The position numbers and the translations under genes are program-made. A stretch of DNA of 64,000 bases from NCBI GenBank assembly GCA_001664505.1, contig CP011806.1, positions 4,428,926-4,492,925 of the forward strand, written 5' to 3'. This document shows, piece by piece, positions 1 through 64,000 of this stretch; within the stretch, counting starts at the first letter, position 1, and each line of letters begins with the position of its first letter. The DNA is from Acidobacteria bacterium Mor1. GTDB taxonomy: Bacteria; Acidobacteriota; Polarisedimenticolia; Polarisedimenticolales; Polarisedimenticolaceae. The notes under the pieces were generated by a model. The model searched no databases and had not been told where the DNA came from. It saw only the letters and a list, made by a program, of their open reading frames with translations.

Positions 1-1
1 T

Positions 2-655
2 GGCCGGGTCATCGTCGACGGCACCACGGCACAGGTGGAGTCGACCCTGGCGGTCGCCGACTCGCTGCGCATCGCCGATACGGTGTTCCGCCACGTCGTG
101 TTCATCGTGGTACCCGACCAGGCGCTGACCTTTCCCAGCGCGGACTATCGCATCGACCTGATTCTGGGGCTGCCGGTGATCCTGGAGCTCGGGCGGATCC
201 AGGTTGACGAGGGAAGCCGATTGACCTTCGGTTCCTCGTCCCGGCTGCCGGCGGCGGAACCGAATCTGCTGCTCTCGGGTTGGCAGACCATCGTGCTGGC
301 TCACTCGGGTTCCTTCGACGAGCCGCTGCGCCTGATGCTGGATACCGGAGCTCGCCGCTCTCAACTGATGCAGCGCGCCCGTGTCGACTTCCCCGGGTTG
401 ATCCGGGTGGCCGGTTCCGAGCGTCGAGCGCGGGCCGGCGCCGGAGGAGAGGTTTCCGAAGAGGTCGAAGTCGTCTCGCGGCTCTCCATCGAACTGGGGA
501 ACGCAGCATCGGTCCTGCGAGATCTGTCGATTCTCGCCGACGACGGGACGAACCGGCACGGAGTCCTCGGGCAGGACGCCCTTCACCTGCGTCACCGGGT
601 CGTGCTCGACTTCGAGGCGATGCGTATCGAGCTGAGTGAGTGCTCCGGAAGCTAG
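2..655 (+). CDS. Retropepsin-like aspartic protease, 5' end outside the window
   Basis: The frame is open from base 2, so the gene begins upstream and the GTG at 35 is an internal codon. The visible part holds the end of one retropepsin lobe (ILGLPV around bases 161-178) and a complete second lobe with the catalytic motif LMLDTGA (Asp-Thr-Gly at 341-349) and a GVLGQDAL segment near the C-terminus. Two-lobed bacterial retropepsin-like proteins supply one catalytic Asp per lobe, so the first DTG should lie just off-window. Substrate and location are unknown because any signal peptide is off-window. It runs tail to tail with the secreted protease gene that follows. Confidence 0.8.
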   Translation, partial: GRVIVDGTTAQVESTLAVADSLRIADTVFRHVVFIVVPDQALTFPSADYRIDLILGLPVILELGRIQVDEGSRLTFGSSSRLPAAEPNLLLSGWQTIVLAHSGSFDEPLRLMLDTGARRSQLMQRARVDFPGLIRVAGSERRARAGAGGEVSEEVEVVSRLSIELGNAASVLRDLSILADDGTNRHGVLGQDALHLRHRVVLDFEAMRIELSECSGS

Positions 656-686
656 GCTCGCTCAGGGGCGCTCCGGAAAGACAAAG

Positions 687-716
687 GGCCGGGAGCCGCC
701 GTAGCGACTCCCGGCC
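687..716 (-). terminator. Hairpin terminator between convergent genes
   Basis: Nine-base perfect stem GGCCGGGAG/CTCCCGGCC (687-695 with 708-716). On the minus strand it is followed by CTTTGTCTTT, so it best serves the secreted protease gene ending at 741; it may act in both directions. Confidence 0.6.
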
Positions 717-740
717 GAGGAGGAAGGACTCTGGTGCGGG

Positions 741-2009
741 TCAGCAGCCGCTGACGCAGGTCTGGAGCGATCCCAGCTCGCCGAAGACCTCACCGATGGC
801 GCTGAAGGTGCCGCCGCTACCCCAGTGGATGCCGTAGAGCTCGACGTTGTTGCCGCCGGTGCGGACGAACACGGCTGAGCCGCTGTCGCCGCCGGCGCTG
901 GCGTAAGCCGCCTGATTCTGACAGAGCATCACGCGGTTGGTGCCGTTGGCGCGCACGTTCACGCAGGTGCGGGTCACGTTGCCGCGGGTCCAGCCGGTCG
1001 TACGCCCGACCTTGTTGACCAGGGTGCCGGAGAAGATCGGCGCCCAGCGTTCGGCGGTGATGCGGAACTCACGGTTGAGACTATCGCCCAGGCTCCCGCC
1101 CAGGGCGTTGGGGCGGCGAATGATCCCGCGGCGTTGATTCCCGCCGTTGCGGTAGTCGATCCAGGCGGCATCACTCCGTCGGCAGACGCGACCGGAGGGG
1201 CAGCCGTTCCACCAGCCGCTGAAGAGCGCCGGGTCGATCCTCTCATCGGCGATGGTGTTGAAACTCTGGGCGTCCTGCCGGAAGTTGGTGTCCTGATCGA
1301 CGCCGAAGGCGGGGGTGCAGTGGGCGTTGGTCACGAAACCGTTGAGGCCGTTGCGCCGGGCGTTGAACCCCAGGGTGCAGGTGCCTCCCGCCGAGCCGAT
1401 CTCGTAGCCGCCTAGAATCGGCCGTTCGATGTCCCTGAGCGTCTCCGCCTGTACGGGTTCGACTACTTCCAGGGTGATCATGGCCCGGGGAACTCCGGCG
1501 GTGTGTAGCTGCTCTTCAGCCCACTGCATCGCCCGTTCATCGGTGACGCCGATGTGAATGCGGTTGGCGCGTTCGTCGATGTCGGTCAGCACGATGCCGT
1601 CGTTGGACATCAACTGCACGGCACGGGGAAAGTGGTGGGTCAGGTCGTCGTAGGTGAAATCGGCCGCCTGGACGTTGAGCGTCCGTCCTGCCAGAACTTC
1701 TTCACCAAAGACGCGAGCGATGGCCGGCCCCGCGAGCTGCCGGTCGACGTCGTCGGCCAGGTAGAGAGTCAGCGCGTTGTCGGCATCGATGAACATCCCG
1801 CCGAAGGAGGGGAGTTCCAGCGACAGCTCGGCGAACTTGGCTTCGATGGTGATCGGTGTGACCGGAGCCGCCTCGACTGCGTCCGGGTTTTCGTCGGCGG
1901 CAAGGTCTTGTGCGGGAAGGTTCTGGTCGCCGGTCGGCAGCATCTGCGCGAAGGAAGGGGTGAGGGCGGTCAGGGCAACGACGGAAGCGATCACGAAATT
2001 GCGGAACAT
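741..2009 (-). CDS. Secreted trypsin-fold (S1) serine protease with pro-region
   Basis: The start chosen is the ATG at 2009 (MFRNFVIAS), because a typical signal peptide ending in PSFAQ follows it and AGAAAG lies just upstream; the frame is also open to 2066. The first ~200 residues look like a pro-region. The catalytic domain begins near ILGGYEIG and shows TNAHC (His230), SDAAW (Asp280, the likely acid) and GGDSGSAVF (Ser376), so the triad appears complete. The arrangement resembles the streptogrisin/alpha-lytic type of extracellular bacterial protease, in which the pro-region aids folding. Cys residues around 211-231 and near the C-terminus suggest disulfides. Specificity cannot be read. 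Secreted product expected; a strong hairpin lies in its leader at 2058-2088. Confidence 0.85.
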   Translation of the reverse strand: MFRNFVIASVVALTALTPSFAQMLPTGDQNLPAQDLAADENPDAVEAAPVTPITIEAKFAELSLELPSFGGMFIDADNALTLYLADDVDRQLAGPAIARVFGEEVLAGRTLNVQAADFTYDDLTHHFPRAVQLMSNDGIVLTDIDERANRIHIGVTDERAMQWAEEQLHTAGVPRAMITLEVVEPVQAETLRDIERPILGGYEIGSAGGTCTLGFNARRNGLNGFVTNAHCTPAFGVDQDTNFRQDAQSFNTIADERIDPALFSGWWNGCPSGRVCRRSDAAWIDYRNGGNQRRGIIRRPNALGGSLGDSLNREFRITAERWAPIFSGTLVNKVGRTTGWTRGNVTRTCVNVRANGTNRVMLCQNQAAYASAGGDSGSAVFVRTGGNNVELYGIHWGSGGTFSAIGEVFGELGSLQTCVSGC

Positions 2010-2057
2010 CTTTCTTTCTCCAGGGTCTAGTGCTGACATCCGATCCGCTTGCCTGGG

Positions 2058-2088
2058 GAGAGCCACGACGTGTGCCTGTCGTGGTCTC
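2058..2088 (-). other. Strong inverted repeat in the leader of the secreted protease
   Basis: GAGAGCCACGAC (2058-2069) pairs with GTCGTGGTCTC (2078-2088) with one bulged base and an 8-base loop. It lies about 50-80 bases upstream of the ATG at 2009 and is not followed by a T-run, so it is more likely an mRNA leader structure than a terminator. Function unknown. Confidence 0.4.
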
Positions 2089-2174
2089 GCCGTATTTGCA
2101 GATCAAGACGCACCGGTCCCTGGAGACTCCTCACAAAAAAATCCGCTGAGAGAAAAACTTCCGCTGGAGCCGCG

Positions 2175-2792
2175 TCAGCCCATATGTAACGCGAAGTTGA
2201 TCGTGCCGGCGAGCCAGATGCCGAACCCGATCGCCACCTGCCAGCGCACTCGGCGGGCATGCCAGACGAACAGCCCGAAGAACAGCAGGTAGGTCAGCAA
2301 CCAGAAAGGCTCTACACCCTTCCCGATCAGATGCCCCAGGCTGCGACTGATAGCCGGCTCCATCAGCATGAACGTACCGAACAGGATGTCGGACCTGTGC
2401 TCCTGCGGGTTTCGTTTTCTCACGGCGAAACCCCGGGCGATCAGCAGAGTGCCGTAGGCCAGGCAGGCCATGTTGAGCAGCGTCAGCGGCGCGATGCTTC
2501 CGGTCTCGATGTATCGGGTGACGTAGAGATAGATGGTGGTCACCAGGAACGCGGGATAGACCACGAGACCGGAGAGGCCCAGGGTCATGTGGAGTCCCGG
2601 GCGGCCGCGCCGGACCAGCGAGGCCTGGGCCAGGAGCAGGCTGAACCAGGTGAAGGCGAAGAACGCATGGATCAGGATGCCCGGTTCGGAGTTGCTCTCC
2701 TGCCCGACGTCGGTCAACCAGTTATCCGAGAAACCGAACACCATCAGGCCCCAGAATGTCAGGCTGATGATGAAGTGGAAGTGTTTTCTCAA
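2175..2792 (-). CDS. Multi-pass membrane protein of unknown function
   Basis: The 205-residue protein has about six hydrophobic segments (near residues 5-22, 40-58, 70-92, 102-122, 160-178 and 185-203) and little else. A TTG start at 2792 is supported by GGAGAAGGGG upstream. A short polar stretch with KRNPQEHRSD sits between segments 4 and 5, in front of LMEPAISRSLGH; this resembles small uncharacterised membrane proteins of soil and marine bacteria, but I cannot name a family with confidence. It lies upstream of the secreted protease on the same strand with a 165-base gap, so co-transcription is possible but not shown. Confidence 0.7.
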   Translation of the reverse strand: MRKHFHFIISLTFWGLMVFGFSDNWLTDVGQESNSEPGILIHAFFAFTWFSLLLAQASLVRRGRPGLHMTLGLSGLVVYPAFLVTTIYLYVTRYIETGSIAPLTLLNMACLAYGTLLIARGFAVRKRNPQEHRSDILFGTFMLMEPAISRSLGHLIGKGVEPFWLLTYLLFFGLFVWHARRVRWQVAIGFGIWLAGTINFALHMG

Positions 2793-2881
2793 GGCCGGCC
2801 CCTTCTCCGCCGCAGCGCGGTATTCGTTCTACACGGAGGAGTCCAGGGAAGTAACGGAGGCTGCGGCAAAGGGCCCGGGAC

Positions 2882-3265
2882 TCAGCGGTAGCCGAAGATC
2901 TTGAGCGCTCCGGCGGTCAGTTCCAGCGGGAATTGTCCCGCCTCGCCCAGGGCGTCGCGCAGGGCCCCGATGTCCTGGATGGCGGTGTCCATCGGTGCGT
3001 TCGGATAGGGGAGATACAGCACCTCGCGGGGCATCTCGATCCACTCGATGGCCTTGTATTCGACCGGCCCGTTGAGACAACCGTCGACGGCGCTCTCGCG
3101 GATGTCACGGCCCAGATCGGAGAACGACACGTGAGTCGTGACCTCTTCGCCCACGAGTTTCCAGCTGGAGACCCAGACCGAATCATGATGCTCCAGGCGC
3201 ACCTGGAAGAACTTGCGCCACGCGCCGTTGGACATCAGCGGCGTGGGGTTGGATTCGGAACTCAT
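2882..3265 (-). CDS. Small hypothetical protein, DUF6678-like
   Basis: This 127-residue soluble protein contains SNGAWRKFF near the N-terminus, YKAIEWIEMP in the middle and LKIFGYR at the very end. That order (W-R near the start, an IEWIE strand, and a terminal I-GYR) recalls the DUF6678 family as I remember it; this assignment is tentative. There is no signal peptide or membrane segment, so a cytoplasmic location is likely. It lies 21 bases downstream of the oxidoreductase gene on the same strand, so both may belong to one transcript that starts at 5246. No function is known for the family. Confidence 0.7.
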   Translation of the reverse strand: MSSESNPTPLMSNGAWRKFFQVRLEHHDSVWVSSWKLVGEEVTTHVSFSDLGRDIRESAVDGCLNGPVEYKAIEWIEMPREVLYLPYPNAPMDTAIQDIGALRDALGEAGQFPLELTAGALKIFGYR

Positions 3266-3286
3266 GCCTCAAGCATAGCGCCCCGG

Positions 3287-4546
3287 CTACGAACGCCGGG
3301 CAGGTTCCTCGACGGCGAAGGTCACTCCGGCATGCCGTGCCAGCCGCGGCCGTAGCGCATCGGCCATACAGGACGCGGGGGTCCAGGAGCCCCCGCCGAC
3401 CGGCAGGGTGTCTCCATCGATAGCCAGGCAGGCCGCACTCTCACCCAGCATTCGGGAGGTCGCGCCGTACCCCGGGTCCCGTTCGCCGTCGATTCGCACC
3501 CGCACCTGCTGTTCCCCGGCTGTGCCGACAACGACGATCTTGAACAGCCCCTTCTCCCGCTGTTCCCGGTCCGGGCCCTCACCGGGCTGGGGCAGCACGA
3601 ATCGATTCAGCAGCGCTCGAGTCGGCGGGAATGCCACCCCGGCCATGAAGCCGGTCAGGCCGGCGGTGGCGCTGAGTGCGCGGAAGTACCCGGCCGGTCC
3701 ACGGCCGGTGCATATCGCCTCGCGATAGCGCAGCCCGCGGCCGTAGGCGTCGCCGTTCAACGCGTTGCTGCGGTGCACGATCTTCTCGTCGACGGCGGCC
3801 ATCACGTAGGGGGCGGTCCAGGAGCCCAGGTCCTCATCCCAAGACGGGCCCCGCTGGGTCACCTGCCGGGGGCGCCTATCGGTGTCCGGCGCGATCGAGT
3901 AGGGGTTGGCCAGAATTCGGCGGATGCTTCGATCCTGTTTCACCTCGTCGAAGACGTGGAGCAGGCTGGCCACGGTACCGCCGCTGAAGGTGCCCTTGAT
4001 CCGGCGGACCAGGTACTTGATCTCGTCGCAGGCGCGGCCGTGGCGATCCTGCATCGCCTGACTGGCCAGCCGGCAACCGAGGTCCGCCGGGATCGAATCG
4101 AAGCCACAGCAGTGGACCAGCCGTGCGCCGGACTGCCGGGCGGTCTCCTCGTGCCGGTCGATCATGCGCCGGACCCACTGGATCTCGCCGGTGATATCGG
4201 CGTAGTGGGTGCCGTGTTCGGCGCAGGCGGCGACCAGGGCGTCTCCATACCTGGCAAAGGGGCCGACGGTCGAGCAGACCACCCTGGCCCGCCGGACCAT
4301 CGCGGTCAGAGATCCGGCGTCGTGGCTGTCCGCGATCAGCAGGGGAATCTCGGCGCCGCCTTCACCCAGATCCCGGCGCACCTGCTCCAGTTTCTCCCGG
4401 TTGCGGCCGGCCATCGCCCAGCGTAGATCGCTCTCCGGCGGGTAGCGCTTCGACAGGTGCTCGGCGACCAGCCGACCGGTGAACCCGCTGGCGCCCCAGA
4501 CCACCACATCGAACTCGCGGGATGCGCCGCCGGCCAAGCTAGGCAC
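3287..4546 (-). CDS. Saccharopine dehydrogenase-like / trans-acting enoyl reductase family oxidoreductase
   Basis: Residues 12-40 form a Rossmann nucleotide-binding motif, VVVWGASGFTGRL (G18, G21, G24), followed by WAMAGRNREKLE, which is characteristic of the saccharopine-dehydrogenase N-terminal domain. The later CGFDSIPADLG and FSGGT segments are typical of the branch that includes the mycobacterial trans-acting enoyl reductases (Rv2449c type). The family reduces or rearranges acyl or amino acid substrates with NAD(P)H; the substrate here is unknown. The GTG start at 4546 overlaps the preceding gene by 8 bases, which suggests translational coupling. Length (419 residues) is normal for the family. 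Confidence 0.8.
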   Translation of the reverse strand: MPSLAGGASREFDVVVWGASGFTGRLVAEHLSKRYPPESDLRWAMAGRNREKLEQVRRDLGEGGAEIPLLIADSHDAGSLTAMVRRARVVCSTVGPFARYGDALVAACAEHGTHYADITGEIQWVRRMIDRHEETARQSGARLVHCCGFDSIPADLGCRLASQAMQDRHGRACDEIKYLVRRIKGTFSGGTVASLLHVFDEVKQDRSIRRILANPYSIAPDTDRRPRQVTQRGPSWDEDLGSWTAPYVMAAVDEKIVHRSNALNGDAYGRGLRYREAICTGRGPAGYFRALSATAGLTGFMAGVAFPPTRALLNRFVLPQPGEGPDREQREKGLFKIVVVGTAGEQQVRVRIDGERDPGYGATSRMLGESAACLAIDGDTLPVGGGSWTPASCMADALRPRLARHAGVTFAVEEPARRS

Positions 4547-5246
4547 CTCGGGGCAGCAGCATGATCTTCTGCCAGACCTTGCGAGCGAGCCCGTTGGTCA
4601 GCGTTTCCAGTTCGGTGACCGCGGCCACCGCCTCGGGGTCGTCGAAATCCTGGACGTAGCAGAACCCGACCTTGCTCACGAGGCTCAACAGCTCCGACGC
4701 GTAGTCCAGGTAGCGGCCCAGGTCGTAGGGGCGCATGGTGCGCTCGGGGCTATGGGCGGTGTCGGCGCCCCCCTCGACCAGCAGCACCGTCGGATCCTTG
4801 GTCAGCTGGTGCATGTCGATCACGTGGGCCAGTGAACGCAGCCGGTTGATCGATTCGATGACCCGGCGGCGCTTGCGCCGGTTCTCGAGAGAGAAGAGGA
4901 AGATCACCGCGGCGCCGATCAGGATCACGTCGTTGAGGATCGACTCGACGATACCCACGAGCTCCGCCAGGGTCAGGCCCTCGTGGCCGAGCTCGGTGGT
5001 CGCCAATCCGATCCCGAGCACCAGCACCACGGCGGTGATGAAGAAGATCACGCCGCTGCGCAGCACCCAGTTGGGGCGCTCGATGTAGCGCAGATCGCTC
5101 TCGATGGTGGCGGCGACCGCTTCCAACTCGCCGGCGACGGCCAGCAGCCCACCGGCCGGGAAGCGGTCGGCAATGCGCTGTTCCAACCGGCGAATGGTCG
5201 CCAGCACCTTGGCCCGATCGAGGCTGTCGCGGATCGGGGTGCTCAC
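4539..5246 (-). CDS. Two-TM membrane protein of unknown function
   Basis: The 235-residue protein starts at a GTG. An N-terminal amphipathic region of about 55 residues is followed by two hydrophobic segments (about residues 61-86 and 97-120), then a basic stretch ENRRKRRRV and a cytoplasmic-looking C-terminal half of about 110 residues. The C-terminal half is rich in predicted helix and has no motif I recognise. The end of the gene overlaps the start of the oxidoreductase gene by 8 bases, so the two are very likely co-expressed. The topology suggests a membrane-anchored scaffold or sensor, but this is inference only. Confidence 0.7.
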   Translation of the reverse strand: MSTPIRDSLDRAKVLATIRRLEQRIADRFPAGGLLAVAGELEAVAATIESDLRYIERPNWVLRSGVIFFITAVVLVLGIGLATTELGHEGLTLAELVGIVESILNDVILIGAAVIFLFSLENRRKRRRVIESINRLRSLAHVIDMHQLTKDPTVLLVEGGADTAHSPERTMRPYDLGRYLDYASELLSLVSKVGFCYVQDFDDPEAVAAVTELETLTNGLARKVWQKIMLLPRGA

Positions 5247-5318
5247 GGTCTGCGTCGGCTCACGCTACGAACCTCCTGGTCCGCAGCAGTCTGCCACAGA
5301 TCGAGCGCTGCAACGCGG

Positions 5319-5723
5319 CTAGCCGGCGTCTCCCAACGGTTGCCGCGTGAGTTGCCGTGCGCGCAACTCCGCGCCGATCAGAAGCCCCAGCGCTAGCGTC
5401 GCGCCGGCGGTGATCGTGACCCAGACCGGATCGCTGTCGAGGCCCTTGACCAGAATCCAGGTGGTATCGAAGGCGATGATGCCGATCATCGCCAGGGCGT
5501 GAAGACGCGGGGCCTTGCCGGCGATGCGCGTGCCGACGTATCCGCCCAGCACGGCGGAGGCGACGCTGACGACGGCGGCCAGGGCCAGCACGGCGCCGGT
5601 GGATTCCCGCCAGGTCACCCCCCCGAGGGCCATGTCGACGACGGTGATCATCACGACCACGATCACGAAATAGGCGCCGATGACGCCGGCGACGCTGCGG
5701 CAGAGAGACCATAAAGTGCGCAT
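5319..5723 (-). CDS. Small four-TM membrane protein
   Basis: The 134-residue product has four hydrophobic segments (about 8-30, 42-66, 75-93 and 98-118) with a Gly-rich GGYVGTRIAGKAP loop between segments 2 and 3. GGAGGAATACCGCAA upstream of the ATG at 5723 gives a good ribosome binding site. The GGYVGTRIAG loop is like that found in small uncharacterised integral membrane proteins, and I assign no function. It is divergent from the thioredoxin-fold gene that starts at 5846, and the two share about 120 bases of upstream sequence. Confidence 0.65.
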   Translation of the reverse strand: MRTLWSLCRSVAGVIGAYFVIVVVMITVVDMALGGVTWRESTGAVLALAAVVSVASAVLGGYVGTRIAGKAPRLHALAMIGIIAFDTTWILVKGLDSDPVWVTITAGATLALGLLIGAELRARQLTRQPLGDAG

Positions 5724-5845
5724 TTGCGGTATTCCTCCGGGAAAGCTGGACGGATTCCGGTTTCCCCGGTAGATACGAAGAGACGGGTCCGCGGTTTCCG
5801 CGACCTTCCGGAATAGGCCCGGGCGCCCAGGAGGTTTTCGAGGAC

Positions 5846-6247
5846 ATGGAATTCCTCAAGAAGAACCGCATTCCGCTGGCGATCGTTTTCGTCGTCGTGG
5901 TTGCCTGGAGCTTCCTCCGGACCCCGGCCACCCCGATCGCCTCGGTGGAAGAACTTGACGCGCGCCTCTCCACCGGCCGGCCCGTGGTGTTGGAGTTCTT
6001 CGCCAACACGTGAATGGCCTGCCTCGTGGCCAAGCCCATCGTGAATGGGATCGAGAAAGACCTGAAAGGAACGGCGGAGGTGATCCGCCTGAATCTGCTC
6101 GGCGACGTCGGCCAGGAAGCGGCGCGGCGTTACCGGGTATCCAGCGTGCCGGCCACGGTGTTGATCGCCCCCGACGGACAGGTGGCGCTCCGCCAGATCG
6201 GCATGCCCGACCGGGGAGAATTCGTCTCCAAGGCCCGGGCATTCTGA
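5846..6247 (+). CDS. Membrane-anchored thioredoxin with in-frame TGA: candidate selenoprotein (UxxC)
   Basis: The frame opens at ATG 5846 (AGGAGG 11 bases upstream) and reads 55 codons to TGA at 6011-6013, then continues in the same frame for 77 more codons to a TGA at 6245. Residues 9-24 are a hydrophobic anchor. VVLEFFANT then precedes the TGA, and MACLVAKP follows it. This is exactly where thioredoxins have their first active-site Cys, so the motif reads U-M-A-C with Cys59 intact. Further on, VSSVPATVLIAPDG is the cis-Pro loop. Both halves look normal, which argues against a decayed gene. Reading through would give 133 residues, normal for an anchored thioredoxin. Selenocysteine is my preferred reading; a TGC-to-TGA mutation or base error is the alternative. 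Confidence 0.7.
6011..6049 (+). promoter_or_regulatory. Candidate bacterial SECIS region after the in-frame TGA
   Basis: Two short stem-loops follow the TGA: TGGCC/GGCCA (6015-6019 with 6028-6032, loop TGCCTCGT) and CCCAT/ATGGG (6035-6039 with 6045-6049, loop CGTGA). The second places its loop 26 bases past the TGA with a G in the first two loop bases, as I recall for bacterial SECIS elements. Pairing was judged by eye and the stems are short. Confidence 0.4.
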
Positions 6248-6398
6248 CCGGTTGCTCGACCGGGCCCCCTGAAGCGATTCCGCTTCCCCGGTCGCAGGCG
6301 GTCGGATAGTCTGGTCGGACACGTATCCGGCCAGATCGACATCGAGGTGCATCAGCAGCGTTACCTGGCAAGAAGCGGCGGGCAACAAAGGGGGAGCC

Positions 6399-9300
6399 AT
6401 GCTTCAAATCGCGATGTTCTTGTGGATCTCGGCGGCGACGTTTCCGGTCGACGCAGCGGAGCGAACGGTAGGCTTCGCCGACCGGGTCGCCGCGACCGAC
6501 GACCGGGTCGCCGCGACCGACGACCGGGTCGTCACCTTGGATGACCGGGTCGCGGCGCAACAGGCGATCGATCAGGTCTATCGGAGGTTCACCGTCGGAG
6601 CGGCCGCTATCGACCCGGCACATGCCGAGCAGCGGGCTCGCCGGCGTGTACTCGAAGACCTGCGGCTCAGCCTTGTGGTCGCCGATCAATGGGGCGCGGC
6701 GGTCACCGACGCCGCCCTGCAAGCCGAACTGGAGCGCATCGCCCGGGATACCCGCATGCCGGCCCGGCTCGACGCGGTCTACGGCGCGCTTCATCGTGAC
6801 CCGGTAATGGTCCGCGAGGTGTTCGCCCGATCGGTGCTGGTCCGGCGGCTGGCCCGCCGCTTCTTCAGCGCGGACAGCCGGCTGCAAAACTACGAGAGCT
6901 GGGATACGTGGTGGGCCGCCGCCCGGGATCGCTACGAACCGGAGACGAGCTCGAAGTCAGCCGCGACGTTGGCTCCTTTACCCACGCCGCGCACGCTGGG
7001 GGCCTCGACGGAAGCGGCGGCGTGTGCGCCTGACGACACCTGGACCGAGAGCAGCCTCGACGACCATCCCGATCCGCGTCACGCCCACACCGCAGTGTGG
7101 ACCGGTACCCGCATGATCGTCTGGGGTGGGAGTATCCACAACGATGTCGCCGGCACCGGTGCGATCTACGATCCTTTGACCGACGCCTGGTCGACGATCT
7201 CCAACGTCGGCGCGCCGCGACCTCGTCAGCAGCACACCGCGATCTGGACCGGCAGCGAGATGATCGTCTGGGGCGGCGACGGCTGGACCGACGGCGTCAG
7301 CATCGGTGGCCGTTACGATCCCGTGACCAACACCTGGTCTCCGATGTCCCAGGCCGGAGCGCCCAACGGCCGGCGCAGTCATGCAGCGGTCTGGACCGGT
7401 AGTGAAATGATCGTCTGGGGCGGAGTCCAGACCAACGGCGGGCCTTCGACGTTGCAAACCGGCGGCCGCTACGATCCGGTCAGCGACAGCTGGACCCCGA
7501 CATCCCTCACCGACGCCCCTCCGGCCAGCCAGGGGGCTACCGCGGTCTGGACCGGCAGTGAGATGATCGTCTGGGGAGGATCCGAAGGCCTCTTCAGCGG
7601 CGACGCCCTCAGAAGCGGCGGCCGCTACGACCCGGTCAGCGACAGCTGGACCGCGACGAATCTCGACGGGGCTCCGCTGGCTCGCACCGGCCACAGCGCC
7701 GTCTGGTCCGGCGACGAGATGATCATCTTCGCCGGGATCTCCGCCGGTGGCACCGGTGGCCGCTACGATCCCCAAAGCGACAGCTGGACCGCGACGAGCC
7801 TGCCCAACTTCTTCGGGACCCGCTACAACCACGCCGCCTTCTGGACCGGTAGCGAGATGATCATCTGGGGCGGCGACGGCGGTTCCGGCACCTCCGACGA
7901 ACGGGGGGACGGCGAACTCTACGATCCGCAGACCGATAGCTGGAGCCCTGTCTCGGCACTCGACGCGCCGACGCCGCGCACCCAGGCCGGCGCCGTCTGG
8001 ACCGGCGAGCAACTGATCGTCTGGGGAGGCAGGCACTCGGGACGGGACTACGTCACCGGCGGGCGCTACGACCTGGCCTCGGACAGCTGGACCCCGACCC
8101 ACGTCTCCGACGCGCCGGCCCTGCGTCAGGACCACGCCGCGGTCTGGACCGGAAACGAACTGATCGTCTGGGGTGGCATCGCTCCGGGGCGGCTCCTCTA
8201 TCAGGCGGCGCCTCTGGCCGACGGTGCTCGCTACGATCCGCTGGTCGATACCTGGACGCCGACCAGCGTTGCCGGGGCGCCGACTGCGCGCTACGGCCAC
8301 GAAGCGGTCTGGACCGGTAGCGAGATGGTGCTCTGGGGCGGGATCGACAGCGCCCACACCGATACCGGCGCCCGCTACGATCCGCTGCTCGACCAGTGGT
8401 CCGCCATCACGACCACCGGAGCGCCTGCTGCCCGGGAGCAACATACCGCCACCTGGACCGGCAGCGAGATGGTGGTGTTCGGTGGACAGCTCGATTCCGG
8501 AGACGTGACTTCCACCGGAGCCCGCTACAACCCGGGTACCGACAGCTGGACCAGCCTGCCGACGTTCAACGCTCCCGAGGCGCGACGGCTGCACACCTCG
8601 GTCTGGGCCGATGGGGACGTGATGATCTGGGGTGGCCTGGGCGAGACGACCCGGGACCCGATCGAACTCGACAGCGGTAGCCGCTACAGCACCTCGCTCA
8701 ACGCCTGGATTCGTATTCCTCGCTTCGACGCGCCGGGGCCGCGCTACGGCCACGTCTCGGTCTGGACCGGAAGCGAACTGATCGTCTGGGGCGGCCGCAA
8801 CGATACCGACCAGGCGACCCTGGGGAACGGCGGCCGCTTCGAGCGCAACGCCGGGGTCTGGCAGGCGCTGGACGATGCGGGCGCGCCGGAAGGGCGCCGC
8901 TTTGCATCGGCGGTCTGGACCGACGAGGGCATGTTTGTCTGGGGAGGGGATTCCAGCGATTTCCTCGAACTCAGCAGCGGCGGCCGTTACGACGACGCCA
9001 CCGACAGTTGGAGCGCCAGCTCGTTGCTCGGGGCGCCTCAGGGCCGGCTCGATTCGACCCTGGTCTGGACCGGCGATGCGGCGATCCTCTGGGGTGGTCA
9101 CGTCGGCGGCCATGGATTGAACACCGGCGGCTTCTACGCCGTGGGCAACCCGGATCTCGATGTCGACGGGGTTGCCGACGGTTGCGATTGCGCTCCGTCG
9201 GACCCGGGAGTTTTCGCCGCGCCGGGCGACATCGGAGGCCTCGTCTTCGATAGCGACAAGGAGACGCTCAGCTGGGGCTCCCTGGCGGCGCAATCCGGTT

Positions 9301-9530
9301 CCGCCACACTCTACGACGCGATCCGGGGATCGCTCTCGCAATTGCCCGTGGGCGGCACCGGTGAAACCTGTCTCGAGACCGGCGGCGCCGATCTCACCCT
9401 GGTCGATAGCGCGAACCCGGCGGCGGGTGAAGGCTTCACCTATCTGGTGCGAGGGCGCAACGCCTGCGGCAGCGGCAGCTACGGTTTCTCGAGCGACGGC
9501 GCGGAGCGCACGACCAACGTTTGCCCCTAG
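6399..9530 (+). CDS. Large secreted kelch-repeat (beta-propeller) protein with PPIase-like N-terminal helices
   Basis: The 1043-residue protein starts with a signal peptide (about 1-20), then a short tandem segment of DRVAATD-type heptads (about 28-52), then a ~110-residue helical region resembling SurA/PpiC N-terminal domains. From about residue 215 to 905 there are 14 kelch-type repeats of about 48 residues, each with AVWTGSEMIVWGG and GGRYDPVSDSW signatures, enough for two seven-bladed propellers. A D-rich calcium-type stretch (DLDVDGVADGCDCAPSD) leads into a C-terminal module ending YLVRGRNACGSGSYG. That module recurs in the cytochrome at 25567-28620. GGGGGAG precedes the ATG. Likely surface or secreted binding protein; ligand unknown. 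Confidence 0.85.
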   Translation: MLQIAMFLWISAATFPVDAAERTVGFADRVAATDDRVAATDDRVVTLDDRVAAQQAIDQVYRRFTVGAAAIDPAHAEQRARRRVLEDLRLSLVVADQWGAAVTDAALQAELERIARDTRMPARLDAVYGALHRDPVMVREVFARSVLVRRLARRFFSADSRLQNYESWDTWWAAARDRYEPETSSKSAATLAPLPTPRTLGASTEAAACAPDDTWTESSLDDHPDPRHAHTAVWTGTRMIVWGGSIHNDVAGTGAIYDPLTDAWSTISNVGAPRPRQQHTAIWTGSEMIVWGGDGWTDGVSIGGRYDPVTNTWSPMSQAGAPNGRRSHAAVWTGSEMIVWGGVQTNGGPSTLQTGGRYDPVSDSWTPTSLTDAPPASQGATAVWTGSEMIVWGGSEGLFSGDALRSGGRYDPVSDSWTATNLDGAPLARTGHSAVWSGDEMIIFAGISAGGTGGRYDPQSDSWTATSLPNFFGTRYNHAAFWTGSEMIIWGGDGGSGTSDERGDGELYDPQTDSWSPVSALDAPTPRTQAGAVWTGEQLIVWGGRHSGRDYVTGGRYDLASDSWTPTHVSDAPALRQDHAAVWTGNELIVWGGIAPGRLLYQAAPLADGARYDPLVDTWTPTSVAGAPTARYGHEAVWTGSEMVLWGGIDSAHTDTGARYDPLLDQWSAITTTGAPAAREQHTATWTGSEMVVFGGQLDSGDVTSTGARYNPGTDSWTSLPTFNAPEARRLHTSVWADGDVMIWGGLGETTRDPIELDSGSRYSTSLNAWIRIPRFDAPGPRYGHVSVWTGSELIVWGGRNDTDQATLGNGGRFERNAGVWQALDDAGAPEGRRFASAVWTDEGMFVWGGDSSDFLELSSGGRYDDATDSWSASSLLGAPQGRLDSTLVWTGDAAILWGGHVGGHGLNTGGFYAVGNPDLDVDGVADGCDCAPSDPGVFAAPGDIGGLVFDSDKETLSWGSLAAQSGSATLYDAIRGSLSQLPVGGTGETCLETGGADLTLVDSANPAAGEGFTYLVRGRNACGSGSYGFSSDGAERTTNVCP
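6480..6557 (+). repeat. 21-bp in-frame tandem repeat in the kelch gene
   Basis: Units start at 6480, 6501, 6522 and 6543 (last one partial). Each begins GACCGGGTCG; the first two are identical over 21 bases and the third diverges in its second half. They encode DRVAATD heptads, so copy-number change would keep the reading frame. Confidence 0.9.
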
Positions 9531-9627
9531 CGGACGGTATCGCGCCATTGGCGCAATGACCCCTTTCGCGCAGGCGGGGGAACGGAGGTAGACTCTCGGA
9601 GTCGCCTTCGTTCCTCCGGAGCGCCCG

Positions 9628-10098
9628 ATGAAACCTGCCCCCTCGAGTTGCGTCGCTGCCGCTCTCCTGCTGACGGTCGCCGCTACGGCGACCTCCTGCG
9701 GCAGTTCGAGCAGCGACAGCCCGACCGCCCCCGCTACCATGCAGGTGACTTTCGAATACGCCGCCGACACGAGCGTCGATCCCGGCGTCGATTTCGCGAC
9801 CTGTTCTCCGACCGGTGCGGTGTTCACCACCCATCTGCACTTCATCTGGAACGGTTGGGATGACCGCCGGGCGATGACCGCCGTCGGCAACGACCGCTTT
9901 GTCTACACCGGACCGGTGCCGACGGGGCGGGACCTGACCGTTGCTCTCCACGACCCCAACATCTGCCTGACCGGGGATGTCTACGTCGCGCCCTCGAATC
10001 TCAGCGCCAACGGAGTTCCGCTGAACCGGGTGGTCAACGTGTTTCAGGGGACGGGGATCGCTTTTCGCCACGAGGCTGACGGAACGATCGTTCCGTAG
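9628..10098 (+). CDS. Small lipoprotein of unknown function
   Basis: A 156-residue protein with an N-terminal hydrophobic stretch and a lipobox-like ATATSCGSS, followed by a low-complexity SSSSDSPTAP linker, so a lipidated, envelope-located product is expected. The body has beta-type sequence (MQVTFEYAAD, HLHFIWNGWDD, NRFVYTGPV-like stretches) and two Cys (in FATCSP and PNICLTG) that could form a disulfide. I recognise no family. It follows the kelch gene by about 100 bases on the same strand and is convergent, 2 bases apart, with the nitrobindin gene. Confidence 0.7.
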   Translation: MKPAPSSCVAAALLLTVAATATSCGSSSSDSPTAPATMQVTFEYAADTSVDPGVDFATCSPTGAVFTTHLHFIWNGWDDRRAMTAVGNDRFVYTGPVPTGRDLTVALHDPNICLTGDVYVAPSNLSANGVPLNRVVNVFQGTGIAFRHEADGTIVP

Positions 10099-10099
10099 C

Positions 10100-10585
10100 T
10101 CAGTCGATCCGCTCCAACTGCGCGATCAGGTGCTGCTGAAGCTCCGGCTCCGGCGTGGTGTGGGTCGCCATGTACACGATGTAGTGCAGCTGGTCGCCTT
10201 CCAGCCGGAAGGTGCGGCGGGTCGCGTGAAGCCGTGGATCGTGGGCCAACACGACATGATCCAGCGTCACCGAGAAACCGGACCCGTCGACCAGCGTCTC
10301 GGGCTTGCCGCGCAGCACCTCGACCCGGCCGCTGTCCTGGGCGCTGGACATCTCGATAGCGCCATCCTCCATCAGGCGGATGAACCCGGATTCCCAATGG
10401 CTCGGTTCCCGGTCGGGCAGCAGGTAGGCCCGTTGCTCGAAATGGAACATCGGGTAGGCCCGGTCCAGTTCGAAGCGCAGGGTCTCCTCGTAGCGGAAGG
10501 CGTCGATGGTCGGGTAGTCGCCCCGGCCGGTGCCGCGCCAGGTGCCGTGGAGGGCCGAGATCAGTTCGAGGGTCGTGTCGATCAT
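10100..10585 (-). CDS. Nitrobindin / FABP-like haem-binding protein
   Basis: The 161-residue protein begins with the family signature LHGTWRGTGRGDYPTI (the GxWxGxG motif that opens the ten-stranded barrel) and later shows YEETLRF, ESGFIRL and LHYIVYMATHT, all in the order seen in nitrobindins (formerly DUF1794, THAP4 C-terminal-like). Family members hold ferric haem b in a small beta-barrel and can isomerise peroxynitrite to nitrate. The proximal His in this family lies near the C-terminus; HTTPEPELQQHL offers two candidates. No signal peptide is visible, so cytoplasmic. It is the last gene of the minus-strand run that starts with the amidohydrolase at 12758. Confidence 0.85.
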   Translation of the reverse strand: MIDTTLELISALHGTWRGTGRGDYPTIDAFRYEETLRFELDRAYPMFHFEQRAYLLPDREPSHWESGFIRLMEDGAIEMSSAQDSGRVEVLRGKPETLVDGSGFSVTLDHVVLAHDPRLHATRRTFRLEGDQLHYIVYMATHTTPEPELQQHLIAQLERID

Positions 10586-10614
10586 CCGGCGAGGATAGCA
10601 GGGCGGACTGTCGC

Positions 10615-11403
10615 CTATTCCACTGAAAGCGTCTCGATCACGTCGTTGCCCAGGTGCCGGTCGTCGTCGTTCATGTGCCAGCTGCGGGTCTTCGGCAGCT
10701 TGAGCCCATCGGCCTCGACCAGGCCCTCGAACACCAGGTACTCGCCGACCCGGGTTGGATCGGCGCGATCGAAGCGCACCCCGACGTTCTGACCCGTGGG
10801 CAGGAAGTAGTAGGTCCAGATGTCGCTGCCCGCTTCGGCCGGGTAGCGCACGGTCAGGGCCTCTACCGCCTGGCCCATGAATTCGGTTTGTTCAACCGCA
10901 GGGTCGAGCTCGGCGCCCGGGTCGCCGACGTTCATCGGGAACCCGGCGAGGAAACCGAAGTAGTTGCGCCAGAAGAGACCGTCCTCTCGGTCGAGCACCA
11001 GCTTCTTGCGCAGCTCCGGATCGATCTCGCTGCTGCCGTCGACCTCGACGTGCACCTCTCCGTCGCGTACGGAGTATTCGAGCCGGGTGCCGCGGTAGTG
11101 CCCCGACAGGCCGAAGCCGAAGACGGCGGGTTCGGTGGTCATCTCGAGGCGCAACCGTTCGGCCCCGTCGTCGCCGGTACCCGACCAGGTCATGGTCACG
11201 GGGCGGGTGCCCCAGCTTCCCGCGGGATCGTGGAAGGCCATGGCCCGGGTCAGGAGCTGCTCGGCCTCGGTCCCGGGTTCCGCCGCCGCCGCAGGCTCAT
11301 CCAGCGGTTCCTGGGTTTCGTGTGCCGTGCTCCCGCAGGCCGGTGCCAGCAGAGCCATTCCGACAATCAAGGCCCACGCGCCTACCTTCGTACCGTGAAT
11401 CAT
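10615..11403 (-). CDS. Lipoprotein, DUF6503-like
   Basis: The first 25 residues are a lipoprotein signal with LLAPACGS, so Cys23 is probably lipidated. The mature 240-residue body contains RAMAFHDPAGSW near its start, DREDGLFWRNYFGFLAGFP in the middle and WHMNDDDRHLG near the end, with repeated beta-strands such as MTMTWSGTG-like and VHVEVDGSS segments. This order matches DUF6503 as I recall it, an uncharacterised periplasmic family whose fold may relate to outer-membrane lipoprotein carriers. GGAG lies 5 bases before the ATG. Function unknown; the product should sit in the periplasm attached to a membrane. Confidence 0.7.
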   Translation of the reverse strand: MIHGTKVGAWALIVGMALLAPACGSTAHETQEPLDEPAAAAEPGTEAEQLLTRAMAFHDPAGSWGTRPVTMTWSGTGDDGAERLRLEMTTEPAVFGFGLSGHYRGTRLEYSVRDGEVHVEVDGSSEIDPELRKKLVLDREDGLFWRNYFGFLAGFPMNVGDPGAELDPAVEQTEFMGQAVEALTVRYPAEAGSDIWTYYFLPTGQNVGVRFDRADPTRVGEYLVFEGLVEADGLKLPKTRSWHMNDDDRHLGNDVIETLSVE

Positions 11404-11432
11404 CGAAGCTCCAATACATCGTCTCTTGGTCG

Positions 11433-12758
11433 CTAGTGAACGGAAGGGGGGAGTTCGCCGAGCAAAGCCCGGGTCGTGTCTTCGAAACTCGCCTGGGGCA
11501 GTCCGTCCAACCCACGTCGCTGTCCGATGCCGTCTTGAATGACCTCGAGCATGCAGCCGCGGGCGAACGCCCCCGGGTCGTCGATCACGTCACCGTCGCA
11601 AACCAGAAGGTCCGCTCGCCTGCCCGGAGCGATCACCCCGGTGTCGTCCTGGCCGATCTCCGCGGCGGCCAGCCCGGTCGAGCCGTACCAGGCCTGCAGC
11701 GGGCTCAGTCCGTCGCGGACCAGGTGCACCAGCTCCATCCAGTTGCGGCCGTGCATGCCGGTCAGCACCGGATCGGTCCCCATCAGGATCGGCAAGCCGC
11801 CCTTGCGCGCGTATTCCACCGCCCTGGCGTGGACCTCGGCCACCTGTTTGGCCTTCTCCATCACGAAGGGGTCGAGGCCTCCCATGCGAATCAGTTCATC
11901 GATGATCCAGGAGGTGGGCGTCACCGTGCAGCCCTTCTCGTGAGCCTGCTCCACCAGCCGATCGTCCATGAAGGACATGTGCTGGATGTCGTGAACGCCG
12001 CAGGCGATGCCGAGTTCGATCCCCGACGCGCTATGGGCGTGGGCCGCGACCTTCATCCCACGGGCGGCCGCCTCATCGCAGATCGCCGTCAGCTCCTCCT
12101 GGGTGAACTCGCGATGCTCCAGCTCGTCGCCTGGTGAGGCGACGCCGGGGCTCGAACAGACCTTGATCAGATCGGCACCGCAGGCCTTGATCTCCCGTAC
12201 CCGTTTGCGGCACTCCACAGCTCCGTCGACGATGCTCGACGGACGCCCAGGAGCGGGAGGCCACAGTTTCGACAGTTCCGCGTGGCAGCGGTCGGGGCCG
12301 CGGAAGTCGGCGTGGCCGCCGGTGGTCGAGAGCATACAGATCGAGATCTTGAGCCGCGGTCCGCGAATCAACCCGTCGTCGACCATCCGTTTCAGCGCGT
12401 GGGTTGCGCCGCCCACATCCCGCATGGTCGTCACGCCGCCGTCGATCAGGGTGCGGGTCAGGATCTTCTCGGCGTAGATCACCGAGTCAGGGCCGCCGGC
12501 CTTGACGATGTCGTCCTCCTGCAAACCGAACAGGGTCACGTGGCCGTGGCAGTCGATCAGCCCGGGGGTCACGGTCTTGCCGCTGAGGTCGATCACCCGG
12601 AAGTCGCGATCGGGGTTCGACGCCGGCAGGTTCGGGTCGTGAGGGCGTACTTCCTTGATGAGGCTTCCCTCGAGGTGCACGTCGACACCCCTCGAGACCG
12701 CCGAGGGTTCGGCGCCGGAGCCGTCGTAGAGCTTCTGAATGTTGGCCAGAACGATCAT
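11433..12758 (-). CDS. Amidohydrolase (imidazolonepropionase/prolidase-like)
   Basis: This 441-residue enzyme has the amidohydrolase TIM-barrel metal motifs in order: GLIDCHGHV (first two His ligands), LIKVCSSPG (position of the bridging Lys), VAAHAHS and IQHMSF (further His ligands) and GTDPV (catalytic Asp). The flanking small beta-sandwich includes GKTVTPG at the start and PGRRADLLVCDG at the end. The subfamily contains aryldialkylphosphatase-like and Xaa-Pro dipeptidase-like hydrolases that cleave amide or peptide bonds in modified dipeptides. No signal peptide, so cytoplasmic. GGAGGG just upstream of the ATG supports the start. Exact substrate cannot be inferred. Confidence 0.88.
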   Translation of the reverse strand: MIVLANIQKLYDGSGAEPSAVSRGVDVHLEGSLIKEVRPHDPNLPASNPDRDFRVIDLSGKTVTPGLIDCHGHVTLFGLQEDDIVKAGGPDSVIYAEKILTRTLIDGGVTTMRDVGGATHALKRMVDDGLIRGPRLKISICMLSTTGGHADFRGPDRCHAELSKLWPPAPGRPSSIVDGAVECRKRVREIKACGADLIKVCSSPGVASPGDELEHREFTQEELTAICDEAAARGMKVAAHAHSASGIELGIACGVHDIQHMSFMDDRLVEQAHEKGCTVTPTSWIIDELIRMGGLDPFVMEKAKQVAEVHARAVEYARKGGLPILMGTDPVLTGMHGRNWMELVHLVRDGLSPLQAWYGSTGLAAAEIGQDDTGVIAPGRRADLLVCDGDVIDDPGAFARGCMLEVIQDGIGQRRGLDGLPQASFEDTTRALLGELPPSVH

Positions 12759-12794
12759 GGACCCTCCGTCGGATTCGATCCGCGAGGGCCCAGT

Positions 12795-13931
12795 CTACTT
12801 GGAAATCTCGAATGCCCCGGCGTGTTGCCGGTCCGAACGCCGGCGGGCTCCGAAGCCGAGCAGCAGACCGACCAGGGCTCCTCCAAGGTGCCCTCCGGCG
12901 GAGACGGTACCGAGACCCTGGTTCTGTTCGATGGCGAGATAGAACTGGAGGATCAGCCAGAAGACGAACGCGCCCCATGCGGGAAGCCTCAGCCATGCGG
13001 CCCGATAGGCATAGAACGCGAGAAGGCCGATGCGGGCGTGGGGCAAGCGGCAGGCGTAGTAGGCCAGCACCCCTGAGATCCCTGCGCTGGCTCCGACGAG
13101 CGGCCGCGTCAGGTCGTCTGCCGGGACCAGCAGCAGGTGTCCGAGGTTGCCGGCCAGGTCGGAGGCCAGGATCAATACCAGGTAGCGGGCTTTGCCGAGG
13201 AGCGATTCGACGCTGTCGCCGAAGATCAGCAGGAAGTACAGGTTGCCCAGCAGGTGCCAGGCGTCGGCGTGGACGAAAAATGAACTGAGTAGGGTCAGCC
13301 CGCCCATGCGTGCCGTCTCTGCCGGGATCCAGCCGAACTGGCGGATGCCGTCGTGCGTGCTCAGCACGATGACGCTCACCACGAAGATCAGCGCCGACAG
13401 GCCCCAGGTGGCCAGCGGCACGATTCCGTGACCGTGGGACTCCGCCTCCACCGGCAGTCCCAGGATGCCGGGCACCAGCTTCCAGCCCGCGTCGACCCCC
13501 TGGAGTTCCGCGTCCTGTTTGCGGTTCTCGTCCATGCGGGTGAGTTCGACCTTGGCCAGCATCTTGCGGGCTTCGGCGGGGAGCTCAGCGTTCGCCGGCT
13601 GCGGCGTCGGCTGCGGTGTGAAGCGGGCGAACTCTCCATGATCGAACCAGACGATCTGGCAGCTACGACAACCGTCGAGCTCTACCGCACCACCCGGCAG
13701 GCCGACGGAAACCGCCTGCATCGGCGCCAGACAGCCGGGGCAGTCACGTTGGGCCTGGAGTTCGCTCCGTACGATCGCACCCCAGACCCGGTTGACCTCG
13801 TCCCGCTTCAGCGCCTTGCGCAACAGGCCGACGGTCGCGGACCGGCCGGAGCAGCGGTCACAGCACAGGTAGCGGCCGCGCGGTCCGGCGGCGCTCTTGA
13901 GCGGGATGCTGCAGCGAGGACAGGTGAACAT
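12795..13931 (-). CDS. Rhomboid intramembrane serine protease with N-terminal zinc fingers
   Basis: The N-terminal ~95 residues carry two Cys-pair modules (CPRC...CDRC and CPGC...CRSC), resembling the TFIIB-type zinc finger (zf-TFIIB) found in other bacterial proteins. A linker of about 70 residues leads to a rhomboid core: HLLGNLYFLLIFGDSVE, the nucleophile motif GASAGISGVL, and AGGHLGGALVG with the second catalytic His. Rhomboids cut transmembrane helices inside the lipid bilayer; the cytoplasmic zinc fingers may recruit a partner, which is inference. The ribosome binding site is weak. A terminator-like hairpin (13991-14022) separates it from the M56 gene upstream. Confidence 0.88.
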   Translation of the reverse strand: MFTCPRCSIPLKSAAGPRGRYLCCDRCSGRSATVGLLRKALKRDEVNRVWGAIVRSELQAQRDCPGCLAPMQAVSVGLPGGAVELDGCRSCQIVWFDHGEFARFTPQPTPQPANAELPAEARKMLAKVELTRMDENRKQDAELQGVDAGWKLVPGILGLPVEAESHGHGIVPLATWGLSALIFVVSVIVLSTHDGIRQFGWIPAETARMGGLTLLSSFFVHADAWHLLGNLYFLLIFGDSVESLLGKARYLVLILASDLAGNLGHLLLVPADDLTRPLVGASAGISGVLAYYACRLPHARIGLLAFYAYRAAWLRLPAWGAFVFWLILQFYLAIEQNQGLGTVSAGGHLGGALVGLLLGFGARRRSDRQHAGAFEISK

Positions 13932-13990
13932 GCTTGCCCGAGTGTACGCACCCGGGCGAGAAACGGTTCCGTCGACAGGTTGGAATCAAA

Positions 13991-14022
13991 GGGGCCGCAG
14001 GACGCACCGTTCCCGCGGCCCC
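13991..14022 (-). terminator. Terminator of the BlaI-M56 operon
   Basis: Eight-base perfect stem GGGGCCGC/GCGGCCCC (13991-13998 with 14015-14022), followed on the minus strand by TTTGATT. It lies immediately downstream of the M56-thioredoxin gene. Confidence 0.6.
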
Positions 14023-14034
14023 CTTGGAGGAGGG

Positions 14035-15645
14035 TCAGTTCGCAGAGGCGACGACGTTGTTCCCCTCGATGGCCTCGAGGATCATGCGGGTCATCTGCTC
14101 CGGGTTGCCCCGGGGGAGCAGCGTGACCTTGCCGTCACGGTCGATCAGGTAACGAGCGGGCACACCCTTGACGCCGAAGGCCCGGCTGACGTCGCTCTTC
14201 CAGCCGCCTTCGGCATGGAGTTGCGGCCAGACGAAGCCGTACTCCTCGACGAACGCCTCGGTGTCCTCGACGGTCTTGCTGAACGAGACACCCAGGATCT
14301 GGATGTCACGCCCGACCTGCTCGTGGAGCCGGGTCATCTGCGGCGCTTCCGCCGTGCAGAACTTGCACCACTCGGCCCAGAAGTCGACCAGCACCAGTTG
14401 TCCGCGCAGGTCCGAGAGCCGGACGCGCTCGCCGTAGGAGGATTCGAACACCAGGTCGGGCAGGTCGCCGGCGATCGGAGTTTCGGCATGTCCCTGGACC
14501 TTGTCGCAGTCGAGGTTCGCGCAGTCGGTGTTGCAGTCGACCTTGTCACAGTCGCAGTCGCAGTCCTTGTTCAGATGGTGGCCGGCGGCGTCGCCGTCGA
14601 TTCGTTCGGCCCGGTCAGCGGGCACCAGCACCGGTGCGTCATTCAGGTCAGGCCAGTTGGCCGCGGTGGTGGTCGCCACCAGGATCATCAGGAACGAGCC
14701 CACGAGGGTCAGGCCCAGCGCCCGCCTGCGCGAGCGGAAGGGTGAGGGGTTTCGGAACAGCATGTCGATTCTCCTGCGGAGGTGCGCTCCGCGATCCGAG
14801 ATGGTGGCCATCGCGGTCGAGGCCACGACCCGCCGGGCGACCGCCATCTCGGCGACGCGCAGCAAGCAGTTTCCATAGTCGCCGGCGCGTACGCCGCGGC
14901 GAATCACCGCTTCGTCGCAGGCCAGCTCCTGGAGGTCCGATAGCTCCCGGGTCCAGCCGTAGGCGGCGGGGTTCCAGAAGTAGAGGACGCGGATCAGTTC
15001 GAAAGCCACGCTCCAGATCGGATCGTGGCGCCGGTAGTGTTGAAGTTCGTGACAGATGGCGACACGCATCATCTGCGAGTCGCGCATCATCCAGACCGGC
15101 ACGACCACGTGGGCCCTGCCGAAGATTGCCGTGGAAAACGGCACCGAAGCGCGATCCGACACCACCACCGACACTCGGCCGATGCGGCGGAGGGGTACCG
15201 AGGCACGCACGATTTGACGTAGTTGAAACACCCGCCGGAGGGCGACGAAGCCCGAACCGGCAAGGCCGAACAGCAGCGCGGCGCCGAAGTACGGAGCGGC
15301 GGTCTGCAGCCACGAAGCATTGACCACCGAGACCGTATCGCCGGCAGCGGGGGAGCTGCTCAGCATGCCGGAGAGCGCGCCGAAAAGGCGATTCAGCTCT
15401 TCCGCGCCGGCACTGACGGCGCTGCCTGCGGCAGCGCCTGCAGGAAGTTTCAGCGAGAGCAGGCCGTGGGCCGCCAGCGGGGCGAGGAGCGCTGCAGCGA
15501 AGAGCAGCCGCCCGGCACCGATCATGCCGCTGGGGTCGATATGTTGCTGCATGGAGCGGCGTGCGGTGCGCAGGATGAGGTAGGCGACGGCCAGCACGAG
15601 GCCCAGCTCGAGATAGGCCAGTAGAGCCGTTGAGAGCACATTCAT
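14035..15645 (-). CDS. BlaR1-like M56 metalloprotease fused to a TlpA-type thioredoxin
   Basis: The 536-residue protein begins with several membrane segments (about 5-25, 43-60 and 110-137) and a M56 protease domain with HELQH at 199-203 and LACDEAV at 241-247. A further membrane segment (about 308-328) leads to a linker with six Cys in Asp-rich context (Cys362, 364, 366, 371, 375, 380) and then a TlpA/redoxin domain (about 392-530) with AEWCKFC (Cys427, Cys430) and cis-Pro496. BlaR1-type proteins sense a signal outside and cleave a BlaI repressor inside; here the usual penicillin-binding sensor is replaced by a redox domain, so redox or metal sensing is my inference. The ATG overlaps the repressor stop codon by 4 bases. 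Confidence 0.85.
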   Translation of the reverse strand: MNVLSTALLAYLELGLVLAVAYLILRTARRSMQQHIDPSGMIGAGRLLFAAALLAPLAAHGLLSLKLPAGAAAGSAVSAGAEELNRLFGALSGMLSSSPAAGDTVSVVNASWLQTAAPYFGAALLFGLAGSGFVALRRVFQLRQIVRASVPLRRIGRVSVVVSDRASVPFSTAIFGRAHVVVPVWMMRDSQMMRVAICHELQHYRRHDPIWSVAFELIRVLYFWNPAAYGWTRELSDLQELACDEAVIRRGVRAGDYGNCLLRVAEMAVARRVVASTAMATISDRGAHLRRRIDMLFRNPSPFRSRRRALGLTLVGSFLMILVATTTAANWPDLNDAPVLVPADRAERIDGDAAGHHLNKDCDCDCDKVDCNTDCANLDCDKVQGHAETPIAGDLPDLVFESSYGERVRLSDLRGQLVLVDFWAEWCKFCTAEAPQMTRLHEQVGRDIQILGVSFSKTVEDTEAFVEEYGFVWPQLHAEGGWKSDVSRAFGVKGVPARYLIDRDGKVTLLPRGNPEQMTRMILEAIEGNNVVASAN

Positions 15646-16037
15646 GGTTCGAGTCGCTCCTTCAAGCGCGCCTGGATCTCCCGGAGCTCCTCGGCGGACA
15701 TGCCTTCGTCATCGAGCAGGCGCATCACCATCGCCGAAGGGGTTCCGTCGAACACCTTGTCGACGAGATCGCGCACGCTGCGGCTCTCGTAGTCGGTCTT
15801 GCTGACGGCCGGGGCGTAGAGGTGGGCTTTCCCGTCCTTGCGGGTCTGCACCAGCTTCTTCTTTTCCAGGATGCGCAGCACCGTCGACACCGAGGTGTAG
15901 GCCAGCTGGCGATTGGCCGGCAGCTGTTCCAGTACGTCGCGCACGGTGGCCTCGCCGGTCTGCCAGAGCACCGTCATCAACTCGAGTTCGACGTCGGTCA
16001 GCAGTTTCGGTTCGGCTTCCTTTTTCGGTCGTCCCAT
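15642..16037 (-). CDS. BlaI/MecI-family transcriptional repressor
   Basis: The 131-residue protein has the winged-helix pattern of the BlaI/MecI/CopY family: LTDVELELMTVLW, then the recognition region LAYTSVSTVLRILEKKKLV and the wing RKDGKAHLYAP. These repressors bind DNA as dimers and are inactivated when a M56 partner cleaves them near the start of the dimerisation region; the partner gene follows directly with a 4-base overlap. CGGAGG precedes the ATG by 7 bases. A perfect palindrome, TACTAAGATTTTAGTA, lies in its promoter and is the likely binding site, so the operon should be self-repressed. Confidence 0.92.
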   Translation of the reverse strand: MGRPKKEAEPKLLTDVELELMTVLWQTGEATVRDVLEQLPANRQLAYTSVSTVLRILEKKKLVQTRKDGKAHLYAPAVSKTDYESRSVRDLVDKVFDGTPSAMVMRLLDDEGMSAEELREIQARLKERLEP

Positions 16038-16060
16038 TCCGTAGCCTCCGAGGCATAACG

Positions 16061-16084
16061 TACTAAGATTTTAGTAGGAGTCAA
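16061..16084 (-). promoter_or_regulatory. BlaI-type operator overlapping the operon promoter
   Basis: TACTAA-GATT-TTAGTA (16061-16076) is a perfect 6-base inverted repeat. On the minus strand TTGACT (16084-16079) fits a -35 box and places the palindrome in the -35/-10 spacer, where a bound repressor would block RNA polymerase. The match to known BlaI operators is by symmetry and position. Confidence 0.65.
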
Positions 16085-16203
16085 CTAAAAAAATAGCACG
16101 TCTTTTTTCCGGCACCGGTGGCGGGTTTGCCCCGCGGGCTGCGTTACCCCGGATGACAGGCAAGAACGCAGGCAGATACGCCAAGAAACGAGGAGAGAAC
16201 GAG

Positions 16204-17028
16204 ATGTCCGAGCAAGCGACCGCCACCCCCGACTACACCGCCATCAAGATCAAGCAGCAGGCCACCTGGGCGACCGGCAGCTACGCCCGCATCGGTTCCC
16301 TGCTCCAGATTGCCGGTGAAGGCCTGGCCGAGGCGATGGATGCCCGCCCCGGCGCGTCCTTCCTCGATGTCGCCGCCGGAAACGGCAACCTGACCCTGGC
16401 CGCCGCCCGGCGCTTCTGCCGCGTGGTCTCCACCGACTACGTCGAATCCTCGTTGAACCATGGCAAGGAGCGCGCCGCGGCCAACGCCATGGACATCGAA
16501 TTCCGCACCGCCGACGCCGAGGCGCTTCCCTTCGCCGACCAGACCTTCGATTTCGTCGGGTCGACCTACGGTGTGATGTTCACCCCGAATCAGGACAAGG
16601 CGGCGGCCGAGCTGCTGCGGGTCTGCAAGCCCGGCGGCAAGATCGGCATGGCCAACTGGACTCCCGAGGGGTTCATCGGACAGATGTTCAAGGTCATCGG
16701 CGCTTTCAATCCGCCGCCCGCCGGCGTGCAGTCCCCGGCCCGCTGGGGCACCGAGGCCTTCCTCCAGGAGCACTTCGGCTCTCAGAGCGCCGACATTCGG
16801 ATCGAAAAGAAGAACTACGTGTTCCGCTACGAGTCCGCGGCCCACTTCATGCACGTCTTCAAGACCTACTACGGTCCGATGATGAAGGCCTTCGAGGCAC
16901 AGGACGACGCGGGCAAGCAGAACCTCGAGCAGGCGTTGATGGATCTACTCGAATCACTCAACGTCGCCGACGACGGCACCCTCGCCGTGCCCAGCGAGTA
17001 CGCCGAGGTCGTGATCACCAAGCGCTAG
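16204..17028 (+). CDS. Class I SAM-dependent methyltransferase
   Basis: The start chosen is ATG 16204 (GAGGAGAGAACGAG upstream); an in-frame ATG at 16153 would add 17 unlikely residues. The 274-residue protein has motif I FLDVAAGNGN (about 53-62), a motif II acidic position in VSTDYV, and FRTADAEALPFADQTFD plus LLRVCKPGGKIGMANW, the usual post-I and motif III segments of Methyltransf_11-type enzymes. These transfer a methyl group from S-adenosylmethionine to small molecules such as quinone or lipid precursors; the substrate is unknown. There is no signal peptide. It stands alone on the plus strand, divergent from the BlaI operon. Confidence 0.85.
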   Translation: MSEQATATPDYTAIKIKQQATWATGSYARIGSLLQIAGEGLAEAMDARPGASFLDVAAGNGNLTLAAARRFCRVVSTDYVESSLNHGKERAAANAMDIEFRTADAEALPFADQTFDFVGSTYGVMFTPNQDKAAAELLRVCKPGGKIGMANWTPEGFIGQMFKVIGAFNPPPAGVQSPARWGTEAFLQEHFGSQSADIRIEKKNYVFRYESAAHFMHVFKTYYGPMMKAFEAQDDAGKQNLEQALMDLLESLNVADDGTLAVPSEYAEVVITKR

Positions 17029-17039
17029 GACCCCTCCGC

Positions 17040-17606
17040 CTACCGCGGCGCCCCGGGCTCTTCGGAGTTCGGGGCGTCTTCCGTTCCGAACTGCATCCCC
17101 AGGCTGCTGTAGGCGGTGCCGTAGGTCGCGTAGAGCAGGAAGACCTGGCGCAGGGCGCTGTCGAACTCTCCTTCGGTCAAGGAACCGAGAGGGTGGACGA
17201 AGGTTGCCCAGACGGTGTCGTCGTGGATTGCGTACTTGGCGTCCAGCGCCCGATCGAAGTTGGCCTCGAGCAGGGTGCGCAGGGTCGCGGCATCCAGTTC
17301 CGCCGCCGAGGCGATCGGAATGATCATGCGCATCCGGTCTGCGCTCTGGTCGGTGATCAACATGGCCTCGACCTCGGCCATGCTGAACTGCCGGGTCCGG
17401 CCCTCGCCGCGGATCACCGCGTCTCCCAGACGGTCGCGCAGCCAGCGGTCCAGGGTTTCCACCGTGGTGCCGGTCTCGAGGGCGGGCGGCAGGCCGGGCG
17501 CCTCCGGTCGTGCCGGCGGGTCGGTCTGTTTGGCCGCAGCGAGGCCGCCGACGAGCAGGACGAGCAGCAGCAGTGGGGTCCGGCGGTGGGGTGTACTCGA
17601 TTGCAT
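17040..17606 (-). CDS. Secreted or membrane-anchored protein, YbjN/CesT-like fold possible
   Basis: A 188-residue protein with an N-terminal hydrophobic segment (about 11-26, LLLLVLLVGGLAAA) and a Pro-rich linker. The body pattern MRMIIPIASAAELDAATLR, ANFDRALDAKYAI, TVWATFVHPLGSLTEGEF recalls YbjN or type III secretion chaperone-like domains (alpha/beta sandwich with a helix-turn-strand repeat). This is a fold-level impression only. GAGGAGGCGCC before the ATG is a strong ribosome binding site. The gene is convergent with the methyltransferase, 11 bases away. Function unknown; location probably periplasmic. Confidence 0.65.
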   Translation of the reverse strand: MQSSTPHRRTPLLLLVLLVGGLAAAKQTDPPARPEAPGLPPALETGTTVETLDRWLRDRLGDAVIRGEGRTRQFSMAEVEAMLITDQSADRMRMIIPIASAAELDAATLRTLLEANFDRALDAKYAIHDDTVWATFVHPLGSLTEGEFDSALRQVFLLYATYGTAYSSLGMQFGTEDAPNSEEPGAPR

Positions 17607-17674
17607 GGCGCCTCCTCGCTCCGCCGGCAGGGCGGGTCGATCCGTCGCTCAGGTCAACCCCCGCTGCGCCCCGG

Positions 17675-18178
17675 CTATTCCCCGGGGGCGCAGTCTCCGC
17701 AGGCTACTCCCTCGCAGCACAGACCGTTCGGGAAGAAGTAGCCGCCACGCAGATGGCCGACCACCGGGTACTGCTTGACGTAGGTTTCGAGGAAAACCTC
17801 GTTGAACGCGGTCCATTGCTCGGCGGACATCGCGTCGCAGTCGTCGTTGAGATCCGCCTCGGCCAGGGTCCACATCCCCATGGCCCGGGATGCGTCCTTA
17901 CCCGCGAGGCCGTGGTACTTGCCCTCCGGCCCGTAGAAGTCCCGGCCCGAGCTGACATCGAACACGACTCCCCGCACGGCCAGCAACAGCGGGCGGTTCG
18001 GATCCCGGTCGTCGTGACCGGCGAGCTCCTCGGCGCTGAACGTGTGCGCCGCAGCCTGCTGCGCGACCTCGGCGGGCAGGGCTACCGCCGAGGCTCGATC
18101 CGCCGCCGCCGGGACGGCAACCGCGAAGAGCAGCAGCGTGGCGAAGGCGAAAGGTGTCGATGAAGCGCGGAAGGTCAT
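17675..18178 (-). CDS. Secreted cytochrome b5-like (MAPR-type) haem-binding protein
   Basis: After a signal peptide (about 1-26, ending PAAA) the 167-residue protein carries a cytochrome b5-like domain: HTFSAEELAGHDDRD, then LLLAVRGVVFDVSSGRDFYGPEGKYHGLAGKDASRAM. This G-x-VFDVS-xx-xFYGP-xGxYxxxAGxDASR pattern is the hallmark of the membrane-associated progesterone receptor (MAPR) subgroup, which binds haem through a Tyr rather than two His; the Tyr in DFYGP or KYHG is the likely ligand. The C-terminal tail has five Cys in CCEGVACGDC and nearby, unusual for the family. Periplasmic or extracellular electron transfer or haem handling is inferred. Secreted versions are known in bacteria but are not common. 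Confidence 0.8.
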   Translation of the reverse strand: MTFRASSTPFAFATLLLFAVAVPAAADRASAVALPAEVAQQAAAHTFSAEELAGHDDRDPNRPLLLAVRGVVFDVSSGRDFYGPEGKYHGLAGKDASRAMGMWTLAEADLNDDCDAMSAEQWTAFNEVFLETYVKQYPVVGHLRGGYFFPNGLCCEGVACGDCAPGE

Positions 18179-18207
18179 GTCGGAAATCCTGGTTTCGATA
18201 GGGAAGG

Positions 18208-18738
18208 CTATCGCTCGCAGACCCGGTGCCAGCCGAGGTCCGAGGCGATCTGGTCGGCGGGCCAGTCACGGCAGATGTCCTCGGCAGGTGTGTCCGGGGC
18301 GTGCCCGTTGCGCAAGGCCCAGTAGTCATGCCCGTCGGGTTTGAAGTCGGAGCCGTAGCTGACCAGCACGTAGCGGGTGCTGTCGGACTCATAGTGCAGG
18401 GTCTCTCCCCAGTCGTCCACGTCCTGGCCCTGCCAGACGTTGCGCCGTAGCGGAGGAAGCTCCGCCAAAGATGCGGGGTACGCGCCGCTCTTCTCGAGGT
18501 GCTTTTCCAGGGCTTTGCGGTAGCCATCCATCACCGCGGTGTTGCGATGCTGGATATCGAGCCGCGATTGGTTACGCAGCGCCCAGTTGACCGAGATGAA
18601 GATCACGGCGAGACAGGCGGCGATGACGAGGAACGGCCGCAGCAGTCGTCGGGGGAGCCAACGCAGGGTCGAGCGCTGGCGCCGCCGGCGCCGGGGAGTC
18701 GGCGAGGGTTCGTCGAAGCCTGGAACCTGGGGGGCCAA
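18208..18738 (-). CDS. Membrane-anchored protein with a pseudopilin (GspG)-like C-terminal domain
   Basis: A TTG at 18738 is the likely start. The 176-residue protein has an Arg-rich cytoplasmic N-terminus, one membrane segment (about 35-53), and a periplasmic part with YRKALEKHLEKSGAYPASLAEL, DDWGETLHYES and YVLVSYGSDFKPDG. The D.WG...Y and SxGSD patterns match the C-terminal beta region of type II secretion major pseudopilins. The prepilin peptidase site (G|F/M-T-L-[IVL]-E) is missing; the anchor is a plain TM helix after about 34 residues. So it is not a normal pilin subunit. It lies 30 bases upstream of the cytochrome b5-like gene on the same strand. Confidence 0.7.
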   Translation of the reverse strand: MAPQVPGFDEPSPTPRRRRRQRSTLRWLPRRLLRPFLVIAACLAVIFISVNWALRNQSRLDIQHRNTAVMDGYRKALEKHLEKSGAYPASLAELPPLRRNVWQGQDVDDWGETLHYESDSTRYVLVSYGSDFKPDGHDYWALRNGHAPDTPAEDICRDWPADQIASDLGWHRVCER

Positions 18739-18786
18739 CAGTCGCTCTCCAGCGGTTGCGGACCGCGCGGTCCGAGAAACGCTACT

Positions 18787-19215
18787 CTACAACTCCAACC
18801 GTAAGCATGCGGCGTCCTGGGGGCAAGCTCCGCGAAACTCCTCGGATTCTCCCAGGCGGGGATCGGCCGCATCCCGCGGGATCGGCTGGAAGCCGAAGCG
18901 CGGGAAAAAGGTCTCGGCGGTGGTGGTCAACAGGTAGATCCGGACGATACCCAGGTCCCGGGCGTGCTCGACCAGCCGCTGAACCAGTTTTCGGCCCAGG
19001 CCGCTACCCCGAAGTTCGGGAACGACCGCCAGGGATCGAAGCAGGCCGACGTCCTGATAGACCTCCAGCCCGATCGAGCCGACGAGCCTGTCTCCGTCGC
19101 GGGCGACGAAGAAGTGTGCGAGATGTTGCTCGGCGCCGGCGGCCGGTAGCTCCGCCGCTGCAAGCAGGTTCAAGATGTCGTCCCGGGACTCGGGTCCGGC
19201 TGGTTCGATCCGCAT
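18787..19215 (-). CDS. arsN2: GNAT acetyltransferase, ArsN2-like
   Basis: The ATG at 19215 (MRIEPAG) gives a 142-residue protein; the frame is also open to 19410. GNAT motif A is visible as SLAVVPELRGSGLGRKLVQ, with LVGSIGLEVYQDVGLLRS before it and YLLTTTAETFFPRFGF after it. The C-terminal Cys pair in ACPQDAACLRL is shared with ArsN2-type proteins, which are usually found in arsenic operons. No ars genes are nearby, so the symbol rests only on sequence similarity as I remember it. Acetyl-CoA dependent; substrate unproven. Divergent from the hydrolase gene at 19286. Confidence 0.75.
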   Translation of the reverse strand: MRIEPAGPESRDDILNLLAAAELPAAGAEQHLAHFFVARDGDRLVGSIGLEVYQDVGLLRSLAVVPELRGSGLGRKLVQRLVEHARDLGIVRIYLLTTTAETFFPRFGFQPIPRDAADPRLGESEEFRGACPQDAACLRLEL

Positions 19216-19285
19216 GCAACAAGGATACGCCCGTTTTGGTGCCGGGTCGTTCGTTGTACCTTGGGAGCGAGCGCGGGAGGGTCCT

Positions 19286-20194
19286 GTGGAGCGCGTCGAG
19301 AAACAACTCGAGAGAGTCCCCATCGATTCGGGGGGTACCCTCGCGCTACATCGGTTCTGTCTCGCTCCCGGCGGTCCCGCGGTCTTGGCGGTCCACGGGT
19401 CGATCAGCAACGGCCGGATGTTCTACTCGAATTCCGGGCGGGGGCTGGCCCCCTTCCTCGCGCGAAGAGGCTTCGACGTCTACGTCCTCGACTACCGTGG
19501 CCGCGGTGAGAGCCGGCCGTCGGTGCGCGAGTTTCACGACTTCGATCAGCGGGATCTGATCCTCGAAGACATCCCGCGGGCGCTGCAGCGAGTTCGAGAT
19601 CTGAGCGGGAGACCGAAGGTTCACGCGTTGGCCCACTCCTGGGGCGGCGTGTTGCTGCTCAGCGCCCTCGGCCGTCAACCGGACATCTGCGACTCGATCG
19701 CCTCGGTAGGCCTTTTCGCGACCAAGCGGGTGGTCCACGTCCGAGGTGTCCGGCGGCTGTTCGCCCTCGACATGTTCTGGAAGGGTTGGGGGCTCTGGGT
19801 CAGCGGTGCGTTGGGCTACCTGCCGGCCCGGGCGCTACGCGCGGGTTCCGACGACGAGTCCTTCGGGACCCACCGGGATTGCGTCACCTGGGTTCGCCCC
19901 GGCGCATGGGTCGATCCGACCGACGGATTCGACTACGCCGGAGCCTGGCGCGATGGGGACTCGAGGCCTCGGCTGCGAGCCTGGGCGGCGATCAACGACG
20001 CCTATCTCGGTCACCCGGAAGACTGCAGGGTGTTCCTGGAAGAAGCAGGCTACGATCCAGCCGGCCTGATCGTGCTGTCCCGGGCCAACGGGCAACGCCA
20101 GGACTACGATCACATCAATCTGCTGACCCACCCGGACGCCGAATCGGACCTGTATCCGCAGGTGGAAGGGTGGATCGGCGAGTCGCCGGCCTGA
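19286..20194 (+). CDS. Alpha/beta hydrolase
   Basis: GTG 19286, with GGGAGGG directly upstream, is preferred over more distant starts. The 302-residue protein shows an oxyanion-hole motif VLAVHGSISNGRMF, the DYRGRGES strand-turn, the nucleophile elbow ALAHSWGGVLL (Ser) and a catalytic His in DHINLLTHPDAE near the C-terminus. An Asp in the usual place after strand 7 is likely but not uniquely identifiable by eye. Hydrolase fold enzymes of this type cleave esters or related bonds in small molecules. There is no signal peptide. The mid-region FATKRVVHVRGVRRLFALDMFWKG is the lid-like insertion that probably sets specificity. Confidence 0.82.
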   Translation: MERVEKQLERVPIDSGGTLALHRFCLAPGGPAVLAVHGSISNGRMFYSNSGRGLAPFLARRGFDVYVLDYRGRGESRPSVREFHDFDQRDLILEDIPRALQRVRDLSGRPKVHALAHSWGGVLLLSALGRQPDICDSIASVGLFATKRVVHVRGVRRLFALDMFWKGWGLWVSGALGYLPARALRAGSDDESFGTHRDCVTWVRPGAWVDPTDGFDYAGAWRDGDSRPRLRAWAAINDAYLGHPEDCRVFLEEAGYDPAGLIVLSRANGQRQDYDHINLLTHPDAESDLYPQVEGWIGESPA

Positions 20195-20289
20195 ATGCCG
20201 CGGCCGGATCTCGCCGGCGGCCCTTGGCGTTGGTGGTCAACCAGGGTACGGTTCCGACTCTTGCTCGAAACGTTTCAGAAGAGGTTGTC

Positions 20290-21927
20290 ATGGTGTGTCT
20301 GCGATTCGGGGCGTCGATTCTCGTGTTGTTGCTTGCAGTCGGACTCGGGTGCGCCCCGCCGACGGGTGACGCAAGTCCCGCCGGCGAGGGGCCGAGCGAA
20401 GACTACCGTCCGGAGGGCTGGCCGGCCCGGACCTTGCCCGAGATTGCCGAGGCGCTGCGAGCGGGTGAGGTGAGCTCCGAGCAGGTGGTCCAGGCGTATC
20501 TCGACCGGATCGAGCGGATCGACCGGTCGGGTCCCGAGCTGCGCAGCGTGCTGGCTCTCAACCCGCGAGCGTTGGAGGACGCCAGGGCTGCCGATGCCGC
20601 CCGGGAAGCGGGAGAAGAACTGGGTCTGCTTCACGGCGTGCCGGTTCTGCTCAAGGACAACATCGAATCCGCCGATCCGGTGGCGACCACTGCCGGCGCC
20701 CTGGCCCTCGAGGCCAACGTGACCGAACGGGACTCTCCCCTGGTCGCCGGGCTGCGTGAGGCCGGCGCCATCATCCTGGGCAAGACCAACCTGAGCCAGT
20801 GGGCCAACTTCCGTTCCCGGGATTCGATGAGTGGATGGTCCGCACTCGGCGGACAGGTGCGCAACCCTCACATGACCGACCGCAATCCTTGCGGCTCAAG
20901 TTCCGGCTCCGGCGCCGCGGTGGCGGCGTCGCTGGGTTCGGGCGCCGTGGGCACCGAGACCAACGGGTCGATCATCTGCCCGTCGACGGTCAACGGCATC
21001 GTCGGCTTCAAGCCGACGGTCGGGCTGGTTTCCCAGCAGTACATCGTGCCGATCTCTTCTTCCCAGGACACCGCAGGTCCGATGACCAAGACGGTCCGCG
21101 GCACCGCGATGATGTTGACCGCCATGGCCACGGGAGAGGGCAAGACCGACTACGTCGCGGCCCTGGACGAGAACGCCCTCGCGGGCAAGCGGGTCGGCGT
21201 GCTGCGCTTCGCCACCGGCTCCAACGCCGACACGATCGCCCTGTTCGACTCGGCCGTCGCCGCGATGGAGGAGGCCGGGGCGACCCTCGTGGAGATCGAG
21301 GACTTCGACGCCGGCGTGGACAACTGGGGCGGAAAGAGCGCGATGCTGATGGAGACCGAGTTCAAGGCGACTCTCGACGCCTACCTGGCCGACGCGGCCG
21401 CGGCGGTCGAGGTGCGCAGCCTCGAGGAGTTGATCGCCTTCAACGAGCGCCACGCCGACGTCGAGCTGGCTCTGTTCGATCAGAGCCTGTTCGAACTGTC
21501 GGTGGAGCGCAAGGGGCTCGACGATCCCGAGTACGTGGCCGCCCGGGACGAGGTGCAGCGGGCGGTGCGGCAAGACGGGATCGACCGGCTGTTGGCCGAA
21601 CACGAGGTGGATGTCCTCGTTTCCCCGTCCGGCCCGGTCGCTCCCCGGATCGATCCGGTCAACGGCGACGTCTGGCCAAGCTGGGCCGGCGCCGGTTGGA
21701 TGGCTGCGGTGGCAGGCTACCCGCACCTGTCGGTGCCGATGGGTGATGTTCACGGGCTCCCGGTGGGAGTCTCGTTCATGGCCGGCGCCGGTGACGATGC
21801 AGCGGTGATCGCCGTCGGCTATGCCTACGAACAGCGCACCGGCCATCGGGTCGAGCCGGGCTACTTGCCCGGCGCGGAAGCGCGCACCGAGATCGGCGAC
21901 GCCATGCGAGGAACCGTCGAGCGGTAG
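20290..21927 (+). CDS. Secreted amidase-signature hydrolase, probably a lipoprotein
   Basis: ATG 20290 follows AAGAGG by 6 bases and gives a signal sequence ending AVGLGCAPP, so Cys21 may be lipidated (the lipobox is imperfect). The 545-residue enzyme has the amidase-signature Ser-cisSer-Lys triad: Lys122 in VLLKDN, the Gly/Ser loop GSSSGSG (about 202-208) and Ser227 in TETNGSIICP. Amidase-signature enzymes hydrolyse amides in compounds ranging from peptides to fatty-acid amides. Many soil and marine bacteria encode envelope forms like this one. It follows the alpha/beta hydrolase by 95 bases on the same strand. Confidence 0.88.
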   Translation: MVCLRFGASILVLLLAVGLGCAPPTGDASPAGEGPSEDYRPEGWPARTLPEIAEALRAGEVSSEQVVQAYLDRIERIDRSGPELRSVLALNPRALEDARAADAAREAGEELGLLHGVPVLLKDNIESADPVATTAGALALEANVTERDSPLVAGLREAGAIILGKTNLSQWANFRSRDSMSGWSALGGQVRNPHMTDRNPCGSSSGSGAAVAASLGSGAVGTETNGSIICPSTVNGIVGFKPTVGLVSQQYIVPISSSQDTAGPMTKTVRGTAMMLTAMATGEGKTDYVAALDENALAGKRVGVLRFATGSNADTIALFDSAVAAMEEAGATLVEIEDFDAGVDNWGGKSAMLMETEFKATLDAYLADAAAAVEVRSLEELIAFNERHADVELALFDQSLFELSVERKGLDDPEYVAARDEVQRAVRQDGIDRLLAEHEVDVLVSPSGPVAPRIDPVNGDVWPSWAGAGWMAAVAGYPHLSVPMGDVHGLPVGVSFMAGAGDDAAVIAVGYAYEQRTGHRVEPGYLPGAEARTEIGDAMRGTVER

Positions 21928-21931
21928 AGGA

Positions 21932-22858
21932 CTAGCCGGCCGGGTTCCAGATCTCGAAGCGGTTCTCGCAGGGCCGGGTGCCCGGGTGCAGCACCGCTTC
22001 GAGGATCTCGGCGCTCTGTACCAGCCGCGGCCCGGGCCGGTTGAACCAGGCATTGCCGTCGACCAGGACCGTACGCCCGTTGCGAGTCGCTTTCAGCTTT
22101 GCCAACCGCTGCGCCGCCTCGCCGCCGGCATTCAGTTCCTGGCGAGTCTGGTCGATGGGAAACCCGCAGGGCATCACCACCACGACCTCCGGGTCGACCG
22201 TTTCGATCTCGTCCCAGGTGACCTGCCGGAAGCGGACCGGTTCGTCAACGATCAACGGCGTTCCTCCGGCCGCTTCGACCAGTTCGGGCACCCAGCCGCC
22301 GCCGATCATGGGCGGATCGATCCACTCGACGCAGGCGACCCGGGGGCGGCTCGAGCCTCGAGTTCGTTGTCGCACCGCATCGAGGGTCGCCCGCATATCG
22401 CGAATCAACCCCTCGCCGGCCTCGGCGATGCCGGCGGCTTCGGCGATCTTGCGTACGTCGTCGTCGATGTCCGCCAGGCAGTGGGGCTCACAGGAGACCA
22501 CCCGGCACTCCAGACCGGTCAATAGCCGGCAGGCATTCTCGACATCCCGCAGGCTGACCGCGCAGACCGCGCACTGGTCCTGGGTCACGATCAGATCCGG
22601 CGCCAGCTGCTGCAGCCGGTCGACGTCGATGCGGTAGATCGAGAGCCCCTCGGATACCAGGTCGCGGACCCTCTGGTCGATATCCGCCGACGGGGCGCGT
22701 GGATCGAGCTTCGGCTGCGACAGCCGGGGCAGTCCGGTGATTTTTGAGGGGTAGTCGCACTCGTGGGAGATGCCGACCAACCGGTCCTGCAGGCCGAGGG
22801 CGCAGACGATCTCGGTGGCGCTGGCGATCAGGCTGACGATACGGGCAGGTCCGGACAC
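21932..22858 (-). CDS. BtuF-like cobalamin-binding protein without a signal peptide
   Basis: The 308-residue protein begins ARIVSLIASATEIVCALGL, the start of the BtuF/periplasmic-binding type III fold, and continues with LVGISHECDYP, the paired DLIVTQDQCAVCAV segment and MPCGFPIDQT. These features define the cytoplasmic-looking cobalamin-binding branch related to BtuF. There is no signal peptide and no transporter gene beside it, so its role in vitamin B12 uptake is unproven; a scavenging or sensing role is possible. Convergent with the amidase gene, 4 bases away. No B12 riboswitch is visible upstream. Confidence 0.82.
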   Translation of the reverse strand: MSGPARIVSLIASATEIVCALGLQDRLVGISHECDYPSKITGLPRLSQPKLDPRAPSADIDQRVRDLVSEGLSIYRIDVDRLQQLAPDLIVTQDQCAVCAVSLRDVENACRLLTGLECRVVSCEPHCLADIDDDVRKIAEAAGIAEAGEGLIRDMRATLDAVRQRTRGSSRPRVACVEWIDPPMIGGGWVPELVEAAGGTPLIVDEPVRFRQVTWDEIETVDPEVVVVMPCGFPIDQTRQELNAGGEAAQRLAKLKATRNGRTVLVDGNAWFNRPGPRLVQSAEILEAVLHPGTRPCENRFEIWNPAG

Positions 22859-22884
22859 GGCAGGGGACTCCGGCTTGGAGGCGT

Positions 22885-23199
22885 TCAGGGTTTTGCGCCG
22901 CCGGCGGTCGCGGTCCCGTCAAGGCCCATCGGTGGCTGTCCGCCGCGGCGGGAAACCCACCACAGGTTTCGCAGGTAGACGAACAGTCCGATGCTCTGAC
23001 CGGCAATGAACACCGGGTCGCGCCGATAGATCGCGTAGGTCAGGAGCAGGGCGCCCCCTCCGATGCTGAGAAACCAGAACGCCCTGGGAACGACACTCTC
23101 TCCGCGAAGTTCCGAGACGATCCACTGCACGAGAAAGCGCGAGAAGAACAGGGCCTGTCCGGCGAATCCGATCAAGATCCATAGGCTGGCGGCACGCAT
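22885..23199 (-). CDS. LpxB N-terminal-domain (LAB_N) membrane protein
   Basis: The ATG at 23199 (MRAASLWILIGF) gives 104 residues with three membrane segments. The conserved QALFFSRFLVQWIVSE and RRDPVFIAGQSIGLFVYLRNLW are typical of the lipid-A-disaccharide-synthase N-terminal domain family (PF07578), which also occurs as free small proteins and is thought to act in lipid A or glycolipid processing. The frame is open to 23250, but those extra residues are Pro/Gly-rich. It sits 26 bases before the cobalamin-binding gene on the same strand. Exact role unknown. Confidence 0.8.
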   Translation of the reverse strand: MRAASLWILIGFAGQALFFSRFLVQWIVSELRGESVVPRAFWFLSIGGGALLLTYAIYRRDPVFIAGQSIGLFVYLRNLWWVSRRGGQPPMGLDGTATAGGAKP

Positions 23200-23324
23200 C
23201 GAGTCCCCCGGAGGCGGTGGCCGCGACGGTCTGGAGCCGCCCGGCTTCACGGCGATGACTGGAGTGGAACGGGGCGACTATACACGACCCGCTGCGGGGG
23301 GCTGCGGTGTCCGAACCGCGTCGT

Positions 23325-24044
23325 TCAGGGCAGGGCGTAGGGGAATTCCCGTCCGGGATTGCGCCGCCGATGGATCGCTTCGACGGCGACCACGTCGTCG
23401 ACGATGCCCTCGGCCTTGGCGTCCCAGGCGAAGGCGCCGCTATCGAAGGCCTCGGCCATGGTCGAGAGGAAGGTCGTCAGGTTGGTGGCCACCAGTCGGG
23501 GGTCTTCCTCGACGAACAGGTGGATGACCGGGCCGGCGTTTCGGCCCTCCTTGCCGCAGTAGACGGCGAACCACTCTCCCTGAAACTCGAAGATCGGCAG
23601 GTAGTCCGGATCCCAGCCGATCAGCGGATTGCGCCGCAGCCGCTTGTACTCCCGCGCCGATTCCTCGGCGGAGAGAAAGTCGTGGTACCAGATCAGGGGA
23701 TGAACGCTCTCTTCCCCGTTGCGCCAGTTCCAGAGCAACTCGACCTCGCGGGTCGGCTGAAGCGGCAGGCGCGCCAGGGTGTCCCGGATCTCGGCGTCGG
23801 GGATGCCCGCCGCAAGCTGGGCGGTCACGCCGGTGGCGTGGGTCTCGTGCCAGCGGCCGATGCGCTCGAGGGCATCGCGTAGCTCGGCAGCATCGAAGTC
23901 CCGCTCCGAGCGTTCCAGGTCCGACTCCGATGCCGGGAAGCTGCTTGCACATCCGGTCGCGGCCAGCACGGCGCAGAGCAACAACATCCAGGCCAGAGGC
24001 CGATGGTTGATCGCGATGTGCTTCGAGGCCGTCGATGGGGACAT
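23325..24044 (-). CDS. Lipoprotein with SMI1/KNR4 (SUKH)-like domain
   Basis: The ATG at 24044 follows CGGAG and leads to a lipoprotein signal ending VLAATGCAS. The 239-residue protein then shows ELLWNWRNGEES, WYHDFLSAEESAREYKRL and LPIFEFQGEWFAVYCGKEG followed by GPVIHLF, which is the core pattern of SUKH-superfamily domains. SUKH proteins often protect against contact-dependent or polymorphic toxins, but others are cellular scaffold proteins. A lipidated, membrane-attached form is unusual. No toxin gene is adjacent, so an immunity role is only one possibility. Confidence 0.75.
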   Translation of the reverse strand: MSPSTASKHIAINHRPLAWMLLLCAVLAATGCASSFPASESDLERSERDFDAAELRDALERIGRWHETHATGVTAQLAAGIPDAEIRDTLARLPLQPTREVELLWNWRNGEESVHPLIWYHDFLSAEESAREYKRLRRNPLIGWDPDYLPIFEFQGEWFAVYCGKEGRNAGPVIHLFVEEDPRLVATNLTTFLSTMAEAFDSGAFAWDAKAEGIVDDVVAVEAIHRRRNPGREFPYALP

Positions 24045-24180
24045 CCGTTCTCCGGAGCGATTGGCCGCCGAGTGCACACCGGGCGGTCTCGGTCGAAGAT
24101 GGGGTCCGCGGCCGGGCGGTGCAAATCGCGAACCCCGGCTACACTGGTGGGGTCGTCAGGCGCTGTTTTCCGGGGATCTC

Positions 24181-25059
24181 ATGGGTTTTCTCGCACCCTT
24201 GCTGCTGCTGCTCGGCCTCAACACGGTTCCCCAGGCCGACGCGGCCGGGGCGGGCGCCGTCGACGGGTCCAGGCCGGCGGGAGCCGAGCCTGCCGGTGCT
24301 TCCACGAGCTGTCCGCCGGCCGATTCCCTGCTGGGGCAACTGGAGCGCTTCGGGTTGGAGCGGGCCAGCCGCACCCGGCGCTTCGAGGCCGCCGTCCCGG
24401 AGGGGCTCTACCGCAAGGCGCTCGAGCGTGCGGGCCGCCCGGCTGTCGACCGGATCGGCAAGCGGGGTTTCGCGGTTCTCTACAGCGACCTCCCGGTCGA
24501 AGCCTGGTGGCGGGCGATCAACGCCGACGAACGGCACGTCGGCTATCTGCCGATCGATCATTCACAGCAGATCGATGGTGAGCCGGGCGCCGACGGGCGG
24601 CGGATTCTCCAGCGCGCCCAGCGTTTCGGGGTCGGCCGCTACTGGATCTCTCGCTACCAATCCAACGGCGAGTTGTTCCGCGCTTCCGAGGGCGCCCTGT
24701 GGGAACTCTGGTTCGAGCTGGATCTCAGGGATGAGGACCTCGGCCGGGAAGAGGTGCTGGCCGCCTCCAACGGATTGCAGCCGATGCAACAGCTTCGCGG
24801 GGCCTGGTTGCTCAAGCCGCTCGGGGAATCCTGCCTGCTGGTGGAGCAGTTCAGCTGGTCGGAGGCCGGCGGCACCGTGGGTGCCTTCGAGGCCATGGCG
24901 CTGGAAGGGTCGATGCGCACCGCGATCACCGGCATGGAGCGACTGGCTCGGGAGATGAGCCTGGCCGAAGGCGCGGACGCTGAAGTTGTGGGGAACCTGA
25001 AAAGGCCGGACGGGAAGCCGCTGCAGGGCGCCGGAAAGCCGGCGGCGCCGGCACCCTGA
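24181..25059 (+). CDS. Exported protein with SRPBCC/START-like region
   Basis: ATG 24181 follows GGGGAT and gives a signal peptide (MGFLAPLLLLLGLNTVPQADA). The 292-residue product has an alternation of strands and helices with PVEAWWRAINADERH, GRYWISRYQSN and GALWELWFELD, and a pre-C-terminal helix AFEAMALEGSMRTAITGMERLAREM; this is the usual order of an SRPBCC (START/Bet v1) lipid-binding fold, judged by eye. Such domains bind hydrophobic molecules in a cavity. The tail is low-complexity (GKPLQGAGKPAAPAP). Periplasmic lipid or small-molecule binding is inferred. Confidence 0.65.
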   Translation: MGFLAPLLLLLGLNTVPQADAAGAGAVDGSRPAGAEPAGASTSCPPADSLLGQLERFGLERASRTRRFEAAVPEGLYRKALERAGRPAVDRIGKRGFAVLYSDLPVEAWWRAINADERHVGYLPIDHSQQIDGEPGADGRRILQRAQRFGVGRYWISRYQSNGELFRASEGALWELWFELDLRDEDLGREEVLAASNGLQPMQQLRGAWLLKPLGESCLLVEQFSWSEAGGTVGAFEAMALEGSMRTAITGMERLAREMSLAEGADAEVVGNLKRPDGKPLQGAGKPAAPAP

Positions 25060-25080
25060 ACCTGCCGCTGGGACGCGAGG

Positions 25081-25392
25081 CTATTCCTCTTCGTCTCCCG
25101 CGTCTTTTGCCGCAGCCTTCTTCTTGGCCACCTTTTTCTTGGTGGTCTTCTTCTTGGTCGTCGTCGTCTTCTTGGCCACCTTTTTCTTGGTGGTCTTCTT
25201 GCGGCGCACCTTGGCGGGGGCCTCGGTGTCGCTCGGCGCCAGCTTGACCATGCTCGTCAGGAACTTCTTCGAGCCGTGCTCGTCGAAGTCGATCATCGTG
25301 TAGCGATCGGTCACATCCGCGATGGTGCCGGTCCCGTAGACCGAGTGCTCGATGCGATCCTTCGCGGAGAATCCCTTTGTGGATTTGGCCAT
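25081..25392 (-). CDS. Tudor-like domain with histone H1-like Lys-rich tail
   Basis: ATG 25392 (GGGAGACTC before it) gives 103 residues. The first half (KDRIEHSVYGTGTIADVTDRYTMIDF) has the spacing of the small beta-barrel found at the C-terminus of UvrD/PcrA helicases (Tudor-like; recognises nucleic acid or a partner). The second half is a low-complexity tail of KKTTKKK and VAKK repeats, like eukaryotic histone H1 tails and bacterial H1-like proteins, ending in DAGDEEE. This suggests a nucleoid-associated or DNA-bound role, with the beta-barrel for docking. The tail gene segment carries two exact 33-bp repeats. Confidence 0.75.
   Translation of the reverse strand: MAKSTKGFSAKDRIEHSVYGTGTIADVTDRYTMIDFDEHGSKKFLTSMVKLAPSDTEAPAKVRRKKTTKKKVAKKTTTTKKKTTKKKVAKKKAAAKDAGDEEE
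25120..25200 (-). repeat. Direct 33-bp repeats encoding the Lys-rich tail
   Basis: The 33 bases at 25120-25152 recur exactly at 25168-25200 (period 48 bases, in frame). They encode the KKTTKKKVAKK block, so the tail can grow or shrink by repeat slippage without frameshift. Confidence 0.9.
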
Positions 25393-25566
25393 GAGTCTCC
25401 CGGGGGTCCGTCCGGCTACGCGTCGCTCGAGGGGAGCCACACGCACTTCTCAGGTGCCGGCATTGGAGTGAACAAGACGAGAAGGGTAGGTCGCCGCAGT
25501 CTCGATGTCAATCCAAGAATCATGCCGGAACCTCGCGGAACGGCCGAGGAAAGGGCAACCGAACGG

Positions 25567-28500
25567 TCAGGGAGCGCCGACCGGGCCGGCGCCGCAGACG
25601 TTTCGGCCTCGAACCAGGTAGAAGGCGCCCTCTCCCCGGGCCGGAGTCGGCGAAGGGATGCTGGCGCCGAGGGACGCCAGGCCGTTCTCGATCACCGGGG
25701 CCTCGCCGGGACCCGCCGAGAGCGCACTCAGCGGCGCGGAAAGCACCTCGTAGGTCAGGGACGGGCCGGCGCCCAGCGTGTCGTGTTGCCAGTTCAATTG
25801 CAGCGGGTCGATTCCCGAGAGCCGCAGCGCGTCGACCGCAGCGGGCAAGCGCCAGGTCGAACCGTCCGACGGCGCGCAGTCGTCCCGGTTCAGGAAGTCG
25901 TCCTCGTCGCGGTCTCCTCCGAGGCGGGCTCCGGACCCGACGGTGCCGCAGGTGAAGGTCAACGGGCCGTCTGCCTGGGCCCGCAGCAGCGCGGTGGAGA
26001 GCACCGAGTCCGCGGCCCGGTCGGGAATCCATCCACCGCCCTCGAGTCGGAAGATCGCCGGTCCACCGCCGAAGCGCAGCGAAGCGGTCAGATCGCAGTG
26101 CCGGTCGGCGTCAGACAGATCGCCGAGGGCGATCAGTGTCTGCAGCAGCGCCTCTTCTTCGGCGCTGCCCGTCGGAGCCGCGCCTGCCGGAAGGGTCAGT
26201 TGCTTGCCGACGGCGGGGCGGGTCCCGGTGGGGAAATGGAACAGGAAGGTCGAGATGTCCCGCACCTGCTGGGCGTTGAGGTTGAAGACGTTGATGCTGA
26301 GGAACGAGGCGAGGTCCGGGAAGGATCCGTTGTGGGAGAACCCGAACCCGGAGCGCGCAGCGGGTGTCGCCCCGTCGCTCCCCAGGGGCGGCCCCGGTTT
26401 CTCGTACATGTTTCGCAGGTGGGCAACCTTCAGGTCCTGATGCAGCGAGTTGTCCAGGGTGCCGTCCAACAGCCCGGCCCATGCGGTGGTCGGATCCCCG
26501 GGTTGGATACCGCCGAGCTTGCCCCCTGCGGTGCCGAAGGGCAGTGCATGACAGCCGGTACAGGGGGAGGCGCCGACGATCGGTAGCGACGTGAACAGGG
26601 TTTCGCCGATGGTGGGGTTGCCCACGACCGGATGATCGGGGACCTGCACCGTCGAGTCGGGTAGGCCGTCTTCGAGGGTGCGGTAGGGGTTCGGTGGAAA
26701 TGCGATGCCCAGCACGAAGCGGCGGAACAACTCCATGTCCGCCTCGGACAGTCCCGCGGTCCCGGCTCCCGGATCGATGTCGGCTGAACCGAGCAGCCCG
26801 ACGAAGGCGGGGTTGAACGCGGCGAAGGTACCCCGGTCTCCGCGCCAGTGCAGCGGCTCGACCATGGCGCGGAAGGTCTGGGTGGTCATCGGTCCTTTCT
26901 GCGGATCGAAACCGTCCCGTTCGACGCAGTCTCCGATGCACTCTTCGGGACCGGCCGGCCGCGGCGCGACGAAGCGCACGTTGTCGCCGGGGGTGCCGTA
27001 GAGCTGCAGGTCCCCCTCGGGATTGCCCAGGTCCCAGGCGAGTCCGTCCAGGTCCCCCGAGATGTGGCAGCTCGAACATGCCGCGTCGCCGTGACCCGAC
27101 AGATCCACCGCGTCGTAAAGGAACCGGCGGCCGTCGCGCACGTCGATGGAACTCGGATCGGTCAACGCAACGGCGCCGACCGTCGCCAGCGCCGCGGTAT
27201 CGACGATCACGACCCGGTTGTCGAACCGGTCGAGCACGTAGGCCCGGCTTCGATCCTCGAAGAGCGCAACGCCGCTGGGTCCGCCGCCGACCTCGACGCT
27301 CTGGGGCGCCGCGCGGTCCGGCCCGAAGATGCACGCCGGGCTGAGGCAACTGCCGTCGAGGCGAAACAGCTTGCGCGAGCCGATCCCGGTCAGCCAGGCG
27401 TGGGAACCGTCGCTCTCCCAGACCATCATGCCCGGCTGGGAGATGCTGGCCCGGCGTTCGGCGAGATTGTCCGGGGCCGTGGACTCGCGGTCGATGTGGC
27501 CGTTGAGGTCGATCTGGGTCACCGCGTTGCCCTGGCTCGGATCGACGACGGCGATGCGATTGTCGACGACATGACCTTCCACGCCGAGAGGGTGTTCGAA
27601 GCGAACGAAGTTCCGCGCTTCGGTGTGGGGCACGTAGATCCGGCCGTTCTGCGGATGCACGCTGACCTCGAACAGAGAGGTTCCCAGCGTCGGAATCGAG
27701 TTCACGGCGAGAGTCGCCGCGTCGATGATGAACAGATCGTGATCGGGGAGCCGGTAGGGCAGGCAGTGGCTCCAGTCGCTTCCGGTTTCATCCTCCCAGG
27801 CCGATCTCGCCGGGTTCCAGCGCACGATCAGGCTGACCTTGGGGATGCCGTCGGCCGGCTCGGTCAGGGCGGGGTTGCGTTCGATCCCCGCGGGCAAGGG
27901 CGGGTAGGGCGGCGGCGGCCCGTCGCAGACCACCGGCGGAAGCCCCAGTTCTGCGAGGCGCACCGGATCCTGGTTGGCGCTGTTGAAGAAGGCGACGTTG
28001 CCGTTGACCACCGTGGTCTGGTTTCCCGAAAGCAAGCTCACGGCGTAGACCTTGCTGCCGTCGCCTGAGACCGCCAGGGCGCGGACATCCTCGCTGAACA
28101 GCGGAATCGAGGCCGGCTGGGCGTCGAGGTCGGCCAGGTTCCAGACCTCGATGCGGTCCTCCTGGGAGATCGCGACGAAGGCCTTTCCGGCAGCGAAGGC
28201 GACGTCGGTCGGTTCATCTCCGGTGGCGAGGGTGCGGATCACCGTGGCCTGGGAAAGATCGACGATGCTGATCGAATCGGACAGATGGTTGACCACCCAG
28301 GCTTCGTCGCTGGATCGCAGGGTGACGCTCACCGGTTCGAGGCCGACGGGGATGGTCTGCAGCGCCCCGAGGCTGCCGTCGGGAAGCACGTCGAACACGT
28401 CGAGGCTGGCGGAGGGGGTGTTGACCACCAGCAGCCGGTTTCCGGCCCGGGTGATCGGGTGGACCTGGGAGGCCTCGAAGTTGACGTAGCTGGCGTGGGC

Positions 28501-28620
28501 GGGAAGCCCGGCAAGGCCCAACGCCAGAATCGCGACCCACCTGAAAAGGGTCCGCTTCAGGGCGGTTCTGGTCAACGGTTCCGGGTGAGCGGCGATGCCG
28601 TTCTTCCGCAATGCACGCAT
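25567..28620 (-). CDS. Secreted YVTN/YncE-type propeller fused to dihaem cytochrome c
   Basis: The start is ATG 28620 (GGGGGA 7 bases upstream). After a signal peptide (about 20-43) come YVTN-type repeats (VNTPSASLDVFDV, VVNHLSDSISIVDL) over roughly 440 residues, then a cytochrome part with two CxxCH motifs: CSSCH (515-519) and CTGCH (687-691). The order resembles cytochrome c peroxidase/MauG-like dihaem domains fused to a beta-propeller. A C-terminal calcium-type stretch (DRDEDDFLNRDDCAPSD) and a module ending FYLVRGRNVCGAG match the end of the kelch protein at 6399-9530. A paralogue is at 48806-52132. Periplasmic or surface redox function is inferred. Confidence 0.85.
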   Translation of the reverse strand: MRALRKNGIAAHPEPLTRTALKRTLFRWVAILALGLAGLPAHASYVNFEASQVHPITRAGNRLLVVNTPSASLDVFDVLPDGSLGALQTIPVGLEPVSVTLRSSDEAWVVNHLSDSISIVDLSQATVIRTLATGDEPTDVAFAAGKAFVAISQEDRIEVWNLADLDAQPASIPLFSEDVRALAVSGDGSKVYAVSLLSGNQTTVVNGNVAFFNSANQDPVRLAELGLPPVVCDGPPPPYPPLPAGIERNPALTEPADGIPKVSLIVRWNPARSAWEDETGSDWSHCLPYRLPDHDLFIIDAATLAVNSIPTLGTSLFEVSVHPQNGRIYVPHTEARNFVRFEHPLGVEGHVVDNRIAVVDPSQGNAVTQIDLNGHIDRESTAPDNLAERRASISQPGMMVWESDGSHAWLTGIGSRKLFRLDGSCLSPACIFGPDRAAPQSVEVGGGPSGVALFEDRSRAYVLDRFDNRVVIVDTAALATVGAVALTDPSSIDVRDGRRFLYDAVDLSGHGDAACSSCHISGDLDGLAWDLGNPEGDLQLYGTPGDNVRFVAPRPAGPEECIGDCVERDGFDPQKGPMTTQTFRAMVEPLHWRGDRGTFAAFNPAFVGLLGSADIDPGAGTAGLSEADMELFRRFVLGIAFPPNPYRTLEDGLPDSTVQVPDHPVVGNPTIGETLFTSLPIVGASPCTGCHALPFGTAGGKLGGIQPGDPTTAWAGLLDGTLDNSLHQDLKVAHLRNMYEKPGPPLGSDGATPAARSGFGFSHNGSFPDLASFLSINVFNLNAQQVRDISTFLFHFPTGTRPAVGKQLTLPAGAAPTGSAEEEALLQTLIALGDLSDADRHCDLTASLRFGGGPAIFRLEGGGWIPDRAADSVLSTALLRAQADGPLTFTCGTVGSGARLGGDRDEDDFLNRDDCAPSDGSTWRLPAAVDALRLSGIDPLQLNWQHDTLGAGPSLTYEVLSAPLSALSAGPGEAPVIENGLASLGASIPSPTPARGEGAFYLVRGRNVCGAGPVGAP

Positions 28621-28793
28621 GGTTCGTCCCCCGGGGTATATGCTTTTATGCCATTTATTCTTCTACGGCTCGAAGTCGCGCATTTCCAATCAATTACTTG
28701 TAAACAAAGACACTCTTGCTGCGTAGGCAGTGCGCTTTCAATGTGACGATGACAATATTCTGCCATCGATCGCCAACGGTGCGAGAATGCGGC
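28621..28793. promoter_or_regulatory. AT-rich divergent promoter region
   Basis: The 173 bases between the dihaem cytochrome gene (minus) and the ATP-grasp gene (plus) are clearly richer in A/T than the surrounding genes, as expected for a shared promoter region. I see no -35/-10 pair convincing enough to place either promoter; TTACTTGTAA (28694-28703) is a small inverted repeat. Confidence 0.45.
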
Positions 28794-29657
28794 ATGCCTC
28801 CCGGAGTGATCATCGCCAGTTGCGACGAGGAAGCCGGCCGGAACCGGGACGACCTGGCCCTGCGCTCGGCTCTCGAGGAACTGGGCGCCACCGTCGAGAT
28901 ACGGCCGTGGAACTCGCCCGGGTTCGACGAGGTTTCCGCCGAGGTGTGCGTCATTCGGACCGCCTGGGACTATCCCGCCGACGTGCAGGGGTTCAAGGCC
29001 TGGGGCGAGACCCAGAGCGCTCGCCGGGTCCTGGTCAATCCCTTCTCTCTCGTCTCCTGGAACCTGCTCAAGGACTACCTGCTCGAACTGGATCTCAGGG
29101 GTGTGCCGGTGCTCCCCACCCGCCTCCTGGAGCCGGGGACGGATTCCGGCAAGGCGCTGGAAGATGCCGCTGCCGCGTTCGGCACCCGGCAACTGGTGGT
29201 CAAACCCTCCGTCGGCAACAGCGGCCAGGGTGTTCGCCTGCTGGATCTGGACGCCGAGGCGCCGGCGGACCCCGGCGTCGAGTCCTTCTCCGGCCGCTCG
29301 CTGATTCAGCCGTTCGCCGAGGGTGTGCGGCGCGATGGAGAGATCGCCCTGGTCTGGATCGACGGCGAGGTGACCCACGCCATGCACAAGCGTCCGGCCG
29401 ACGGCGAGTTTCTCGTCCATGAAGAACGTGGAGGCAGTCTCGAGCCGCTGGCCGTCGCCGCGCAACAACGCGAGCTGGCGGCGCAGGTCGTCGCGGCTCT
29501 TCCGCTACGTCCGCTCTACGCCCGCATCGACTGCATCGAGTACCAGGGGAAGCTCGTCGTCTCCGAAGTGGAACTGATCGAACCGGAGCTCTATCTCGAT
29601 CGCTGCGCTGCAGGATGCCGGCGCATGGCGGTGGCGCTGCTCGAGCGGATGCCTTGA
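28794..29657 (+). CDS. ATP-grasp domain protein (RimK/glutathione-synthetase-like)
   Basis: ATG 28794 gives 287 residues beginning GVIIASCDEEAG. The ATP-grasp core is suggested by VVKPSVGNSGQGVRLL (phosphate-binding Gly-rich loop), LIQPFAEGVRRDGEIALVWIDGEVTHAM (ATP-binding strand and metal region) and DCIEYQGKLVVSEVELIEPELYL (metal-binding acidic residues near the C-terminus). Proteins of this short type join a carboxylate to an amine at ATP expense; many act on peptides or amino acids but the substrate is unknown. It ends one base into the start codon of the sirtuin gene (TTGA), so the two are translationally coupled. Confidence 0.8.
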   Translation: MPPGVIIASCDEEAGRNRDDLALRSALEELGATVEIRPWNSPGFDEVSAEVCVIRTAWDYPADVQGFKAWGETQSARRVLVNPFSLVSWNLLKDYLLELDLRGVPVLPTRLLEPGTDSGKALEDAAAAFGTRQLVVKPSVGNSGQGVRLLDLDAEAPADPGVESFSGRSLIQPFAEGVRRDGEIALVWIDGEVTHAMHKRPADGEFLVHEERGGSLEPLAVAAQQRELAAQVVAALPLRPLYARIDCIEYQGKLVVSEVELIEPELYLDRCAAGCRRMAVALLERMP

Positions 29658-30412
29658 GCGAACAGGCGCTGCGCGGGCTGGCCGGGGAACTTCGTGAAGT
29701 CGGTAGCGTCCTGTTCGTCACCGGTGCGGGCATCTCTGCCGATTCCGGGCTGCCGACCTATCGCGGAGTCGGGGGGCTCTACGACCAGGGGGAAACCGAC
29801 GAGGGGCTGCCGATCGAAGCGTTGCTCTCCGGCGAGACCTTCCGTACCCGTCCCGAATGGACCTGGAAGTACCTGCTCGAGATCGAAGCCTCCGGCCGGG
29901 AAGCGCAACCGAACAGCGCACATCGGGTGATCGCGTCCCTGGAGCAGCAGATCGACCGGGTCTGGACCCTGACCCAGAACGTCGACGGGCTTCACGCTGC
30001 CGCCGGCTCCGAAAACCTGATCGAGATCCACGGCAACCTCCACGGCTTGCGCTGCACCGGGTGCGCTCGCCGGCACAGGGTCGAAGACTATTCCGCGCTG
30101 TCCCTGCCGCCCCGCTGCGAGGAGTGCTCGGCGATCATCCGTCCCGAGGTGATCCTGTTCGGCGAGATGCTTCCCGCAGATGCCCTCGCGCGGCTGCAGG
30201 CCGAACTGCGCCGGGGTTTCGACCTCGTGGTCAACGTCGGCACCAGCGCGCTCTTCCCCTACATCCTCGAGCCGCTCTACGAGGCCAAGGCGCGGCGCAA
30301 GGCGACCGCCGAGATCGATCCGGGGGAAACCGTGGTCTCCGCCATGGTCGACTACCGGATTCCCCTCGGAGCCGCCGAGGCCTTCGAGCGCCTCGAGGCG
30401 TTGCTCGGCTAG
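29654..30412 (+). CDS. Sir2-family NAD-dependent protein deacylase
   Basis: The TTG at 29654 shares a 4-base overlap with the ATP-grasp stop codon and is the preferred start; an ATG at 29615 would add 13 residues. The 252-residue protein shows the sirtuin signatures GAGISADSGLPTYRG, TQNVDGLH, EIHGNLHGLRC and the zinc site CTGC...CEEC, plus GTSALFPY for NAD binding. These enzymes use NAD to remove acyl groups from lysines; the broad-specificity bacterial CobB class is the closest description. The context with an ATP-grasp ligase is not typical and may point to coordinated modification and removal, which is speculation. Confidence 0.9.
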   Translation: MSEQALRGLAGELREVGSVLFVTGAGISADSGLPTYRGVGGLYDQGETDEGLPIEALLSGETFRTRPEWTWKYLLEIEASGREAQPNSAHRVIASLEQQIDRVWTLTQNVDGLHAAAGSENLIEIHGNLHGLRCTGCARRHRVEDYSALSLPPRCEECSAIIRPEVILFGEMLPADALARLQAELRRGFDLVVNVGTSALFPYILEPLYEAKARRKATAEIDPGETVVSAMVDYRIPLGAAEAFERLEALLG

Positions 30413-31101
30413 AACGGAAGCCCCAGGGCTTCGGCCTGGAAGGCCATGTAACTCTTGGTTCGTCCGAAGCGTTCCAGCAGCAGGTCTACGAATCCGCTCG
30501 ACGAGACGTCCTTCTTGCTCAGGTTGCTGACGGCGATGTGATCGGTGCGGCGCAGGTCCTCGATCATCGGATGGTCTGCGTCGTAACCCCGGGGGGGCCG
30601 CTTGAGGCTGTCCCCCGACAGATCCCAGTGTTCTCGGAACCGTTTGCCGTCCCGGGCCTTCTTCCAGTTTTTGGCGTCCAGGTCGATGGCCTCGCGCATT
30701 CCGGCCAGCGCCTCCTTGGCTGGCCGCCACATCCCGGCGCCGAGGAACACGCCGCTGTCGGCAATGTGCACGTACAGCCCCGGGGCGTGTACGTCCTTGC
30801 CTGCCTCGTGGCGAAACTGGATGCCGACGTTGGTCTTGTAGGGTGTTTTGTCCTTGCTGAAGCGCACGTCCCGATAGACCCGCATCAACGATCCACCGAC
30901 CTTGCGATCCGCGGCGACGAGGTGGGGGGAGATCTTGCTCAGCCGCGCACCGATCAGGCGAATAAGCTGCAGCGCCGGCTCGCGGATCTCCGTTTCGTAG
31001 CGCTCCTTGTTGTCCTCGAACCAGGGCTTGTTGTTGTTGGCCTCGAGTTCGCGCAGGAAGCGGAGGGCTCCGGGCCCGAAGGGATTGGTGTCTCGCGCCA
31101 T
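30409..31101 (-). CDS. DUF2461 family protein
   Basis: The ATG at 31101 (CGGAGATCGAC before it) gives 230 residues: ALRFLRELEANNNKPWFEDNKERYE near the start, VYRDVRFSKDKTPYKTNVGI in the middle and a VHIADSGVFLGAGMWRP strand pair, matching the conserved DUF2461 (TIGR02453) pattern. The frame is open to 31194. The family is widespread and of unknown function; the Asn/Asp-rich N-terminus and the RDxRFSKDKTPYK motif are its most conserved parts. Cytoplasmic. It is convergent with the sirtuin gene and overlaps its stop by 4 bases. Confidence 0.88.
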   Translation of the reverse strand: MARDTNPFGPGALRFLRELEANNNKPWFEDNKERYETEIREPALQLIRLIGARLSKISPHLVAADRKVGGSLMRVYRDVRFSKDKTPYKTNVGIQFRHEAGKDVHAPGLYVHIADSGVFLGAGMWRPAKEALAGMREAIDLDAKNWKKARDGKRFREHWDLSGDSLKRPPRGYDADHPMIEDLRRTDHIAVSNLSKKDVSSSGFVDLLLERFGRTKSYMAFQAEALGLPF

Positions 31102-31265
31102 GTCGATCTCCGGCGGAGGCAGGAATCGCCCCGCCCGCTGCAGGGAAGTGCTCCGCGACATCGATATTGTCCTGTGAGAGCGAGGAGAATCCAAGTCGGG
31201 GAAACCTCCCGGCGCCGAATCTTCTCTACCGGGTATGGCCCTCTACGGCCCGGGAGGTACGCATC

Positions 31266-31433
31266 ATGATCCGAGTTCGAACCCTCAAGAAGATCATCCA
31301 CCAGGCGGTCGATTCCGGGTTCAAGGATGCGCTGACCAGCGAAGCCCGCCCGGCTCCGGCCAAGCCGGCGCCCCGCACGGACGACAAGACGCCGGTGCCC
31401 GGCCCGCTGGACCTCGCTGGCGAGACGAGCTGA
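31266..31433 (+). CDS. Small hypothetical protein (55 aa)
   Basis: ATG 31266 is preceded by GGGAGG and opens a short 55-residue frame: a basic, amphipathic N-terminus (MIRVRTLKKIIHQAVDSGFKD), then a Pro/Ala-rich disordered tail. No family recognised and no TM segment. It may be a small regulatory or scaffold peptide, or a chance frame supported only by the ribosome binding site. It stands alone between the DUF2461 gene and the kinase gene. Confidence 0.4.
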   Translation: MIRVRTLKKIIHQAVDSGFKDALTSEARPAPAKPAPRTDDKTPVPGPLDLAGETS

Positions 31434-31463
31434 GGGGCAGACCGTTCCTTCCCGCCGCAGGTC

Positions 31464-34076
31464 CTAGTCTTCGAGAGATTGGATGCGAGCGGCGATGGCG
31501 TCGCGCTCGGCCGTGAACCCGGCATCGGCGAAGATCGTTTCCGCCTCCCGCAGTACCTCGACCGCCTCTTTCCGCCGACCGCCTTGTTCGAGCGCGTCGG
31601 CATAGCGCGACAACACGGGACCGATCAACCCGGCGGATCGGTCGAGCGCCGCCCGAGCCTCGATCACCTGCCGATGGAGTTCGAGTGCCCGAACCGTGTT
31701 CCCCGCTCGGTTCAAGGTCGCCGCATACATGCTTTGAGCGATGAGCGTGCGCGAGGAATCGGCCCCCTGGACCTCGACTCGCCCCTCATAGGCCTCCTTC
31801 AGGTAGGGCAGGGCTTCGCCGTAGCGCTTCAGCTCGTAGAGCACGCGGCCTGTGCTGTAGAAAGAGTTGAGTGTGGATCGGTGCCGATCGCCCAGCGCCG
31901 CAGTGCGGCGATCGAGCAATTGCAGGTGGATCTCGAGGGCTTCTTCTTTGCGGCCGACCCTTGCCTCGGCGACGGCCAGATTGTTCAGTGTGGTCCACGT
32001 GCGGGAGTGATTCTCTCCGAACTTGCGCTCCATGGGCTCGCGCAATTCGAGGAAGCGCCGAGCCGCTTCCTCGTAGTCGCGGGCCTGAAAATAGGAGCGG
32101 GCGACCCCGGCTTTCAGGATCAGGGTGTTTGCGTGCTCTTCACCCATGACTTCGCCGTGAAGCCGGGCGGCTTCTTCTGCAACAGCCAGAGATTCGTCAA
32201 TCTCTCCGATGCCGCCGAGCGCGATCGACAGGTCGCTGAGAATGATGATCGTCTCTGTGTGTTTCGGTCCCAGCTCTCGGCGAGCCGTCTCGAGTAGCGG
32301 CCTCAGAACTGCGGCGGACTCCTCGTAGCGCTGGTCCCGGCTGAGAGTCATGACCAATTGGCGTTCGCATGAGATGCGATCCACCGGCTCGATGTCGGTG
32401 CCTTCCATCTTCTCGAGCACGCTCTCCATGATCTCCCGCGCGGCGTCCAGGTCTCCGAGCATCATCCGCAAGGCTCCGGAATCGCACGCGGCCTTGAGCG
32501 TGCGCGGCGCATTCTCTCCGAGTTCGGTCGTGTAGATCTCCACCGCCTGGTCCAGGTGAGACAAGGCGCGGTCCGGTTGGGACAGCTTGGCATGGGCGAA
32601 GCCGACGGTGTGATGGATCGAAGCCCGGGTGAGGGGCGCGTCGGGGAAACGATCGTCGATCATGCCCTGAGCCCGGTCCAGCAGGTCGACCACCTTGACG
32701 TCCCGGCCCTCCATCTCGGGAGCCGTCGCGGTCAGCAGGTCGTCGTTGAGGAAGTCGGCGGTCGCCTGGGCGATCTCCGCCTGTTGACGGGCTTCCTTTT
32801 CCGCCGCCCGGGCCTTGACGAAACCGACGGCGACTCCGGCGAAGGCGACCACACCGGCGGCGGCGAGCAGCGAGGCCATCGCAACGGCCAGCCGGTGGCG
32901 GCGCACCCACTTGCTCACCCGGTAGGCGGTACTGGGCGGGCCCGCCAGGATCGGTTCGTCGTCCAGGTAGCGCCGCAGCTCTTCGGCCAGATCGCCGGGG
33001 GAGCCGTAGCGGCGGTCCTTGTCCTTCTCCAGCGCACGCATCACGATCCAGTCCAACTCGCCCCGGATCTCCTTGGTCAGCGCGGTCTGATTGGTGCTGC
33101 GGTTGGCGGCGGTGATCGCCCGGGCGTCACCGAGACTGTCCAGGCGTGAACTGGGAGTCGGGAAGGAGGCTTCGCGCACCGTCTTCAACAGCGCCTCGAG
33201 CCCGGCCTGGCGCAGATCCGACGAGCGCAGCGGGGTGTCACCAACGAGCAGCTCGTAGAGCACCACGCCCAGGGAGTAGACGTCGGTGCGGGTATCCACT
33301 GCCTGCTCCGAGTCTCCGGCTTGCTCCGGGCTCATGTACTCGGGGGTGCCGACCAGCCGGCCGATCTCGGTGAACACGCTCCATTCCAGGAAGCGTTGCT
33401 GCGTCGCCTTGGCCACGCCGAAGTCGATGACCCGGGGCTCGGGGCCGTTGTCGGTTTCGATCACGAGGATGTTCGAGGGCTTGAGGTCCCGGTGGATCAC
33501 CCCGCGTTGATGGGCGTGTTGAACCGCCTGGCAGACCTTCATGTAGAGCCGCACCCGGTCGTCGTTGGGCAGCTTGCGCCGGTCGCAGAACTCGACGATC
33601 GGTTCGCCGTCGATGAACTCCATGGCGAAGTACGGCTGGCCGTCGTCGGCGATACCGGCGTCGAAGATCCGGGCGATGTAGGGGTGGTCCATCAGCGCCA
33701 GGGACTGCTGCTCCATGCGGAAGCGCGCCAGCACCTGTTTGGAGTCGACCCCCAGCTTGACCAGCTTGATCGCCACCTGGCGCTGCAGCTCACCGGTCTG
33801 CTCCGCCAGATAGACGACCCCCATGCCTCCTTCGCCGAGGCGGCGGAGCAGGCGGTAGGGACCGATCGCTTCCGGGTCGGCGCCCTTGGCGACATCCGGC
33901 ACCGGGATCGAGCCTGAGCCCGGACCCGAGACCGACGTTCCGATCAAGGTCGGGATCGAGTCGGGGTCCTGGGGATCTTCCAGTCCGTGGAGCAGCAAAC
34001 AGGCGGGGCAAAAAGCCTCGTCCCCTTCGCCGGATAACGGCCCACCACAATCGGGACAGGTTTTCGGTTCGCTCAT
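31464..34076 (-). CDS. Membrane Ser/Thr protein kinase with TPR sensor
   Basis: This 870-residue protein starts with a zinc-ribbon (Cys7, Cys10, Cys23, Cys26), followed by an Hanks-type kinase domain: GEGGMG at 81-86, Lys104, catalytic HRD at 195-197 and DFG at 218-220, with IGRLVGTPEYMSPEQ after the activation loop. A single membrane segment (about 396-420) precedes a long C-terminal region of tetratricopeptide repeats to the end. This plan (zinc ribbon, kinase, TM, TPR) is common in Acidobacteriota and Planctomycetes. It should sense an external or envelope signal through the TPRs and phosphorylate cytoplasmic targets. It lies 9 bases downstream of an ECF sigma gene on the same strand. Confidence 0.93.
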   Translation of the reverse strand: MSEPKTCPDCGGPLSGEGDEAFCPACLLLHGLEDPQDPDSIPTLIGTSVSGPGSGSIPVPDVAKGADPEAIGPYRLLRRLGEGGMGVVYLAEQTGELQRQVAIKLVKLGVDSKQVLARFRMEQQSLALMDHPYIARIFDAGIADDGQPYFAMEFIDGEPIVEFCDRRKLPNDDRVRLYMKVCQAVQHAHQRGVIHRDLKPSNILVIETDNGPEPRVIDFGVAKATQQRFLEWSVFTEIGRLVGTPEYMSPEQAGDSEQAVDTRTDVYSLGVVLYELLVGDTPLRSSDLRQAGLEALLKTVREASFPTPSSRLDSLGDARAITAANRSTNQTALTKEIRGELDWIVMRALEKDKDRRYGSPGDLAEELRRYLDDEPILAGPPSTAYRVSKWVRRHRLAVAMASLLAAAGVVAFAGVAVGFVKARAAEKEARQQAEIAQATADFLNDDLLTATAPEMEGRDVKVVDLLDRAQGMIDDRFPDAPLTRASIHHTVGFAHAKLSQPDRALSHLDQAVEIYTTELGENAPRTLKAACDSGALRMMLGDLDAAREIMESVLEKMEGTDIEPVDRISCERQLVMTLSRDQRYEESAAVLRPLLETARRELGPKHTETIIILSDLSIALGGIGEIDESLAVAEEAARLHGEVMGEEHANTLILKAGVARSYFQARDYEEAARRFLELREPMERKFGENHSRTWTTLNNLAVAEARVGRKEEALEIHLQLLDRRTAALGDRHRSTLNSFYSTGRVLYELKRYGEALPYLKEAYEGRVEVQGADSSRTLIAQSMYAATLNRAGNTVRALELHRQVIEARAALDRSAGLIGPVLSRYADALEQGGRRKEAVEVLREAETIFADAGFTAERDAIAARIQSLED

Positions 34077-34085
34077 CCAGATTTC

Positions 34086-34796
34086 CTAGTTTCCCGCCAG
34101 CACGCGCAGCAGGTAGCGGATCTCATCCTCGACGTCACCGGGCTTGCCCACGGTCTGCAGCACTTCACCCCGCAGCACGACGCCGAAGCGCTTGCGCATG
34201 CGGTGGACCACCGACTTGACCCCCGCCTCGCTCATTTGCATCCGCTCGGACAGCTCCCGGTAGGGCAGGGTCGGCTCGTCGCCGGTCAGCAGACCGCGCA
34301 ACAGCTTGAAGCGGTCGGCCTGTCCCGCCGCCTCGAACTCCGAGGCCAACGATTCGATGGCGCGCTGCACCACCGTCGAGGCCCAGCGCCGTTCGAAGGT
34401 CTTCTCGGCGTCGGCCGCCTCCGCCGGTTCGTCGGACAACCGCGCCTCGGCGGCCAGGGTATCCAGGGATTCGATCACCTGGTTGCCGCCCCGCTTGGCC
34501 GCCCGGCGCCAGTCCCGCTCGTTGTGCAGGAAGTTCCGCACCGATACCAGCAGGAACGAGCGGAAGCGGCCGGCCTCGGGGCGCAGGGTACCGAGGGTGC
34601 CCTTCTCCATCATGGTGGCGAAGTAGGACTGCACGAGGTCGTTGGCGTCCTCCTGGTTGAATCCCTGGCTGCGCACGAATCCGTAGACCGGATACCAGTA
34701 GCCCTCGATCAGATCCGAGAGCGCCTGGCGGGTCTTCTCGCTCTCTCCGCCGGCGGCGAGCACCATGCTCCAACGAGTGGTCTGAAACTGTGGCAC
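34086..34796 (-). CDS. ECF-type RNA polymerase sigma factor (kinase-paired)
   Basis: The GTG at 34796 is chosen because GGAGG lies 6 bases upstream and because the product then starts PQFQTTRWSMVLAAGG, the usual N-terminus of this sigma group. The 236-residue protein has region 2 (DANDLVQSYFATMMEKGTL, RFRSFLLVSVRNFLHNERD) and region 4 (PYRELSERMQMSEAGVKSVVHRMRKRF). There is no zinc-finger anti-sigma gene beside it; a Ser/Thr kinase follows instead, so control by phosphorylation is likely, as proposed for such pairs. The gene is divergent from a large secreted subtilisin, a possible target. Confidence 0.9.
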   Translation of the reverse strand: MPQFQTTRWSMVLAAGGESEKTRQALSDLIEGYWYPVYGFVRSQGFNQEDANDLVQSYFATMMEKGTLGTLRPEAGRFRSFLLVSVRNFLHNERDWRRAAKRGGNQVIESLDTLAAEARLSDEPAEAADAEKTFERRWASTVVQRAIESLASEFEAAGQADRFKLLRGLLTGDEPTLPYRELSERMQMSEAGVKSVVHRMRKRFGVVLRGEVLQTVGKPGDVEDEIRYLLRVLAGN

Positions 34797-34971
34797 TGGG
34801 GACCTCCGAGCGGATTGTAGGCGAGGGTTCGCCGAAGCTTGCTCCCCCTGAAGAGAAGCAACCGGTTGCCCGGGTTTCGGCCGAATCGGACGCTGTCGAA
34901 CGGGATCGGGACAACCGATCGAACTTGTCGTATATCCTTCGATGTCATTTCCACATGAACCGGGGGGATCC

Positions 34972-37900
34972 ATGCCCAGAATCGGGTCGCTTTTGATTGT
35001 TATTGCCCTGATTTGTTCGATTGTGTCCGCCGCCGAGCTGGCCCCGAACCGGCCTCAGCCGGTCGCGCCAGAAACGGCTCAGGCTGCCGATTCGATTCAA
35101 AGATCGGCTCTGGCCCTCGAGCGGGACGGCGCGGTGACCCGCATCGAGATCCGGATTCCGGGCTCGGACGGTCAAACCCGGGTCCGTGAACTGCGTCGCA
35201 CCCGGGCCGATGTCTCCGCCCAGATCAGCGGCGCCGGCCCGGCCGGCCGGGCGATCTTCGCCGCCTGGGACGAGACGGTCGGCGGCGACCGCACCCGCTG
35301 GTTCAGCTATAGCCGCGACGCGGGAGACAACTGGATCGAGGCGCGCCCGCTGGCCACCGACCTTCGCCTGCGCGGCGGCGCCATCGCTCCCCGGCAGGCC
35401 ATGCCCGCCGCGCCCCGCTCCTTCGCGCTGCCTTCCGACGGCGGGCTCTACATCGTGCAGTTCCGCACCATCGGCCTACCCGAGTGGCGGGACGCTCTGG
35501 AATCCTTCGGCGGCGAGGTCCTGAACTATCTGCCGCACAACGCGCACATCGTGCGCTTCCCGGCCGGGCGTCTCGCCGGCGTGCAGGGTCTCGACTTCGT
35601 CGAGCGCATCGAGCCCTACGAGCCCTGGTACCGGCTCGCCGCCGACCTGCGGGATTGGGTCCAGGAAGATCCCGAGACCGCCACGACCGAACCGACCCTG
35701 CGGCTCAACGTGATGGTCTTCGGCTGGGGCGCCGACGCCAAGGCTCCGGTTGCCGACGAGGCGGCCCGTCTCGGCGCCCGTGTCGTCGAGAACTGGCCCA
35801 ACGGCCAGATCCTGCAGCTCGAGCTGAGCCGCGGCCAGCTCCAGCAGCTGGTGGCCCGGGACGACGTGATGTGGGTCGACCGCTGGACGCCGCGCTCCGA
35901 CGACATGGATCTCGTCCGTGAGGATGGCGGCACCAACTTCATCGAGACCAACTTCGGCCGCTGCGGCCAGGGCGTGCGCGCCGAAGTGCTCGATTCCGGC
36001 TTCCAGGCCAACCATCCGGACTTCGACGGCATCCTGTTCCACGGAAGCAACTCCGAGTCGAGCCACGGCACCAGCACCTACGGCATCGTGTTCGGCAACG
36101 GCGCCCGTGACGGCGACGGCGACGCGGCCGCGACCGGCCACATGCCCTGCGCCGAGCAGGGCATCGCCTCGGACTACGACTTCCTGGGCGACCGCTTCGC
36201 CCACACCCAGGAACTGAAGCAGGCGCCCTACTTCGCCTCGTTCCAGACCAACTCCTGGGGCAACACCCGCACCACCGCCTACAACAGCATCACCTCCGAG
36301 CTGGACGACATCGTCTTCCGGCTGGACATGGCGATCCTGCAGTCCCAGTCCAACGCCGGGAACCAGGACAGCCGGCCTCAGGCCTGGGGCAAGAACGTGA
36401 TCTCGGTCGGTGGGATCAACCACGAGAACAACCTCGATCCCGCCGACGACAACTGGAGCAACAGCGCGTCGATCGGCCCCGCTGAGGACGGCCGGATCAA
36501 GCCCGACGTGAACTGGTGGTACGACACGATCTACACCACCACCACCGGCAGCGGGTACACCAACTTCTGCTGCACCTCGGCGGCCACGCCGCAGACCGCG
36601 GGCATCACCGGACTGATGATCCAGATGTTCTCGGAGAACGTCTGGGGCACCGACCCGGTCGGGGCCTCGGTGTTTGAGCGTCAGCCTCGTTTCTCGACGA
36701 TCAAGGCGCTGCTGATCAACAACGCCAAGCAGCTTCCGTTCAGCGGACTCAACGACGACCTGACCCGGGTGCACCAGGGTTGGGGGCGTCCCAGCGTCCA
36801 GATCGCTCAGGAGCGCGCGGCCAACAGCTTCATCATCGATGAGGAGGTCAACCTCGAACTCGGCGACTTCGGCCGCTACGACCTCGAAGTGCCGGCCGGC
36901 GAGACCGAACTCAAGATCACCATGGTCTATCCCGATCCGGCGGGAACCACGTCGGCGTCGCTGCATCGGATCAACGACGTCAACCTGCAGGTGACCTCCC
37001 CTTCGGGCACGATCTACCACGGAAACGTCGGCCTCGACGTCGGCACGGTTTCTCAGCCCGGCGGTTCTCCCAACAGCGTCGATACCGTCGAGAACGTGTT
37101 CATCGTCAACCCCGAGCAGGGCACCTGGGAGATCGAGATCACCGCGGTCGAGGTCAACCAGGACGGTGATCTGGATACCGCCGAGACCGATGTGACCTTC
37201 GCCCTGGTCGCCACCGGTGGCACCGGTGTCCTGACCCAGCCTTCCGAGGGCCGGGTCAACCTCGATCAATCCGACTACAGCTGTGCGGTGCCCGTGGGCA
37301 TCCGCGTCATCGACGGCAACGTCGGTTCTCCGACGGTCAACATCTCCATCTGGTCCGATACCGAGTCGACTCCCGAAGTGCTGACCCTGACCGAGACCCA
37401 GCCGGGTTCCGGCAAGTACGCCGGCGAGTTGATGACGACCACGGCGGCGCCCTCGGCCGACGGCAGTCTGTCGGTCAGCCAGGGCGATCAGATCAACGTC
37501 GAGTACATCGACGGTGACGACGGCATGGGAGGCATCGACCTGCCGCGCATCGATCTGGCGGTGACCGACTGCTACGACCTGGTGCGGGACTCGCTGACCC
37601 TCGACGACACGGTCGGCGGCAACGGCGACGGCTTGCTCGATCCCGGTGAGTGGATCGACCTGCCGATCGTGCTGTCCAGCGTCGGCGACGGACCTGCCGA
37701 GAACGTCCGGGTCGAGGTCGAGAGCCTGTCCCCCGGCGTCGAGGTGCGCCAGCTGCAGGCCCTGCTGCCCGACATTCCGGCCGGAACCTCGGCCGCCAGT
37801 GCCGGCGACCAGATGCGGATTCGCATCCGGCTCGACCAGACCTGTACCGACCCGGTCTCCGTGCGTTTCCGTTACCTGGCCGACGGCTACGAGTCGATCC

Positions 37901-38772
37901 AGGACGACATCCTGCCCACGGGTACCCAGGTGAACTTCGACGTCGACACCTTCGAGTCGGGCACCGCCTGGCAGCACGTGGCGGCGGAGAGCACGGCGAC
38001 CACCGGCGACTGGACCACCGGCGATCCCGACGGCACCGACTTCCAGCCGGAAGACGACGTGACGCCGGACCCGGGCAGCCTGTGCCTGTTCACCGCCCCC
38101 AACGCCGGAGGCCTCGGCACCGACGACATCGACAACGGTGTGGTGGTGGCCCGCTCGGGCAGCATCGACCTGACCGGTCATCCGGACGTCCGGGTTTCGC
38201 TCTACCGCTGGTTCGCCAACCGGGATCTCGGCGAGGACGCCGGTGATTTCTGGCGCCTCGAAGTGCGCAACGGCGCCGGCCAGCCCGACGTGTTGCTCGA
38301 GGAGCTGGACTTCAACCAGTCCGAGCCGCGTTGGACCGAGGTTTCCTTCCGTCTGGCCGACTTCATCACGTTGACCAACGACGTCTCGCTCAAGGTCTCG
38401 GCCGCCGACGGTGCGGCGACCGGCAACCTGGTCGAGGCCGCCGTCGACGAGGTGCGTTTCTGGGATCCGGTCTGCAACGACTACGACCCGATTCCCAACG
38501 CCGTCGACAGCCTGCGGGCCAACCGGTCCGGTAGCGACGTGGTGCTCGACTGGCAGCAGCCGGTGCTCGATCCCGATCACGGGGTGACCACCGACTACCG
38601 GGTCTACCGTTCCGAGCTCAAGTCGGGCGGCTTCAGCGAGCAGCAGCTCGTCCCGGATACCGGTGGCGCGGCCAACTACACCGACACCGGCGCCGCGGCG
38701 CCGGCTCCGACGGCCTACTTCTACCTGGTCATTTCGGAGAACGCGGCGGGTGCATCGGACACGGCGCCCTAG
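34972..38772 (+). CDS. Large secreted subtilisin-family (S8) protease
   Basis: ATG 34972 follows GGGGGGATCC, a pattern repeated before the paralogue at 62766. After a signal peptide (about 1-22) is a ~300-residue region shared with that paralogue. The catalytic domain has Asp341 (VLDSGF), His365 (SSHGTST) and Ser536 in CCTSAATPQTAG; the Thr of the usual GTSxxxP is present but the Gly is replaced by Cys. The C-terminal half (to residue 1266) is beta-rich with Asp-rich stretches and ends in a fibronectin-like YFYLVISENAAG segment. Extracellular proteolysis likely. It is divergent from the sigma-kinase operon, one of three S8 genes in this window that sit next to an ECF sigma gene. Confidence 0.88.
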   Translation: MPRIGSLLIVIALICSIVSAAELAPNRPQPVAPETAQAADSIQRSALALERDGAVTRIEIRIPGSDGQTRVRELRRTRADVSAQISGAGPAGRAIFAAWDETVGGDRTRWFSYSRDAGDNWIEARPLATDLRLRGGAIAPRQAMPAAPRSFALPSDGGLYIVQFRTIGLPEWRDALESFGGEVLNYLPHNAHIVRFPAGRLAGVQGLDFVERIEPYEPWYRLAADLRDWVQEDPETATTEPTLRLNVMVFGWGADAKAPVADEAARLGARVVENWPNGQILQLELSRGQLQQLVARDDVMWVDRWTPRSDDMDLVREDGGTNFIETNFGRCGQGVRAEVLDSGFQANHPDFDGILFHGSNSESSHGTSTYGIVFGNGARDGDGDAAATGHMPCAEQGIASDYDFLGDRFAHTQELKQAPYFASFQTNSWGNTRTTAYNSITSELDDIVFRLDMAILQSQSNAGNQDSRPQAWGKNVISVGGINHENNLDPADDNWSNSASIGPAEDGRIKPDVNWWYDTIYTTTTGSGYTNFCCTSAATPQTAGITGLMIQMFSENVWGTDPVGASVFERQPRFSTIKALLINNAKQLPFSGLNDDLTRVHQGWGRPSVQIAQERAANSFIIDEEVNLELGDFGRYDLEVPAGETELKITMVYPDPAGTTSASLHRINDVNLQVTSPSGTIYHGNVGLDVGTVSQPGGSPNSVDTVENVFIVNPEQGTWEIEITAVEVNQDGDLDTAETDVTFALVATGGTGVLTQPSEGRVNLDQSDYSCAVPVGIRVIDGNVGSPTVNISIWSDTESTPEVLTLTETQPGSGKYAGELMTTTAAPSADGSLSVSQGDQINVEYIDGDDGMGGIDLPRIDLAVTDCYDLVRDSLTLDDTVGGNGDGLLDPGEWIDLPIVLSSVGDGPAENVRVEVESLSPGVEVRQLQALLPDIPAGTSAASAGDQMRIRIRLDQTCTDPVSVRFRYLADGYESIQDDILPTGTQVNFDVDTFESGTAWQHVAAESTATTGDWTTGDPDGTDFQPEDDVTPDPGSLCLFTAPNAGGLGTDDIDNGVVVARSGSIDLTGHPDVRVSLYRWFANRDLGEDAGDFWRLEVRNGAGQPDVLLEELDFNQSEPRWTEVSFRLADFITLTNDVSLKVSAADGAATGNLVEAAVDEVRFWDPVCNDYDPIPNAVDSLRANRSGSDVVLDWQQPVLDPDHGVTTDYRVYRSELKSGGFSEQQLVPDTGGAANYTDTGAAAPAPTAYFYLVISENAAGASDTAP

Positions 38773-38793
38773 CCTTTGGGTCTGAACTCGATC

Positions 38794-38821
38794 GACGGGT
38801 CCCGCTTCGGCGGGGCCCGTC
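38794..38821. terminator. Bidirectional-type terminator hairpin
   Basis: GACGGGTCCCGC-TTCG-GCGGGGCCCGTC (38794-38805, tetraloop 38806-38809, 38810-38821): 12 pairs including one G-T, with a stable TTCG loop. It sits between the convergent subtilisin and DUF3817 genes. Confidence 0.75.
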
Positions 38822-38824
38822 GCT

Positions 38825-39130
38825 TCAGCCTTCCTGTCCCACCCGGCCGAGCCAGCGGTCGACGATGAACGGCCCGCCGGGGAACACCGCCCCGATGATC
38901 CCGGCCGCAGCCAGCCCCTTAGAGATCGGCACCTTGTCCACCGCCAGGGCGAACATCAACACCAGGGCCACGAACAGGAAGCCGTGGAGCGAGCCCACCA
39001 CCGTCACGGCCATGGGCATGCCCGCCATGTACTTGAGCGGCATCGCGACGAAGAACAGGATCAGCGTCGAGATCCCCTCGACGACGCCGAGGGTGCGCAG
39101 GGCCTTGAGGAACCGGAAGTCGATCTGCAT
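38825..39130 (-). CDS. DUF3817 family small membrane protein
   Basis: The ATG at 39130 (AGGAG upstream) gives 101 residues with three hydrophobic segments: LRTLGVVEGISTLILFFVA, HGFLFVALVLMFALAV and GLAAAGIIGAVFPGGPF. The FLKALRTLGVVEGIS N-terminus, PLKYM and the VGSLHGFLFV centre are the signatures of DUF3817, a small membrane family of unknown function that is common in high-GC bacteria. The frame is open to 39244 but those residues are not family-like. It is convergent with the subtilisin gene and separated from it by a strong hairpin terminator. Confidence 0.82.
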   Translation of the reverse strand: MQIDFRFLKALRTLGVVEGISTLILFFVAMPLKYMAGMPMAVTVVGSLHGFLFVALVLMFALAVDKVPISKGLAAAGIIGAVFPGGPFIVDRWLGRVGQEG

Positions 39131-39255
39131 CGCGTGGATCTCCTGGATAGAAACGCAGGGTATTTCGCGGCGCAGGCCCTCGCCAGCGCTACGGGAAAAT
39201 TGACGCCACGGGCCGCCGCCCCGATAATCCAGATCTCGAAGCACCTGAGGGAACC

Positions 39256-39816
39256 TTGTCCGGCGACTTCACCCGTTTGCTCCAGGCCGTGGCCGGCGGC
39301 GACCGCGGCGCCGCCGACGATCTGTACGGCCTGGCCTACGAAGAGCTCAAGCAGATCGCCCGGCGCCAGCTCCGGCGCGGCCGCCCGGGCGAGACCCTGC
39401 AGACCACGGCGCTGGTCCACGAGGCCTGGCTCAAGCTGTTCGAGCACGCGAAGACCGATCCGACCGACCGGGCCCACTTCTACGCCCTGGCGGCCCGGGC
39501 CATGCGCCAGATCCTGGTCGATACCTTCCGCGCCGGCCGCGCCGAGAAGCGGGGCGGCGACCGCTATCGGCTCGAGTTTCTCGAGGGGGATGTCCCGGTC
39601 GAGCAGCGCGGCGAGGTCTTGCTGGCGGTCGACGACGCCTTGACCCGGCTCGCCGAGCTCGAGCCCCGGCTTTCCCGGGTCGTGGAGTGCCGCTTCTTCG
39701 GAGGTATGACCCAGGAGGAGACCGCGGTCGCACTCGGCGTCAGCGAGCGCACGGTTCGTGGAGACTGGCGCAAGGCCAAGGCTTTCCTGACCCGCGAACT
39801 TTCGGAGCAGGAGTGA
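39256..39816 (+). CDS. ECF sigma factor (TIGR02999-like)
   Basis: The TTG at 39256 follows TGAGGGAACC. The 186-residue protein has a compact region 2 (ADDLYGLAYEELKQIARRQL, TTALVHEAWLKLF, ALAARAMRQILVD) and a region 4 ending in SRVVECRFFGGMTQEETAVALGVSERTVRGDWRKAKAFL. This order and the TTALVHEAWLKLF motif are typical of the TIGR02999 group, whose genes usually sit next to a Ser/Thr kinase. Here the next gene, overlapping by 4 bases, is an oxidoreductase instead. No anti-sigma gene is visible next to it, so its control is unknown. Confidence 0.9.
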   Translation: MSGDFTRLLQAVAGGDRGAADDLYGLAYEELKQIARRQLRRGRPGETLQTTALVHEAWLKLFEHAKTDPTDRAHFYALAARAMRQILVDTFRAGRAEKRGGDRYRLEFLEGDVPVEQRGEVLLAVDDALTRLAELEPRLSRVVECRFFGGMTQEETAVALGVSERTVRGDWRKAKAFLTRELSEQE

Positions 39817-40829
39817 ACCCTCCCGGTTCGTCCACGATGAAGGCCGTCGTGCTCGAGCGTTTCGGCCCGCCGCGCCAGGTGCTGCAGCTTGAAGATGTTC
39901 CGCTGCCCGAGCCCGCTCCCGGCCAGGTCCGCGTGCGGGTTCGCGCGACGGCGATCAACGACTGGGACTGGACCTTTGCCCGGGGCCGGCCCATGGCCTA
40001 CCGCCCGTTTCTCGGTTGGTCCCGGCCGCGGGTCTCGATTCTCGGCGCGGAGTTGGCCGGGGACGTGGACGCGCTGGGCGACGGAACCGGCGGTCTCGCC
40101 CTCGGCGACGCGGTCTACGGCGATGTCTCCGAGTGCGGCTTCGGCGGTTTTGCCGAGTACGCCTGTGTTCCAGCCGCGGCGCTGACTCCCATCCCTTCCG
40201 GCATGAGCTACCTGGAGGCCGCGTCCATTCCCCATGCGGCGACCCTGGCCATGCAGGGACTGTTGGATGAGGGTGGGATGCAGGCAGGCGAGCGGGTCCT
40301 GATCAACGGCGCCGGGGGCGGCGTCGGGGTGTTCGCCATTCAGCTTGCCCGGGACTGCGGCGTTGCCGAGGTCACCGGCGTGGACAGCCGGCGCAAGCTC
40401 GGGCAACTGCGGGAGCTCGGCTACGACCACGCGGTGGCCTACGAGACCACCGACTTCACCCGCACCGGGGAACGCTACGACCTGATTCTCGATACCAAGA
40501 CCAACCGGCCGCCGCGGGCCTACCGTCGCGCGCTGACCCCGGCCGGTCGTTACGTCACGGTGGGAGGCAGCACCGCGCGGCTGCTCCAGGTGGCGGCCGC
40601 CGGGCGCTGGCTGGCGCGCTTCGGCCGGCGCCGCATGTCGGTGGTCGCCCTACGCACCAACCACGAGCTGGGCCGCATCGACGCGCTGTACCAGCGCCGG
40701 GGTCTGACTTTTCGGCTCGACGGTCCTCATGCCCTCGAGTCTGTGCCCGAACGGGTCGAGTACTTCGGCGGCGCACTCCACGGCGGCAAGGTGGTGATCG
40801 ACGTGGCCGCCGGTGCAGCGAGGCGCTGA
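39813..40829 (+). CDS. Zinc-independent medium-chain dehydrogenase/quinone oxidoreductase
   Basis: The preferred start is GTG 39813, overlapping the sigma stop codon (GTGA) with GGAGCAGG upstream; ATG 39837 is the alternative. The 338-residue product begins MKAVVLERFGPP after the short extension and has the MDR pattern: GHE-like region replaced by LGAELAGDVDALG, the Rossmann motif INGAGGGVGVFAIQLA, and KTNRPPRAYRRAL downstream. Structural zinc Cys clusters are absent, as in zeta-crystallin-type NADPH:quinone reductases. The enzyme probably reduces quinones or reactive enals; coupling to a sigma factor gene suggests it is part of a stress response, which is inference. Confidence 0.82.
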   Translation: MNPPGSSTMKAVVLERFGPPRQVLQLEDVPLPEPAPGQVRVRVRATAINDWDWTFARGRPMAYRPFLGWSRPRVSILGAELAGDVDALGDGTGGLALGDAVYGDVSECGFGGFAEYACVPAAALTPIPSGMSYLEAASIPHAATLAMQGLLDEGGMQAGERVLINGAGGGVGVFAIQLARDCGVAEVTGVDSRRKLGQLRELGYDHAVAYETTDFTRTGERYDLILDTKTNRPPRAYRRALTPAGRYVTVGGSTARLLQVAAAGRWLARFGRRRMSVVALRTNHELGRIDALYQRRGLTFRLDGPHALESVPERVEYFGGALHGGKVVIDVAAGAARR

Positions 40830-40830
40830 C

Positions 40831-42258
40831 TCAGCTTCCGGCGGTCAGTTCGGCGCCGCCTCCCAGGGCCTTGTAGAGCGCGACCCACGCGGTGCCGACG
40901 CCGGTTTCGCTCGCCGCCAGCCGGTCTTCGATCTCGGTCAATGAACGTTCCGCCTCGAGGACATCGAGGTAGTTGATCAATCCGTTGTCGTAAAGCGTCC
41001 GCGCCTGGCGCAGCGCCTCGCGGGATGCCTCGGTGGCTTCGTTCAGCCGCATCCGCTCTTGCTGCAGTTCGCCGAAGCGAACGATCGAGGTCTCGACCTC
41101 CTCGAGCGCCAGCAGTACCGATTGCTCGTAGCGGATGAGGGTCGCTTCGTGGCGCGCCTTGACCGCCTCGATGTTGGCCCGAAGCCGCCCGCCCTGGAAC
41201 CAGGGGAAGCGCACCAGTCCGCCGAGGGACCAGACCCGGCTGGCCGACCGGGTCAGCGATCCGGTGGAGACGCTCTGGTACCCGCCGCCGCCGGTCAGTG
41301 AAAACCTGGGGAACAACTCGGCGGTGGCGACCCCGATCTCGGCAGTGGCCGCATGAAGTTCGGCTTCGGCGCGGCGCAGGTCCGGTCGCCGGGTCAACAG
41401 CTGAGAGGGGAGCCCCACCGGTACGTCTGCGGGGATCGACAGCACCGGCCGTTGCGCGTCCAGTTCGTCGAGCAACTCACCGGGCAGCCTGCCGGTCAGC
41501 ACGGCAAGGCGGAAACCGGCGGCGCGTTCCGCAACGCGCAAGCCGGGGAGCCTGGAGCGGCTGGACTCGAGCAACGCCCGGGCTCGGGACGCGTCGAGGC
41601 TGGCGGCCAGTCCGTGGCGCACCCGGGCCTCGACAAGTGTCAGCGAGTCCTGCTGAATCCGTACGTTGCGCCGGACCGCCTCACGACGCTGCTGAAGGCC
41701 GCGCAGTTCGACGTAGTTGCGCACGACCTCGGCAATCACGGCAACCTGGACATCCCGGCGCTGTTCGATCGACGCTGCGACGCGAGCCGAGGCGCTTTCG
41801 ATACCGCGGCGGCGTCCACCCCAGAGATCGATTTCCCAGGCGGCATCGAAGCCGGCCTCGTAGAGGGTGTTGGTCAGATCCAGCACTCCCGCCTGGCTCA
41901 GCTGGCCGTTGCCCGGAGCGTTGCCGCTGAGCCGCCCCCGTCCGCCCTGAACCGAGGTGCCGACGTCGGGCAACAGCCTTCCGGCCGCGGCGGAACGCAA
42001 CGCCCGCGCCTCGCGCACCCGGCTCGCGGCGATCTTGAGGTCGTGGTTGGCCCGGAGCGCGTCGGTGACCAGCCGGTCGAGCAGCGGATCGCCGAGGCCG
42101 GCGAACCAGTCGGGAGACGCCTCGCCCTGGATCTCGAGGGCGGCGGTCTTCTCCGAGGTGAAGCTCTCGGGTGTGGTCACCACCGGCTTCTTGAAGTCGG
42201 GCCCGACGGTGCAGCCGGTGATCAGGATCAACGAGGGGATCAGTAGCCGCCGGGTCAT
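40831..42258 (-). CDS. RND efflux outer membrane channel lipoprotein (NodT/OprM-like)
   Basis: The 475-residue protein begins with a lipoprotein signal (LILITGCTVGPDFKKP), and the TVGPDFKKP start is the classic N-terminus of NodT/OprM-type factors. Two copies of the alpha-helical hairpin domain (ANHDLKIAASRVREARALR; PDLRRAEAELHAATAEIGVA with LFPRFSLTGGGGYQS) form the tunnel. It completes a tripartite pump with the adaptor (45377-46525) and permease (42255-45380) by carrying substrate across the outer membrane, which implies a Gram-negative envelope. The permease stop codon overlaps its ATG by 4 bases, so translation is coupled. Confidence 0.93.
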   Translation of the reverse strand: MTRRLLIPSLILITGCTVGPDFKKPVVTTPESFTSEKTAALEIQGEASPDWFAGLGDPLLDRLVTDALRANHDLKIAASRVREARALRSAAAGRLLPDVGTSVQGGRGRLSGNAPGNGQLSQAGVLDLTNTLYEAGFDAAWEIDLWGGRRRGIESASARVAASIEQRRDVQVAVIAEVVRNYVELRGLQQRREAVRRNVRIQQDSLTLVEARVRHGLAASLDASRARALLESSRSRLPGLRVAERAAGFRLAVLTGRLPGELLDELDAQRPVLSIPADVPVGLPSQLLTRRPDLRRAEAELHAATAEIGVATAELFPRFSLTGGGGYQSVSTGSLTRSASRVWSLGGLVRFPWFQGGRLRANIEAVKARHEATLIRYEQSVLLALEEVETSIVRFGELQQERMRLNEATEASREALRQARTLYDNGLINYLDVLEAERSLTEIEDRLAASETGVGTAWVALYKALGGGAELTAGS

Positions 42259-45200
42259 GACAGGGCCTCCTGAAGGGAAGGGGTCGGGGAAGGAGCGGGA
42301 GCGGCGGCCCGTTTGCCGCCGAAGAACAGCATGTAGGCCGCGGGCACCATCAAGAGCGCCATGATCATGGCGCCGAACACGCCGCCGACCATCACGATGG
42401 CGAGGCCCGGCCAGAAGTCGCCGCCGACGAAGATCAACAGCGGAAGGAAGCCACCGACGGTGGTGAGCGTCGTCGAGACGATGTGCCGGGAGACGCCGAG
42501 CACCTCCTCGACCACCGCGTCCAGCTCCGCCCGTTTGCCGGCGGGGTTGGCCCGGATCGCCGCCAGCACCACGATGCTGTCGTTGAAGGCGACGCCGATC
42601 AGGCCGAGGATGCCGAGGAAGGTGTTGAAGCTGATCGGAAAGTCGATGGTCCAGGTGGCCAGCAGGCCAAGGCCCGCCGATAGGATCGCCACGACGCCCA
42701 GGAGGCCGGCGAGGCGCAGGCTGCGGAAGGTCAGGATCAGGATGCTGACCATCAACGTCGCCAGCACAGGCACGTAGATCAGCAGGTTGCCGGTGGCGCT
42801 GGAGTCCGCCTCGGCAAAACCGCCGAGTTCGAGGCTGTAGCCGTCGGGGAGAACGAAGCCCTCGGCCTCGAGGTCTTCGAGGACCTGCCGGGTCACGTCG
42901 ATCGGAAGCGACCCGGCGGCGGTGAAGGCCTTGATGGTGTTGGTGCGGCGGCCGTTGTAGCGGCTGATCCCGCCGAGCTCGGGGCGGAGCTCCAGCGTGC
43001 CGATGCTGGGTAGGGGCACCCAGTCCCCACCCCGCACCAGATTCGTCGACGCGATGCGCGCCAGTTCGGCCCGGGTGCCGTCGTCGTAGCGCACGCGGAC
43101 GGGCACCTCCTCGAGCTGTTCGAGGATCGAGCCGCCGACTCCGCCCTCCAGGTTGACCTGAAGTTGGCCGGCGACCTGCTGCAGGTCGAGGCCCGCCAGG
43201 CGCAGCGCGTCCTCGTCGGCATCGAGCCAGAGCTTCGGTTCGTCCCGGGCGATGGTCGCCTGGGTGTGCAGCACGTCAGGGTGCTGTTGCAGGCGTAGAC
43301 GGTAGGTCTCCCCCAGTTCCCGCAGCCGGTCCAGGTCGGGGCCGAACAACCGGTACTCGATGTCTGCCTCGACCGGAGGGCCCTGGCCGAAGGAACGGGT
43401 CACGGTCTGAACCGCGGGGAAACGCCGGTCGAGGATGCGCTGAAGTTCGGGGACCAGCGCGGCGGTGCGCTCGGCGCTGTCGGTCACCAGGATCGCCTGG
43501 GCGTAGCCGGCGACGTTGTCCTGGTTCATCAACTGGTTGTAGTAGACCGAGGGGAACGAGCCACCGACCAGCCAGAAGACCCGCTCGACCCCGGCCTGTT
43601 CGCGCAGCACCTCTTCGATGCGCCGCGTCTCCTCGAGGGTGTGCTCGATGGATGACTCCGACGGCATCCAGACCTTGAGTTCGAACATGTTGCGGTCGAC
43701 CGGGGGGAAGAACTCGTTGCCCAGGCTGCCTGCGATGATGAAGCCCGCCAGGGGCAGCAGCATCGCCAGCAGGATGGCGGCTCCCGGTGCCTGCAGGGCG
43801 CTTCTCAGCCCCTTGCGGTAGGCGGCGGTCAGCCGCGGCGTGCGCAGGCCGCGGCGCAAGAACCCGCCCCGCTCCGTCGGCGTCGTGTCTCCGGTCAATC
43901 CGGCCAGCGCCGCGATGATGGTCATCGCGACGAGGAACGAGAAGGCGAGGGCCAGGATCACGCTGCGCCCGATGTCGCCGACGAAGTCGCCGACCGATCC
44001 GGGCAACAACACGATCGGCGCGAAGGCCAGGATCGTGGTGACCGTCGAGGCACCGAGAGGCAGGAACAAGTGCCCCACCGCTTCGCGCACGGCGTCGAGG
44101 CGCGAGCGGCCCGCCCGCAACAGTTTGGAAGTGTCGTCGACGGCGACGATGGCGTTGTCGATCAGGAGTCCCAGCGCGACGATGATCCCGTAGATCGAGA
44201 TCTGGTGGATCGCGCCCCCCATCACCTGCATGGCGAACAGGGTCAACGAGACCGTCAGCGGCAGGGCCAGGCCGACGGTCAGCGCGGCGCGCCAGCCCAT
44301 CATCAGGAAGACGATGACCACCACCACCGCGGCGCCGGCGACCAGGTTGGACGCAAGCTCCAGCAGCCGTGCGCTGGTGTAGTCCTGCTGGTCGAAAACG
44401 ATATCGACCCGCACGCCGTCGCCGAGTTCCGCCTCGAAGCGATCGACCCGGGCCATCGCCTCGGCGTGCCAGCGGTCGATGCGCAGGCCGCTGTCCATCC
44501 GCGCGGCGACGAACACCGCACGAGCGCCGTCGACCAGGCCGATCTCTCGATGGGGTTGCTGCCAGCCGCGGGTGACCTCGGCGATGTCGCCGACCCGGAC
44601 GAGGCCTCCGTCGCTTCCGCTTCGGAGCGGCACCTCGGCGACTCGCCGGATCGAGTCCAGCTCACCTTCGATCTCGAGCTGCAGATCGGCACTGCGGCCG
44701 CGCAGGGTCCCCGCCGGCAGCTTGGCGTCGGCGGCGGCAATCGCCCGGGAGACGGCGAAGGCATCGAGGCCCAGGGCGGCCAGTTCGTCGGCGTCGACGG
44801 TGACGGCGATCTCCTCGTCGGGCGCGCCGTAGAGCCGCACGAGCTCGGTGCCGTCGACGTTGCGCAGCCGGTCGGCAAGTTCTTCGGCCAGCCGGCGCTG
44901 CAGTCCGACTTCGGCGTCCCCCGGCCCATCCCAGGTCAGGCCGACGATCAGGGTGAAGGCGGCAGGGTCGCGGCGGTCGTCGACCTCCGGTTCCCGGGCC
45001 TCGGGCGGCAGCAGCGGGATCGCGTCGCGGATCTTGTCCCGCACCTTGGAGAAGGCCTGGTCGTTGTTCTCATGCCCGATCGAATCCTGGAACTCGACGT
45101 TGATCAGCGAGATGCCGGCCCGTGAGAACGATTGCAGCCGTTTGACCTCGGCCAGCTCTTCCAGCTTGTTCTCGATCTTCTCGGTGACCAGGGTCTCGAC

Positions 45201-45380
45201 CCGTTCCGCCGAGGCGCCGGGGACCTGGGTGATCACCAGCGGATTGCGGTTGGCGATACGTGGATCTTCCTGGCGGGGGAGCGACGTGAGCGCCGAGGCT
45301 CCGGCGACCAGGATCACCCCGATGGAGAGAAACAGCAGGTACTTGTTGCGCAGGAACAGCGCCGAAAGCCGGGCGCTCAT
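42255..45380 (-). CDS. RND efflux pump inner-membrane permease
   Basis: The ATG at 45380 gives 1041 residues, normal for RND permeases; the frame is open further upstream but the extra residues are Arg/Gly-rich and not family-like. The first TM and porter region is typical (NKYLLFLSIGVILVAGASAL, then LPRQEDPRI and PGASAERVETLVTEKIE). Proton relay residues appear in LGLLIDNAIVAVDD (Asp pair) of TM4. There are about 12 TM segments in two halves. The TLPRQEDP-type N-terminus suits the HME/HAE-mixed branch that exports organic compounds; substrates cannot be deduced. It couples at both ends by 4-base overlaps with the adaptor and outer-membrane genes. Confidence 0.93.
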   Translation of the reverse strand: MSARLSALFLRNKYLLFLSIGVILVAGASALTSLPRQEDPRIANRNPLVITQVPGASAERVETLVTEKIENKLEELAEVKRLQSFSRAGISLINVEFQDSIGHENNDQAFSKVRDKIRDAIPLLPPEAREPEVDDRRDPAAFTLIVGLTWDGPGDAEVGLQRRLAEELADRLRNVDGTELVRLYGAPDEEIAVTVDADELAALGLDAFAVSRAIAAADAKLPAGTLRGRSADLQLEIEGELDSIRRVAEVPLRSGSDGGLVRVGDIAEVTRGWQQPHREIGLVDGARAVFVAARMDSGLRIDRWHAEAMARVDRFEAELGDGVRVDIVFDQQDYTSARLLELASNLVAGAAVVVVIVFLMMGWRAALTVGLALPLTVSLTLFAMQVMGGAIHQISIYGIIVALGLLIDNAIVAVDDTSKLLRAGRSRLDAVREAVGHLFLPLGASTVTTILAFAPIVLLPGSVGDFVGDIGRSVILALAFSFLVAMTIIAALAGLTGDTTPTERGGFLRRGLRTPRLTAAYRKGLRSALQAPGAAILLAMLLPLAGFIIAGSLGNEFFPPVDRNMFELKVWMPSESSIEHTLEETRRIEEVLREQAGVERVFWLVGGSFPSVYYNQLMNQDNVAGYAQAILVTDSAERTAALVPELQRILDRRFPAVQTVTRSFGQGPPVEADIEYRLFGPDLDRLRELGETYRLRLQQHPDVLHTQATIARDEPKLWLDADEDALRLAGLDLQQVAGQLQVNLEGGVGGSILEQLEEVPVRVRYDDGTRAELARIASTNLVRGGDWVPLPSIGTLELRPELGGISRYNGRRTNTIKAFTAAGSLPIDVTRQVLEDLEAEGFVLPDGYSLELGGFAEADSSATGNLLIYVPVLATLMVSILILTFRSLRLAGLLGVVAILSAGLGLLATWTIDFPISFNTFLGILGLIGVAFNDSIVVLAAIRANPAGKRAELDAVVEEVLGVSRHIVSTTLTTVGGFLPLLIFVGGDFWPGLAIVMVGGVFGAMIMALLMVPAAYMLFFGGKRAAAPAPSPTPSLQEALS

Positions 45381-46525
45381 GACGCCGCCTCGACGCGCAC
45401 CGGCAGGCCCGGCGCCAAGCGCTGCAACCCTTCGCCCACGACCAGGTCGCCTGTCTCGAGGGTGCCGCGCACGTAGACCCGGTCCTGTTCCTGATGCAGC
45501 AGCACCAGTTCCCGACGTGCCAGCTGATGGGTTGCGCCGTTGTCGTCCGCGACCGGCACGGCGACGAAACAACTCCACAGTCCGCGGGAACTCTCGGTGA
45601 GTGCCGAGAGCGGAAGCCAGAAGCCGCGCTGGGCTTCCATCCTTGTCCGCTCCAACGCCGCCAGGTCTCCGCGCCGCACCTGCTCGAGGGGAACGTCCAG
45701 GCTGAAGCGTACCTCGACGCTGCGAGTGCCTGCGTCTCGCTGGGGCAGCACCGAAACGACGACTCCTTCGACGGTTCGGCCGTCGATGTCGAGTGGGTGG
45801 GGTTGGCCGGGGGCCAGACCGTCGACGGCCGCCGGCGCGATGCCGATCCTCGCTTCGGGGTTGCGGCGGTCGAGCAGGGTCACGATCGGTTGTCCGCCGG
45901 GGACCACCTGTCCCTCGTCGACGAAACGCTCGGAGACGATGGCGTCGAAGGGGGCACGTAGCACCGCCTTGTCCAGATCGACGTCCAGGGCGGCGAGAGC
46001 CGCTTCTGCGCGACCTTCGGCGGCGCGCCGTGCCTGGTATTCGCGTTCCGCCTCGTCGAGGCGTTGTGCCGAGACGGCGTTCTCGGCCCGGGCGGCCCGC
46101 ACTCTCTCCCGGGTCGAGTCGGCCAGGGCGGTGCCGGCCCGGGCCTCCTCGAGGATCGCCTGCAACTCCCGGCGCCGGGCGTCGAGCCGCCGGGTGTCGA
46201 GCCGCGCGAGGATCTGGTTGCGGGTCACCCGCTCTCCCTCGTCGACACGGACCTCCAGGACCATCCCGCCCAGTTCGAAGCCGACGGCGGATTCCCGGGC
46301 GGCCTCGACCCGGCCCACGAAGCGGCGGGTGACCGGGTAGGCGTCCTCGGCCTCGGCAGTCAGGGTCCGGACCGTGAGCGGTGGGACCGGCCGGGTGTCT
46401 TCGTTGCCCGAGAGTCGGGTCAGGGCGGCGGCGCCGCCCAGCAGGATCAGGGTCAGGGTCAAGGTGGCGGCATAGATCCGGCGCCGGCCCCGAGGGGTGA
46501 GCGGCGCGTCCGCTGGGTGTTGCAT
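45377..46525 (-). CDS. RND efflux periplasmic adaptor (membrane fusion protein)
   Basis: The ATG at 46525 (GGAG 9 bases upstream) gives 382 residues; the frame is open to 46603 but that segment lies over the operator. It has an N-terminal membrane anchor (YAATLTLTLILLGGAAAL), a barrel-sandwich hybrid start RFVGRVEAARESAVGFELGG, VRVDEGERVTRNQILARLD, a coiled-coil hairpin (ELQAILEEARAGTALA... EAEREYQARRAAEGR) and the returning LRAPFDAIVSERFVDEGQVV. This order is diagnostic of HlyD/AcrA-type adaptors. It is the first gene of the pump operon and is divergent from its TetR regulator. Confidence 0.93.
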   Translation of the reverse strand: MQHPADAPLTPRGRRRIYAATLTLTLILLGGAAALTRLSGNEDTRPVPPLTVRTLTAEAEDAYPVTRRFVGRVEAARESAVGFELGGMVLEVRVDEGERVTRNQILARLDTRRLDARRRELQAILEEARAGTALADSTRERVRAARAENAVSAQRLDEAEREYQARRAAEGRAEAALAALDVDLDKAVLRAPFDAIVSERFVDEGQVVPGGQPIVTLLDRRNPEARIGIAPAAVDGLAPGQPHPLDIDGRTVEGVVVSVLPQRDAGTRSVEVRFSLDVPLEQVRRGDLAALERTRMEAQRGFWLPLSALTESSRGLWSCFVAVPVADDNGATHQLARRELVLLHQEQDRVYVRGTLETGDLVVGEGLQRLAPGLPVRVEAAS

Positions 46526-46544
46526 GGTCTCGACTCCGAGTGAT

Positions 46545-46600
46545 GTTAACGGTGATAAGTTAACGGTGCTAATATTGACATCGGAAGTGAGCGGTGTCAA
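46545..46600. promoter_or_regulatory. TetR operator/promoter region between regulator and pump
   Basis: GTTAACGGTG occurs twice as a direct repeat (46545-46554, 46559-46568) and TTGACA (46575-46580) forms an inverted repeat with TGTCAA (46595-46600). On the plus strand TTAACG and TAATAT (46569-46574) make a plausible -35/-10 pair, 18 bases apart, for the regulator gene. Confidence 0.55.
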
Positions 46601-46609
46601 CATCAGGGC

Positions 46610-47302
46610 GTGGGCTCGTCGAAGAAACCTGAAAAACCGCTAGAAAACGCCCAAAACCAGGGCGTGGACAAGGCGGGCGGCAAGGATCGCTACCACCATG
46701 GCGACCTGCGCAGAGCCCTGATCGACGCCGCCGTCGACCTGATCCGAACCGGCGGCGTGGGCCAGTGGACCCTCCGGGAGGCCGCCCGCAGGGCGGGCGT
46801 CTCGGTGGCCGCGCCCTATCGGCACTTCGAGTCGAAGCAGGATCTGCTGGCGGCGGTGGCCCTCGAGGGGTTTCAGCGCTTCGGGGCGGCTCTCGGCGAG
46901 GCGATCGCCCGTACCGAGGGGGATGCCTTCGACCAGCTGACCAACATCGGCCGCGGCTACATTCGATTCGCCACCGAGAACCCGTCGTTCATCGAGGTGA
47001 TGTTCGGCAGGGAGTTCTCGAGTCTCGACGACTATCCGGAGCTGGCGGCCGCGGCGGATTCCGCCCACGACCATTTGCTGCGGACCGTCGAGGGCTGTCT
47101 CGAATTACTCGGTACCGAACCCAGCGTCGACGCCGACGTGCTGGCGGTGATGGCCTGGTCCATGGTGCACGGCCTGTCGTCCCTGCTCTCATCGAACAAG
47201 CTGCGGGACCACCAGACACCGGAACAGGCGGCCCAACTGACCGAAGCGGTGCTGCAGCACTTCGAGCGGGGATTGCGCGCCCTGGGTGGCGGCTCAGGCT
47301 AA
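46610..47302 (+). CDS. TetR/AcrR-family transcriptional regulator
   Basis: GTG 46610 gives 230 residues. The N-terminus has a basic, flexible extension and then the TetR helix-turn-helix: RRALIDAAVDLIRTGGVGQWTLREAARRAGVSVAAPYRHFESKQDLLAAVA. The rest is the all-helical ligand-binding and dimer domain (WHG-like, with FATENPSFIEVMFG and the AWSMVHGLSSLL helix). Such proteins repress an adjacent efflux operon until a toxic compound binds. The direct and inverted repeats just upstream, between it and the pump, are its probable operator; it may also repress itself. Confidence 0.93.
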   Translation: MGSSKKPEKPLENAQNQGVDKAGGKDRYHHGDLRRALIDAAVDLIRTGGVGQWTLREAARRAGVSVAAPYRHFESKQDLLAAVALEGFQRFGAALGEAIARTEGDAFDQLTNIGRGYIRFATENPSFIEVMFGREFSSLDDYPELAAAADSAHDHLLRTVEGCLELLGTEPSVDADVLAVMAWSMVHGLSSLLSSNKLRDHQTPEQAAQLTEAVLQHFERGLRALGGGSG

Positions 47303-47323
47303 GAGCGGCCGGGCCGGTGCGGC

Positions 47324-47998
47324 CTACCTGGCCTGTTGCTTCCTGGCGGTGAGGGCTCTCGCCGCGGAGTGCCCTGCGATGCCGAAGGCGACGGCCACGT
47401 TGAACGACTCCTTCCCGCCGTACATCGGAATCGCCACCCGCCTCAGGTCACGAGACAGGAGTTCGGTGCCGACTCCCGCGACCTCGTTGCCCACGATCAG
47501 GCAGACCCGTTCAGGCCAGCGGAAGGCGTCGAGTTCGACGGCGCCGCCGCCCCGCTCCAGCACCACCGGGACGAAGCCCTCGGCAGCCAGGGCATCGCAC
47601 GCCGAGGCGGGCTCGGCTACGTAGCGCCAGCGCACCATTTCCTCGGCGCCCAGGGCGGTCTTGGCGATCTCGGGCCGGGGCGGGCAGCCGGTGATCCCGG
47701 TCAGGATCAGCTCCTCTACGCCGCAGGCATCGGCGCTGCGGAAGATCGAACCCACGTTCCACAGGCTGCGCACGTTGTCGACGATCACCCGCAGCGGCAG
47801 CCGGGACTGCGGCGCGCCGGCACCGCCGGCGATGCGTTGCTCCCGCTCACTCAGCTCCGCCTCGATCCGGGCCGGCCGGGCGGTCATGCGCTTGCCGCAG
47901 TACAGGCAGAAGACGTTGCGCCCGAGATCCCGCGAGGTCACATGGAACGACCGCCGGCAGGCGGCATCGCGGCAGCGGACGGAGACGAACTCGGCCAT
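47324..47998 (-). CDS. TrmH/SpoU-family RNA 2'-O-methyltransferase with zinc-binding N-terminus
   Basis: The 224-residue protein starts with a small Cys-rich domain (RCRDAACRRSF, FCLYCGK). The rest is a SpoU fold: RVIVDNVRSLWNVGSIFRSADACG (motif 1), LIVGNEVAGVGTE (motif 2) and PMYGGKESFNVAVAFGI (motif 3), which together form the trefoil knot that binds S-adenosylmethionine. These enzymes methylate the ribose of tRNA or rRNA; the target base cannot be inferred. The zinc-binding N-terminus probably binds RNA. It is convergent with the TetR gene, 21 bases away, and has no visible ribosome binding site. Confidence 0.9.
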   Translation of the reverse strand: MAEFVSVRCRDAACRRSFHVTSRDLGRNVFCLYCGKRMTARPARIEAELSEREQRIAGGAGAPQSRLPLRVIVDNVRSLWNVGSIFRSADACGVEELILTGITGCPPRPEIAKTALGAEEMVRWRYVAEPASACDALAAEGFVPVVLERGGGAVELDAFRWPERVCLIVGNEVAGVGTELLSRDLRRVAIPMYGGKESFNVAVAFGIAGHSAARALTARKQQAR

Positions 47999-48032
47999 GC
48001 CGCCATCGTAGCAGCGGCGCGGGGGGGCTGGG

Positions 48033-48620
48033 TCAGGCGCTGCGGCCGCTGGTGGAACTCATGGCCAGTTCGGCCAGATGCTTGCCGCTCATCGACAGGG
48101 TGAAGGACTGGTTGTCCCGGGCGGTCAGGTAGCCCGAGTCCTGCAGCAGGCCGACCGCCTGGACCGCCTTGTCCCCCTCGAAGGTCAGATCGTAGACGGT
48201 GACCTTGGCGTCGTCGTTGAACACGGTGCAGACCGACTCTGCCTCCCGCACCTGGGACAGCCCGACGAGGATCTGCACCTGGAGCGGCGTCAGTGCCGAC
48301 AGTTCGCGGTAGCCGCCGCCGTTACCGACCGGAGCGCTTCCGGCTTTCTCTCCGGCGGTCTGCATCACCGCGCCGCAGCGCATACAGCGCCGGGAGCCCT
48401 TGGAGACCGAGGCCTTGCACTTGGGACACTTCGAGGCGGGTTCCGGCTTGGCGGCAGCGGTCGCCGCCTGCTTGCGGTTCTTGCTCTCGGCTTCGAGGCG
48501 TGCCTGGGCCTTGGTCTTGATCTTGGGCCGGGCGGACGGCTGTTCCTTGGTGTCTTTCTTCTTGCCGCCGAGGGCCGAGGCCAGCCGGCTCAAGAGAGAC
48601 GAACCACCAGACTTGCTCAT
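48033..48620 (-). CDS. Zinc-ribbon protein with C-terminal wHTH-like domain
   Basis: The ATG at 48620 (GGGAGTGAGTTCG before it) gives 195 residues. The N-terminal 65 residues are low-complexity and basic (GGKKKDTKEQ, KIKTKAQARLEAESKNRKQAA). A central zinc-ribbon-like CPKCKASVSKGSRRCMRCG follows. The C-terminal ~100 residues (LTPLQVQILVGLSQVREAESV, GDKAVQAVGLLQDSGYLTAR) have a helix-helix-strand arrangement like a winged helix. It may bind nucleic acid or a protein partner. Not recognised; the frame is open to 48848, but the sequence before 48620 lacks a start signal. Function unknown. Confidence 0.65.
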   Translation of the reverse strand: MSKSGGSSLLSRLASALGGKKKDTKEQPSARPKIKTKAQARLEAESKNRKQAATAAAKPEPASKCPKCKASVSKGSRRCMRCGAVMQTAGEKAGSAPVGNGGGYRELSALTPLQVQILVGLSQVREAESVCTVFNDDAKVTVYDLTFEGDKAVQAVGLLQDSGYLTARDNQSFTLSMSGKHLAELAMSSTSGRSA

Positions 48621-48739
48621 CGAACTCACTCCCTGGGGGGTGGTGGTGGACACGTATCGTCTCCGGGCGTGCCCTTCTTTAAAAAGAATGAGTCTTTCGG
48701 GCATTGGCGGCCATTTCAATTCTGTACTCCCCACGAAAA

Positions 48740-48781
48740 AGGCCCCGTCTCCGGCCGCGGGGGGCGGCGGAGGCGGGGCCT
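48740..48781 (-). terminator. Rho-independent terminator of the second dihaem cytochrome gene
   Basis: AGGCCCCGTCTCC (48740-48752) pairs with GGAGGCGGGGCCT (48769-48781), 12 Watson-Crick pairs and one G-T, followed on the minus strand by TTTTTCG. It lies just past the stop of the gene at 48806. Confidence 0.85.
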
Positions 48782-48805
48782 CGTGGGATCGCGCCGTGGC
48801 GTCGG

Positions 48806-51800
48806 TCAGGGGCAGGCGGTGCCCGGCTCGATGCGCAGCGCAGCCCAACCCTGGTCGGCCTTGGAGCCGTCAGGGTTGACCACCCGCACGTAGTGCGCGT
48901 TCCAACTGTCCGGGTCGAACAGGCCCGTCTGGTTTTCGGTCGTCACGTTCTGCAGGAAGTCCAGTTCGGTGATTCCGACCATGGTTCCCGGGAACTGGTT
49001 CTGGTCGATGCGCCCGGCCATCAGCCGCAGGAACAGCAACGCCTCCATTTCGGCCGCGGTCTCCCAGATGATATGGCCGTCGGCGTCCTCCTCGACGGTC
49101 GGGTGGATCGGAAGCTCCAGCAGCCGCATCTGCACCTGGCCGACATCCTCGGGGCCGAGGGTGGTGATCGGCGGGCCGTTGTTCGGGTCGTCCTGCACCC
49201 AGAGGTGCAATTGAGCGCCGTGCTGGATGTTCTTGCCCGAGACGCGGAAACGCCGGGCCGGTTCGTGGCGCAGCTCGCACAGCCCGTAGTCTTCGTTCGA
49301 GGGGTTGTTGAGCAGGCCGTGCTGGTACAGCCGCACCGTGTGGCCGTGGGTGCCGTTGAAGCCGGGCGCCCCGTTGTTGTCCACCAGGTTGGTCAGGCTC
49401 GGAACGTCCCGGTAGGCGGTGTTGGTCACCATCGGCAGTAGCTCGATGGCGGCCGGATCGCCGACCAGGCGTGGTGCGTCCCCCTTGGGCACCGCGACCC
49501 TGCGCTCACTTCCCAGCGGGACCGCGAGCAGCACCAGCCGTTCCCGGGGAGAGGTGAGCAGGCCGAGCAGCTGAGTCTCGGTGAACGCGGCTCCGCTGGG
49601 CTCCTCGCGGAAGACGCCGGGATGGACCGAGAGGTCGTACCAGAAGCCCCGGGCGCCGGCGCCGAGGAACGCCTGGACGGCGTAGCCGGCGTTGGCCAGT
49701 TCCGCCTGCTCCCGCATGTCCTGGAGCGCGTCCATGGTCTCGGTGGATCCGGAGTTGCCGGTGGTCACCGTGTGGGTCCGGCCGACCATCGGGCCGGTGC
49801 CGGTATCGAACTCCTGAACGAACTGGTTCAGCCGCAGGACGTTGTCGCAGTCTCCAGGCTGGCCGCCGCCGCAGAGCGGGCCGAAGAAGTTCAGGTTGAA
49901 GGCGTTCATCGATGCGGTGCCGTTGAAGTCCGCCGAACGGGAGATGTCGAGCCCGGTGTGCAGCACTCCTTCGTAGCCGGTGATCGCCGACTCCCAGGGA
50001 CGGGAATCGCCGTCGCGGTCGAGGCGCGCCTCCTTCTGGAACAGCAGCCGCAGTGCGGCGGTCTCGATCGGCTGCGACGGCGCGCGTACCAGCGGCGGCT
50101 GGGGCAACGGGTTGTGCGGATCGACGCCGGGGAAGTCCTCGGTCATCACGTTGTCGCTGCCTTCGGGGAAGGCGTGGCAGCCGACACAGGCCCGGCCGAT
50201 GTCCGCGGCTGCGGTGGTGTAGATCTTGAGGCCGGCGAGGGCGCCGGTGCCCGAGACCGACTGGGTCGTGTCGTTGTCGTCCGGGTCGCCGAGGGTGCCG
50301 CTGTGCACCCGTTCACGCGGTTGTTTCGGGTTCGGCGGGTAATGCACCGAGTTGATGAACTCCTCGAACTGTTCCATCTCCGGCGTGGGCAGCGGTTCAT
50401 CGGCGCCGAGTAGCGATTCGAAGGCCCCCTGGAAGGCAACGAAGGTCTCACGGTCGCCACGCCAGTGATACGGCGCGTTGGTGAACAGGTCCTGGTCGTC
50501 GGGACCGACCTCCCAGTTGAGCAGGCCCTGGAGCGACTGGGTCACCATGAACGACTTGTCCGCCGGGAACACGCCGTTGGCGAAACCGTCGTTGGGCATC
50601 AGTTCGCGGGGAATCGGCAGATCGCCGGTGCTGGGGTCTCCGAGGTCCCAGGCGAGGCCGTCGGTGCGGCCGTCGGTGTGGCAGCTCTCGCAGGTCACCT
50701 TGCCGTTGCCCGAGAGTTTGGCGTCGTAGAGGAAACGCCGCCCGTCGGTGATGTAGTCCGGCGTCGGGTCGGCACTGAGATCGAAGCTGTCGACCACCGT
50801 CTCGGCAACCGGGTCGATGATCGTGATCGAGTTGTCGACGCGGTTGAGCACGTAGAGCCGTTCGCCCGGATCCCCGGCAGAACCACTGGCGTCCTTGAGC
50901 GCCAGGCCGCGGGGGCCGGCGATCGGCGCGTCGACCGGCGAGACGTTGATGCGCCGGATCTTCCAGTTGATCGGGGCCTGGGCCGTGGGCACGATCACGC
51001 CGATGCGGTCACTGCTCATGGCGGTGAAGAACACCTTGCTCACCGAACCCCCGTTCTCGTAGGGCACCACCGAGGTCAGTCGCGCCAGGGACTTGTTCTT
51101 GCCGAAGGGCCCGGTAGTCGGTAGCGGTTCTGCTTCGGCGTCGAGGGGGGCCGAGGTCGCGTTGCGCTCGATCGGTTGCGCGAGTTTGCGCAGGTTGACG
51201 TCCCGGCCGCGGATGGTCGGGTTGCCGGAGCAGAGGTTCTTGACCTCCCAGATCATGTGTTTGAAGAACCCTGTGTTGGCCGCGGCGACGTTGGCCTCGT
51301 CGAACAGCTCGGTGTTCCGGGCCATTCCGCCGACGACGTAGAGCGTATCGTCGGAGGCGAAGGTCATCTCGGCATTGGTCGATCCGAGGCCGCCCAGGGT
51401 GCCGAGCACGCCGGTCGTCAGGTGCTCGCTGTACAGGTCGAAGTCGTAGCGCACCGTGTTGCCCCCCTTGTGGCCCAGAACCCACAGGGTGTCGCAGGCG
51501 ATGGCGGGGGTGCGCGGCTCCTTGATCGCGATGTCGTCGAGCTGGGTATCGAAGTCGAGGTCCGCGCCTGACGGTACCGCCAGGTCGATCAAGTCCGAGT
51601 CCATGGCGATCGGTTGCAGCGTCCGGGCGTGATACTTGCCCAGGGCGTCCAGGGTCATGTGGGTCACGAACAGCACGGGCGTCAGGGTGCCCTCGACGTC
51701 GATCTCGGCGAACGCCATGTGCAGCGGCTCGTCGGTCACCTGGGCGGTGCGGTCGAGGGTCACGCTCAGCCGGCCGGAATCGCCGGGTGCCAGATGCACC

Positions 51801-52132
51801 GACGTGATCGAATCGCCGAGGAAGTTGGCCACGTAGGCCCGATCCATTTCGGGGACCCACGTCACCGACACCGGCTCCAGACCGGTACGCACCCGGCTGA
51901 CGAGCCGGCTCGAAACCGGAATCGTCTCGTCGGTGTCCCAGATCTCGAGCGAGTTGTCCGGCGTGTTGACCGCCAGGATGTAGTCGTGGCCTCCGATCCG
52001 TGCGACCTCGATCGGGTGGACCTGTGGGCTCTCGACGTTGTAGTAGTCCCCGCGTCCCTGGGCGAAAACCAGCCCCGGCATCGCGGTGAACAGCAGCAAT
52101 AGAACCAGCGCGAACGCGCGACGAAGTCTCAT
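48806..52132 (-). CDS. Secreted propeller-dihaem cytochrome, paralogue of the 25567-28620 gene
   Basis: ATG 52132 (GGGGGA 8 bases upstream) gives 1108 residues. A signal peptide ending VFAQ is followed by YVTN-type repeats with the same opening as the paralogue (VESPQVHPIEVARI, ILAVNTPDNSLEIWD). The cytochrome part has CESCH (481-485) in CESCHTDGRTDGLAWDLG and CVGCH (649-653) in CVGCHAFPEGSDN, the same spacing order as the paralogue. The C-terminal ~330 residues are different and lack the YLVRGRN module. Periplasmic dihaem redox activity is inferred. The gene lies downstream of the minus-arm subtilisin but a strong hairpin terminator intervenes. Confidence 0.85.
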   Translation of the reverse strand: MRLRRAFALVLLLLFTAMPGLVFAQGRGDYYNVESPQVHPIEVARIGGHDYILAVNTPDNSLEIWDTDETIPVSSRLVSRVRTGLEPVSVTWVPEMDRAYVANFLGDSITSVHLAPGDSGRLSVTLDRTAQVTDEPLHMAFAEIDVEGTLTPVLFVTHMTLDALGKYHARTLQPIAMDSDLIDLAVPSGADLDFDTQLDDIAIKEPRTPAIACDTLWVLGHKGGNTVRYDFDLYSEHLTTGVLGTLGGLGSTNAEMTFASDDTLYVVGGMARNTELFDEANVAAANTGFFKHMIWEVKNLCSGNPTIRGRDVNLRKLAQPIERNATSAPLDAEAEPLPTTGPFGKNKSLARLTSVVPYENGGSVSKVFFTAMSSDRIGVIVPTAQAPINWKIRRINVSPVDAPIAGPRGLALKDASGSAGDPGERLYVLNRVDNSITIIDPVAETVVDSFDLSADPTPDYITDGRRFLYDAKLSGNGKVTCESCHTDGRTDGLAWDLGDPSTGDLPIPRELMPNDGFANGVFPADKSFMVTQSLQGLLNWEVGPDDQDLFTNAPYHWRGDRETFVAFQGAFESLLGADEPLPTPEMEQFEEFINSVHYPPNPKQPRERVHSGTLGDPDDNDTTQSVSGTGALAGLKIYTTAAADIGRACVGCHAFPEGSDNVMTEDFPGVDPHNPLPQPPLVRAPSQPIETAALRLLFQKEARLDRDGDSRPWESAITGYEGVLHTGLDISRSADFNGTASMNAFNLNFFGPLCGGGQPGDCDNVLRLNQFVQEFDTGTGPMVGRTHTVTTGNSGSTETMDALQDMREQAELANAGYAVQAFLGAGARGFWYDLSVHPGVFREEPSGAAFTETQLLGLLTSPRERLVLLAVPLGSERRVAVPKGDAPRLVGDPAAIELLPMVTNTAYRDVPSLTNLVDNNGAPGFNGTHGHTVRLYQHGLLNNPSNEDYGLCELRHEPARRFRVSGKNIQHGAQLHLWVQDDPNNGPPITTLGPEDVGQVQMRLLELPIHPTVEEDADGHIIWETAAEMEALLFLRLMAGRIDQNQFPGTMVGITELDFLQNVTTENQTGLFDPDSWNAHYVRVVNPDGSKADQGWAALRIEPGTACP

Positions 52133-52279
52133 CGACAGATTCCCCCATGGACTGCGGCGCAACGGGCGCCGTACCGGTGCCGACCGCGGAGCGCTCTCGG
52201 GCTCCGATGTCTTTCGGGGAGTCCGCTGACGAGGGGATTGCCCCGGGCGGGGCGGATGGATGAAAAAAGTGAGGGATGG

Positions 52280-52308
52280 AGGCGCGCCGCCGGGCGGACG
52301 GCGCGCCT
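52280..52308 (-). terminator. Terminator of the minus-arm ECF-CHAT-subtilisin operon
   Basis: A perfect 10-base stem AGGCGCGCCG/CGGCGCGCCT (52280-52289 with 52299-52308), 13 bases past the subtilisin stop. The minus-strand T-run (CACTTTTTTC) comes about 9 bases later, so the hairpin may end transcription less efficiently than a classical terminator. Confidence 0.65.
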
Positions 52309-52320
52309 CGCGGGTTCAGG

Positions 52321-53952
52321 TCAGGGTGCAGGAATCGTGATCGGCGTCGAGCTCCAGAAGCAGGCCCACGGACTCAATGCGCAGTCGACCTGGGGGTCGG
52401 TCTTGACCTGATACCAGAACGAAGGCTGGGTGCCGACCTTGAGCAAGGGGCCCCATCCGGGCAGGACCAGTTCGTTGATCGCGGCGTCGCGGATGTCCTG
52501 GAGGACTTGCGGAGGCAGCGCCAGCGGGTAGAACTGCTGATCGACGCGCAGCATCACCGAGTCGAGGATCTGCCCTTGGGGCAGGGGAGCCGACTGGGAC
52601 AGGTTGAGGCTCATGTCGTTGCCGCTGCCTGCGCCGCCCCCTTGACCGGAGCCGTTGCCCGATGCCTCGCAGGGCACGCAGGGGTCCGACTCGGGGGTGG
52701 GGTGGGTCTCGCTGCTGTAGGTGACCAGGCTGGGGGTTTCCGGCTGTTCCTCCGGGTCCGGCGGAGGAGTGCCCTGGCTCGAGCCGCTGCGGCCCGAGGC
52801 CCAGCAGCCGGTGCTGTTGCCTCCGGACAGACCGTCGAACAGCCGGTCGATCTCCGCGTTGCAGAGCTTGTACGGACGGCGTCCCTCGGAGAGTACGGTG
52901 CACTGCAGCGCCTCGTGCTCCCAGGGCACCCAGGTGTCCCGGGAGATCGGGTCGATGCGGGGATCGTGCTCCTGAAGGAATGCCATCCAGCCGGTCAGCA
53001 TCGCCGCCGAGTAGGAGGACCCTGCCGGCGCGGGCCAGTCGCCGATGCAGAGGCCGTTGCCGGGGATCAGGGCGTTGGGACCCGCCGGTGTTTCCCAGGC
53101 GCCCCCGAGCTGCTTCTCGCTGAAGTACCGGTTGTTGTTCAGCATTCCGGCCGAGGCGACGTTTTCCAGCGCCGCCGGGAACAGCGTGATCTGGTGATTG
53201 CCCGCCGCGGCGATGAAGTCCACGCCCATGCCGCGCAGGTACTGGATGACCTTCGCCACCTGGCACGCCGCCTGATTCACGTCGCAGGCGGTCGGGGTGC
53301 CCGGGTCACGGGTCTCGTAGGTCCGGCCGAAGCTCATGTTGACCACGGTCGGCAGCAGCTGGCCGTCGGCATCCACGCTCTCGGCCACGCTGCAAAGCCG
53401 GGCCAGCAGGTGGAAGTCGTTGACCTCCGTACCGAGGGGATCCAGCTCCTCATCGTCCATGGCCGCGAGCAAGACCTCGGTTTGAGAGCCGACGATGTCG
53501 CCGATCAGCTTGACCACGCTGGCGCCGTGGCCGTCGTCGTAGTCGATGGCCACCACGCGCCGGGTGATCCGGGGTGCCGGTCCGGGCTCCGGTTCCGGCT
53601 CGGCGCCGTCATCGCCGTCGTCGCCGAAGGGGTGCTGGGTCGGCGTCATGCTGTAGACCTTCATGTCGAGCCGTTTCGGAACGACAGGGAAGGGTTGACG
53701 TCCGCGCAGGGGCTTCGGATAGGAACTCGGGTTCTCCTGGCCGGCCGCCGCTGCGTCGCAGGCTCCCGGCGGTACCGTCGTTCCGAAGGTGAACGTCCCG
53801 TAGTCACCGCAGGGGATGGTGAAGTCGGTGGCTTCCGCGGCGCAGGTCGGGTCGACCAGCGACCATTCGATCTCGGCGTTTGCCGCCGAGCCCGCCAACA
53901 GCGCCGGCACCAATGCCAGCGCCGGCAAGAGCCGATGGTTGAGCTTACTCAT
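52321..53952 (-). CDS. Divergent secreted S8 (subtilisin-fold) protease
   Basis: ATG 53952 follows GAGGTGACCC. The 543-residue protein has a signal peptide (about 1-26) and a Cys-containing pro-like region. The S8 order is kept but contracted: Asp137 in VVAIDYDD, His142 in GHGASVVKLI only five residues later, the central VVNMSFG strand, AAAGNH (Asn252) and the nucleophile motif GSSYSAA (Ser313). Normal subtilisins have about 24-30 residues between Asp and His, so the loop between them is missing. A Pro/Glu-rich stretch and later a Gly/Ser-rich linker with CVPC follow. It is the last gene of the minus arm and overlaps the previous one by 8 bases. Confidence 0.8.
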   Translation of the reverse strand: MSKLNHRLLPALALVPALLAGSAANAEIEWSLVDPTCAAEATDFTIPCGDYGTFTFGTTVPPGACDAAAAGQENPSSYPKPLRGRQPFPVVPKRLDMKVYSMTPTQHPFGDDGDDGAEPEPEPGPAPRITRRVVAIDYDDGHGASVVKLIGDIVGSQTEVLLAAMDDEELDPLGTEVNDFHLLARLCSVAESVDADGQLLPTVVNMSFGRTYETRDPGTPTACDVNQAACQVAKVIQYLRGMGVDFIAAAGNHQITLFPAALENVASAGMLNNNRYFSEKQLGGAWETPAGPNALIPGNGLCIGDWPAPAGSSYSAAMLTGWMAFLQEHDPRIDPISRDTWVPWEHEALQCTVLSEGRRPYKLCNAEIDRLFDGLSGGNSTGCWASGRSGSSQGTPPPDPEEQPETPSLVTYSSETHPTPESDPCVPCEASGNGSGQGGGAGSGNDMSLNLSQSAPLPQGQILDSVMLRVDQQFYPLALPPQVLQDIRDAAINELVLPGWGPLLKVGTQPSFWYQVKTDPQVDCALSPWACFWSSTPITIPAP

Positions 53953-54763
53953 GGGTCACCTCGCGTCGCTCGCTCCCGTTGCCCGCGGGAAGAATGGTGA
54001 GCGTCTTGGGGATGGTTGTGCCGTTGGAATCGGGGAAAAGAGCCCGCTGGGGGGATCGGTTCGCCGGAAGATCGACGGCGGCGGGAAGTTCGCCGTCGTA
54101 GGTCGCCGCGACGATCAACTCGTGGGTGCCCTTTTCGCCTCCGGCGAAGCGATGGGCCGGCCCGCTGAAGATCGCGGTGCCGCGGCCGAGTTCGACGTCG
54201 AGCCCCGGGTCGATCCGCATCAGGCGCCCGGGGTCGACCCGGTAGAGCGCGAAGAGCATGCCGGCCCGGGGAGCCTGCATCGGCTCGACGGTGACCTCGA
54301 CCGACGTATCCGGATACGCTGCCGCCATGCGTTCCCCCGCCCTCTCGGCGGCCATCCCCTGAACCTGAACCGCGAAACTCAGGTCTGCGGGGAACGGCTG
54401 GCTCCGTTGGCTCCAGGCAAACAGGCCCAGCGGCAGGGCGAGCAGCAGCATGGCCGCGGCGGCCAGCGGAATGCGGCTGCCCGAGCGTCCCGTCGACGCC
54501 TGTTCCGCCGGATAGGGTTGCCCTTCGATGGCGGCTCTGCGCGCCGCCGGTGAGGGCTTCTCGTCGATCACGCCGCCGAGATCCGCCAGACGGCGCCGGG
54601 CGTCGGCGTTGCGGCACAGCAGCGCTTCGATCTGCCGAGTGCTCTCGTCGTCGAGCTGTCCCGCGCGATAGGCCGCGAGGATCTCGTCGTCGAGATCACC
54701 GCGTCGCACGTCGGTGTCGAGCCGTGAGGGCTGCCACAACAGATCGTCATCGGATCGGGTCAT
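53945..54763 (-). CDS. Single-pass anti-sigma-factor-like membrane protein
   Basis: ATG 54763 (AGGAG before it) gives 272 residues. The cytoplasmic N-terminal ~95 residues begin DDDLLWQPSRL and contain LAAYRAGQLDDESTRQIEALLCRNADARRRLADLGG, a helical stretch of the kind found at the start of anti-sigma factors, but without a HxxxCxxC zinc motif. A TM segment spans about 98-117. The periplasmic ~150 residues are beta-rich (FAVQVQGM, MLFALYRVDPGR, HELIVAATYDG). It overlaps the CHAT gene by 4 bases. I infer a membrane regulator of the sigma factor at 57534-58199; its sequence is not close to a known family. Confidence 0.7.
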   Translation of the reverse strand: MTRSDDDLLWQPSRLDTDVRRGDLDDEILAAYRAGQLDDESTRQIEALLCRNADARRRLADLGGVIDEKPSPAARRAAIEGQPYPAEQASTGRSGSRIPLAAAAMLLLALPLGLFAWSQRSQPFPADLSFAVQVQGMAAERAGERMAAAYPDTSVEVTVEPMQAPRAGMLFALYRVDPGRLMRIDPGLDVELGRGTAIFSGPAHRFAGGEKGTHELIVAATYDGELPAAVDLPANRSPQRALFPDSNGTTIPKTLTILPAGNGSERREVTHE

Positions 54764-57537
54764 CGCCTGTCTCCTGCCATCGGAACGGCCGCCACGTTGT
54801 AGGCCAGCCGGCCGCTCCCGGTTTCGGGCGCTTCCGAGGGCTCGCTGCCGCGCAGCAGCAGCAGCGCTCCCCAGGAACTGGGTGCATGTCGTTTCATCAC
54901 GTCGTGTAGGGCCGCGGTGTGGGCCGCGGGGATGTCTCCGGAGAGCGCGAGCTCCCGGTAGAACGCCCCGTTGAACTCCGAGGCCAGGGTTTCGTCGAGG
55001 TCCGCCCGGGCGCCGATCACCCAGCTCGCGCCTCCCTTGATCAGCGAACCGGCCAGGCCGTAGTGGCCGCTGTCTGCCGTGGCCGGGTAGCGGCCGGAGC
55101 CGCAGGCACTGAGGTTGGCGAATTCGAGAGAGGGGCGCAGCCCCGCCAGCCCGGCGGCGGTCAGCCAGCCGTCGGCCAGCACCAGCCGGGTCAGGTCGGG
55201 GAAGGAGGGTTCGTAGGTTGCGTGGGCATCGATATGAACCCAGCGTGCGCCGGTCAGCGCCAGGCGCACCGTCTCGGCCGAAGCGCGAGCTCCCTCGAGC
55301 ACATCCGCATCGGGGAACAGCGTGCGGTATTCGCCGGCCAGCCGGGAGGCCTGGGCGAGATCGCCGGTGGGGTTGACCACGAACAGCGTGCGGTCGGTTT
55401 CGCCCGTGGGTTGCGCGGCACTGCCGGTGTGAGCCGGCACGTTGGCCACCGTCGTGCGGGTCGCGAGCCACTCTCCGGAGTCGGTTTCGAGGGCGGCCAG
55501 CGGGACCTGCTGAAGCGCTCCGTGCAGCGCGAAGCGGGTCACGTCGCCCAGGTCGTCGGTACGGGGAGCCAGGGCCCGGGCCAGGGGCTCGGTCAACCGG
55601 CGCCATTCGGTGGCGTCGACGTCGCGGCGGTCGAGGGCCTTCTCGATCTCGGCAACTCGTTGCGCGAGAGCGTTCCGTTCGAGAGGAGTACGCCGGTAGA
55701 GCGTGGTGCGCTCGCCATCGCGGCGCAGCAGGATCACCTCGTTCTCCACCGGGAATGCGCGATAGTCGGCGATCTCGCCGCCGGTGCCGAGGGCACCGCA
55801 GCCGCTGCGGGATGCGATGGTCGCCTCGAGCCGACTCATCAACGACTGTCGCGCACCCGCTCGCTGACGCTTACGCGCCGGAGAGGCGGGGACGCTGAGC
55901 CGGCTCAGCTCGTCGAGCAGCGCCTGTTCTTCGTCGCTGTCGGTGGCCGAGTCGCAGACCGAGCCGTCCCGGTCCCGCAGGGTCAGGGCGTCGAGCTGTT
56001 CGAGGATCTGCCAGGCCCGGCCGGGGTGGCCCAGCTCCGTGGCGTTCCGGGCGGCACGGTAGAAGTCTTCCGCCCGGCGTCCCGGTCCGAGTTTCATGTT
56101 CCGGTCGGTCGGCCGGGCTGCGTCTCGTTCGTGGTTGGCCAGAGCCGTTTCGAGGGCGCTGCCGGCTGCCTCGAGATCTCCCTGGCGGCGGAGCAGGGCC
56201 GCGGCGCAACTCGCACCCCATGCCGCCAGGCGGGGTTCGCCGGAATCGGCCACGGCGCGGCACTCGTCGAGGGCCTGCTCCGGTTTGCCTGCCGCGGACA
56301 GGTGATCCGAGCGCACCAGCCGGGACCAGAGCGCAAGCCGCCGGGCCTTGAGGCCGTCCTCGCCCGCCTCGGCGAGGCTCCGCTCGAGCAACGGGCCGGG
56401 GTCGCGGCCGAGACGCGCTTCGATGTACGCGAGGTTCATCAAGATGTTGGCCCGCTCCGCAGCGCCCAGCGCATTCGAGTTCGCATCGAGGGCGCTCCGC
56501 AACAGGCCCTCTGCCTCGTCCAGAGCAAGGTGGTCGGTCGACGGATCCTGGGCGATCAACCAGCTCAGGGTGATCTGGGCGGCCGGGAGATGCCGGTTGT
56601 CGAAGCCGGCTTCGCGGCTGCGATCCAGCATGCGGCCTAGCCGTTCCCGGGCCGGCTGCTCGGCACCGATCCGAAACAGCATGCCCGCCTGGCGGTTGGC
56701 CACCGCCAGGATTCCCGAGTCGGCGATCCGTGAGTAGTGCGCTTCGGCGTGTCCCAGGTGTTCCCAGGCTTCGCCGGGGCCGGCGTCCCGCTCCATGGCC
56801 AGGTTGGCTCGCTCGAGGGCGACGATGGCGGCGGACTCGCTGGCCGCAGGATGGTTGATCCAGTCGGGTAGCGTGGCGAGCAGAGAGCCGGCTTCGCCCA
56901 GAGCCGCTTCGGTGCCTTGCTGGCGCAGGAAGTAGACCGCCATCAGGTCGAAGCGCACGCCGAGCAGCGGATAACCCGCGTCCTCGGCGCGATCGCCGAG
57001 GTCGCGTAGCTGCGCCGCCATCTCGAGGTGGTCCACGCCGCTCCGCAATGCGGGCAAGCGTTGCTGCCACAGTTCGGAGAAGGTCGTCGTATCCGGCTCG
57101 AACATGATCGGCCGGCAGGGAAGGTCCTGACGGCGCCCGTCGTAGACATCCTCGATGGAGCCGCAGACCTCCTGGATGCCGGCGGTCTTGATGCTGCCCA
57201 GCGGTACGCCGTAGCAAACGGTGCTGCCGAAGCGGACCGCAGGAGGCTTCGATTCCGCCGGGGCTGCGTCGCCGCCGATATGTAGCCGGGCTTGCCACTG
57301 GCTGGTGTCGACCGAGGGGCGGGTTTCGATGCAGAGGTCCAGCATGTTCTCGTTGCCGATCACCTTGGGCATCAGGGATCCGTCGGCGGTGAACGATGCA
57401 TCGCGGTGGCCGCGGAAGGTCCAGGTCGCATCCTCGAGCAGATCGTTTCCCGGCGCAGGCGCACAGGCCTGCATCAGCAGCAGGAGCGCTGCCCACATCC
57501 CCGCCTGTCGACAGGTTCGATGGGGAGCATGGCTCAC
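54760..57537 (-). CDS. CHAT-domain (caspase-like) protein, probably membrane-attached
   Basis: The GTG at 57537 shares a 4-base overlap (GTGA) with the sigma stop codon; the next residues (CRQAGMWAALLLLMQACAPAPG) look like a lipoprotein signal. The 925-residue product has a long helical repeat region (about 140-700, TPR-like, e.g. ALDECRAVADSGEPRLAAWGASCAAALLRRQGDLEAAGSAL) and a C-terminal CHAT domain (about 690-910). The CHAT catalytic pair is visible: His772 in HIDAHATYE and Cys812 in NLSACGSG. CHAT proteins are cysteine proteases related to caspases. It is the second gene of the minus arm. Confidence 0.85.
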   Translation of the reverse strand: MSHAPHRTCRQAGMWAALLLLMQACAPAPGNDLLEDATWTFRGHRDASFTADGSLMPKVIGNENMLDLCIETRPSVDTSQWQARLHIGGDAAPAESKPPAVRFGSTVCYGVPLGSIKTAGIQEVCGSIEDVYDGRRQDLPCRPIMFEPDTTTFSELWQQRLPALRSGVDHLEMAAQLRDLGDRAEDAGYPLLGVRFDLMAVYFLRQQGTEAALGEAGSLLATLPDWINHPAASESAAIVALERANLAMERDAGPGEAWEHLGHAEAHYSRIADSGILAVANRQAGMLFRIGAEQPARERLGRMLDRSREAGFDNRHLPAAQITLSWLIAQDPSTDHLALDEAEGLLRSALDANSNALGAAERANILMNLAYIEARLGRDPGPLLERSLAEAGEDGLKARRLALWSRLVRSDHLSAAGKPEQALDECRAVADSGEPRLAAWGASCAAALLRRQGDLEAAGSALETALANHERDAARPTDRNMKLGPGRRAEDFYRAARNATELGHPGRAWQILEQLDALTLRDRDGSVCDSATDSDEEQALLDELSRLSVPASPARKRQRAGARQSLMSRLEATIASRSGCGALGTGGEIADYRAFPVENEVILLRRDGERTTLYRRTPLERNALAQRVAEIEKALDRRDVDATEWRRLTEPLARALAPRTDDLGDVTRFALHGALQQVPLAALETDSGEWLATRTTVANVPAHTGSAAQPTGETDRTLFVVNPTGDLAQASRLAGEYRTLFPDADVLEGARASAETVRLALTGARWVHIDAHATYEPSFPDLTRLVLADGWLTAAGLAGLRPSLEFANLSACGSGRYPATADSGHYGLAGSLIKGGASWVIGARADLDETLASEFNGAFYRELALSGDIPAAHTAALHDVMKRHAPSSWGALLLLRGSEPSEAPETGSGRLAYNVAAVPMAGDRR

Positions 57538-58199
57538 AGGCCGAGCTTCCTCGCGCAACTCTCGATCGTCTGGTTGAGCGACAGCTTCAGCTTGTAGGTC
57601 GCCTTGCGGGACCAGCCGGTCGCCTGGGAGATCTCTTCGGGGGTCAGCCCGTCGACGAAGCGCATCTTGTAGTAGAGGTAGACCCGTGCGTTGCCGCGAC
57701 GCAGGCAGGCGTCGAGGCGCACCAGGGTGTCCTTGTCCAGGTTGCGCTGTTCGGCGTCTTCGACACCGGGGCGTTGATCCGCGCCGAGGAGCGGAAGCGG
57801 ACGGAAGCGGCGCCGTGAGCGGCGCCGGTTGCTCGCGATGCCGCAGGCGAGGTTCCAGAAGAAGCACTCCAGCTTGCTGTCGGTTTGCGAGGCGGGGGGA
57901 GTGCGCGTCACGAAACTGCGCAGGACACGCGCGTCGTCCTGGAAGAACAAAACGAAGGCATCGTGCAGCAGTTCTTCCGCATCGAGTCCGGCGGACTGGT
58001 AGCGGCTTCGCAGTCTGCGCAACAGCTTCGGCGCGAAGCGGTCGTAGAGCCAACCCTTGGAGGCCGTGCAGCCGTCGAGGACCTGCTCCAACATCTCGGG
58101 AAGTTCGGAGCGCAAGCCCGGCCGGCGCAGAGCGTCGTGCAGGTTCCCGCCGATCCCGCCCTCGGCCGCGTGCTGCCTCGCGTCGTCCTTTTCTCGCAT
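57534..58199 (-). CDS. ECF sigma factor, first gene of the minus arm
   Basis: ATG 58199 gives 221 residues. Region 2 is visible as GWLYDRFAPKLLRRLRSRYQS and DAEELLHDAFVLFFQDDARVLRSF with KLECFFWNLACGIASNRRR; region 4 as VYLYYKMRFVDGLTPEEISQATGWSRKATYKLKLSLNQTIE. The FWNLACGIASNRRR and LTPEEIS features suit the ECF group. It leads the minus arm: ECF sigma, CHAT protein, anti-sigma-like protein and subtilisin, all overlapping by 4-8 bases. The start is 324 bases from the divergent sigma gene at 58524. Confidence 0.9.
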   Translation of the reverse strand: MREKDDARQHAAEGGIGGNLHDALRRPGLRSELPEMLEQVLDGCTASKGWLYDRFAPKLLRRLRSRYQSAGLDAEELLHDAFVLFFQDDARVLRSFVTRTPPASQTDSKLECFFWNLACGIASNRRRSRRRFRPLPLLGADQRPGVEDAEQRNLDKDTLVRLDACLRRGNARVYLYYKMRFVDGLTPEEISQATGWSRKATYKLKLSLNQTIESCARKLGL

Positions 58200-58523
58200 T
58201 GTCTATTCACCCGCCGTTGAGTCGCTGAGACAGAAAGTGTACGTCGCTGTTCTTTTCGGGGGGGAAGTTTTCCGGCCTCCGGACTCCAGAAAAAGTGAGG
58301 GAAAAGCGGGTCTTTGACGCGCCGATTTCGTGCGCCCAAAAGTGGGCGTGACAGGGGGCCGGTTTGTCCCGCGTGCGGGAAGTCGACCCCTGATCGCATC
58401 GCCGGCGGCTCTCGGAGGCCGGCTTTACTTTCCCGACCAACCACCGAAGAATGGCGCGGTGGCTCCTTCCATCAGTATCCGTAGGTTGAGTGACCGGCCC
58501 GGCCCGCGGGGCCCGGTGCGGCG
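58200..58523. promoter_or_regulatory. Shared control region of the two ECF-CHAT arms
   Basis: This 324-base gap holds no gene. It contains a perfect inverted repeat CGCCCA-AAAG-TGGGCG (58333-58348), GAAAAAGTGAGGGA (58289-58302), whose GTGAGGGA core recurs at 52269-52276 upstream of the second dihaem cytochrome gene, and a run of seven Gs (58259-58265). Promoters for both sigma genes should lie here; no canonical -35/-10 pair stands out, consistent with ECF-type promoters. Confidence 0.55.
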
Positions 58524-59120
58524 GTGAACGACGCGCAACGCATCGAAGCGGTCCTGGCCGGCGACCGCGCCGCTGCCGAAGCGTTGATCGAAGACGTCGA
58601 GCGACGGGTGCTCGCGATTGCTCGCGGCCAGTTCCGGCTTTCTCCCGAAGAGAGTGAAGACGTGTTGCTGTCCCTCTGCGAGAAATTGTGGCGGGATGAC
58701 GCCGCAGCATTGCGACAGTGGCAAGGCCGCGGTCCCTTCGCGGCCTATGTCTCGGTGATCGCCAGCCGTGCGTGCCTGATGTACCTGCGTGAGAAGAAGC
58801 GACGCACCCCGGAGGTTGCGGGACTCGAGCTCGATCAAATCGCCGGCGAGCAGGCAGCCACCAGCGACGTGGAACGGAACGAAGAACGCGAGCTGTTGGC
58901 TCGCGGATTGGAGCGCCTGTCGGAACGGGACCGGCACCTGATCCGCCTGCGGTTTCTCGAGGAGCGGGACTACGAGGACTTGACCCGGGAACTGGGGATT
59001 TCTTACGGCGCGGCGCGCAAGGGAGTGCACAGCGCAGTGACCCGGCTGCGCCGCGCTCTGGCCGATCTCGAGCCTTCCTGGTTCAAGGCGGTAACAGGCC
59101 GCCGGGGAGAGCATCAGTAG
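58524..59120 (+). CDS. ECF sigma factor, first gene of the plus arm
   Basis: GTG 58524 gives 198 residues. Region 2 (VLAIARGQFRLSPEESEDVLLSLCEKLWRDDAAALRQW) and the PFAAYVSVIASRACLMYLREKKR segment, then region 4 (LSERDRHLIRLRFLEERDYEDLTRELGISYGAARKGVHSAVTRLRRAL), are typical of ECF sigma factors. No ribosome binding site is clear. It is followed 31 bases later by a zinc-finger anti-sigma gene. It mirrors the minus-arm sigma factor across the shared control region, but the two proteins are not close copies. Confidence 0.9.
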   Translation: MNDAQRIEAVLAGDRAAAEALIEDVERRVLAIARGQFRLSPEESEDVLLSLCEKLWRDDAAALRQWQGRGPFAAYVSVIASRACLMYLREKKRRTPEVAGLELDQIAGEQAATSDVERNEERELLARGLERLSERDRHLIRLRFLEERDYEDLTRELGISYGAARKGVHSAVTRLRRALADLEPSWFKAVTGRRGEHQ

Positions 59121-59151
59121 CCATGGACGGCAGAAGTACGAGGAAAGGGCG

Positions 59152-60252
59152 ATGAGTCGCGAGTGCATCCGATTTGCAGAATGGGTCGGCCGGGAGACGG
59201 TCGCCGATGCCGGGGAGCGCTACGGGTATCTGCGCCATGCGGTCGGCTGCGAGACCTGCCGTCGGGAGTTGACCGAGGCGGTCGCCCTCGGATCTCTCCT
59301 GTCCGGGCCTGCTTCCGGACCCCGGGGAGAGGTCGACCCGGCCGTCCTTGCCGAGAGTCTTTCGTCGGGCCGGGTGCCGGCGGAATCGCTCCACAGTGTC
59401 GAGAGCCTGGAATGGACCCTGGCGTCCATCGAGTCCCTCGGCCCCGAGGTGGAGCAGACGGCAGCAGAGGGGACCTACGAAGCATCGGCGACTACGCGCC
59501 GCCGTCTTCGACGTCTGGCGGTCGATGACCGATCCCGGGGCGGCGGGAGCCGCTGGGTCCCGGCACTCGCGGCGGCCGCCGCAATGATCCTCGCCGTGCT
59601 CTTCCTCTGGAATGCACGTCAGTCCGGCGGGGCCCGGCTGGCCGGCCTCGAAGACTGGCGCGAACCCTACGCGGCCGCCCTGGACGGTCGCGGCTTCGCA
59701 GGCGAGTCCCTGTTCGAGATCCCGGCAGGGGATGGCTCGGTGGTGCGGAGCGGCCCTGCCGGCGAGCTTTCGCTGGAGCCGCTGGAGCCTCGATGGGAGG
59801 CGGTCGCAGCCACCCCGGCCGCCCTGGTCGTCGAAGTCCGGGGGCAGGGGAGCCCACGGCGGCTCGAGGTGCTGCTGGTCGACGCCGCGAGAGAGCTGGT
59901 CTGGAGCGGAGAGCAGGAGGTCGCCGGGGGACCGCTGCGGGTTTCCACCGGGGATCTGCAGCTGGTGCCCGGAGAACGTTATTTCTGGCGGGTCCAGGCC
60001 GATCTCGGTGGAGATTTGATCGCCTCTCCCTTCGTCGGATTCGAGCTTCTTGCAGAGGATCGAGCACGGGAGTATGAAAGGTTGCGGGAGCTAAGCCGCG
60101 AGGAGCCGTTGATGGCCGCGGTGATCAGCGATCGATTCGGCCTGTACGGCGAGGCGGTCCGCTTCCTCGAGGCGTCCAGTGCATCTCCGGAGGTGGTCGA
60201 AGCGGGCCTGGCCGCGCTGGCGAAGAAGCGGGGAGTCGTCCCTGCGCCCTAG
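59152..60252 (+). CDS. Anti-sigma factor with ZAS zinc motif and periplasmic beta domain
   Basis: ATG 59152 gives 366 residues. The N-terminal part has the zinc-associated anti-sigma motif His29-x3-Cys33-x2-Cys36 (RHAVGCETC) with Cys5 upstream, which is the hallmark of many ECF anti-sigma factors. A TM segment (about 140-160) is followed by a periplasmic region with VVEVRGQGSPRRLEVLLVDAARELVW and ERYFWRVQADLGGDL, an Ig/FN3-like beta domain. The next gene starts inside its 3' end (74-base overlap). It is expected to hold the sigma factor at the membrane until a signal or protease releases it. Confidence 0.85.
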   Translation: MSRECIRFAEWVGRETVADAGERYGYLRHAVGCETCRRELTEAVALGSLLSGPASGPRGEVDPAVLAESLSSGRVPAESLHSVESLEWTLASIESLGPEVEQTAAEGTYEASATTRRRLRRLAVDDRSRGGGSRWVPALAAAAAMILAVLFLWNARQSGGARLAGLEDWREPYAAALDGRGFAGESLFEIPAGDGSVVRSGPAGELSLEPLEPRWEAVAATPAALVVEVRGQGSPRRLEVLLVDAARELVWSGEQEVAGGPLRVSTGDLQLVPGERYFWRVQADLGGDLIASPFVGFELLAEDRAREYERLRELSREEPLMAAVISDRFGLYGEAVRFLEASSASPEVVEAGLAALAKKRGVVPAP

Positions 60253-62662
60253 CATCGCGCTTCGGGCGGGGCTGCTGATCGGTCTGATCCTTTGCTGCGG
60301 CGCGCTGCCGGCGGCAGCCGAAGGGACGGAGTCCGATGAGGAGCGGCGCAAGGCCGCACGGGCCCTGGCCAAACTCGCCTCGGGCTACAGCAGGGCCGGG
60401 GATCACCAACTCGCCTTCCAGACCTACGCGAAGGCCCTCGCCGCTGCCCGCGAGCTGGGCGACGGCGTGCTCGAAGGGCGGCTCCTGCGAGACAGGGCCC
60501 AGACCTTCCGCCGCCAGCAGGCCTGGGACGACGCCAACCGCGACCTGCTCGCCGCCGTGGAGGCTTTCGAACGCGCCGGCGAGCCTGCACGCGCCGCCGA
60601 GGCCCGCCTTCAAACGGCAACCCGGCTCGCCTCGGAACAGGGGTTGGACGCGGCGCTGGACTTCGTCGACGGCCAGATGGCGATTCTGCGTGAGCTGGAC
60701 GCGAGGAAGTACCTGGCTCGCGCGGTGAACCTGCGGGCGCGGCTCCTGGTCAATGCCGGGCGGATGAAAGATGCCCTTGCGGTCTTCGACGCATCCGACC
60801 TCGACATGACCGGCCTCGAAGGCGAGGAGTTGACCGGCCTCGGCCTGCGCGCCTACGCGGAACAACAGAGCGGCCGGTTGGAAGCCGCCCGCGGTTCCTA
60901 TCTCAAGGTGCTGGAGCGCTCCTTCCGCAGAGGCGATCACCATGGTGTGGCCTACGCCTTTTGCAACCTGGGCGACGTGGAGGACGAGCTCGGGCTCACC
61001 GGCCTCGCCGAGGAGCGGCTCGATGCCGCCATCGACCTGCTCGACGAGTTGCGCACCCGGGTCGCCGGCGGCGCGATGGAGCGCACGCGATTTCTCGACG
61101 TCCAGATCAGCGCCTACCACGGCAAGTTGATCAAGTTGATCGACTCCCGTTCTCCCGACCTCGCCTTCGAGCTGGCCGAGGGCTTCCATGCCCGCTCTTT
61201 CCTCGAGGTGGTCGAGGGAGCAGACCGGTCCGGCGGTTCCTCCGGTGCCAGGGAGCAAGCGGTCGGCTCCGAGGAGCAGGCGGCGTTCCGCGAGTTGATG
61301 GCGCTCCAGGAGCTGGAGCTGCGGGAGGGGCTCGACGCCGCCGGCCAGGAGCGCTTGCGGGTCGCCGAGCGGCGTTGGAGCACCCTTGTCCGCGAGGCGC
61401 GCCGGTTGAATCAGGATCCGGTGCCGACGGTGGTGCCCCAATCGATCCCGGAGATTCGCGCCGCGCTTCCCGAGGGCACCGGCTTTCTCAAGTACTGGGT
61501 TCATCCCAAGCGCACGGTGTACTGGCTGGTCACCCGCGACGGCATCAAGCTGACCCAGGTGCCGATTGCGTCATCGGAACTGGAGGCCCGGCTCGAACGC
61601 TATCTGGCGCCGCTGCGCAGCCTCTCCCGGGCGGAAGACGTCGCGCTGCGGGGAAAGGTGCAGGAGCACCTGGAAGCCGGGCACGAGCTCTACCGGCTGT
61701 TGATGGAGCCGCTCTCCCGCGACCTGTCCGAGCTGGACCACCTGATCGTCAACCCTCACGACATGCTGTGGCACCTGCCCTTCGGTGCGCTGGTTCGGGA
61801 ATTGCCGGGCGAGGCCGAAGAGGGGCAGCCCCGTCCGCTGTTTCACGAGTACGCCGCGGCGGGCTACATGGCCGACGCAGTGGACTTCAGCTACGTCCAC
61901 TCCGCGACGGTGTGGGCCACGCTCCGCGCTCGTTCATCGCCGGCAGCCGGCCTGTTGGCCATCGCGCCGTCCCTCGAGCAATCGGAAGAGGCATTCCGAG
62001 CCGGCTGGGCACTCGACCCCTTGCCCTCGGCGCAGCCCGAGGCCACCGCACTGGCCGAGCGCTGGCCCGGGGGGCGTGCGTTGGTCGGGGCCGCGGCGAC
62101 CGAGTCGGCGGTCAAGGAGCTCCTGGCCGGCCGCCGGTTGGTTCATTTCGCCACCCACGGCCGGCTGAGCCTGGAGCATCCGGAGCTGTCGGCGGTGATG
62201 CTGAGGCCGGGGGCCGGCGAGGACGGCCTGTTGCAGGCACACGAGCTGGCGGGATTGGGCTGCGCTGCGGAACTGGTCAGCCTGGCTGCCTGCGACACCG
62301 CCATGGGGCAGCTCAGCCGCGGAGAGGGCCTGGTCGGCCTCGGCCGCTCCTTCCTGCTGGCGGGGGCGCGCAACGTGCTGGTGTCGCTGTGGCGCATCGA
62401 CGATGAGGCGACTTCGAGGGTGATGGACGCGTTCTACGGAAATGTGGCCGGCGGGTTGCCGCTGGACACCGCCCTGGGACGTGCTCAGAAGGGGCTTCAG
62501 GAGGGGGTGAGCCGGCGAACGGTGGTCCTCGACGGCGAGGAGGTCAGCTACGCCCACCCCTATTTCTGGGCGTCGTTCGTCTTGCTCGGCGGAAGTGCCA
62601 CCGATGTGAACCGGCCCGTCGGCATCGCGGCGGCGGCGCGAACCCCTCCCGCGCAACGCTGA
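60179..62662 (+). CDS. TPR-CHAT protein with complete His/Cys pair
   Basis: GTG 60179 (GAGG just upstream) gives 827 residues and overlaps the anti-sigma gene by 74 bases. An N-terminal Arg-rich stretch and a hydrophobic segment (about 29-47, GLLIGLILCCGALPAAA) are followed by tetratricopeptide-like repeats (about 60-300: SRAGDHQLAFQTYAKALAAARELG) and a linker to a CHAT domain (about 430-810) with His660 in HFATHGRL and Cys705 in SLAACDTAM. The canonical HG and ACDT contexts indicate an active cysteine protease fold. It resembles TPR-CHAT proteins such as the caspase-like Csx29, but is membrane-targeted and has no CRISPR genes beside it. Confidence 0.88.
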   Translation: MHLRRWSKRAWPRWRRSGESSLRPSIALRAGLLIGLILCCGALPAAAEGTESDEERRKAARALAKLASGYSRAGDHQLAFQTYAKALAAARELGDGVLEGRLLRDRAQTFRRQQAWDDANRDLLAAVEAFERAGEPARAAEARLQTATRLASEQGLDAALDFVDGQMAILRELDARKYLARAVNLRARLLVNAGRMKDALAVFDASDLDMTGLEGEELTGLGLRAYAEQQSGRLEAARGSYLKVLERSFRRGDHHGVAYAFCNLGDVEDELGLTGLAEERLDAAIDLLDELRTRVAGGAMERTRFLDVQISAYHGKLIKLIDSRSPDLAFELAEGFHARSFLEVVEGADRSGGSSGAREQAVGSEEQAAFRELMALQELELREGLDAAGQERLRVAERRWSTLVREARRLNQDPVPTVVPQSIPEIRAALPEGTGFLKYWVHPKRTVYWLVTRDGIKLTQVPIASSELEARLERYLAPLRSLSRAEDVALRGKVQEHLEAGHELYRLLMEPLSRDLSELDHLIVNPHDMLWHLPFGALVRELPGEAEEGQPRPLFHEYAAAGYMADAVDFSYVHSATVWATLRARSSPAAGLLAIAPSLEQSEEAFRAGWALDPLPSAQPEATALAERWPGGRALVGAAATESAVKELLAGRRLVHFATHGRLSLEHPELSAVMLRPGAGEDGLLQAHELAGLGCAAELVSLAACDTAMGQLSRGEGLVGLGRSFLLAGARNVLVSLWRIDDEATSRVMDAFYGNVAGGLPLDTALGRAQKGLQEGVSRRTVVLDGEEVSYAHPYFWASFVLLGGSATDVNRPVGIAAAARTPPAQR

Positions 62663-62765
62663 GTTCGGTCGTGCCGCCGGAATCGGCGTACACTCCACAC
62701 GAAATCTATGCGACAAGAGCAAGAACCGGCGGGCTCGTGCCGCCGGCTCCTTGCGGGGGGGATCC

Positions 62766-64000
62766 TTGAAAATGTTCACGCGTTGGGGTCTGGCCTGCCT
62801 GATGGGCCTCCTGGTGGCGGCGGGAGCCGTCGCTCAGCCGGTCGACGACGGCCGGATCAATGTCTCGGTCGTGGAACAGGGCGGCCGCTACGAGATATGG
62901 GTGACCTCCCGGGACCTGGATGGTGCGGCGCAACGGAAGCGGCTTCACGTCACGCCCCGAGCGGTCGTGGCCCTGGAAAGCGGGGGCGCCGCGACCGAAG
63001 CGCCCTTCGTCAACTGGAGCGAGGCGGGCGAGCGGTTTTCGACCTTCAGCCGCGACGCCGGGGCGACCTGGACCGAGCCGCGGCCTCTGGATAACCGGCT
63101 GCGATTGCTGAGCGGGGCCGTTGCCCCCGGCGAGCCGCTGCCGGCTCCAGTGCAGACGCTTTCGGCCGCCGAGGATCACCGGCTGTTCATCGTGCAGTTC
63201 CGCGGCGTGAGTTTGCCCGAGTGGCGGGCGGTGCTCGAGTCGTCGGGTGTCGAGGTGCTGCGCTTCTTCCCGATGCAGGCGCATCTCGTGCGGATGGATC
63301 CTGCCCGGACCGGCTCGGTGCGCGCCCTCGATTTCGTCCAGCGGGTCGAGCCCTACCATCCCTCCTACCGCTTGGAGCCGTTTCTGATCGACTGGCTGGC
63401 TCAGGAGGCGGCGGTCGAGCCGCAGCGCGTCCGTGTGCGCGCCATGGCCTTCGATTGGGGCCCGGCAGGCAAGGGGCGGATCGCAAGCGACGCCCGGGCC
63501 CTCGGCGCCACCGTCGACAGCGAGTACCCCAACGGCCATGTCGTCGAGCTGACCGTCGATCGAGACCAGCTCCGCCGGCTGGCGGGTCACGACGACACCC
63601 TGTGGATCGATCGCTGGGTCCCGCGTGAAACCGATATGGATCTGATTCGCGAGGACTCCGGCGCCGACTACGTCGAGTCGATCGAGGGCTACTGCGGCCA
63701 GGGCGTGCGCGGCGAGGTGTTGGACAACGGCTTCGATCTGGATCACCAGGACTTCGACGGCGTGGTCCTGCACGGTAGCGGCAACAACCTCGACTTCTTC
63801 GCCCAGAGCCACGGCAGCAGCTCCTACGGCGTCGTCTTCGGCAACGGAAATCGGGACGGCGACGGTGACGGCTCGGCGACGGGCCACATGCCCTGCAATG
63901 AGCAGGGGATCGCGTCGGACTACAGCTTCCTCGGGGATCGGTTCGCCCACACCCAGGAACTGAAAGAGGCGCCGTTCTTCGCCTCGTTCCAGACCAACTC
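62766..64000 (+). CDS. Secreted subtilisin-family (S8) protease, 3' end cut by window
   Basis: TTG 62766 is preferred because GGGGGGATCC sits directly before it, exactly as before the ATG of the paralogue at 34972, and it puts Lys2 ahead of the signal peptide; ATG 62772 is the alternative. The visible 411 codons align in order with the paralogue: FIVQFRGVSLPEWRAVLES, then WIDRWVPRETDMDLIRED, then Asp320 (EVLDNGF) and His349 (QSHGSSS). The nucleophile Ser lies beyond the window. The frame is open at the end. It closes the plus arm of the ECF-CHAT cluster, 103 bases after the CHAT gene. Confidence 0.88.
   Translation, partial: MKMFTRWGLACLMGLLVAAGAVAQPVDDGRINVSVVEQGGRYEIWVTSRDLDGAAQRKRLHVTPRAVVALESGGAATEAPFVNWSEAGERFSTFSRDAGATWTEPRPLDNRLRLLSGAVAPGEPLPAPVQTLSAAEDHRLFIVQFRGVSLPEWRAVLESSGVEVLRFFPMQAHLVRMDPARTGSVRALDFVQRVEPYHPSYRLEPFLIDWLAQEAAVEPQRVRVRAMAFDWGPAGKGRIASDARALGATVDSEYPNGHVVELTVDRDQLRRLAGHDDTLWIDRWVPRETDMDLIREDSGADYVESIEGYCGQGVRGEVLDNGFDLDHQDFDGVVLHGSGNNLDFFAQSHGSSSYGVVFGNGNRDGDGDGSATGHMPCNEQGIASDYSFLGDRFAHTQELKEAPFFASFQTN

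Follow-up and report, generated by a model that had tools for sequence, protein, structure and literature searches.

Within the window, by which we mean the whole 64,000-nucleotide stretch of the Acidobacteria bacterium Mor1 genome analyzed here, a reading frame on the forward strand is interrupted by a TGA codon. The question raised by this locus is whether that codon is read as selenocysteine (Sec). On comparative sequence evidence we consider it very probable that it is, and that this is a true selenoprotein gene: the TGA is conserved, Cys forms exist at the same codon, a hairpin downstream of it covaries, the genome encodes the full Sec machinery, and the product has a thioredoxin fold. 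The original prediction had described 55 coding codons with a membrane anchor, a TGA at 6011–6013, and 77 further codons, and translation of 5846–6247 confirmed this arrangement, which closes with a TGA stop at 6245–6247. The features of the locus are the following.

5829–5834, plus strand: AGGAGG, probable ribosome-binding site, 11 nt upstream of the ATG.
5846–6247, plus strand: predicted selenoprotein gene of 133 codons, the Sec codon counted, followed by the stop codon TGA at 6245–6247 (translation, Pfam, relatives).
5867–5917, plus strand: N-terminal membrane anchor helix, residues 8–24 (helix in the structural model, hydrophobic sequence; K5, K6, and R8 suggest an N-in/C-out orientation).
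5948–6244, plus strand: thioredoxin domain, approximately residues 35–133 (PF00085 above cut-off; fold match with Z 15.0).
6011–6013, plus strand: TGA codon 56, the U of U-M-A-C, very probably read as selenocysteine (38 distinct family rows have TGA here and 7 have TGC).
6020–6022, plus strand: resolving Cys59 (TGC), replaced by Ser in UxxS members (alignments, motif listing).
6035–6049, plus strand: SECIS-like hairpin CCCAU-CGUGA-AUGGG, stem 6035–6039/6045–6049, loop 6040–6044 (covariation, Sec/Cys contrast).
6149–6151, plus strand: Pro102, the cis-Pro of the fold (invariant in a 12-row alignment).

The read-through protein matches the Pfam Thioredoxin family PF00085 at 32.2 bits (cut-off 23.5) over residues 35–128, and the match therefore spans the TGA. 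An AlphaFold2 model built with 12 family members as input (mean pLDDT 92.9) displays a thioredoxin fold on the N-terminal helix 8–24, the single N-terminal hydrophobic helix of the protein. The top structural match among 999 solved chains compared was human Trx2 (1uvz_C, Z 15.0, rmsd 1.6, 101 residues). Within this fold the TGA stands where the C-x-x-C motif has its first Cys, and Cys59 and Pro102, the latter at a position whose role in the thioredoxin fold is established, are both present. The earlier description of a U-M-A-C motif with the second Cys, the cis-Pro, and the rest of the fold intact thus stands. The nearest relative (G004) begins with an identical MEFLK. A promoter scan found none. 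Automatic annotation would probably truncate the protein at residue 55.

Conservation of the TGA itself is the first line of evidence. Across 396 genomes of the phylum there were six matches at 182–212 bits, each with one TGA, and the next match scored 61 bits. The six comprise the source genome and five full-length relatives (G004, G056, G068, G080, and G103), the TGA falls at codon 56 in all of them, and these strong matches were also recovered in a smaller set of 100 relatives. The relatives share the codon at 26–53% protein identity in independent assemblies. We also searched genome contigs with two patterns, one with Cys at the Sec position and the other lying upstream of codon 56, so that neither required a TGA in the forms it recovered. 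Of the 16 loci returned, 15 carry TGA at codon 56; their titles name Acidobacteriota, Chloroflexota (Thermoflexia, Anaerolineae), one Rubrobacter, and one ‘bacterium’ (Bpl_9), and the sixteenth locus (L102, Arachidicoccus) encodes an ordinary thioredoxin with CMPC. A search of viral contigs returned no relative.

A sample of 400 Chloroflexota genomes, the phylum of G396, yielded 50 listed matches of at least 72 bits, 41 with a TGA and 9 with none; the codon was read in 30 loci only, and the other listed matches rest on automatic stop counts. The 34 matches read codon by codon divide into 25 with TGA and 9 with Cys, and the latter are two ordinary CGPC thioredoxins and seven family members with TGC (L109, L116, L118, L119, L124, L128, and L131). 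The original prediction had pointed to homologues with Cys at this exact codon as support for selenocysteine, and these seven, all CxxC, are such homologues. The family signature, with exceptions, is F-x-x-x-U-x-x-C-L-x-A-K/R-P-x-V-D, and some members are UxxS (UGAS in L098, L099, L113, and L121; UASS/UAKS in L125 and L123). In one side case (L123 and L125; G439:C20 and G483:C25) TGA copies stand in tandem, UAGC plus UAKS/UASS, with roughly 0.3–0.4 kb between them.

Two alternative readings have to be weighed against this pattern. The alternative named in the original prediction was a single-base change (TGC to TGA) in a Cys gene, which might be a sequencing error or a strain-specific nonsense mutation; TGC and TGA differ by one base, and ordinary Cys thioredoxins exist in genomes of the phylum. 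Recurrence of the TGA in independent genomes excludes a read error or a change confined to this strain. Furthermore, the 13 codons after the TGA keep their third base in 7/8 and 8/10 of the same-residue codons in the two nearest relatives, against no more than about half in the rest of the gene, and we regard a single-base change as vanishingly improbable. The gene might instead be decaying, or encode a short protein of 55 residues that ends at the TGA, since the anchor and first strand fit within that length. However, across dozens of genomes the downstream half is a continuous frame that still encodes a thioredoxin-like sequence, Pro102, Gly111, and Pro121 downstream of the TGA are invariant in the 12-row alignment, and nearly all family matches in the phylum and Chloroflexota samples have this one TGA and no other stop. 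We consider this reading to have a negligible chance of being correct.

What went beyond the original prediction, together with the spread of the family across phyla, is a covarying SECIS-like hairpin that begins 21 nt after the TGA. The bacterial SECIS model given in the Fig. 2 legend of PMC13188914 has a loop of 3–9 nt, a stem of 4–16 bp, a G at loop place 1 or 2, a UGA-to-loop distance of 16–37 nt, and an MFE of at most −7.5 kcal/mol. With a 5-nt loop, a 5-bp stem, G at the second loop place followed by U, a TGA-to-loop distance of 26 nt, and an MFE of −14.6 kcal/mol over 46 nt starting at the TGA, the hairpin lies within every limit stated in that legend. All 38 distinct TGA rows place it at equal distance with a 5-bp stem, a 5-nt loop, and G and U at loop places 2–3. 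(Row counts exclude the two CGPC thioredoxins and L103 and L104, which are copies of L088 and L099; L062 of G080, with 4/5 hairpin pairs, is outside the 38 rows.) Unconstrained RNAalifold on a 15-row DNA alignment, with L100 and L094 left out as near-copies, predicted only the hairpin at 6035–6049.

Over the 38 TGA rows, 96.3% of stem cells are paired, compared with 20.5–56.3% for slid positions, and the covariation score is 0.336 compared with 0.006–0.137; none of 500 shuffles reached either value. The third stem pair is C-G in 29 rows, U-A in 7, G-C in 1, and unpaired in 1, and the fourth is G-C in 21, A-U in 15, U-A in 1, and unpaired in 1. One side of the third pair is the silent base in a Pro codon and the other is base one of codon 69 (Gly/Arg), a coupling that would not be expected from protein constraint alone. 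Folded individually, 29–34 of the 38 TGA rows, depending on the stretch folded, give the hairpin a probability above 0.5, and the source gene folded from the TGA onward gives 0.99. When the folded stretch (6005–6065) also takes in sequence 5′ of the TGA, a different structure is favored, and that fold is not clearly better than shuffles (z −0.94).

The hairpin also distinguishes Sec from Cys forms. All five pairs form in 31/38 TGA rows and at least four in 38/38, whereas among the Cys rows the figures are 0/7 and 1/7 (L128, four pairs), a contrast with a Fisher p of 7.6e-5 that ignores relatedness. Codon 69 follows the same division: it is GGG (29), AGG (8), or CGG (1) in 38/38 TGA rows and never one of these in the Cys rows (0/7; GAA, GAA, AGC, CGA, AAC, CAA, and GGC). 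Readthrough of a TGA is in principle possible without Sec machinery, and the codon could be decoded as another amino acid through near-cognate suppression or a TGA-sense code. Against this, TGA is also the gene's own terminator, the genome encodes the full Sec machinery, and the residue replaced is the catalytic Cys, with relatives that have Cys there having lost the hairpin. Decoding as a different amino acid is therefore very unlikely, and we retain selenocysteine as the reading of codon 56.

We then considered the machinery required for such decoding. The source genome has a completeness of 99.98 and consists of one contig, 5.985 Mb in length, and the selA, selB, selC, and selD genes whose presence had been proposed as a check were all found: SelA at 442.6 bits, SelB at 330 bits (cut-off 242.25), SelD at 358.4 bits, and tRNA-Sec (selC) with anticodon TCA at 72.7 bits (gathering score 47). 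SelA was also detected in 15/16 carrier genomes of one set and 20/21 Sec carriers of another, and went undetected in two carrier genomes, G401 and G623. We set the machinery aside as decisive proof, given that SelA is common in the phylum (272/392 genomes) and present in 7/7 Cys-form carriers tested; the complete machinery is permissive, not decisive, for the selenoprotein claim. Since Cys forms occur in Sec-capable genomes, loss of the machinery is not the reason for the switch to Cys. Two Cys forms, L143 and L147 (G640:C10 and G803:C7), are located approximately 8 kb away from selA, and the genes in between follow nearly the same order in both genomes. Apart from one in-frame TGA directly ahead of ASKMGP, the frame of the source genome's SelD (L018, G000:C1:2910488-2911429, minus strand) is open, and this SelD is probably a selenoprotein itself; its UASK matches the UxxK motif given for selenophosphate synthetase in Table 1 of PMC13188914.

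In bacteria, SelB brings Sec-tRNA to the hairpin, which it binds, and UGA is decoded as Sec on the ribosome. TGA 6011–6013 would be decoded with tRNA-Sec and SelB, the hairpin at 6035–6049 serving as the SECIS element, along the general lines of bacterial Sec insertion outlined in PMC13188914 and PMC1088965. The product is predicted to be a thioredoxin-fold protein tethered by one N-terminal helix, most likely outside the cytoplasm, with Sec56 and Cys59 as its redox pair. Residues K5, K6, and R8 at the N-terminal end of the anchor and R25 behind it suggest that the thioredoxin domain faces outward. Sec56 would then attack a disulfide or other oxidized thiol of envelope proteins and Cys59 would act as the resolving residue. 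Its most likely activity is that of a selenol/thiol-disulfide oxidoreductase which would reduce or exchange disulfides of envelope proteins, and we favor an extracytoplasmic disulfide role for this anchored thioredoxin with reasonable confidence. In the UxxS branches the motif would supply one redox residue, or a partner thiol would be needed. These members, L098, L099, L113, L121, L125, and L123, lend some weight to a selenoprotein whose role is something else than disulfide exchange, such as that of a selenol peroxidase or a sensor. The window protein and most members are UxxC, in contrast, and the Cys forms are CxxC in 7/7, so this alternative is unlikely, if less remote than the others, and disulfide exchange remains our preferred function.

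In ResA, DsbE/CcmG, and StoA, which are extracytoplasmic proteins, a single membrane helix at the N-terminus anchors a thioredoxin-fold domain bearing a redox pair. The window protein resembles them in its single helix, its fold, its redox pair, and its probable location. However, it scores far under the cut-offs of their models (21.7 against 170 for ResA, 13.9 against 123.15 for dsbE, and 13.7 against 210 for StoA), which bears on family membership and not on how the protein functions. It likewise falls under the NCBIfam cut-offs for TrxA proper (TIGR01068, an equivalog; 50 bits, cut-off 96.8) and for TsoB, a rhodanese/DsbD fusion-like selenoprotein (NF045694; 12.5 bits, cut-off 805), and it matched no model of NCBIfam 20.0 above cut-off. 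SaoT (NF040730) and HUIPC (NF047660) were unlisted at E up to 1, and the release searched may be without these models. For the other 11 alignment members the NCBIfam comparison gives best E-values only, without cut-offs.

The closest precedent is the Sec-thioredoxins (PF00085, UxxC), an experimentally verified family in Table 1 of a 2026 review (PMC13188914), and going by that table the gene is of a known kind. The sequence features by which a Sec-thioredoxin is recognized, namely the Pfam domain, a conserved TGA, Cys homologues, a SECIS element fitting the bacterial model, and selA/selB/selC/selD, were all found here. Like those proteins, the window protein belongs to the thioredoxin family, would have U at the first active-site Cys and a resolving Cys, and has its SECIS-like hairpin within the coding region; it differs in its N-terminal anchor and in the signature that its relatives share, and may belong to a separate subfamily. 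We found no description of an anchored Sec-thioredoxin subfamily in the PMC literature searched. The deep-Sep paper (PMC12013277), which for a single Acidobacteriota genome lists three selenoprotein genes already known, nowhere uses the word thioredoxin.

The distribution of Sec and Cys over the family was followed on a tree of 57 rows, 46 of them family rows, with L062 (G080) included. The state changes five times over the 46 rows, and the Cys forms are nested at five points among the rows with Sec. The family as a whole has moderate support (86/79), and as the root is a drawing aid, we infer the Sec-to-Cys direction only from the nesting. In independent pairs the hairpin goes with Sec in 4/5, with no difference in one (p 0.125, from a test that with five pairs cannot reach p 0.05). 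From these patterns we put forward, at about even confidence, a broader proposal: an undescribed anchored Sec-thioredoxin family may span Acidobacteriota, Chloroflexota, and Rubrobacter, with Sec ancestral and approximately five reversions to Cys accompanied by SECIS loss. The hairpin would fix residue 69 as Gly/Arg through its NGG codon for as long as Sec is kept, and the UxxS branches would be one-selenol enzymes. The family offers natural close pairs, Sec with the hairpin and Cys without it, which make testable both the SECIS constraint on the host protein at residue 69 and the question of why an envelope thioredoxin would need selenium, and it points to extracytoplasmic Sec use in Acidobacteriota and Chloroflexota.

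Several neighboring or similar genes were seen along the way. No gene is conserved beside family members across 16 sources and 34 loci (L050 and L087 being the same place), and no neighbor points to a partner; synteny is at clade level only, with an EF-G-like gene (by reading) upstream in 6 loci and a glycosyltransferase-like gene downstream in 4. For a TGA match in G025 (L054), tblastn gave nothing clear. Another candidate, L055 (G094:C32, approximately 2144–2419, minus strand), was rejected as a family member: it is a different thioredoxin-like protein with FYADW-TGA-GSC and a C-terminal part that reads as TPR-like, and shortly 3′ of its TGA stands GGAC-CGUGAA-GUCC, which is also SECIS-like. 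In the window, a large Kelch-repeat protein (6399–9530, plus strand; PF24681, 264.1 bits) lies directly 3′ of the selenoprotein gene. Farther along, 14035–15645 on the minus strand encodes what we take to be a membrane protein of the BlaR1/M56-like type, to which a thioredoxin-like domain containing WCKFC is fused.

What the first reader, a model, noticed from the sequence alone, without database searches (positions are those of the whole stretch)
52321..64000. Divergent twin operons: ECF sigma, anti-sigma-like protein, CHAT protease and subtilisin in each arm
Seen: minus arm (58199 to 52321) and plus arm (58524 to the window end) carry the same four gene types around one 324-bp control region, with 4-8-base overlaps in the minus arm. 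Both CHAT proteins keep a His/Cys pair (His772/Cys812 and His660/Cys705). Known: in type III-E CRISPR loci a TPR-CHAT protease acts on an anti-sigma-like protein to release an ECF sigma factor. Inference: here a protease cascade (CHAT, then anti-sigma release, then subtilisin output) may form a stand-alone regulatory or cell-death system.
Basis: partly seen in the sequence, partly recalled or inferred. Interest (0 to 1): 0.85.

Follow-up and report, generated by a model that had tools for sequence, protein, structure and literature searches.

The report
Exported caspase-like proteases with sigma factors
Two neighbouring gene sets in this bacterium each pair a gene switch (sigma factor) and its membrane-bound lock with a caspase-like protease and a subtilisin, and the first set recurs intact in other members of the phylum, which suggests that these bacteria may use exported caspase-like enzymes to turn an outside signal into gene expression.

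Summary
The genes are real and the "always scattered" refutation fails. The minus arm is a four-gene operon (ECF sigma, CHAT, one-TM anti-sigma-like protein, compact subtilase). It recurs co-linearly eight times: four copies in this genome, one in a same-order genome, one in a Thermoanaerobaculia MAG, two in a more distant Acidobacteriota genome. CHAT His772/Cys812 and the S8 Asp137/His142/Asn252/Ser313 are invariant in all eight.

The arms are not twins. Gene order differs and the proteins match only at superfamily level. The plus arm keeps sigma, anti-sigma and CHAT in a distant relative (G178), but not the subtilase.

18 of 21 CHAT loci in this genome lie within three genes of an ECF sigma. 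CHATs beside a one-TM partner are exported (26/33 by a strict rule); those beside a soluble partner are not (0/7). The Csx29-like idea is therefore plausible but moved to the periplasm: CHAT as site-1 protease on the anti-sigma's outer domain. Cleavage is untested, the subtilase's role is open, and no defence or cell-death context was found. ECF-CHAT-subtilase neighbourhoods are already published for group ECF54, so this is a new variant of a known kind.

The parts
57534..58199 (-). ECF-type sigma factor of the minus arm (221 aa)
   Evidence: TIGR02937 E=2e-5; 38-50% identical to seven orthologs/paralogs that all open the same four-gene cassette
54760..57537 (-). CHAT protein of the minus arm, 925 aa from GTG; lipobox LMQAC (Cys25), middle part with weak TPR similarity, C-terminal CHAT with His772 and Cys812
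   Evidence: Pfam CHAT E=2.3e-25; His772, Cys812 and Asp770 invariant in eight cassettes; GTGA overlap with sigma stop; weak matches of the middle part to TPR structures
53945..54763 (-). one-TM anti-sigma-like protein (272 aa): N-terminal helices, TM about 96-118, periplasmic Ig-like domain about 127-260
   Evidence: AlphaFold2 mean pLDDT 70.7; Ig-like match Z 9.6, rmsd 2.5, 109 residues; ATGA overlap with CHAT stop in all four copies of this genome
52321..53952 (-). exported compact subtilase (543 aa), Asp137/His142/Asn252/Ser313, Asp and His only 5 residues apart; C-terminal domain with PESDPCVPC motif
   Evidence: Pfam S8 E=2.5e-5; residues invariant in eight; AF2 model: pro-Tk-subtilisin Z 18.9, subtilisin BPN' 2.5 A over 185 residues
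58200..58523 (.). 324-bp divergent intergenic region between the two sigma genes
   Evidence: sequence read; no shared promoter motif was recognised by eye among eight cassettes
58524..59120 (+). ECF sigma factor of the plus arm (198 aa)
   Evidence: TIGR02937 E=1.1e-22, Sigma70_r2/r4 above cut-off
59152..60252 (+). one-TM anti-sigma-like protein of the plus arm (366 aa), TM about 134-150
   Evidence: hydropathy; homologs beside chatP-type genes in G178 (L204) and G385 (L205); no Pfam family
60179..62662 (+). TPR-CHAT protein of the plus arm (827 aa), signal-like segment LLIGLILCCGALPAAA, His660/Cys705
   Evidence: Pfam CHAT E=1e-62, TPR_12 E=7e-13; dyad positions
62772..64000 (+). exported subtilase of the plus arm, 859 aa in the genome (ends at genome 4494276); triad motifs near residues 318, 347 and 517, and a P-domain
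   Evidence: Pfam S8 E=1.3e-12, P_proprotein E=1.2e-4; motif positions

Best explanation
Each arm is an envelope-sensing gene switch. The ECF sigma factor is held at the inner membrane by a one-TM anti-sigma protein whose outer domain (Ig-like in the minus arm) lies in the periplasm. The exported CHAT protein (a lipoprotein in the minus arm) senses a periplasmic ligand or a damaged or cleaved protein with its N-terminal (TPR-type) part and, when activated, cuts the outer domain of the anti-sigma (site-1 cut). A candidate site is after the invariant Arg141 in a flexible loop about 20 residues past the TM. Ordinary site-2 and cytosolic proteolysis would then free the sigma factor, which transcribes its own operon and targets. 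The exported subtilase most likely belongs to the same periplasmic chain, either upstream (making or clipping what CHAT senses, or trimming CHAT) or as a regulated product. Shown: genes, order conservation, invariant catalytic residues, predicted subtilisin fold, correlation of CHAT export with a TM partner. Inferred: anti-sigma activity, CHAT cleavage, direction of the cascade, signal.
For: Eight co-linear minus-type cassettes in four genera (order and overlaps in 24). CHAT dyad and S8 catalytic residues invariant in all eight; 75 of 78 CHATs keep His/Cys (73). CHAT-ECF linkage: 18 of 21 CHAT loci in this genome within 3 genes of an ECF (35, 51, 78); by coordinates and Pfam hits alone 11 of 21 within 5 kb versus 2.4 expected, 0 of 5000 random draws; 17 of 41 CHATs sampled from other genomes of the phylum. 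CHATs with a one-TM partner are exported in 26/33 by a strict rule and most of the other 7 by eye; with a soluble partner 0/7 (Fisher p=2e-4, not corrected for relatedness); the rule fires on 0/52 sigma genes. Anti-sigma model: N-terminal helices, TM, Ig-like outer domain. Only Arg141, Arg194 and Gly208 are invariant in the outer half of eight anti-sigmas; Arg141 borders a segment with pLDDT under 50. The one solitary minus-type CHAT without any partner (G253) has lost both His and Cys (65, 87). Precedent for a CHAT cutting a sigma inhibitor: Csx29/Csx30/CASP-sigma (PMC10028731).
Against: No cleavage, binding or transcription data. Anti-sigma identity lacks a significant family match. Linkage could also mean that CHAT is a target of the sigma factor. 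G367 holds a minus-type CHAT with intact dyad but no sigma or anti-sigma beside it, and next to it an S8 remnant without the protease core. Co-variation among the four proteins was weak; only anti-sigma versus S8 reached nominal significance (29 of 2000, six comparisons). Arg141 could be structural.
Confidence: 0.5

Rival explanations
1. CHAT and subtilase are outputs, not parts of the switch: the sigma/anti-sigma pair senses the signal in the usual way (for example by conformational change or by DegS/RseP-type proteases) and the operon delivers exported proteases as its product.
For: Operon order sigma first with translational coupling fits autoregulated co-expression; G367 has a CHAT with an S8 remnant and no sigma or anti-sigma beside it; in the plus-type relatives only sigma, anti-sigma and CHAT recur, not the S8.
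Against: Export of CHAT tracks the topology of the partner across 40 loci, and CHAT sits between sigma and anti-sigma in all eight cassettes; the solitary CHAT with no partners lost its catalytic residues. None of this excludes an output role.
Confidence: 0.3
2. The subtilase is the initiator or site-1 protease and CHAT the sensor/adaptor or second protease; the reader's order (CHAT, then anti-sigma, then subtilisin) is reversed.
For: Anti-sigma and S8 divergence correlate best among the four proteins (Spearman 0.72, nominal 29/2000); exported S8 with predicted subtilisin fold and full triad.
Against: 12 of 18 ECF-linked CHATs in this genome have no same-strand S8 within three genes, so CHAT loci exist without it; G367 keeps an S8 remnant without its protease core.
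Confidence: 0.15
3. Stand-alone cell-death or anti-phage system, a CRISPR-free relative of the type III-E protease arm.
For: Same types of protein (CHAT, sigma inhibitor, ECF sigma) as in the Cas7-11/Csx29 locus (PMC10028731).
Against: No PADLOC family in either arm beyond a generic subtilase model; neighbours are an efflux pump, TetR, SpoU and Mla genes, not a defence island; no CRISPR-like direct repeats in 40000-64000; CHAT is predicted exported; many paralogous loci in one genome fit signalling better.
Confidence: 0.05

Closest known systems
Type III-E CRISPR Csx29 / Csx30 / CASP-sigma (PMC10028731)
   Same: A TPR-CHAT protease (His/Cys dyad H615/C658), a sigma inhibitor and an ECF-like sigma factor in one locus; protease cut of the inhibitor relieves sigma inhibition.
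   Different: Csx29 is RNA-guided through Cas7-11 and cuts Csx30, which was purified as a soluble protein; here the CHAT is predicted exported, the partner has one TM, no Cas protein was found nearby, and a subtilase is added.
ECF sigma group ECF54 neighbourhoods (described in review PMC8999054, citing Casas-Pastor 2021 and Huang 2015)
   Same: CHAT and subtilase genes conserved beside an ECF sigma; regulation by proteolysis proposed. Soluble-type loci found here (ECF, small protein with CarboxypepD_reg-like domain in L183/L184, CHAT, and in most an adjacent S8: L121, L122, L123, L184) look like this group.
   Different: [quoted passage not shown] both window arms carry a one-TM anti-sigma-like protein and exported CHATs. 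Group assignment of the window sigmas could not be tested.
RseA/DegS/RseP (E. coli sigma-E) regulated intramembrane proteolysis
   Same: One-TM anti-sigma with a periplasmic domain; a periplasmic site-1 protease would start release.
   Different: The site-1 enzyme would be a caspase-like CHAT lipoprotein instead of a PDZ serine protease; cleavage not shown.
Type III CRISPR CalpL/CalpT/CalpS (from my own knowledge)
   Same: Protease acting on an anti-sigma-like protein to free an ECF-type sigma factor.
   Different: The protease is a Lon-SAVED, cyclic-oligoadenylate-activated enzyme; no CHAT, no export.
QhpE compact subtilisin-like protease (NCBIfam NF049966)
   Same: Short subtilase; weak match of the minus-arm S8 (E=0.03).
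   Different: Match far below cut-off; here the Asp-His spacing is five residues and a Cys-motif C-terminal domain is present.

Membership tests
CHAT (Pfam PF12770) caspase-like proteases | CHAT domain match with His and Cys of the dyad | tested here: met
   E=2.3e-25 and 1e-62; His772/Cys812 and His660/Cys705; 75/78 in a broad alignment
Subtilase S8 (PF00082) | Asp/His/Ser triad, oxyanion Asn and subtilisin fold | tested here: met
   residues invariant in eight minus-type S8s; predicted fold Z 18.9 / 2.5 A over 185 residues; plus-arm triad motifs
ECF sigma factors | sigma regions 2 and 4 only, about 200 aa | tested here: met
   plus arm TIGR02937 1e-22; minus arm 2e-5, weaker than the curated cut-off but supported by orthologs
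Transmembrane anti-sigma factors | N-terminal sigma-binding domain, one TM, outer domain, gene beside the sigma gene | tested here: inconclusive
   topology and position fit; no significant family match, NCBIfam anti-sigma E=0.0047 below cut-off, PDB top hit 3hug_B E=0.63; binding not testable
Type III-E CRISPR protease (Csx29) systems | Cas7-11 and CRISPR array in the locus | tested here: not met
   neighbouring proteins scanned without Cas families; no array-like repeats in 40000-64000
Type III-E CRISPR protease (Csx29) systems | cytosolic CHAT and soluble sigma inhibitor | tested here: not met
   lipobox or signal-like N-termini and one-TM partner, by sequence prediction
ECF54 | CHAT, subtilase and carboxypeptidase-type genes beside the sigma gene | tested here: inconclusive
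   CHAT and subtilase present; no carboxypeptidase-type gene found in either arm
ECF54 | no anti-sigma factor encoded nearby | tested here: inconclusive
   a one-TM anti-sigma-like protein is present in both arms, but its anti-sigma activity is unproven
ECF54 | match to the ECF54 sequence model | not testable with these tools
   model and reference sequences not held; PMC7826278 not in the library
RseA-type regulated intramembrane proteolysis | sequential site-1 and site-2 cleavage of the anti-sigma | not testable with these tools
   needs biochemistry

The most novel reading that the evidence does not exclude
Acidobacteriota carry a large, paralogously expanded class of signalling loci in which exported caspase-like CHAT proteases are the dedicated periplasmic site-1 proteases of ECF sigma/anti-sigma pairs (18 of 21 CHAT genes in one genome), with a subtype that adds a compact subtilase to make a two-protease chain.
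Probability: 0.35. Interest if true: 0.78.

Novelty: new variant of a known kind. Interest (0 to 1): 0.6.

Why it matters
If true, the CHAT/anti-sigma/sigma logic known from type III-E CRISPR would be one special, cytosolic case of a much broader bacterial use of caspase-like proteases as signal transducers. It would name a new kind of site-1 protease for ECF sigma factors, give a function to many of the uncharacterised CHAT genes of Acidobacteriota, and supply compact, testable protease-substrate pairs (with a predicted Arg site).

Tried and rejected
Recent-duplication reading of the two arms: rejected, no similarity except in the CHAT domain. Defence/cell-death reading: no support. The genome-contig scan with the CHAT alignment gave one strong relative, MAG Co_bin.310 (L102), and one weak one (L103); this MAG shares its contig length with genome G367 and is counted once. 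Plus arm as a conserved four-gene unit: only sigma, anti-sigma and CHAT recur in G178; G385 shows anti-sigma and CHAT; the gene after CHAT in G178 is a beta-helix/FG-GAP protein. Shared ECF promoter motif upstream of the eight sigma genes: nothing convincing by eye. Co-variation of the four proteins: identities saturated at about 21-50%, inconclusive except anti-sigma versus S8. Weak S8 hits in G060 and G061 and G253 were not beside a CHAT and were dropped. Paper on ECF re-classification not held. The fold search says little about the N-terminal helices of the anti-sigma, since mainly residues 127-261 were covered.
Full report
WHAT IS THERE. The window is bases 4428926-4492925 of a single-contig 5.985-Mb genome. 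Minus-type relatives lie in a same-order genome and in a record named Thermoanaerobaculia bacterium, so the host is most likely an Acidobacteriota of that kind; its own name is not given by the tools. Minus arm: ECF sigma (221 aa), CHAT (925 aa from a GTG), anti-sigma-like protein (272 aa), S8 (543 aa), chained by 4-, 4- and 8-base overlaps. Plus arm: ECF sigma (198 aa), anti-sigma-like protein (366 aa), TPR-CHAT (827 aa) and S8 (859 aa, completed outside the window).

THE ARMS ARE NOT TWINS. BLAST of the minus-arm proteins against all loci fetched from this genome hits the plus arm only in the CHAT domain (31% over 135 aa); the sigmas, anti-sigmas and S8s do not find each other. The gene order differs. 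The pair is two members of a larger family of loci that happen to be back to back.

THE MINUS ARM IS A CONSERVED CASSETTE. Three further co-linear copies exist in the same genome, at about 2370347-2376152, 2396036-2401749 and 4416559-4422217, with the proteins about 30-44% identical to their counterparts and the CHAT stop overlapping the anti-sigma start by 4 bases in all four. Outside, complete co-linear cassettes were found in G084 (same order, L116), in MAG Co_bin.310 (L102, the genome held as G367) and twice in G385 (L180, L181); G195 has sigma-CHAT and S8 on separate short contigs. In a sample of 396 genomes of the phylum nine carry a match to this CHAT profile at E<=1e-30 (three of the nine match only in the CHAT domain, and only the top two candidates per genome were scored, so copies are undercounted). 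Across eight cassettes the CHAT His and Cys, and the S8 Asp137, His142, Asn252 and Ser313, are invariant.

TWO DECAYED CASES. G253 holds a solitary CHAT of this family, without sigma, anti-sigma or S8 next to it, and both dyad residues are gone. G367 holds a second CHAT with intact dyad next to an S8 remnant that keeps flanking domains but lacks the protease core. The first fits loss of function when the partners are lost; the second shows that S8 protease activity is not always needed beside a CHAT.

THE PLUS ARM. Its anti-sigma has recognisable relatives in only a few genomes. In G178 the order sigma, anti-sigma, CHAT is kept (CHAT E=2e-89, sigma 6e-31, anti-sigma 2e-12), but the next gene is a beta-helix/FG-GAP protein instead of a subtilase; in G385 the anti-sigma and CHAT are kept. 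So the plus-arm subtilase looks accessory.

A BROADER PATTERN. The genome has 21 CHAT domains, 71 Sigma70_r2 hits and 33 S8 hits at E<=1e-3. By coordinates alone 11 of 21 CHATs lie within 5 kb of a Sigma70_r2 hit against 2.4 expected (0 of 5000 random draws), and 5 of 21 within 5 kb of an S8 against 1.1 expected (23 of 5000). With local models 18 of 21 CHATs are within three genes of an ECF sigma, and these loci also hold a 200-370-aa protein with a single TM. Among 41 CHATs sampled from other genomes of the phylum without regard to neighbours, 17 have an ECF sigma within three genes. A second architecture in other genomes has ECF sigma, a 150-200-aa soluble protein, a CHAT without signal and, in most, an S8 next (L121, L122, L123, L184; L183 without an adjacent same-strand S8); in L183 and, weakly, L184 the small protein carries a CarboxypepD_reg-like domain. 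That resembles the published ECF54 neighbourhood of carboxypeptidase, subtilase and CHAT genes (PMC8999054).

TOPOLOGY IS THE MAIN NEW CLUE. A simple signal-peptide rule, which fires on none of 52 sigma genes, of 33 CHATs exported when the locus has a one-TM partner and 0 of 7 when the partner is soluble (Fisher p=2e-4). Most of the seven exceptions have signal peptides or lipoboxes once the start codon is read by eye. All eight minus-type CHATs show a lipobox-like N-terminus on reading the open frame. The loci are related to each other, so the p-value is indicative only; the rule and the gene starts are home-made.

STRUCTURE. The minus-arm S8 model (mean pLDDT 63.5; many core blocks 80-89) matches pro-Tk-subtilisin at Z 18.9 and subtilisin BPN' at 2.5 A over 185 residues, although Asp and His are only five residues apart. 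The anti-sigma model (mean pLDDT 70.7) has short N-terminal helices, a low-confidence TM stretch and an Ig-like outer domain (Z 9.6, 109 residues). In the outer half of eight anti-sigmas only Arg141, Arg194 and Gly208 are invariant; Arg141 follows the first strand and borders a segment with pLDDT under 50, about 20 residues past the TM, in the setting [E/D/S/T]-x-R-[A/S/G/D]. Because several caspase-clan enzymes cut after Arg (own knowledge), this is offered as a candidate cut site, nothing more.

MECHANISM. Best supported is a periplasmic version of protease-released sigma control: exported CHAT senses through its N-terminal part, cuts the outer domain of the anti-sigma, and housekeeping proteases finish the release. 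Csx29 shows that a CHAT can cut a sigma inhibitor (PMC10028731), but there the enzyme is RNA-guided and the inhibitor is not membrane-bound. The main rival is that CHAT and S8 are products of the sigma factor. The data do not decide between them; the export correlation and the decayed G253 copy favour the first. No evidence supports cell death or defence.

VERDICT.

Noticed in passing
48806-52132 (-), and L098:12975-16301 (-): Large exported gene with weak beta-propeller/MauG-type matches directly downstream of the minus arm; a homolog (E=4e-40) lies downstream of the L098 cassette on the opposite strand. Possible target genes.
   Followed up: partly
L099:3750-6848 (-) and L116:13642-16845 (-): Homologous 1030-1070-aa exported proteins with a hydrazine-synthase-alpha-type middle domain (HZS_alpha, E about 1e-9) beside two different minus-type cassettes, downstream in one and upstream in the other.
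   Followed up: partly
L117, L118, L121, L122, L123 (other genomes of the class): CHAT without signal followed by S8 (with ECF and a small soluble protein in front where the contig reaches that far: L121, L122, L123); in L118 and L123 followed by a peptide-binding ABC transporter protein (SBP_bac_5). Looks like ECF54-type loci coupled to oligopeptide uptake.
   Followed up: partly
L179:5981-7189 (-): S8-family relative that has lost the whole protease core but keeps flanking domains and has Cys-rich repeats, divergent from a minus-type CHAT with intact dyad.
   Followed up: partly
L182:8066-10600 (-): Solitary minus-type CHAT in G253 with both catalytic residues replaced.
   Followed up: yes
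31464-38772: Ser/Thr kinase with TPRs and an ECF-type sigma (34086-34766) divergent from a 1249-aa subtilase: another sigma/subtilase pairing in the same window.
   Followed up: no
L097:863-4261, L091:1466-5929, L093:9698-12598: Related large exported proteins (beta-helix in two of them) next to three different CHAT loci of this genome (E=3e-157 and 4e-83).
   Followed up: partly
L092:10625-12259, L094:5647-7212, L090:11307-12866: Exported 520-545-aa proteins with no Pfam family directly upstream of CHAT in three ECF/anti-sigma loci; not compared with each other.
   Followed up: no
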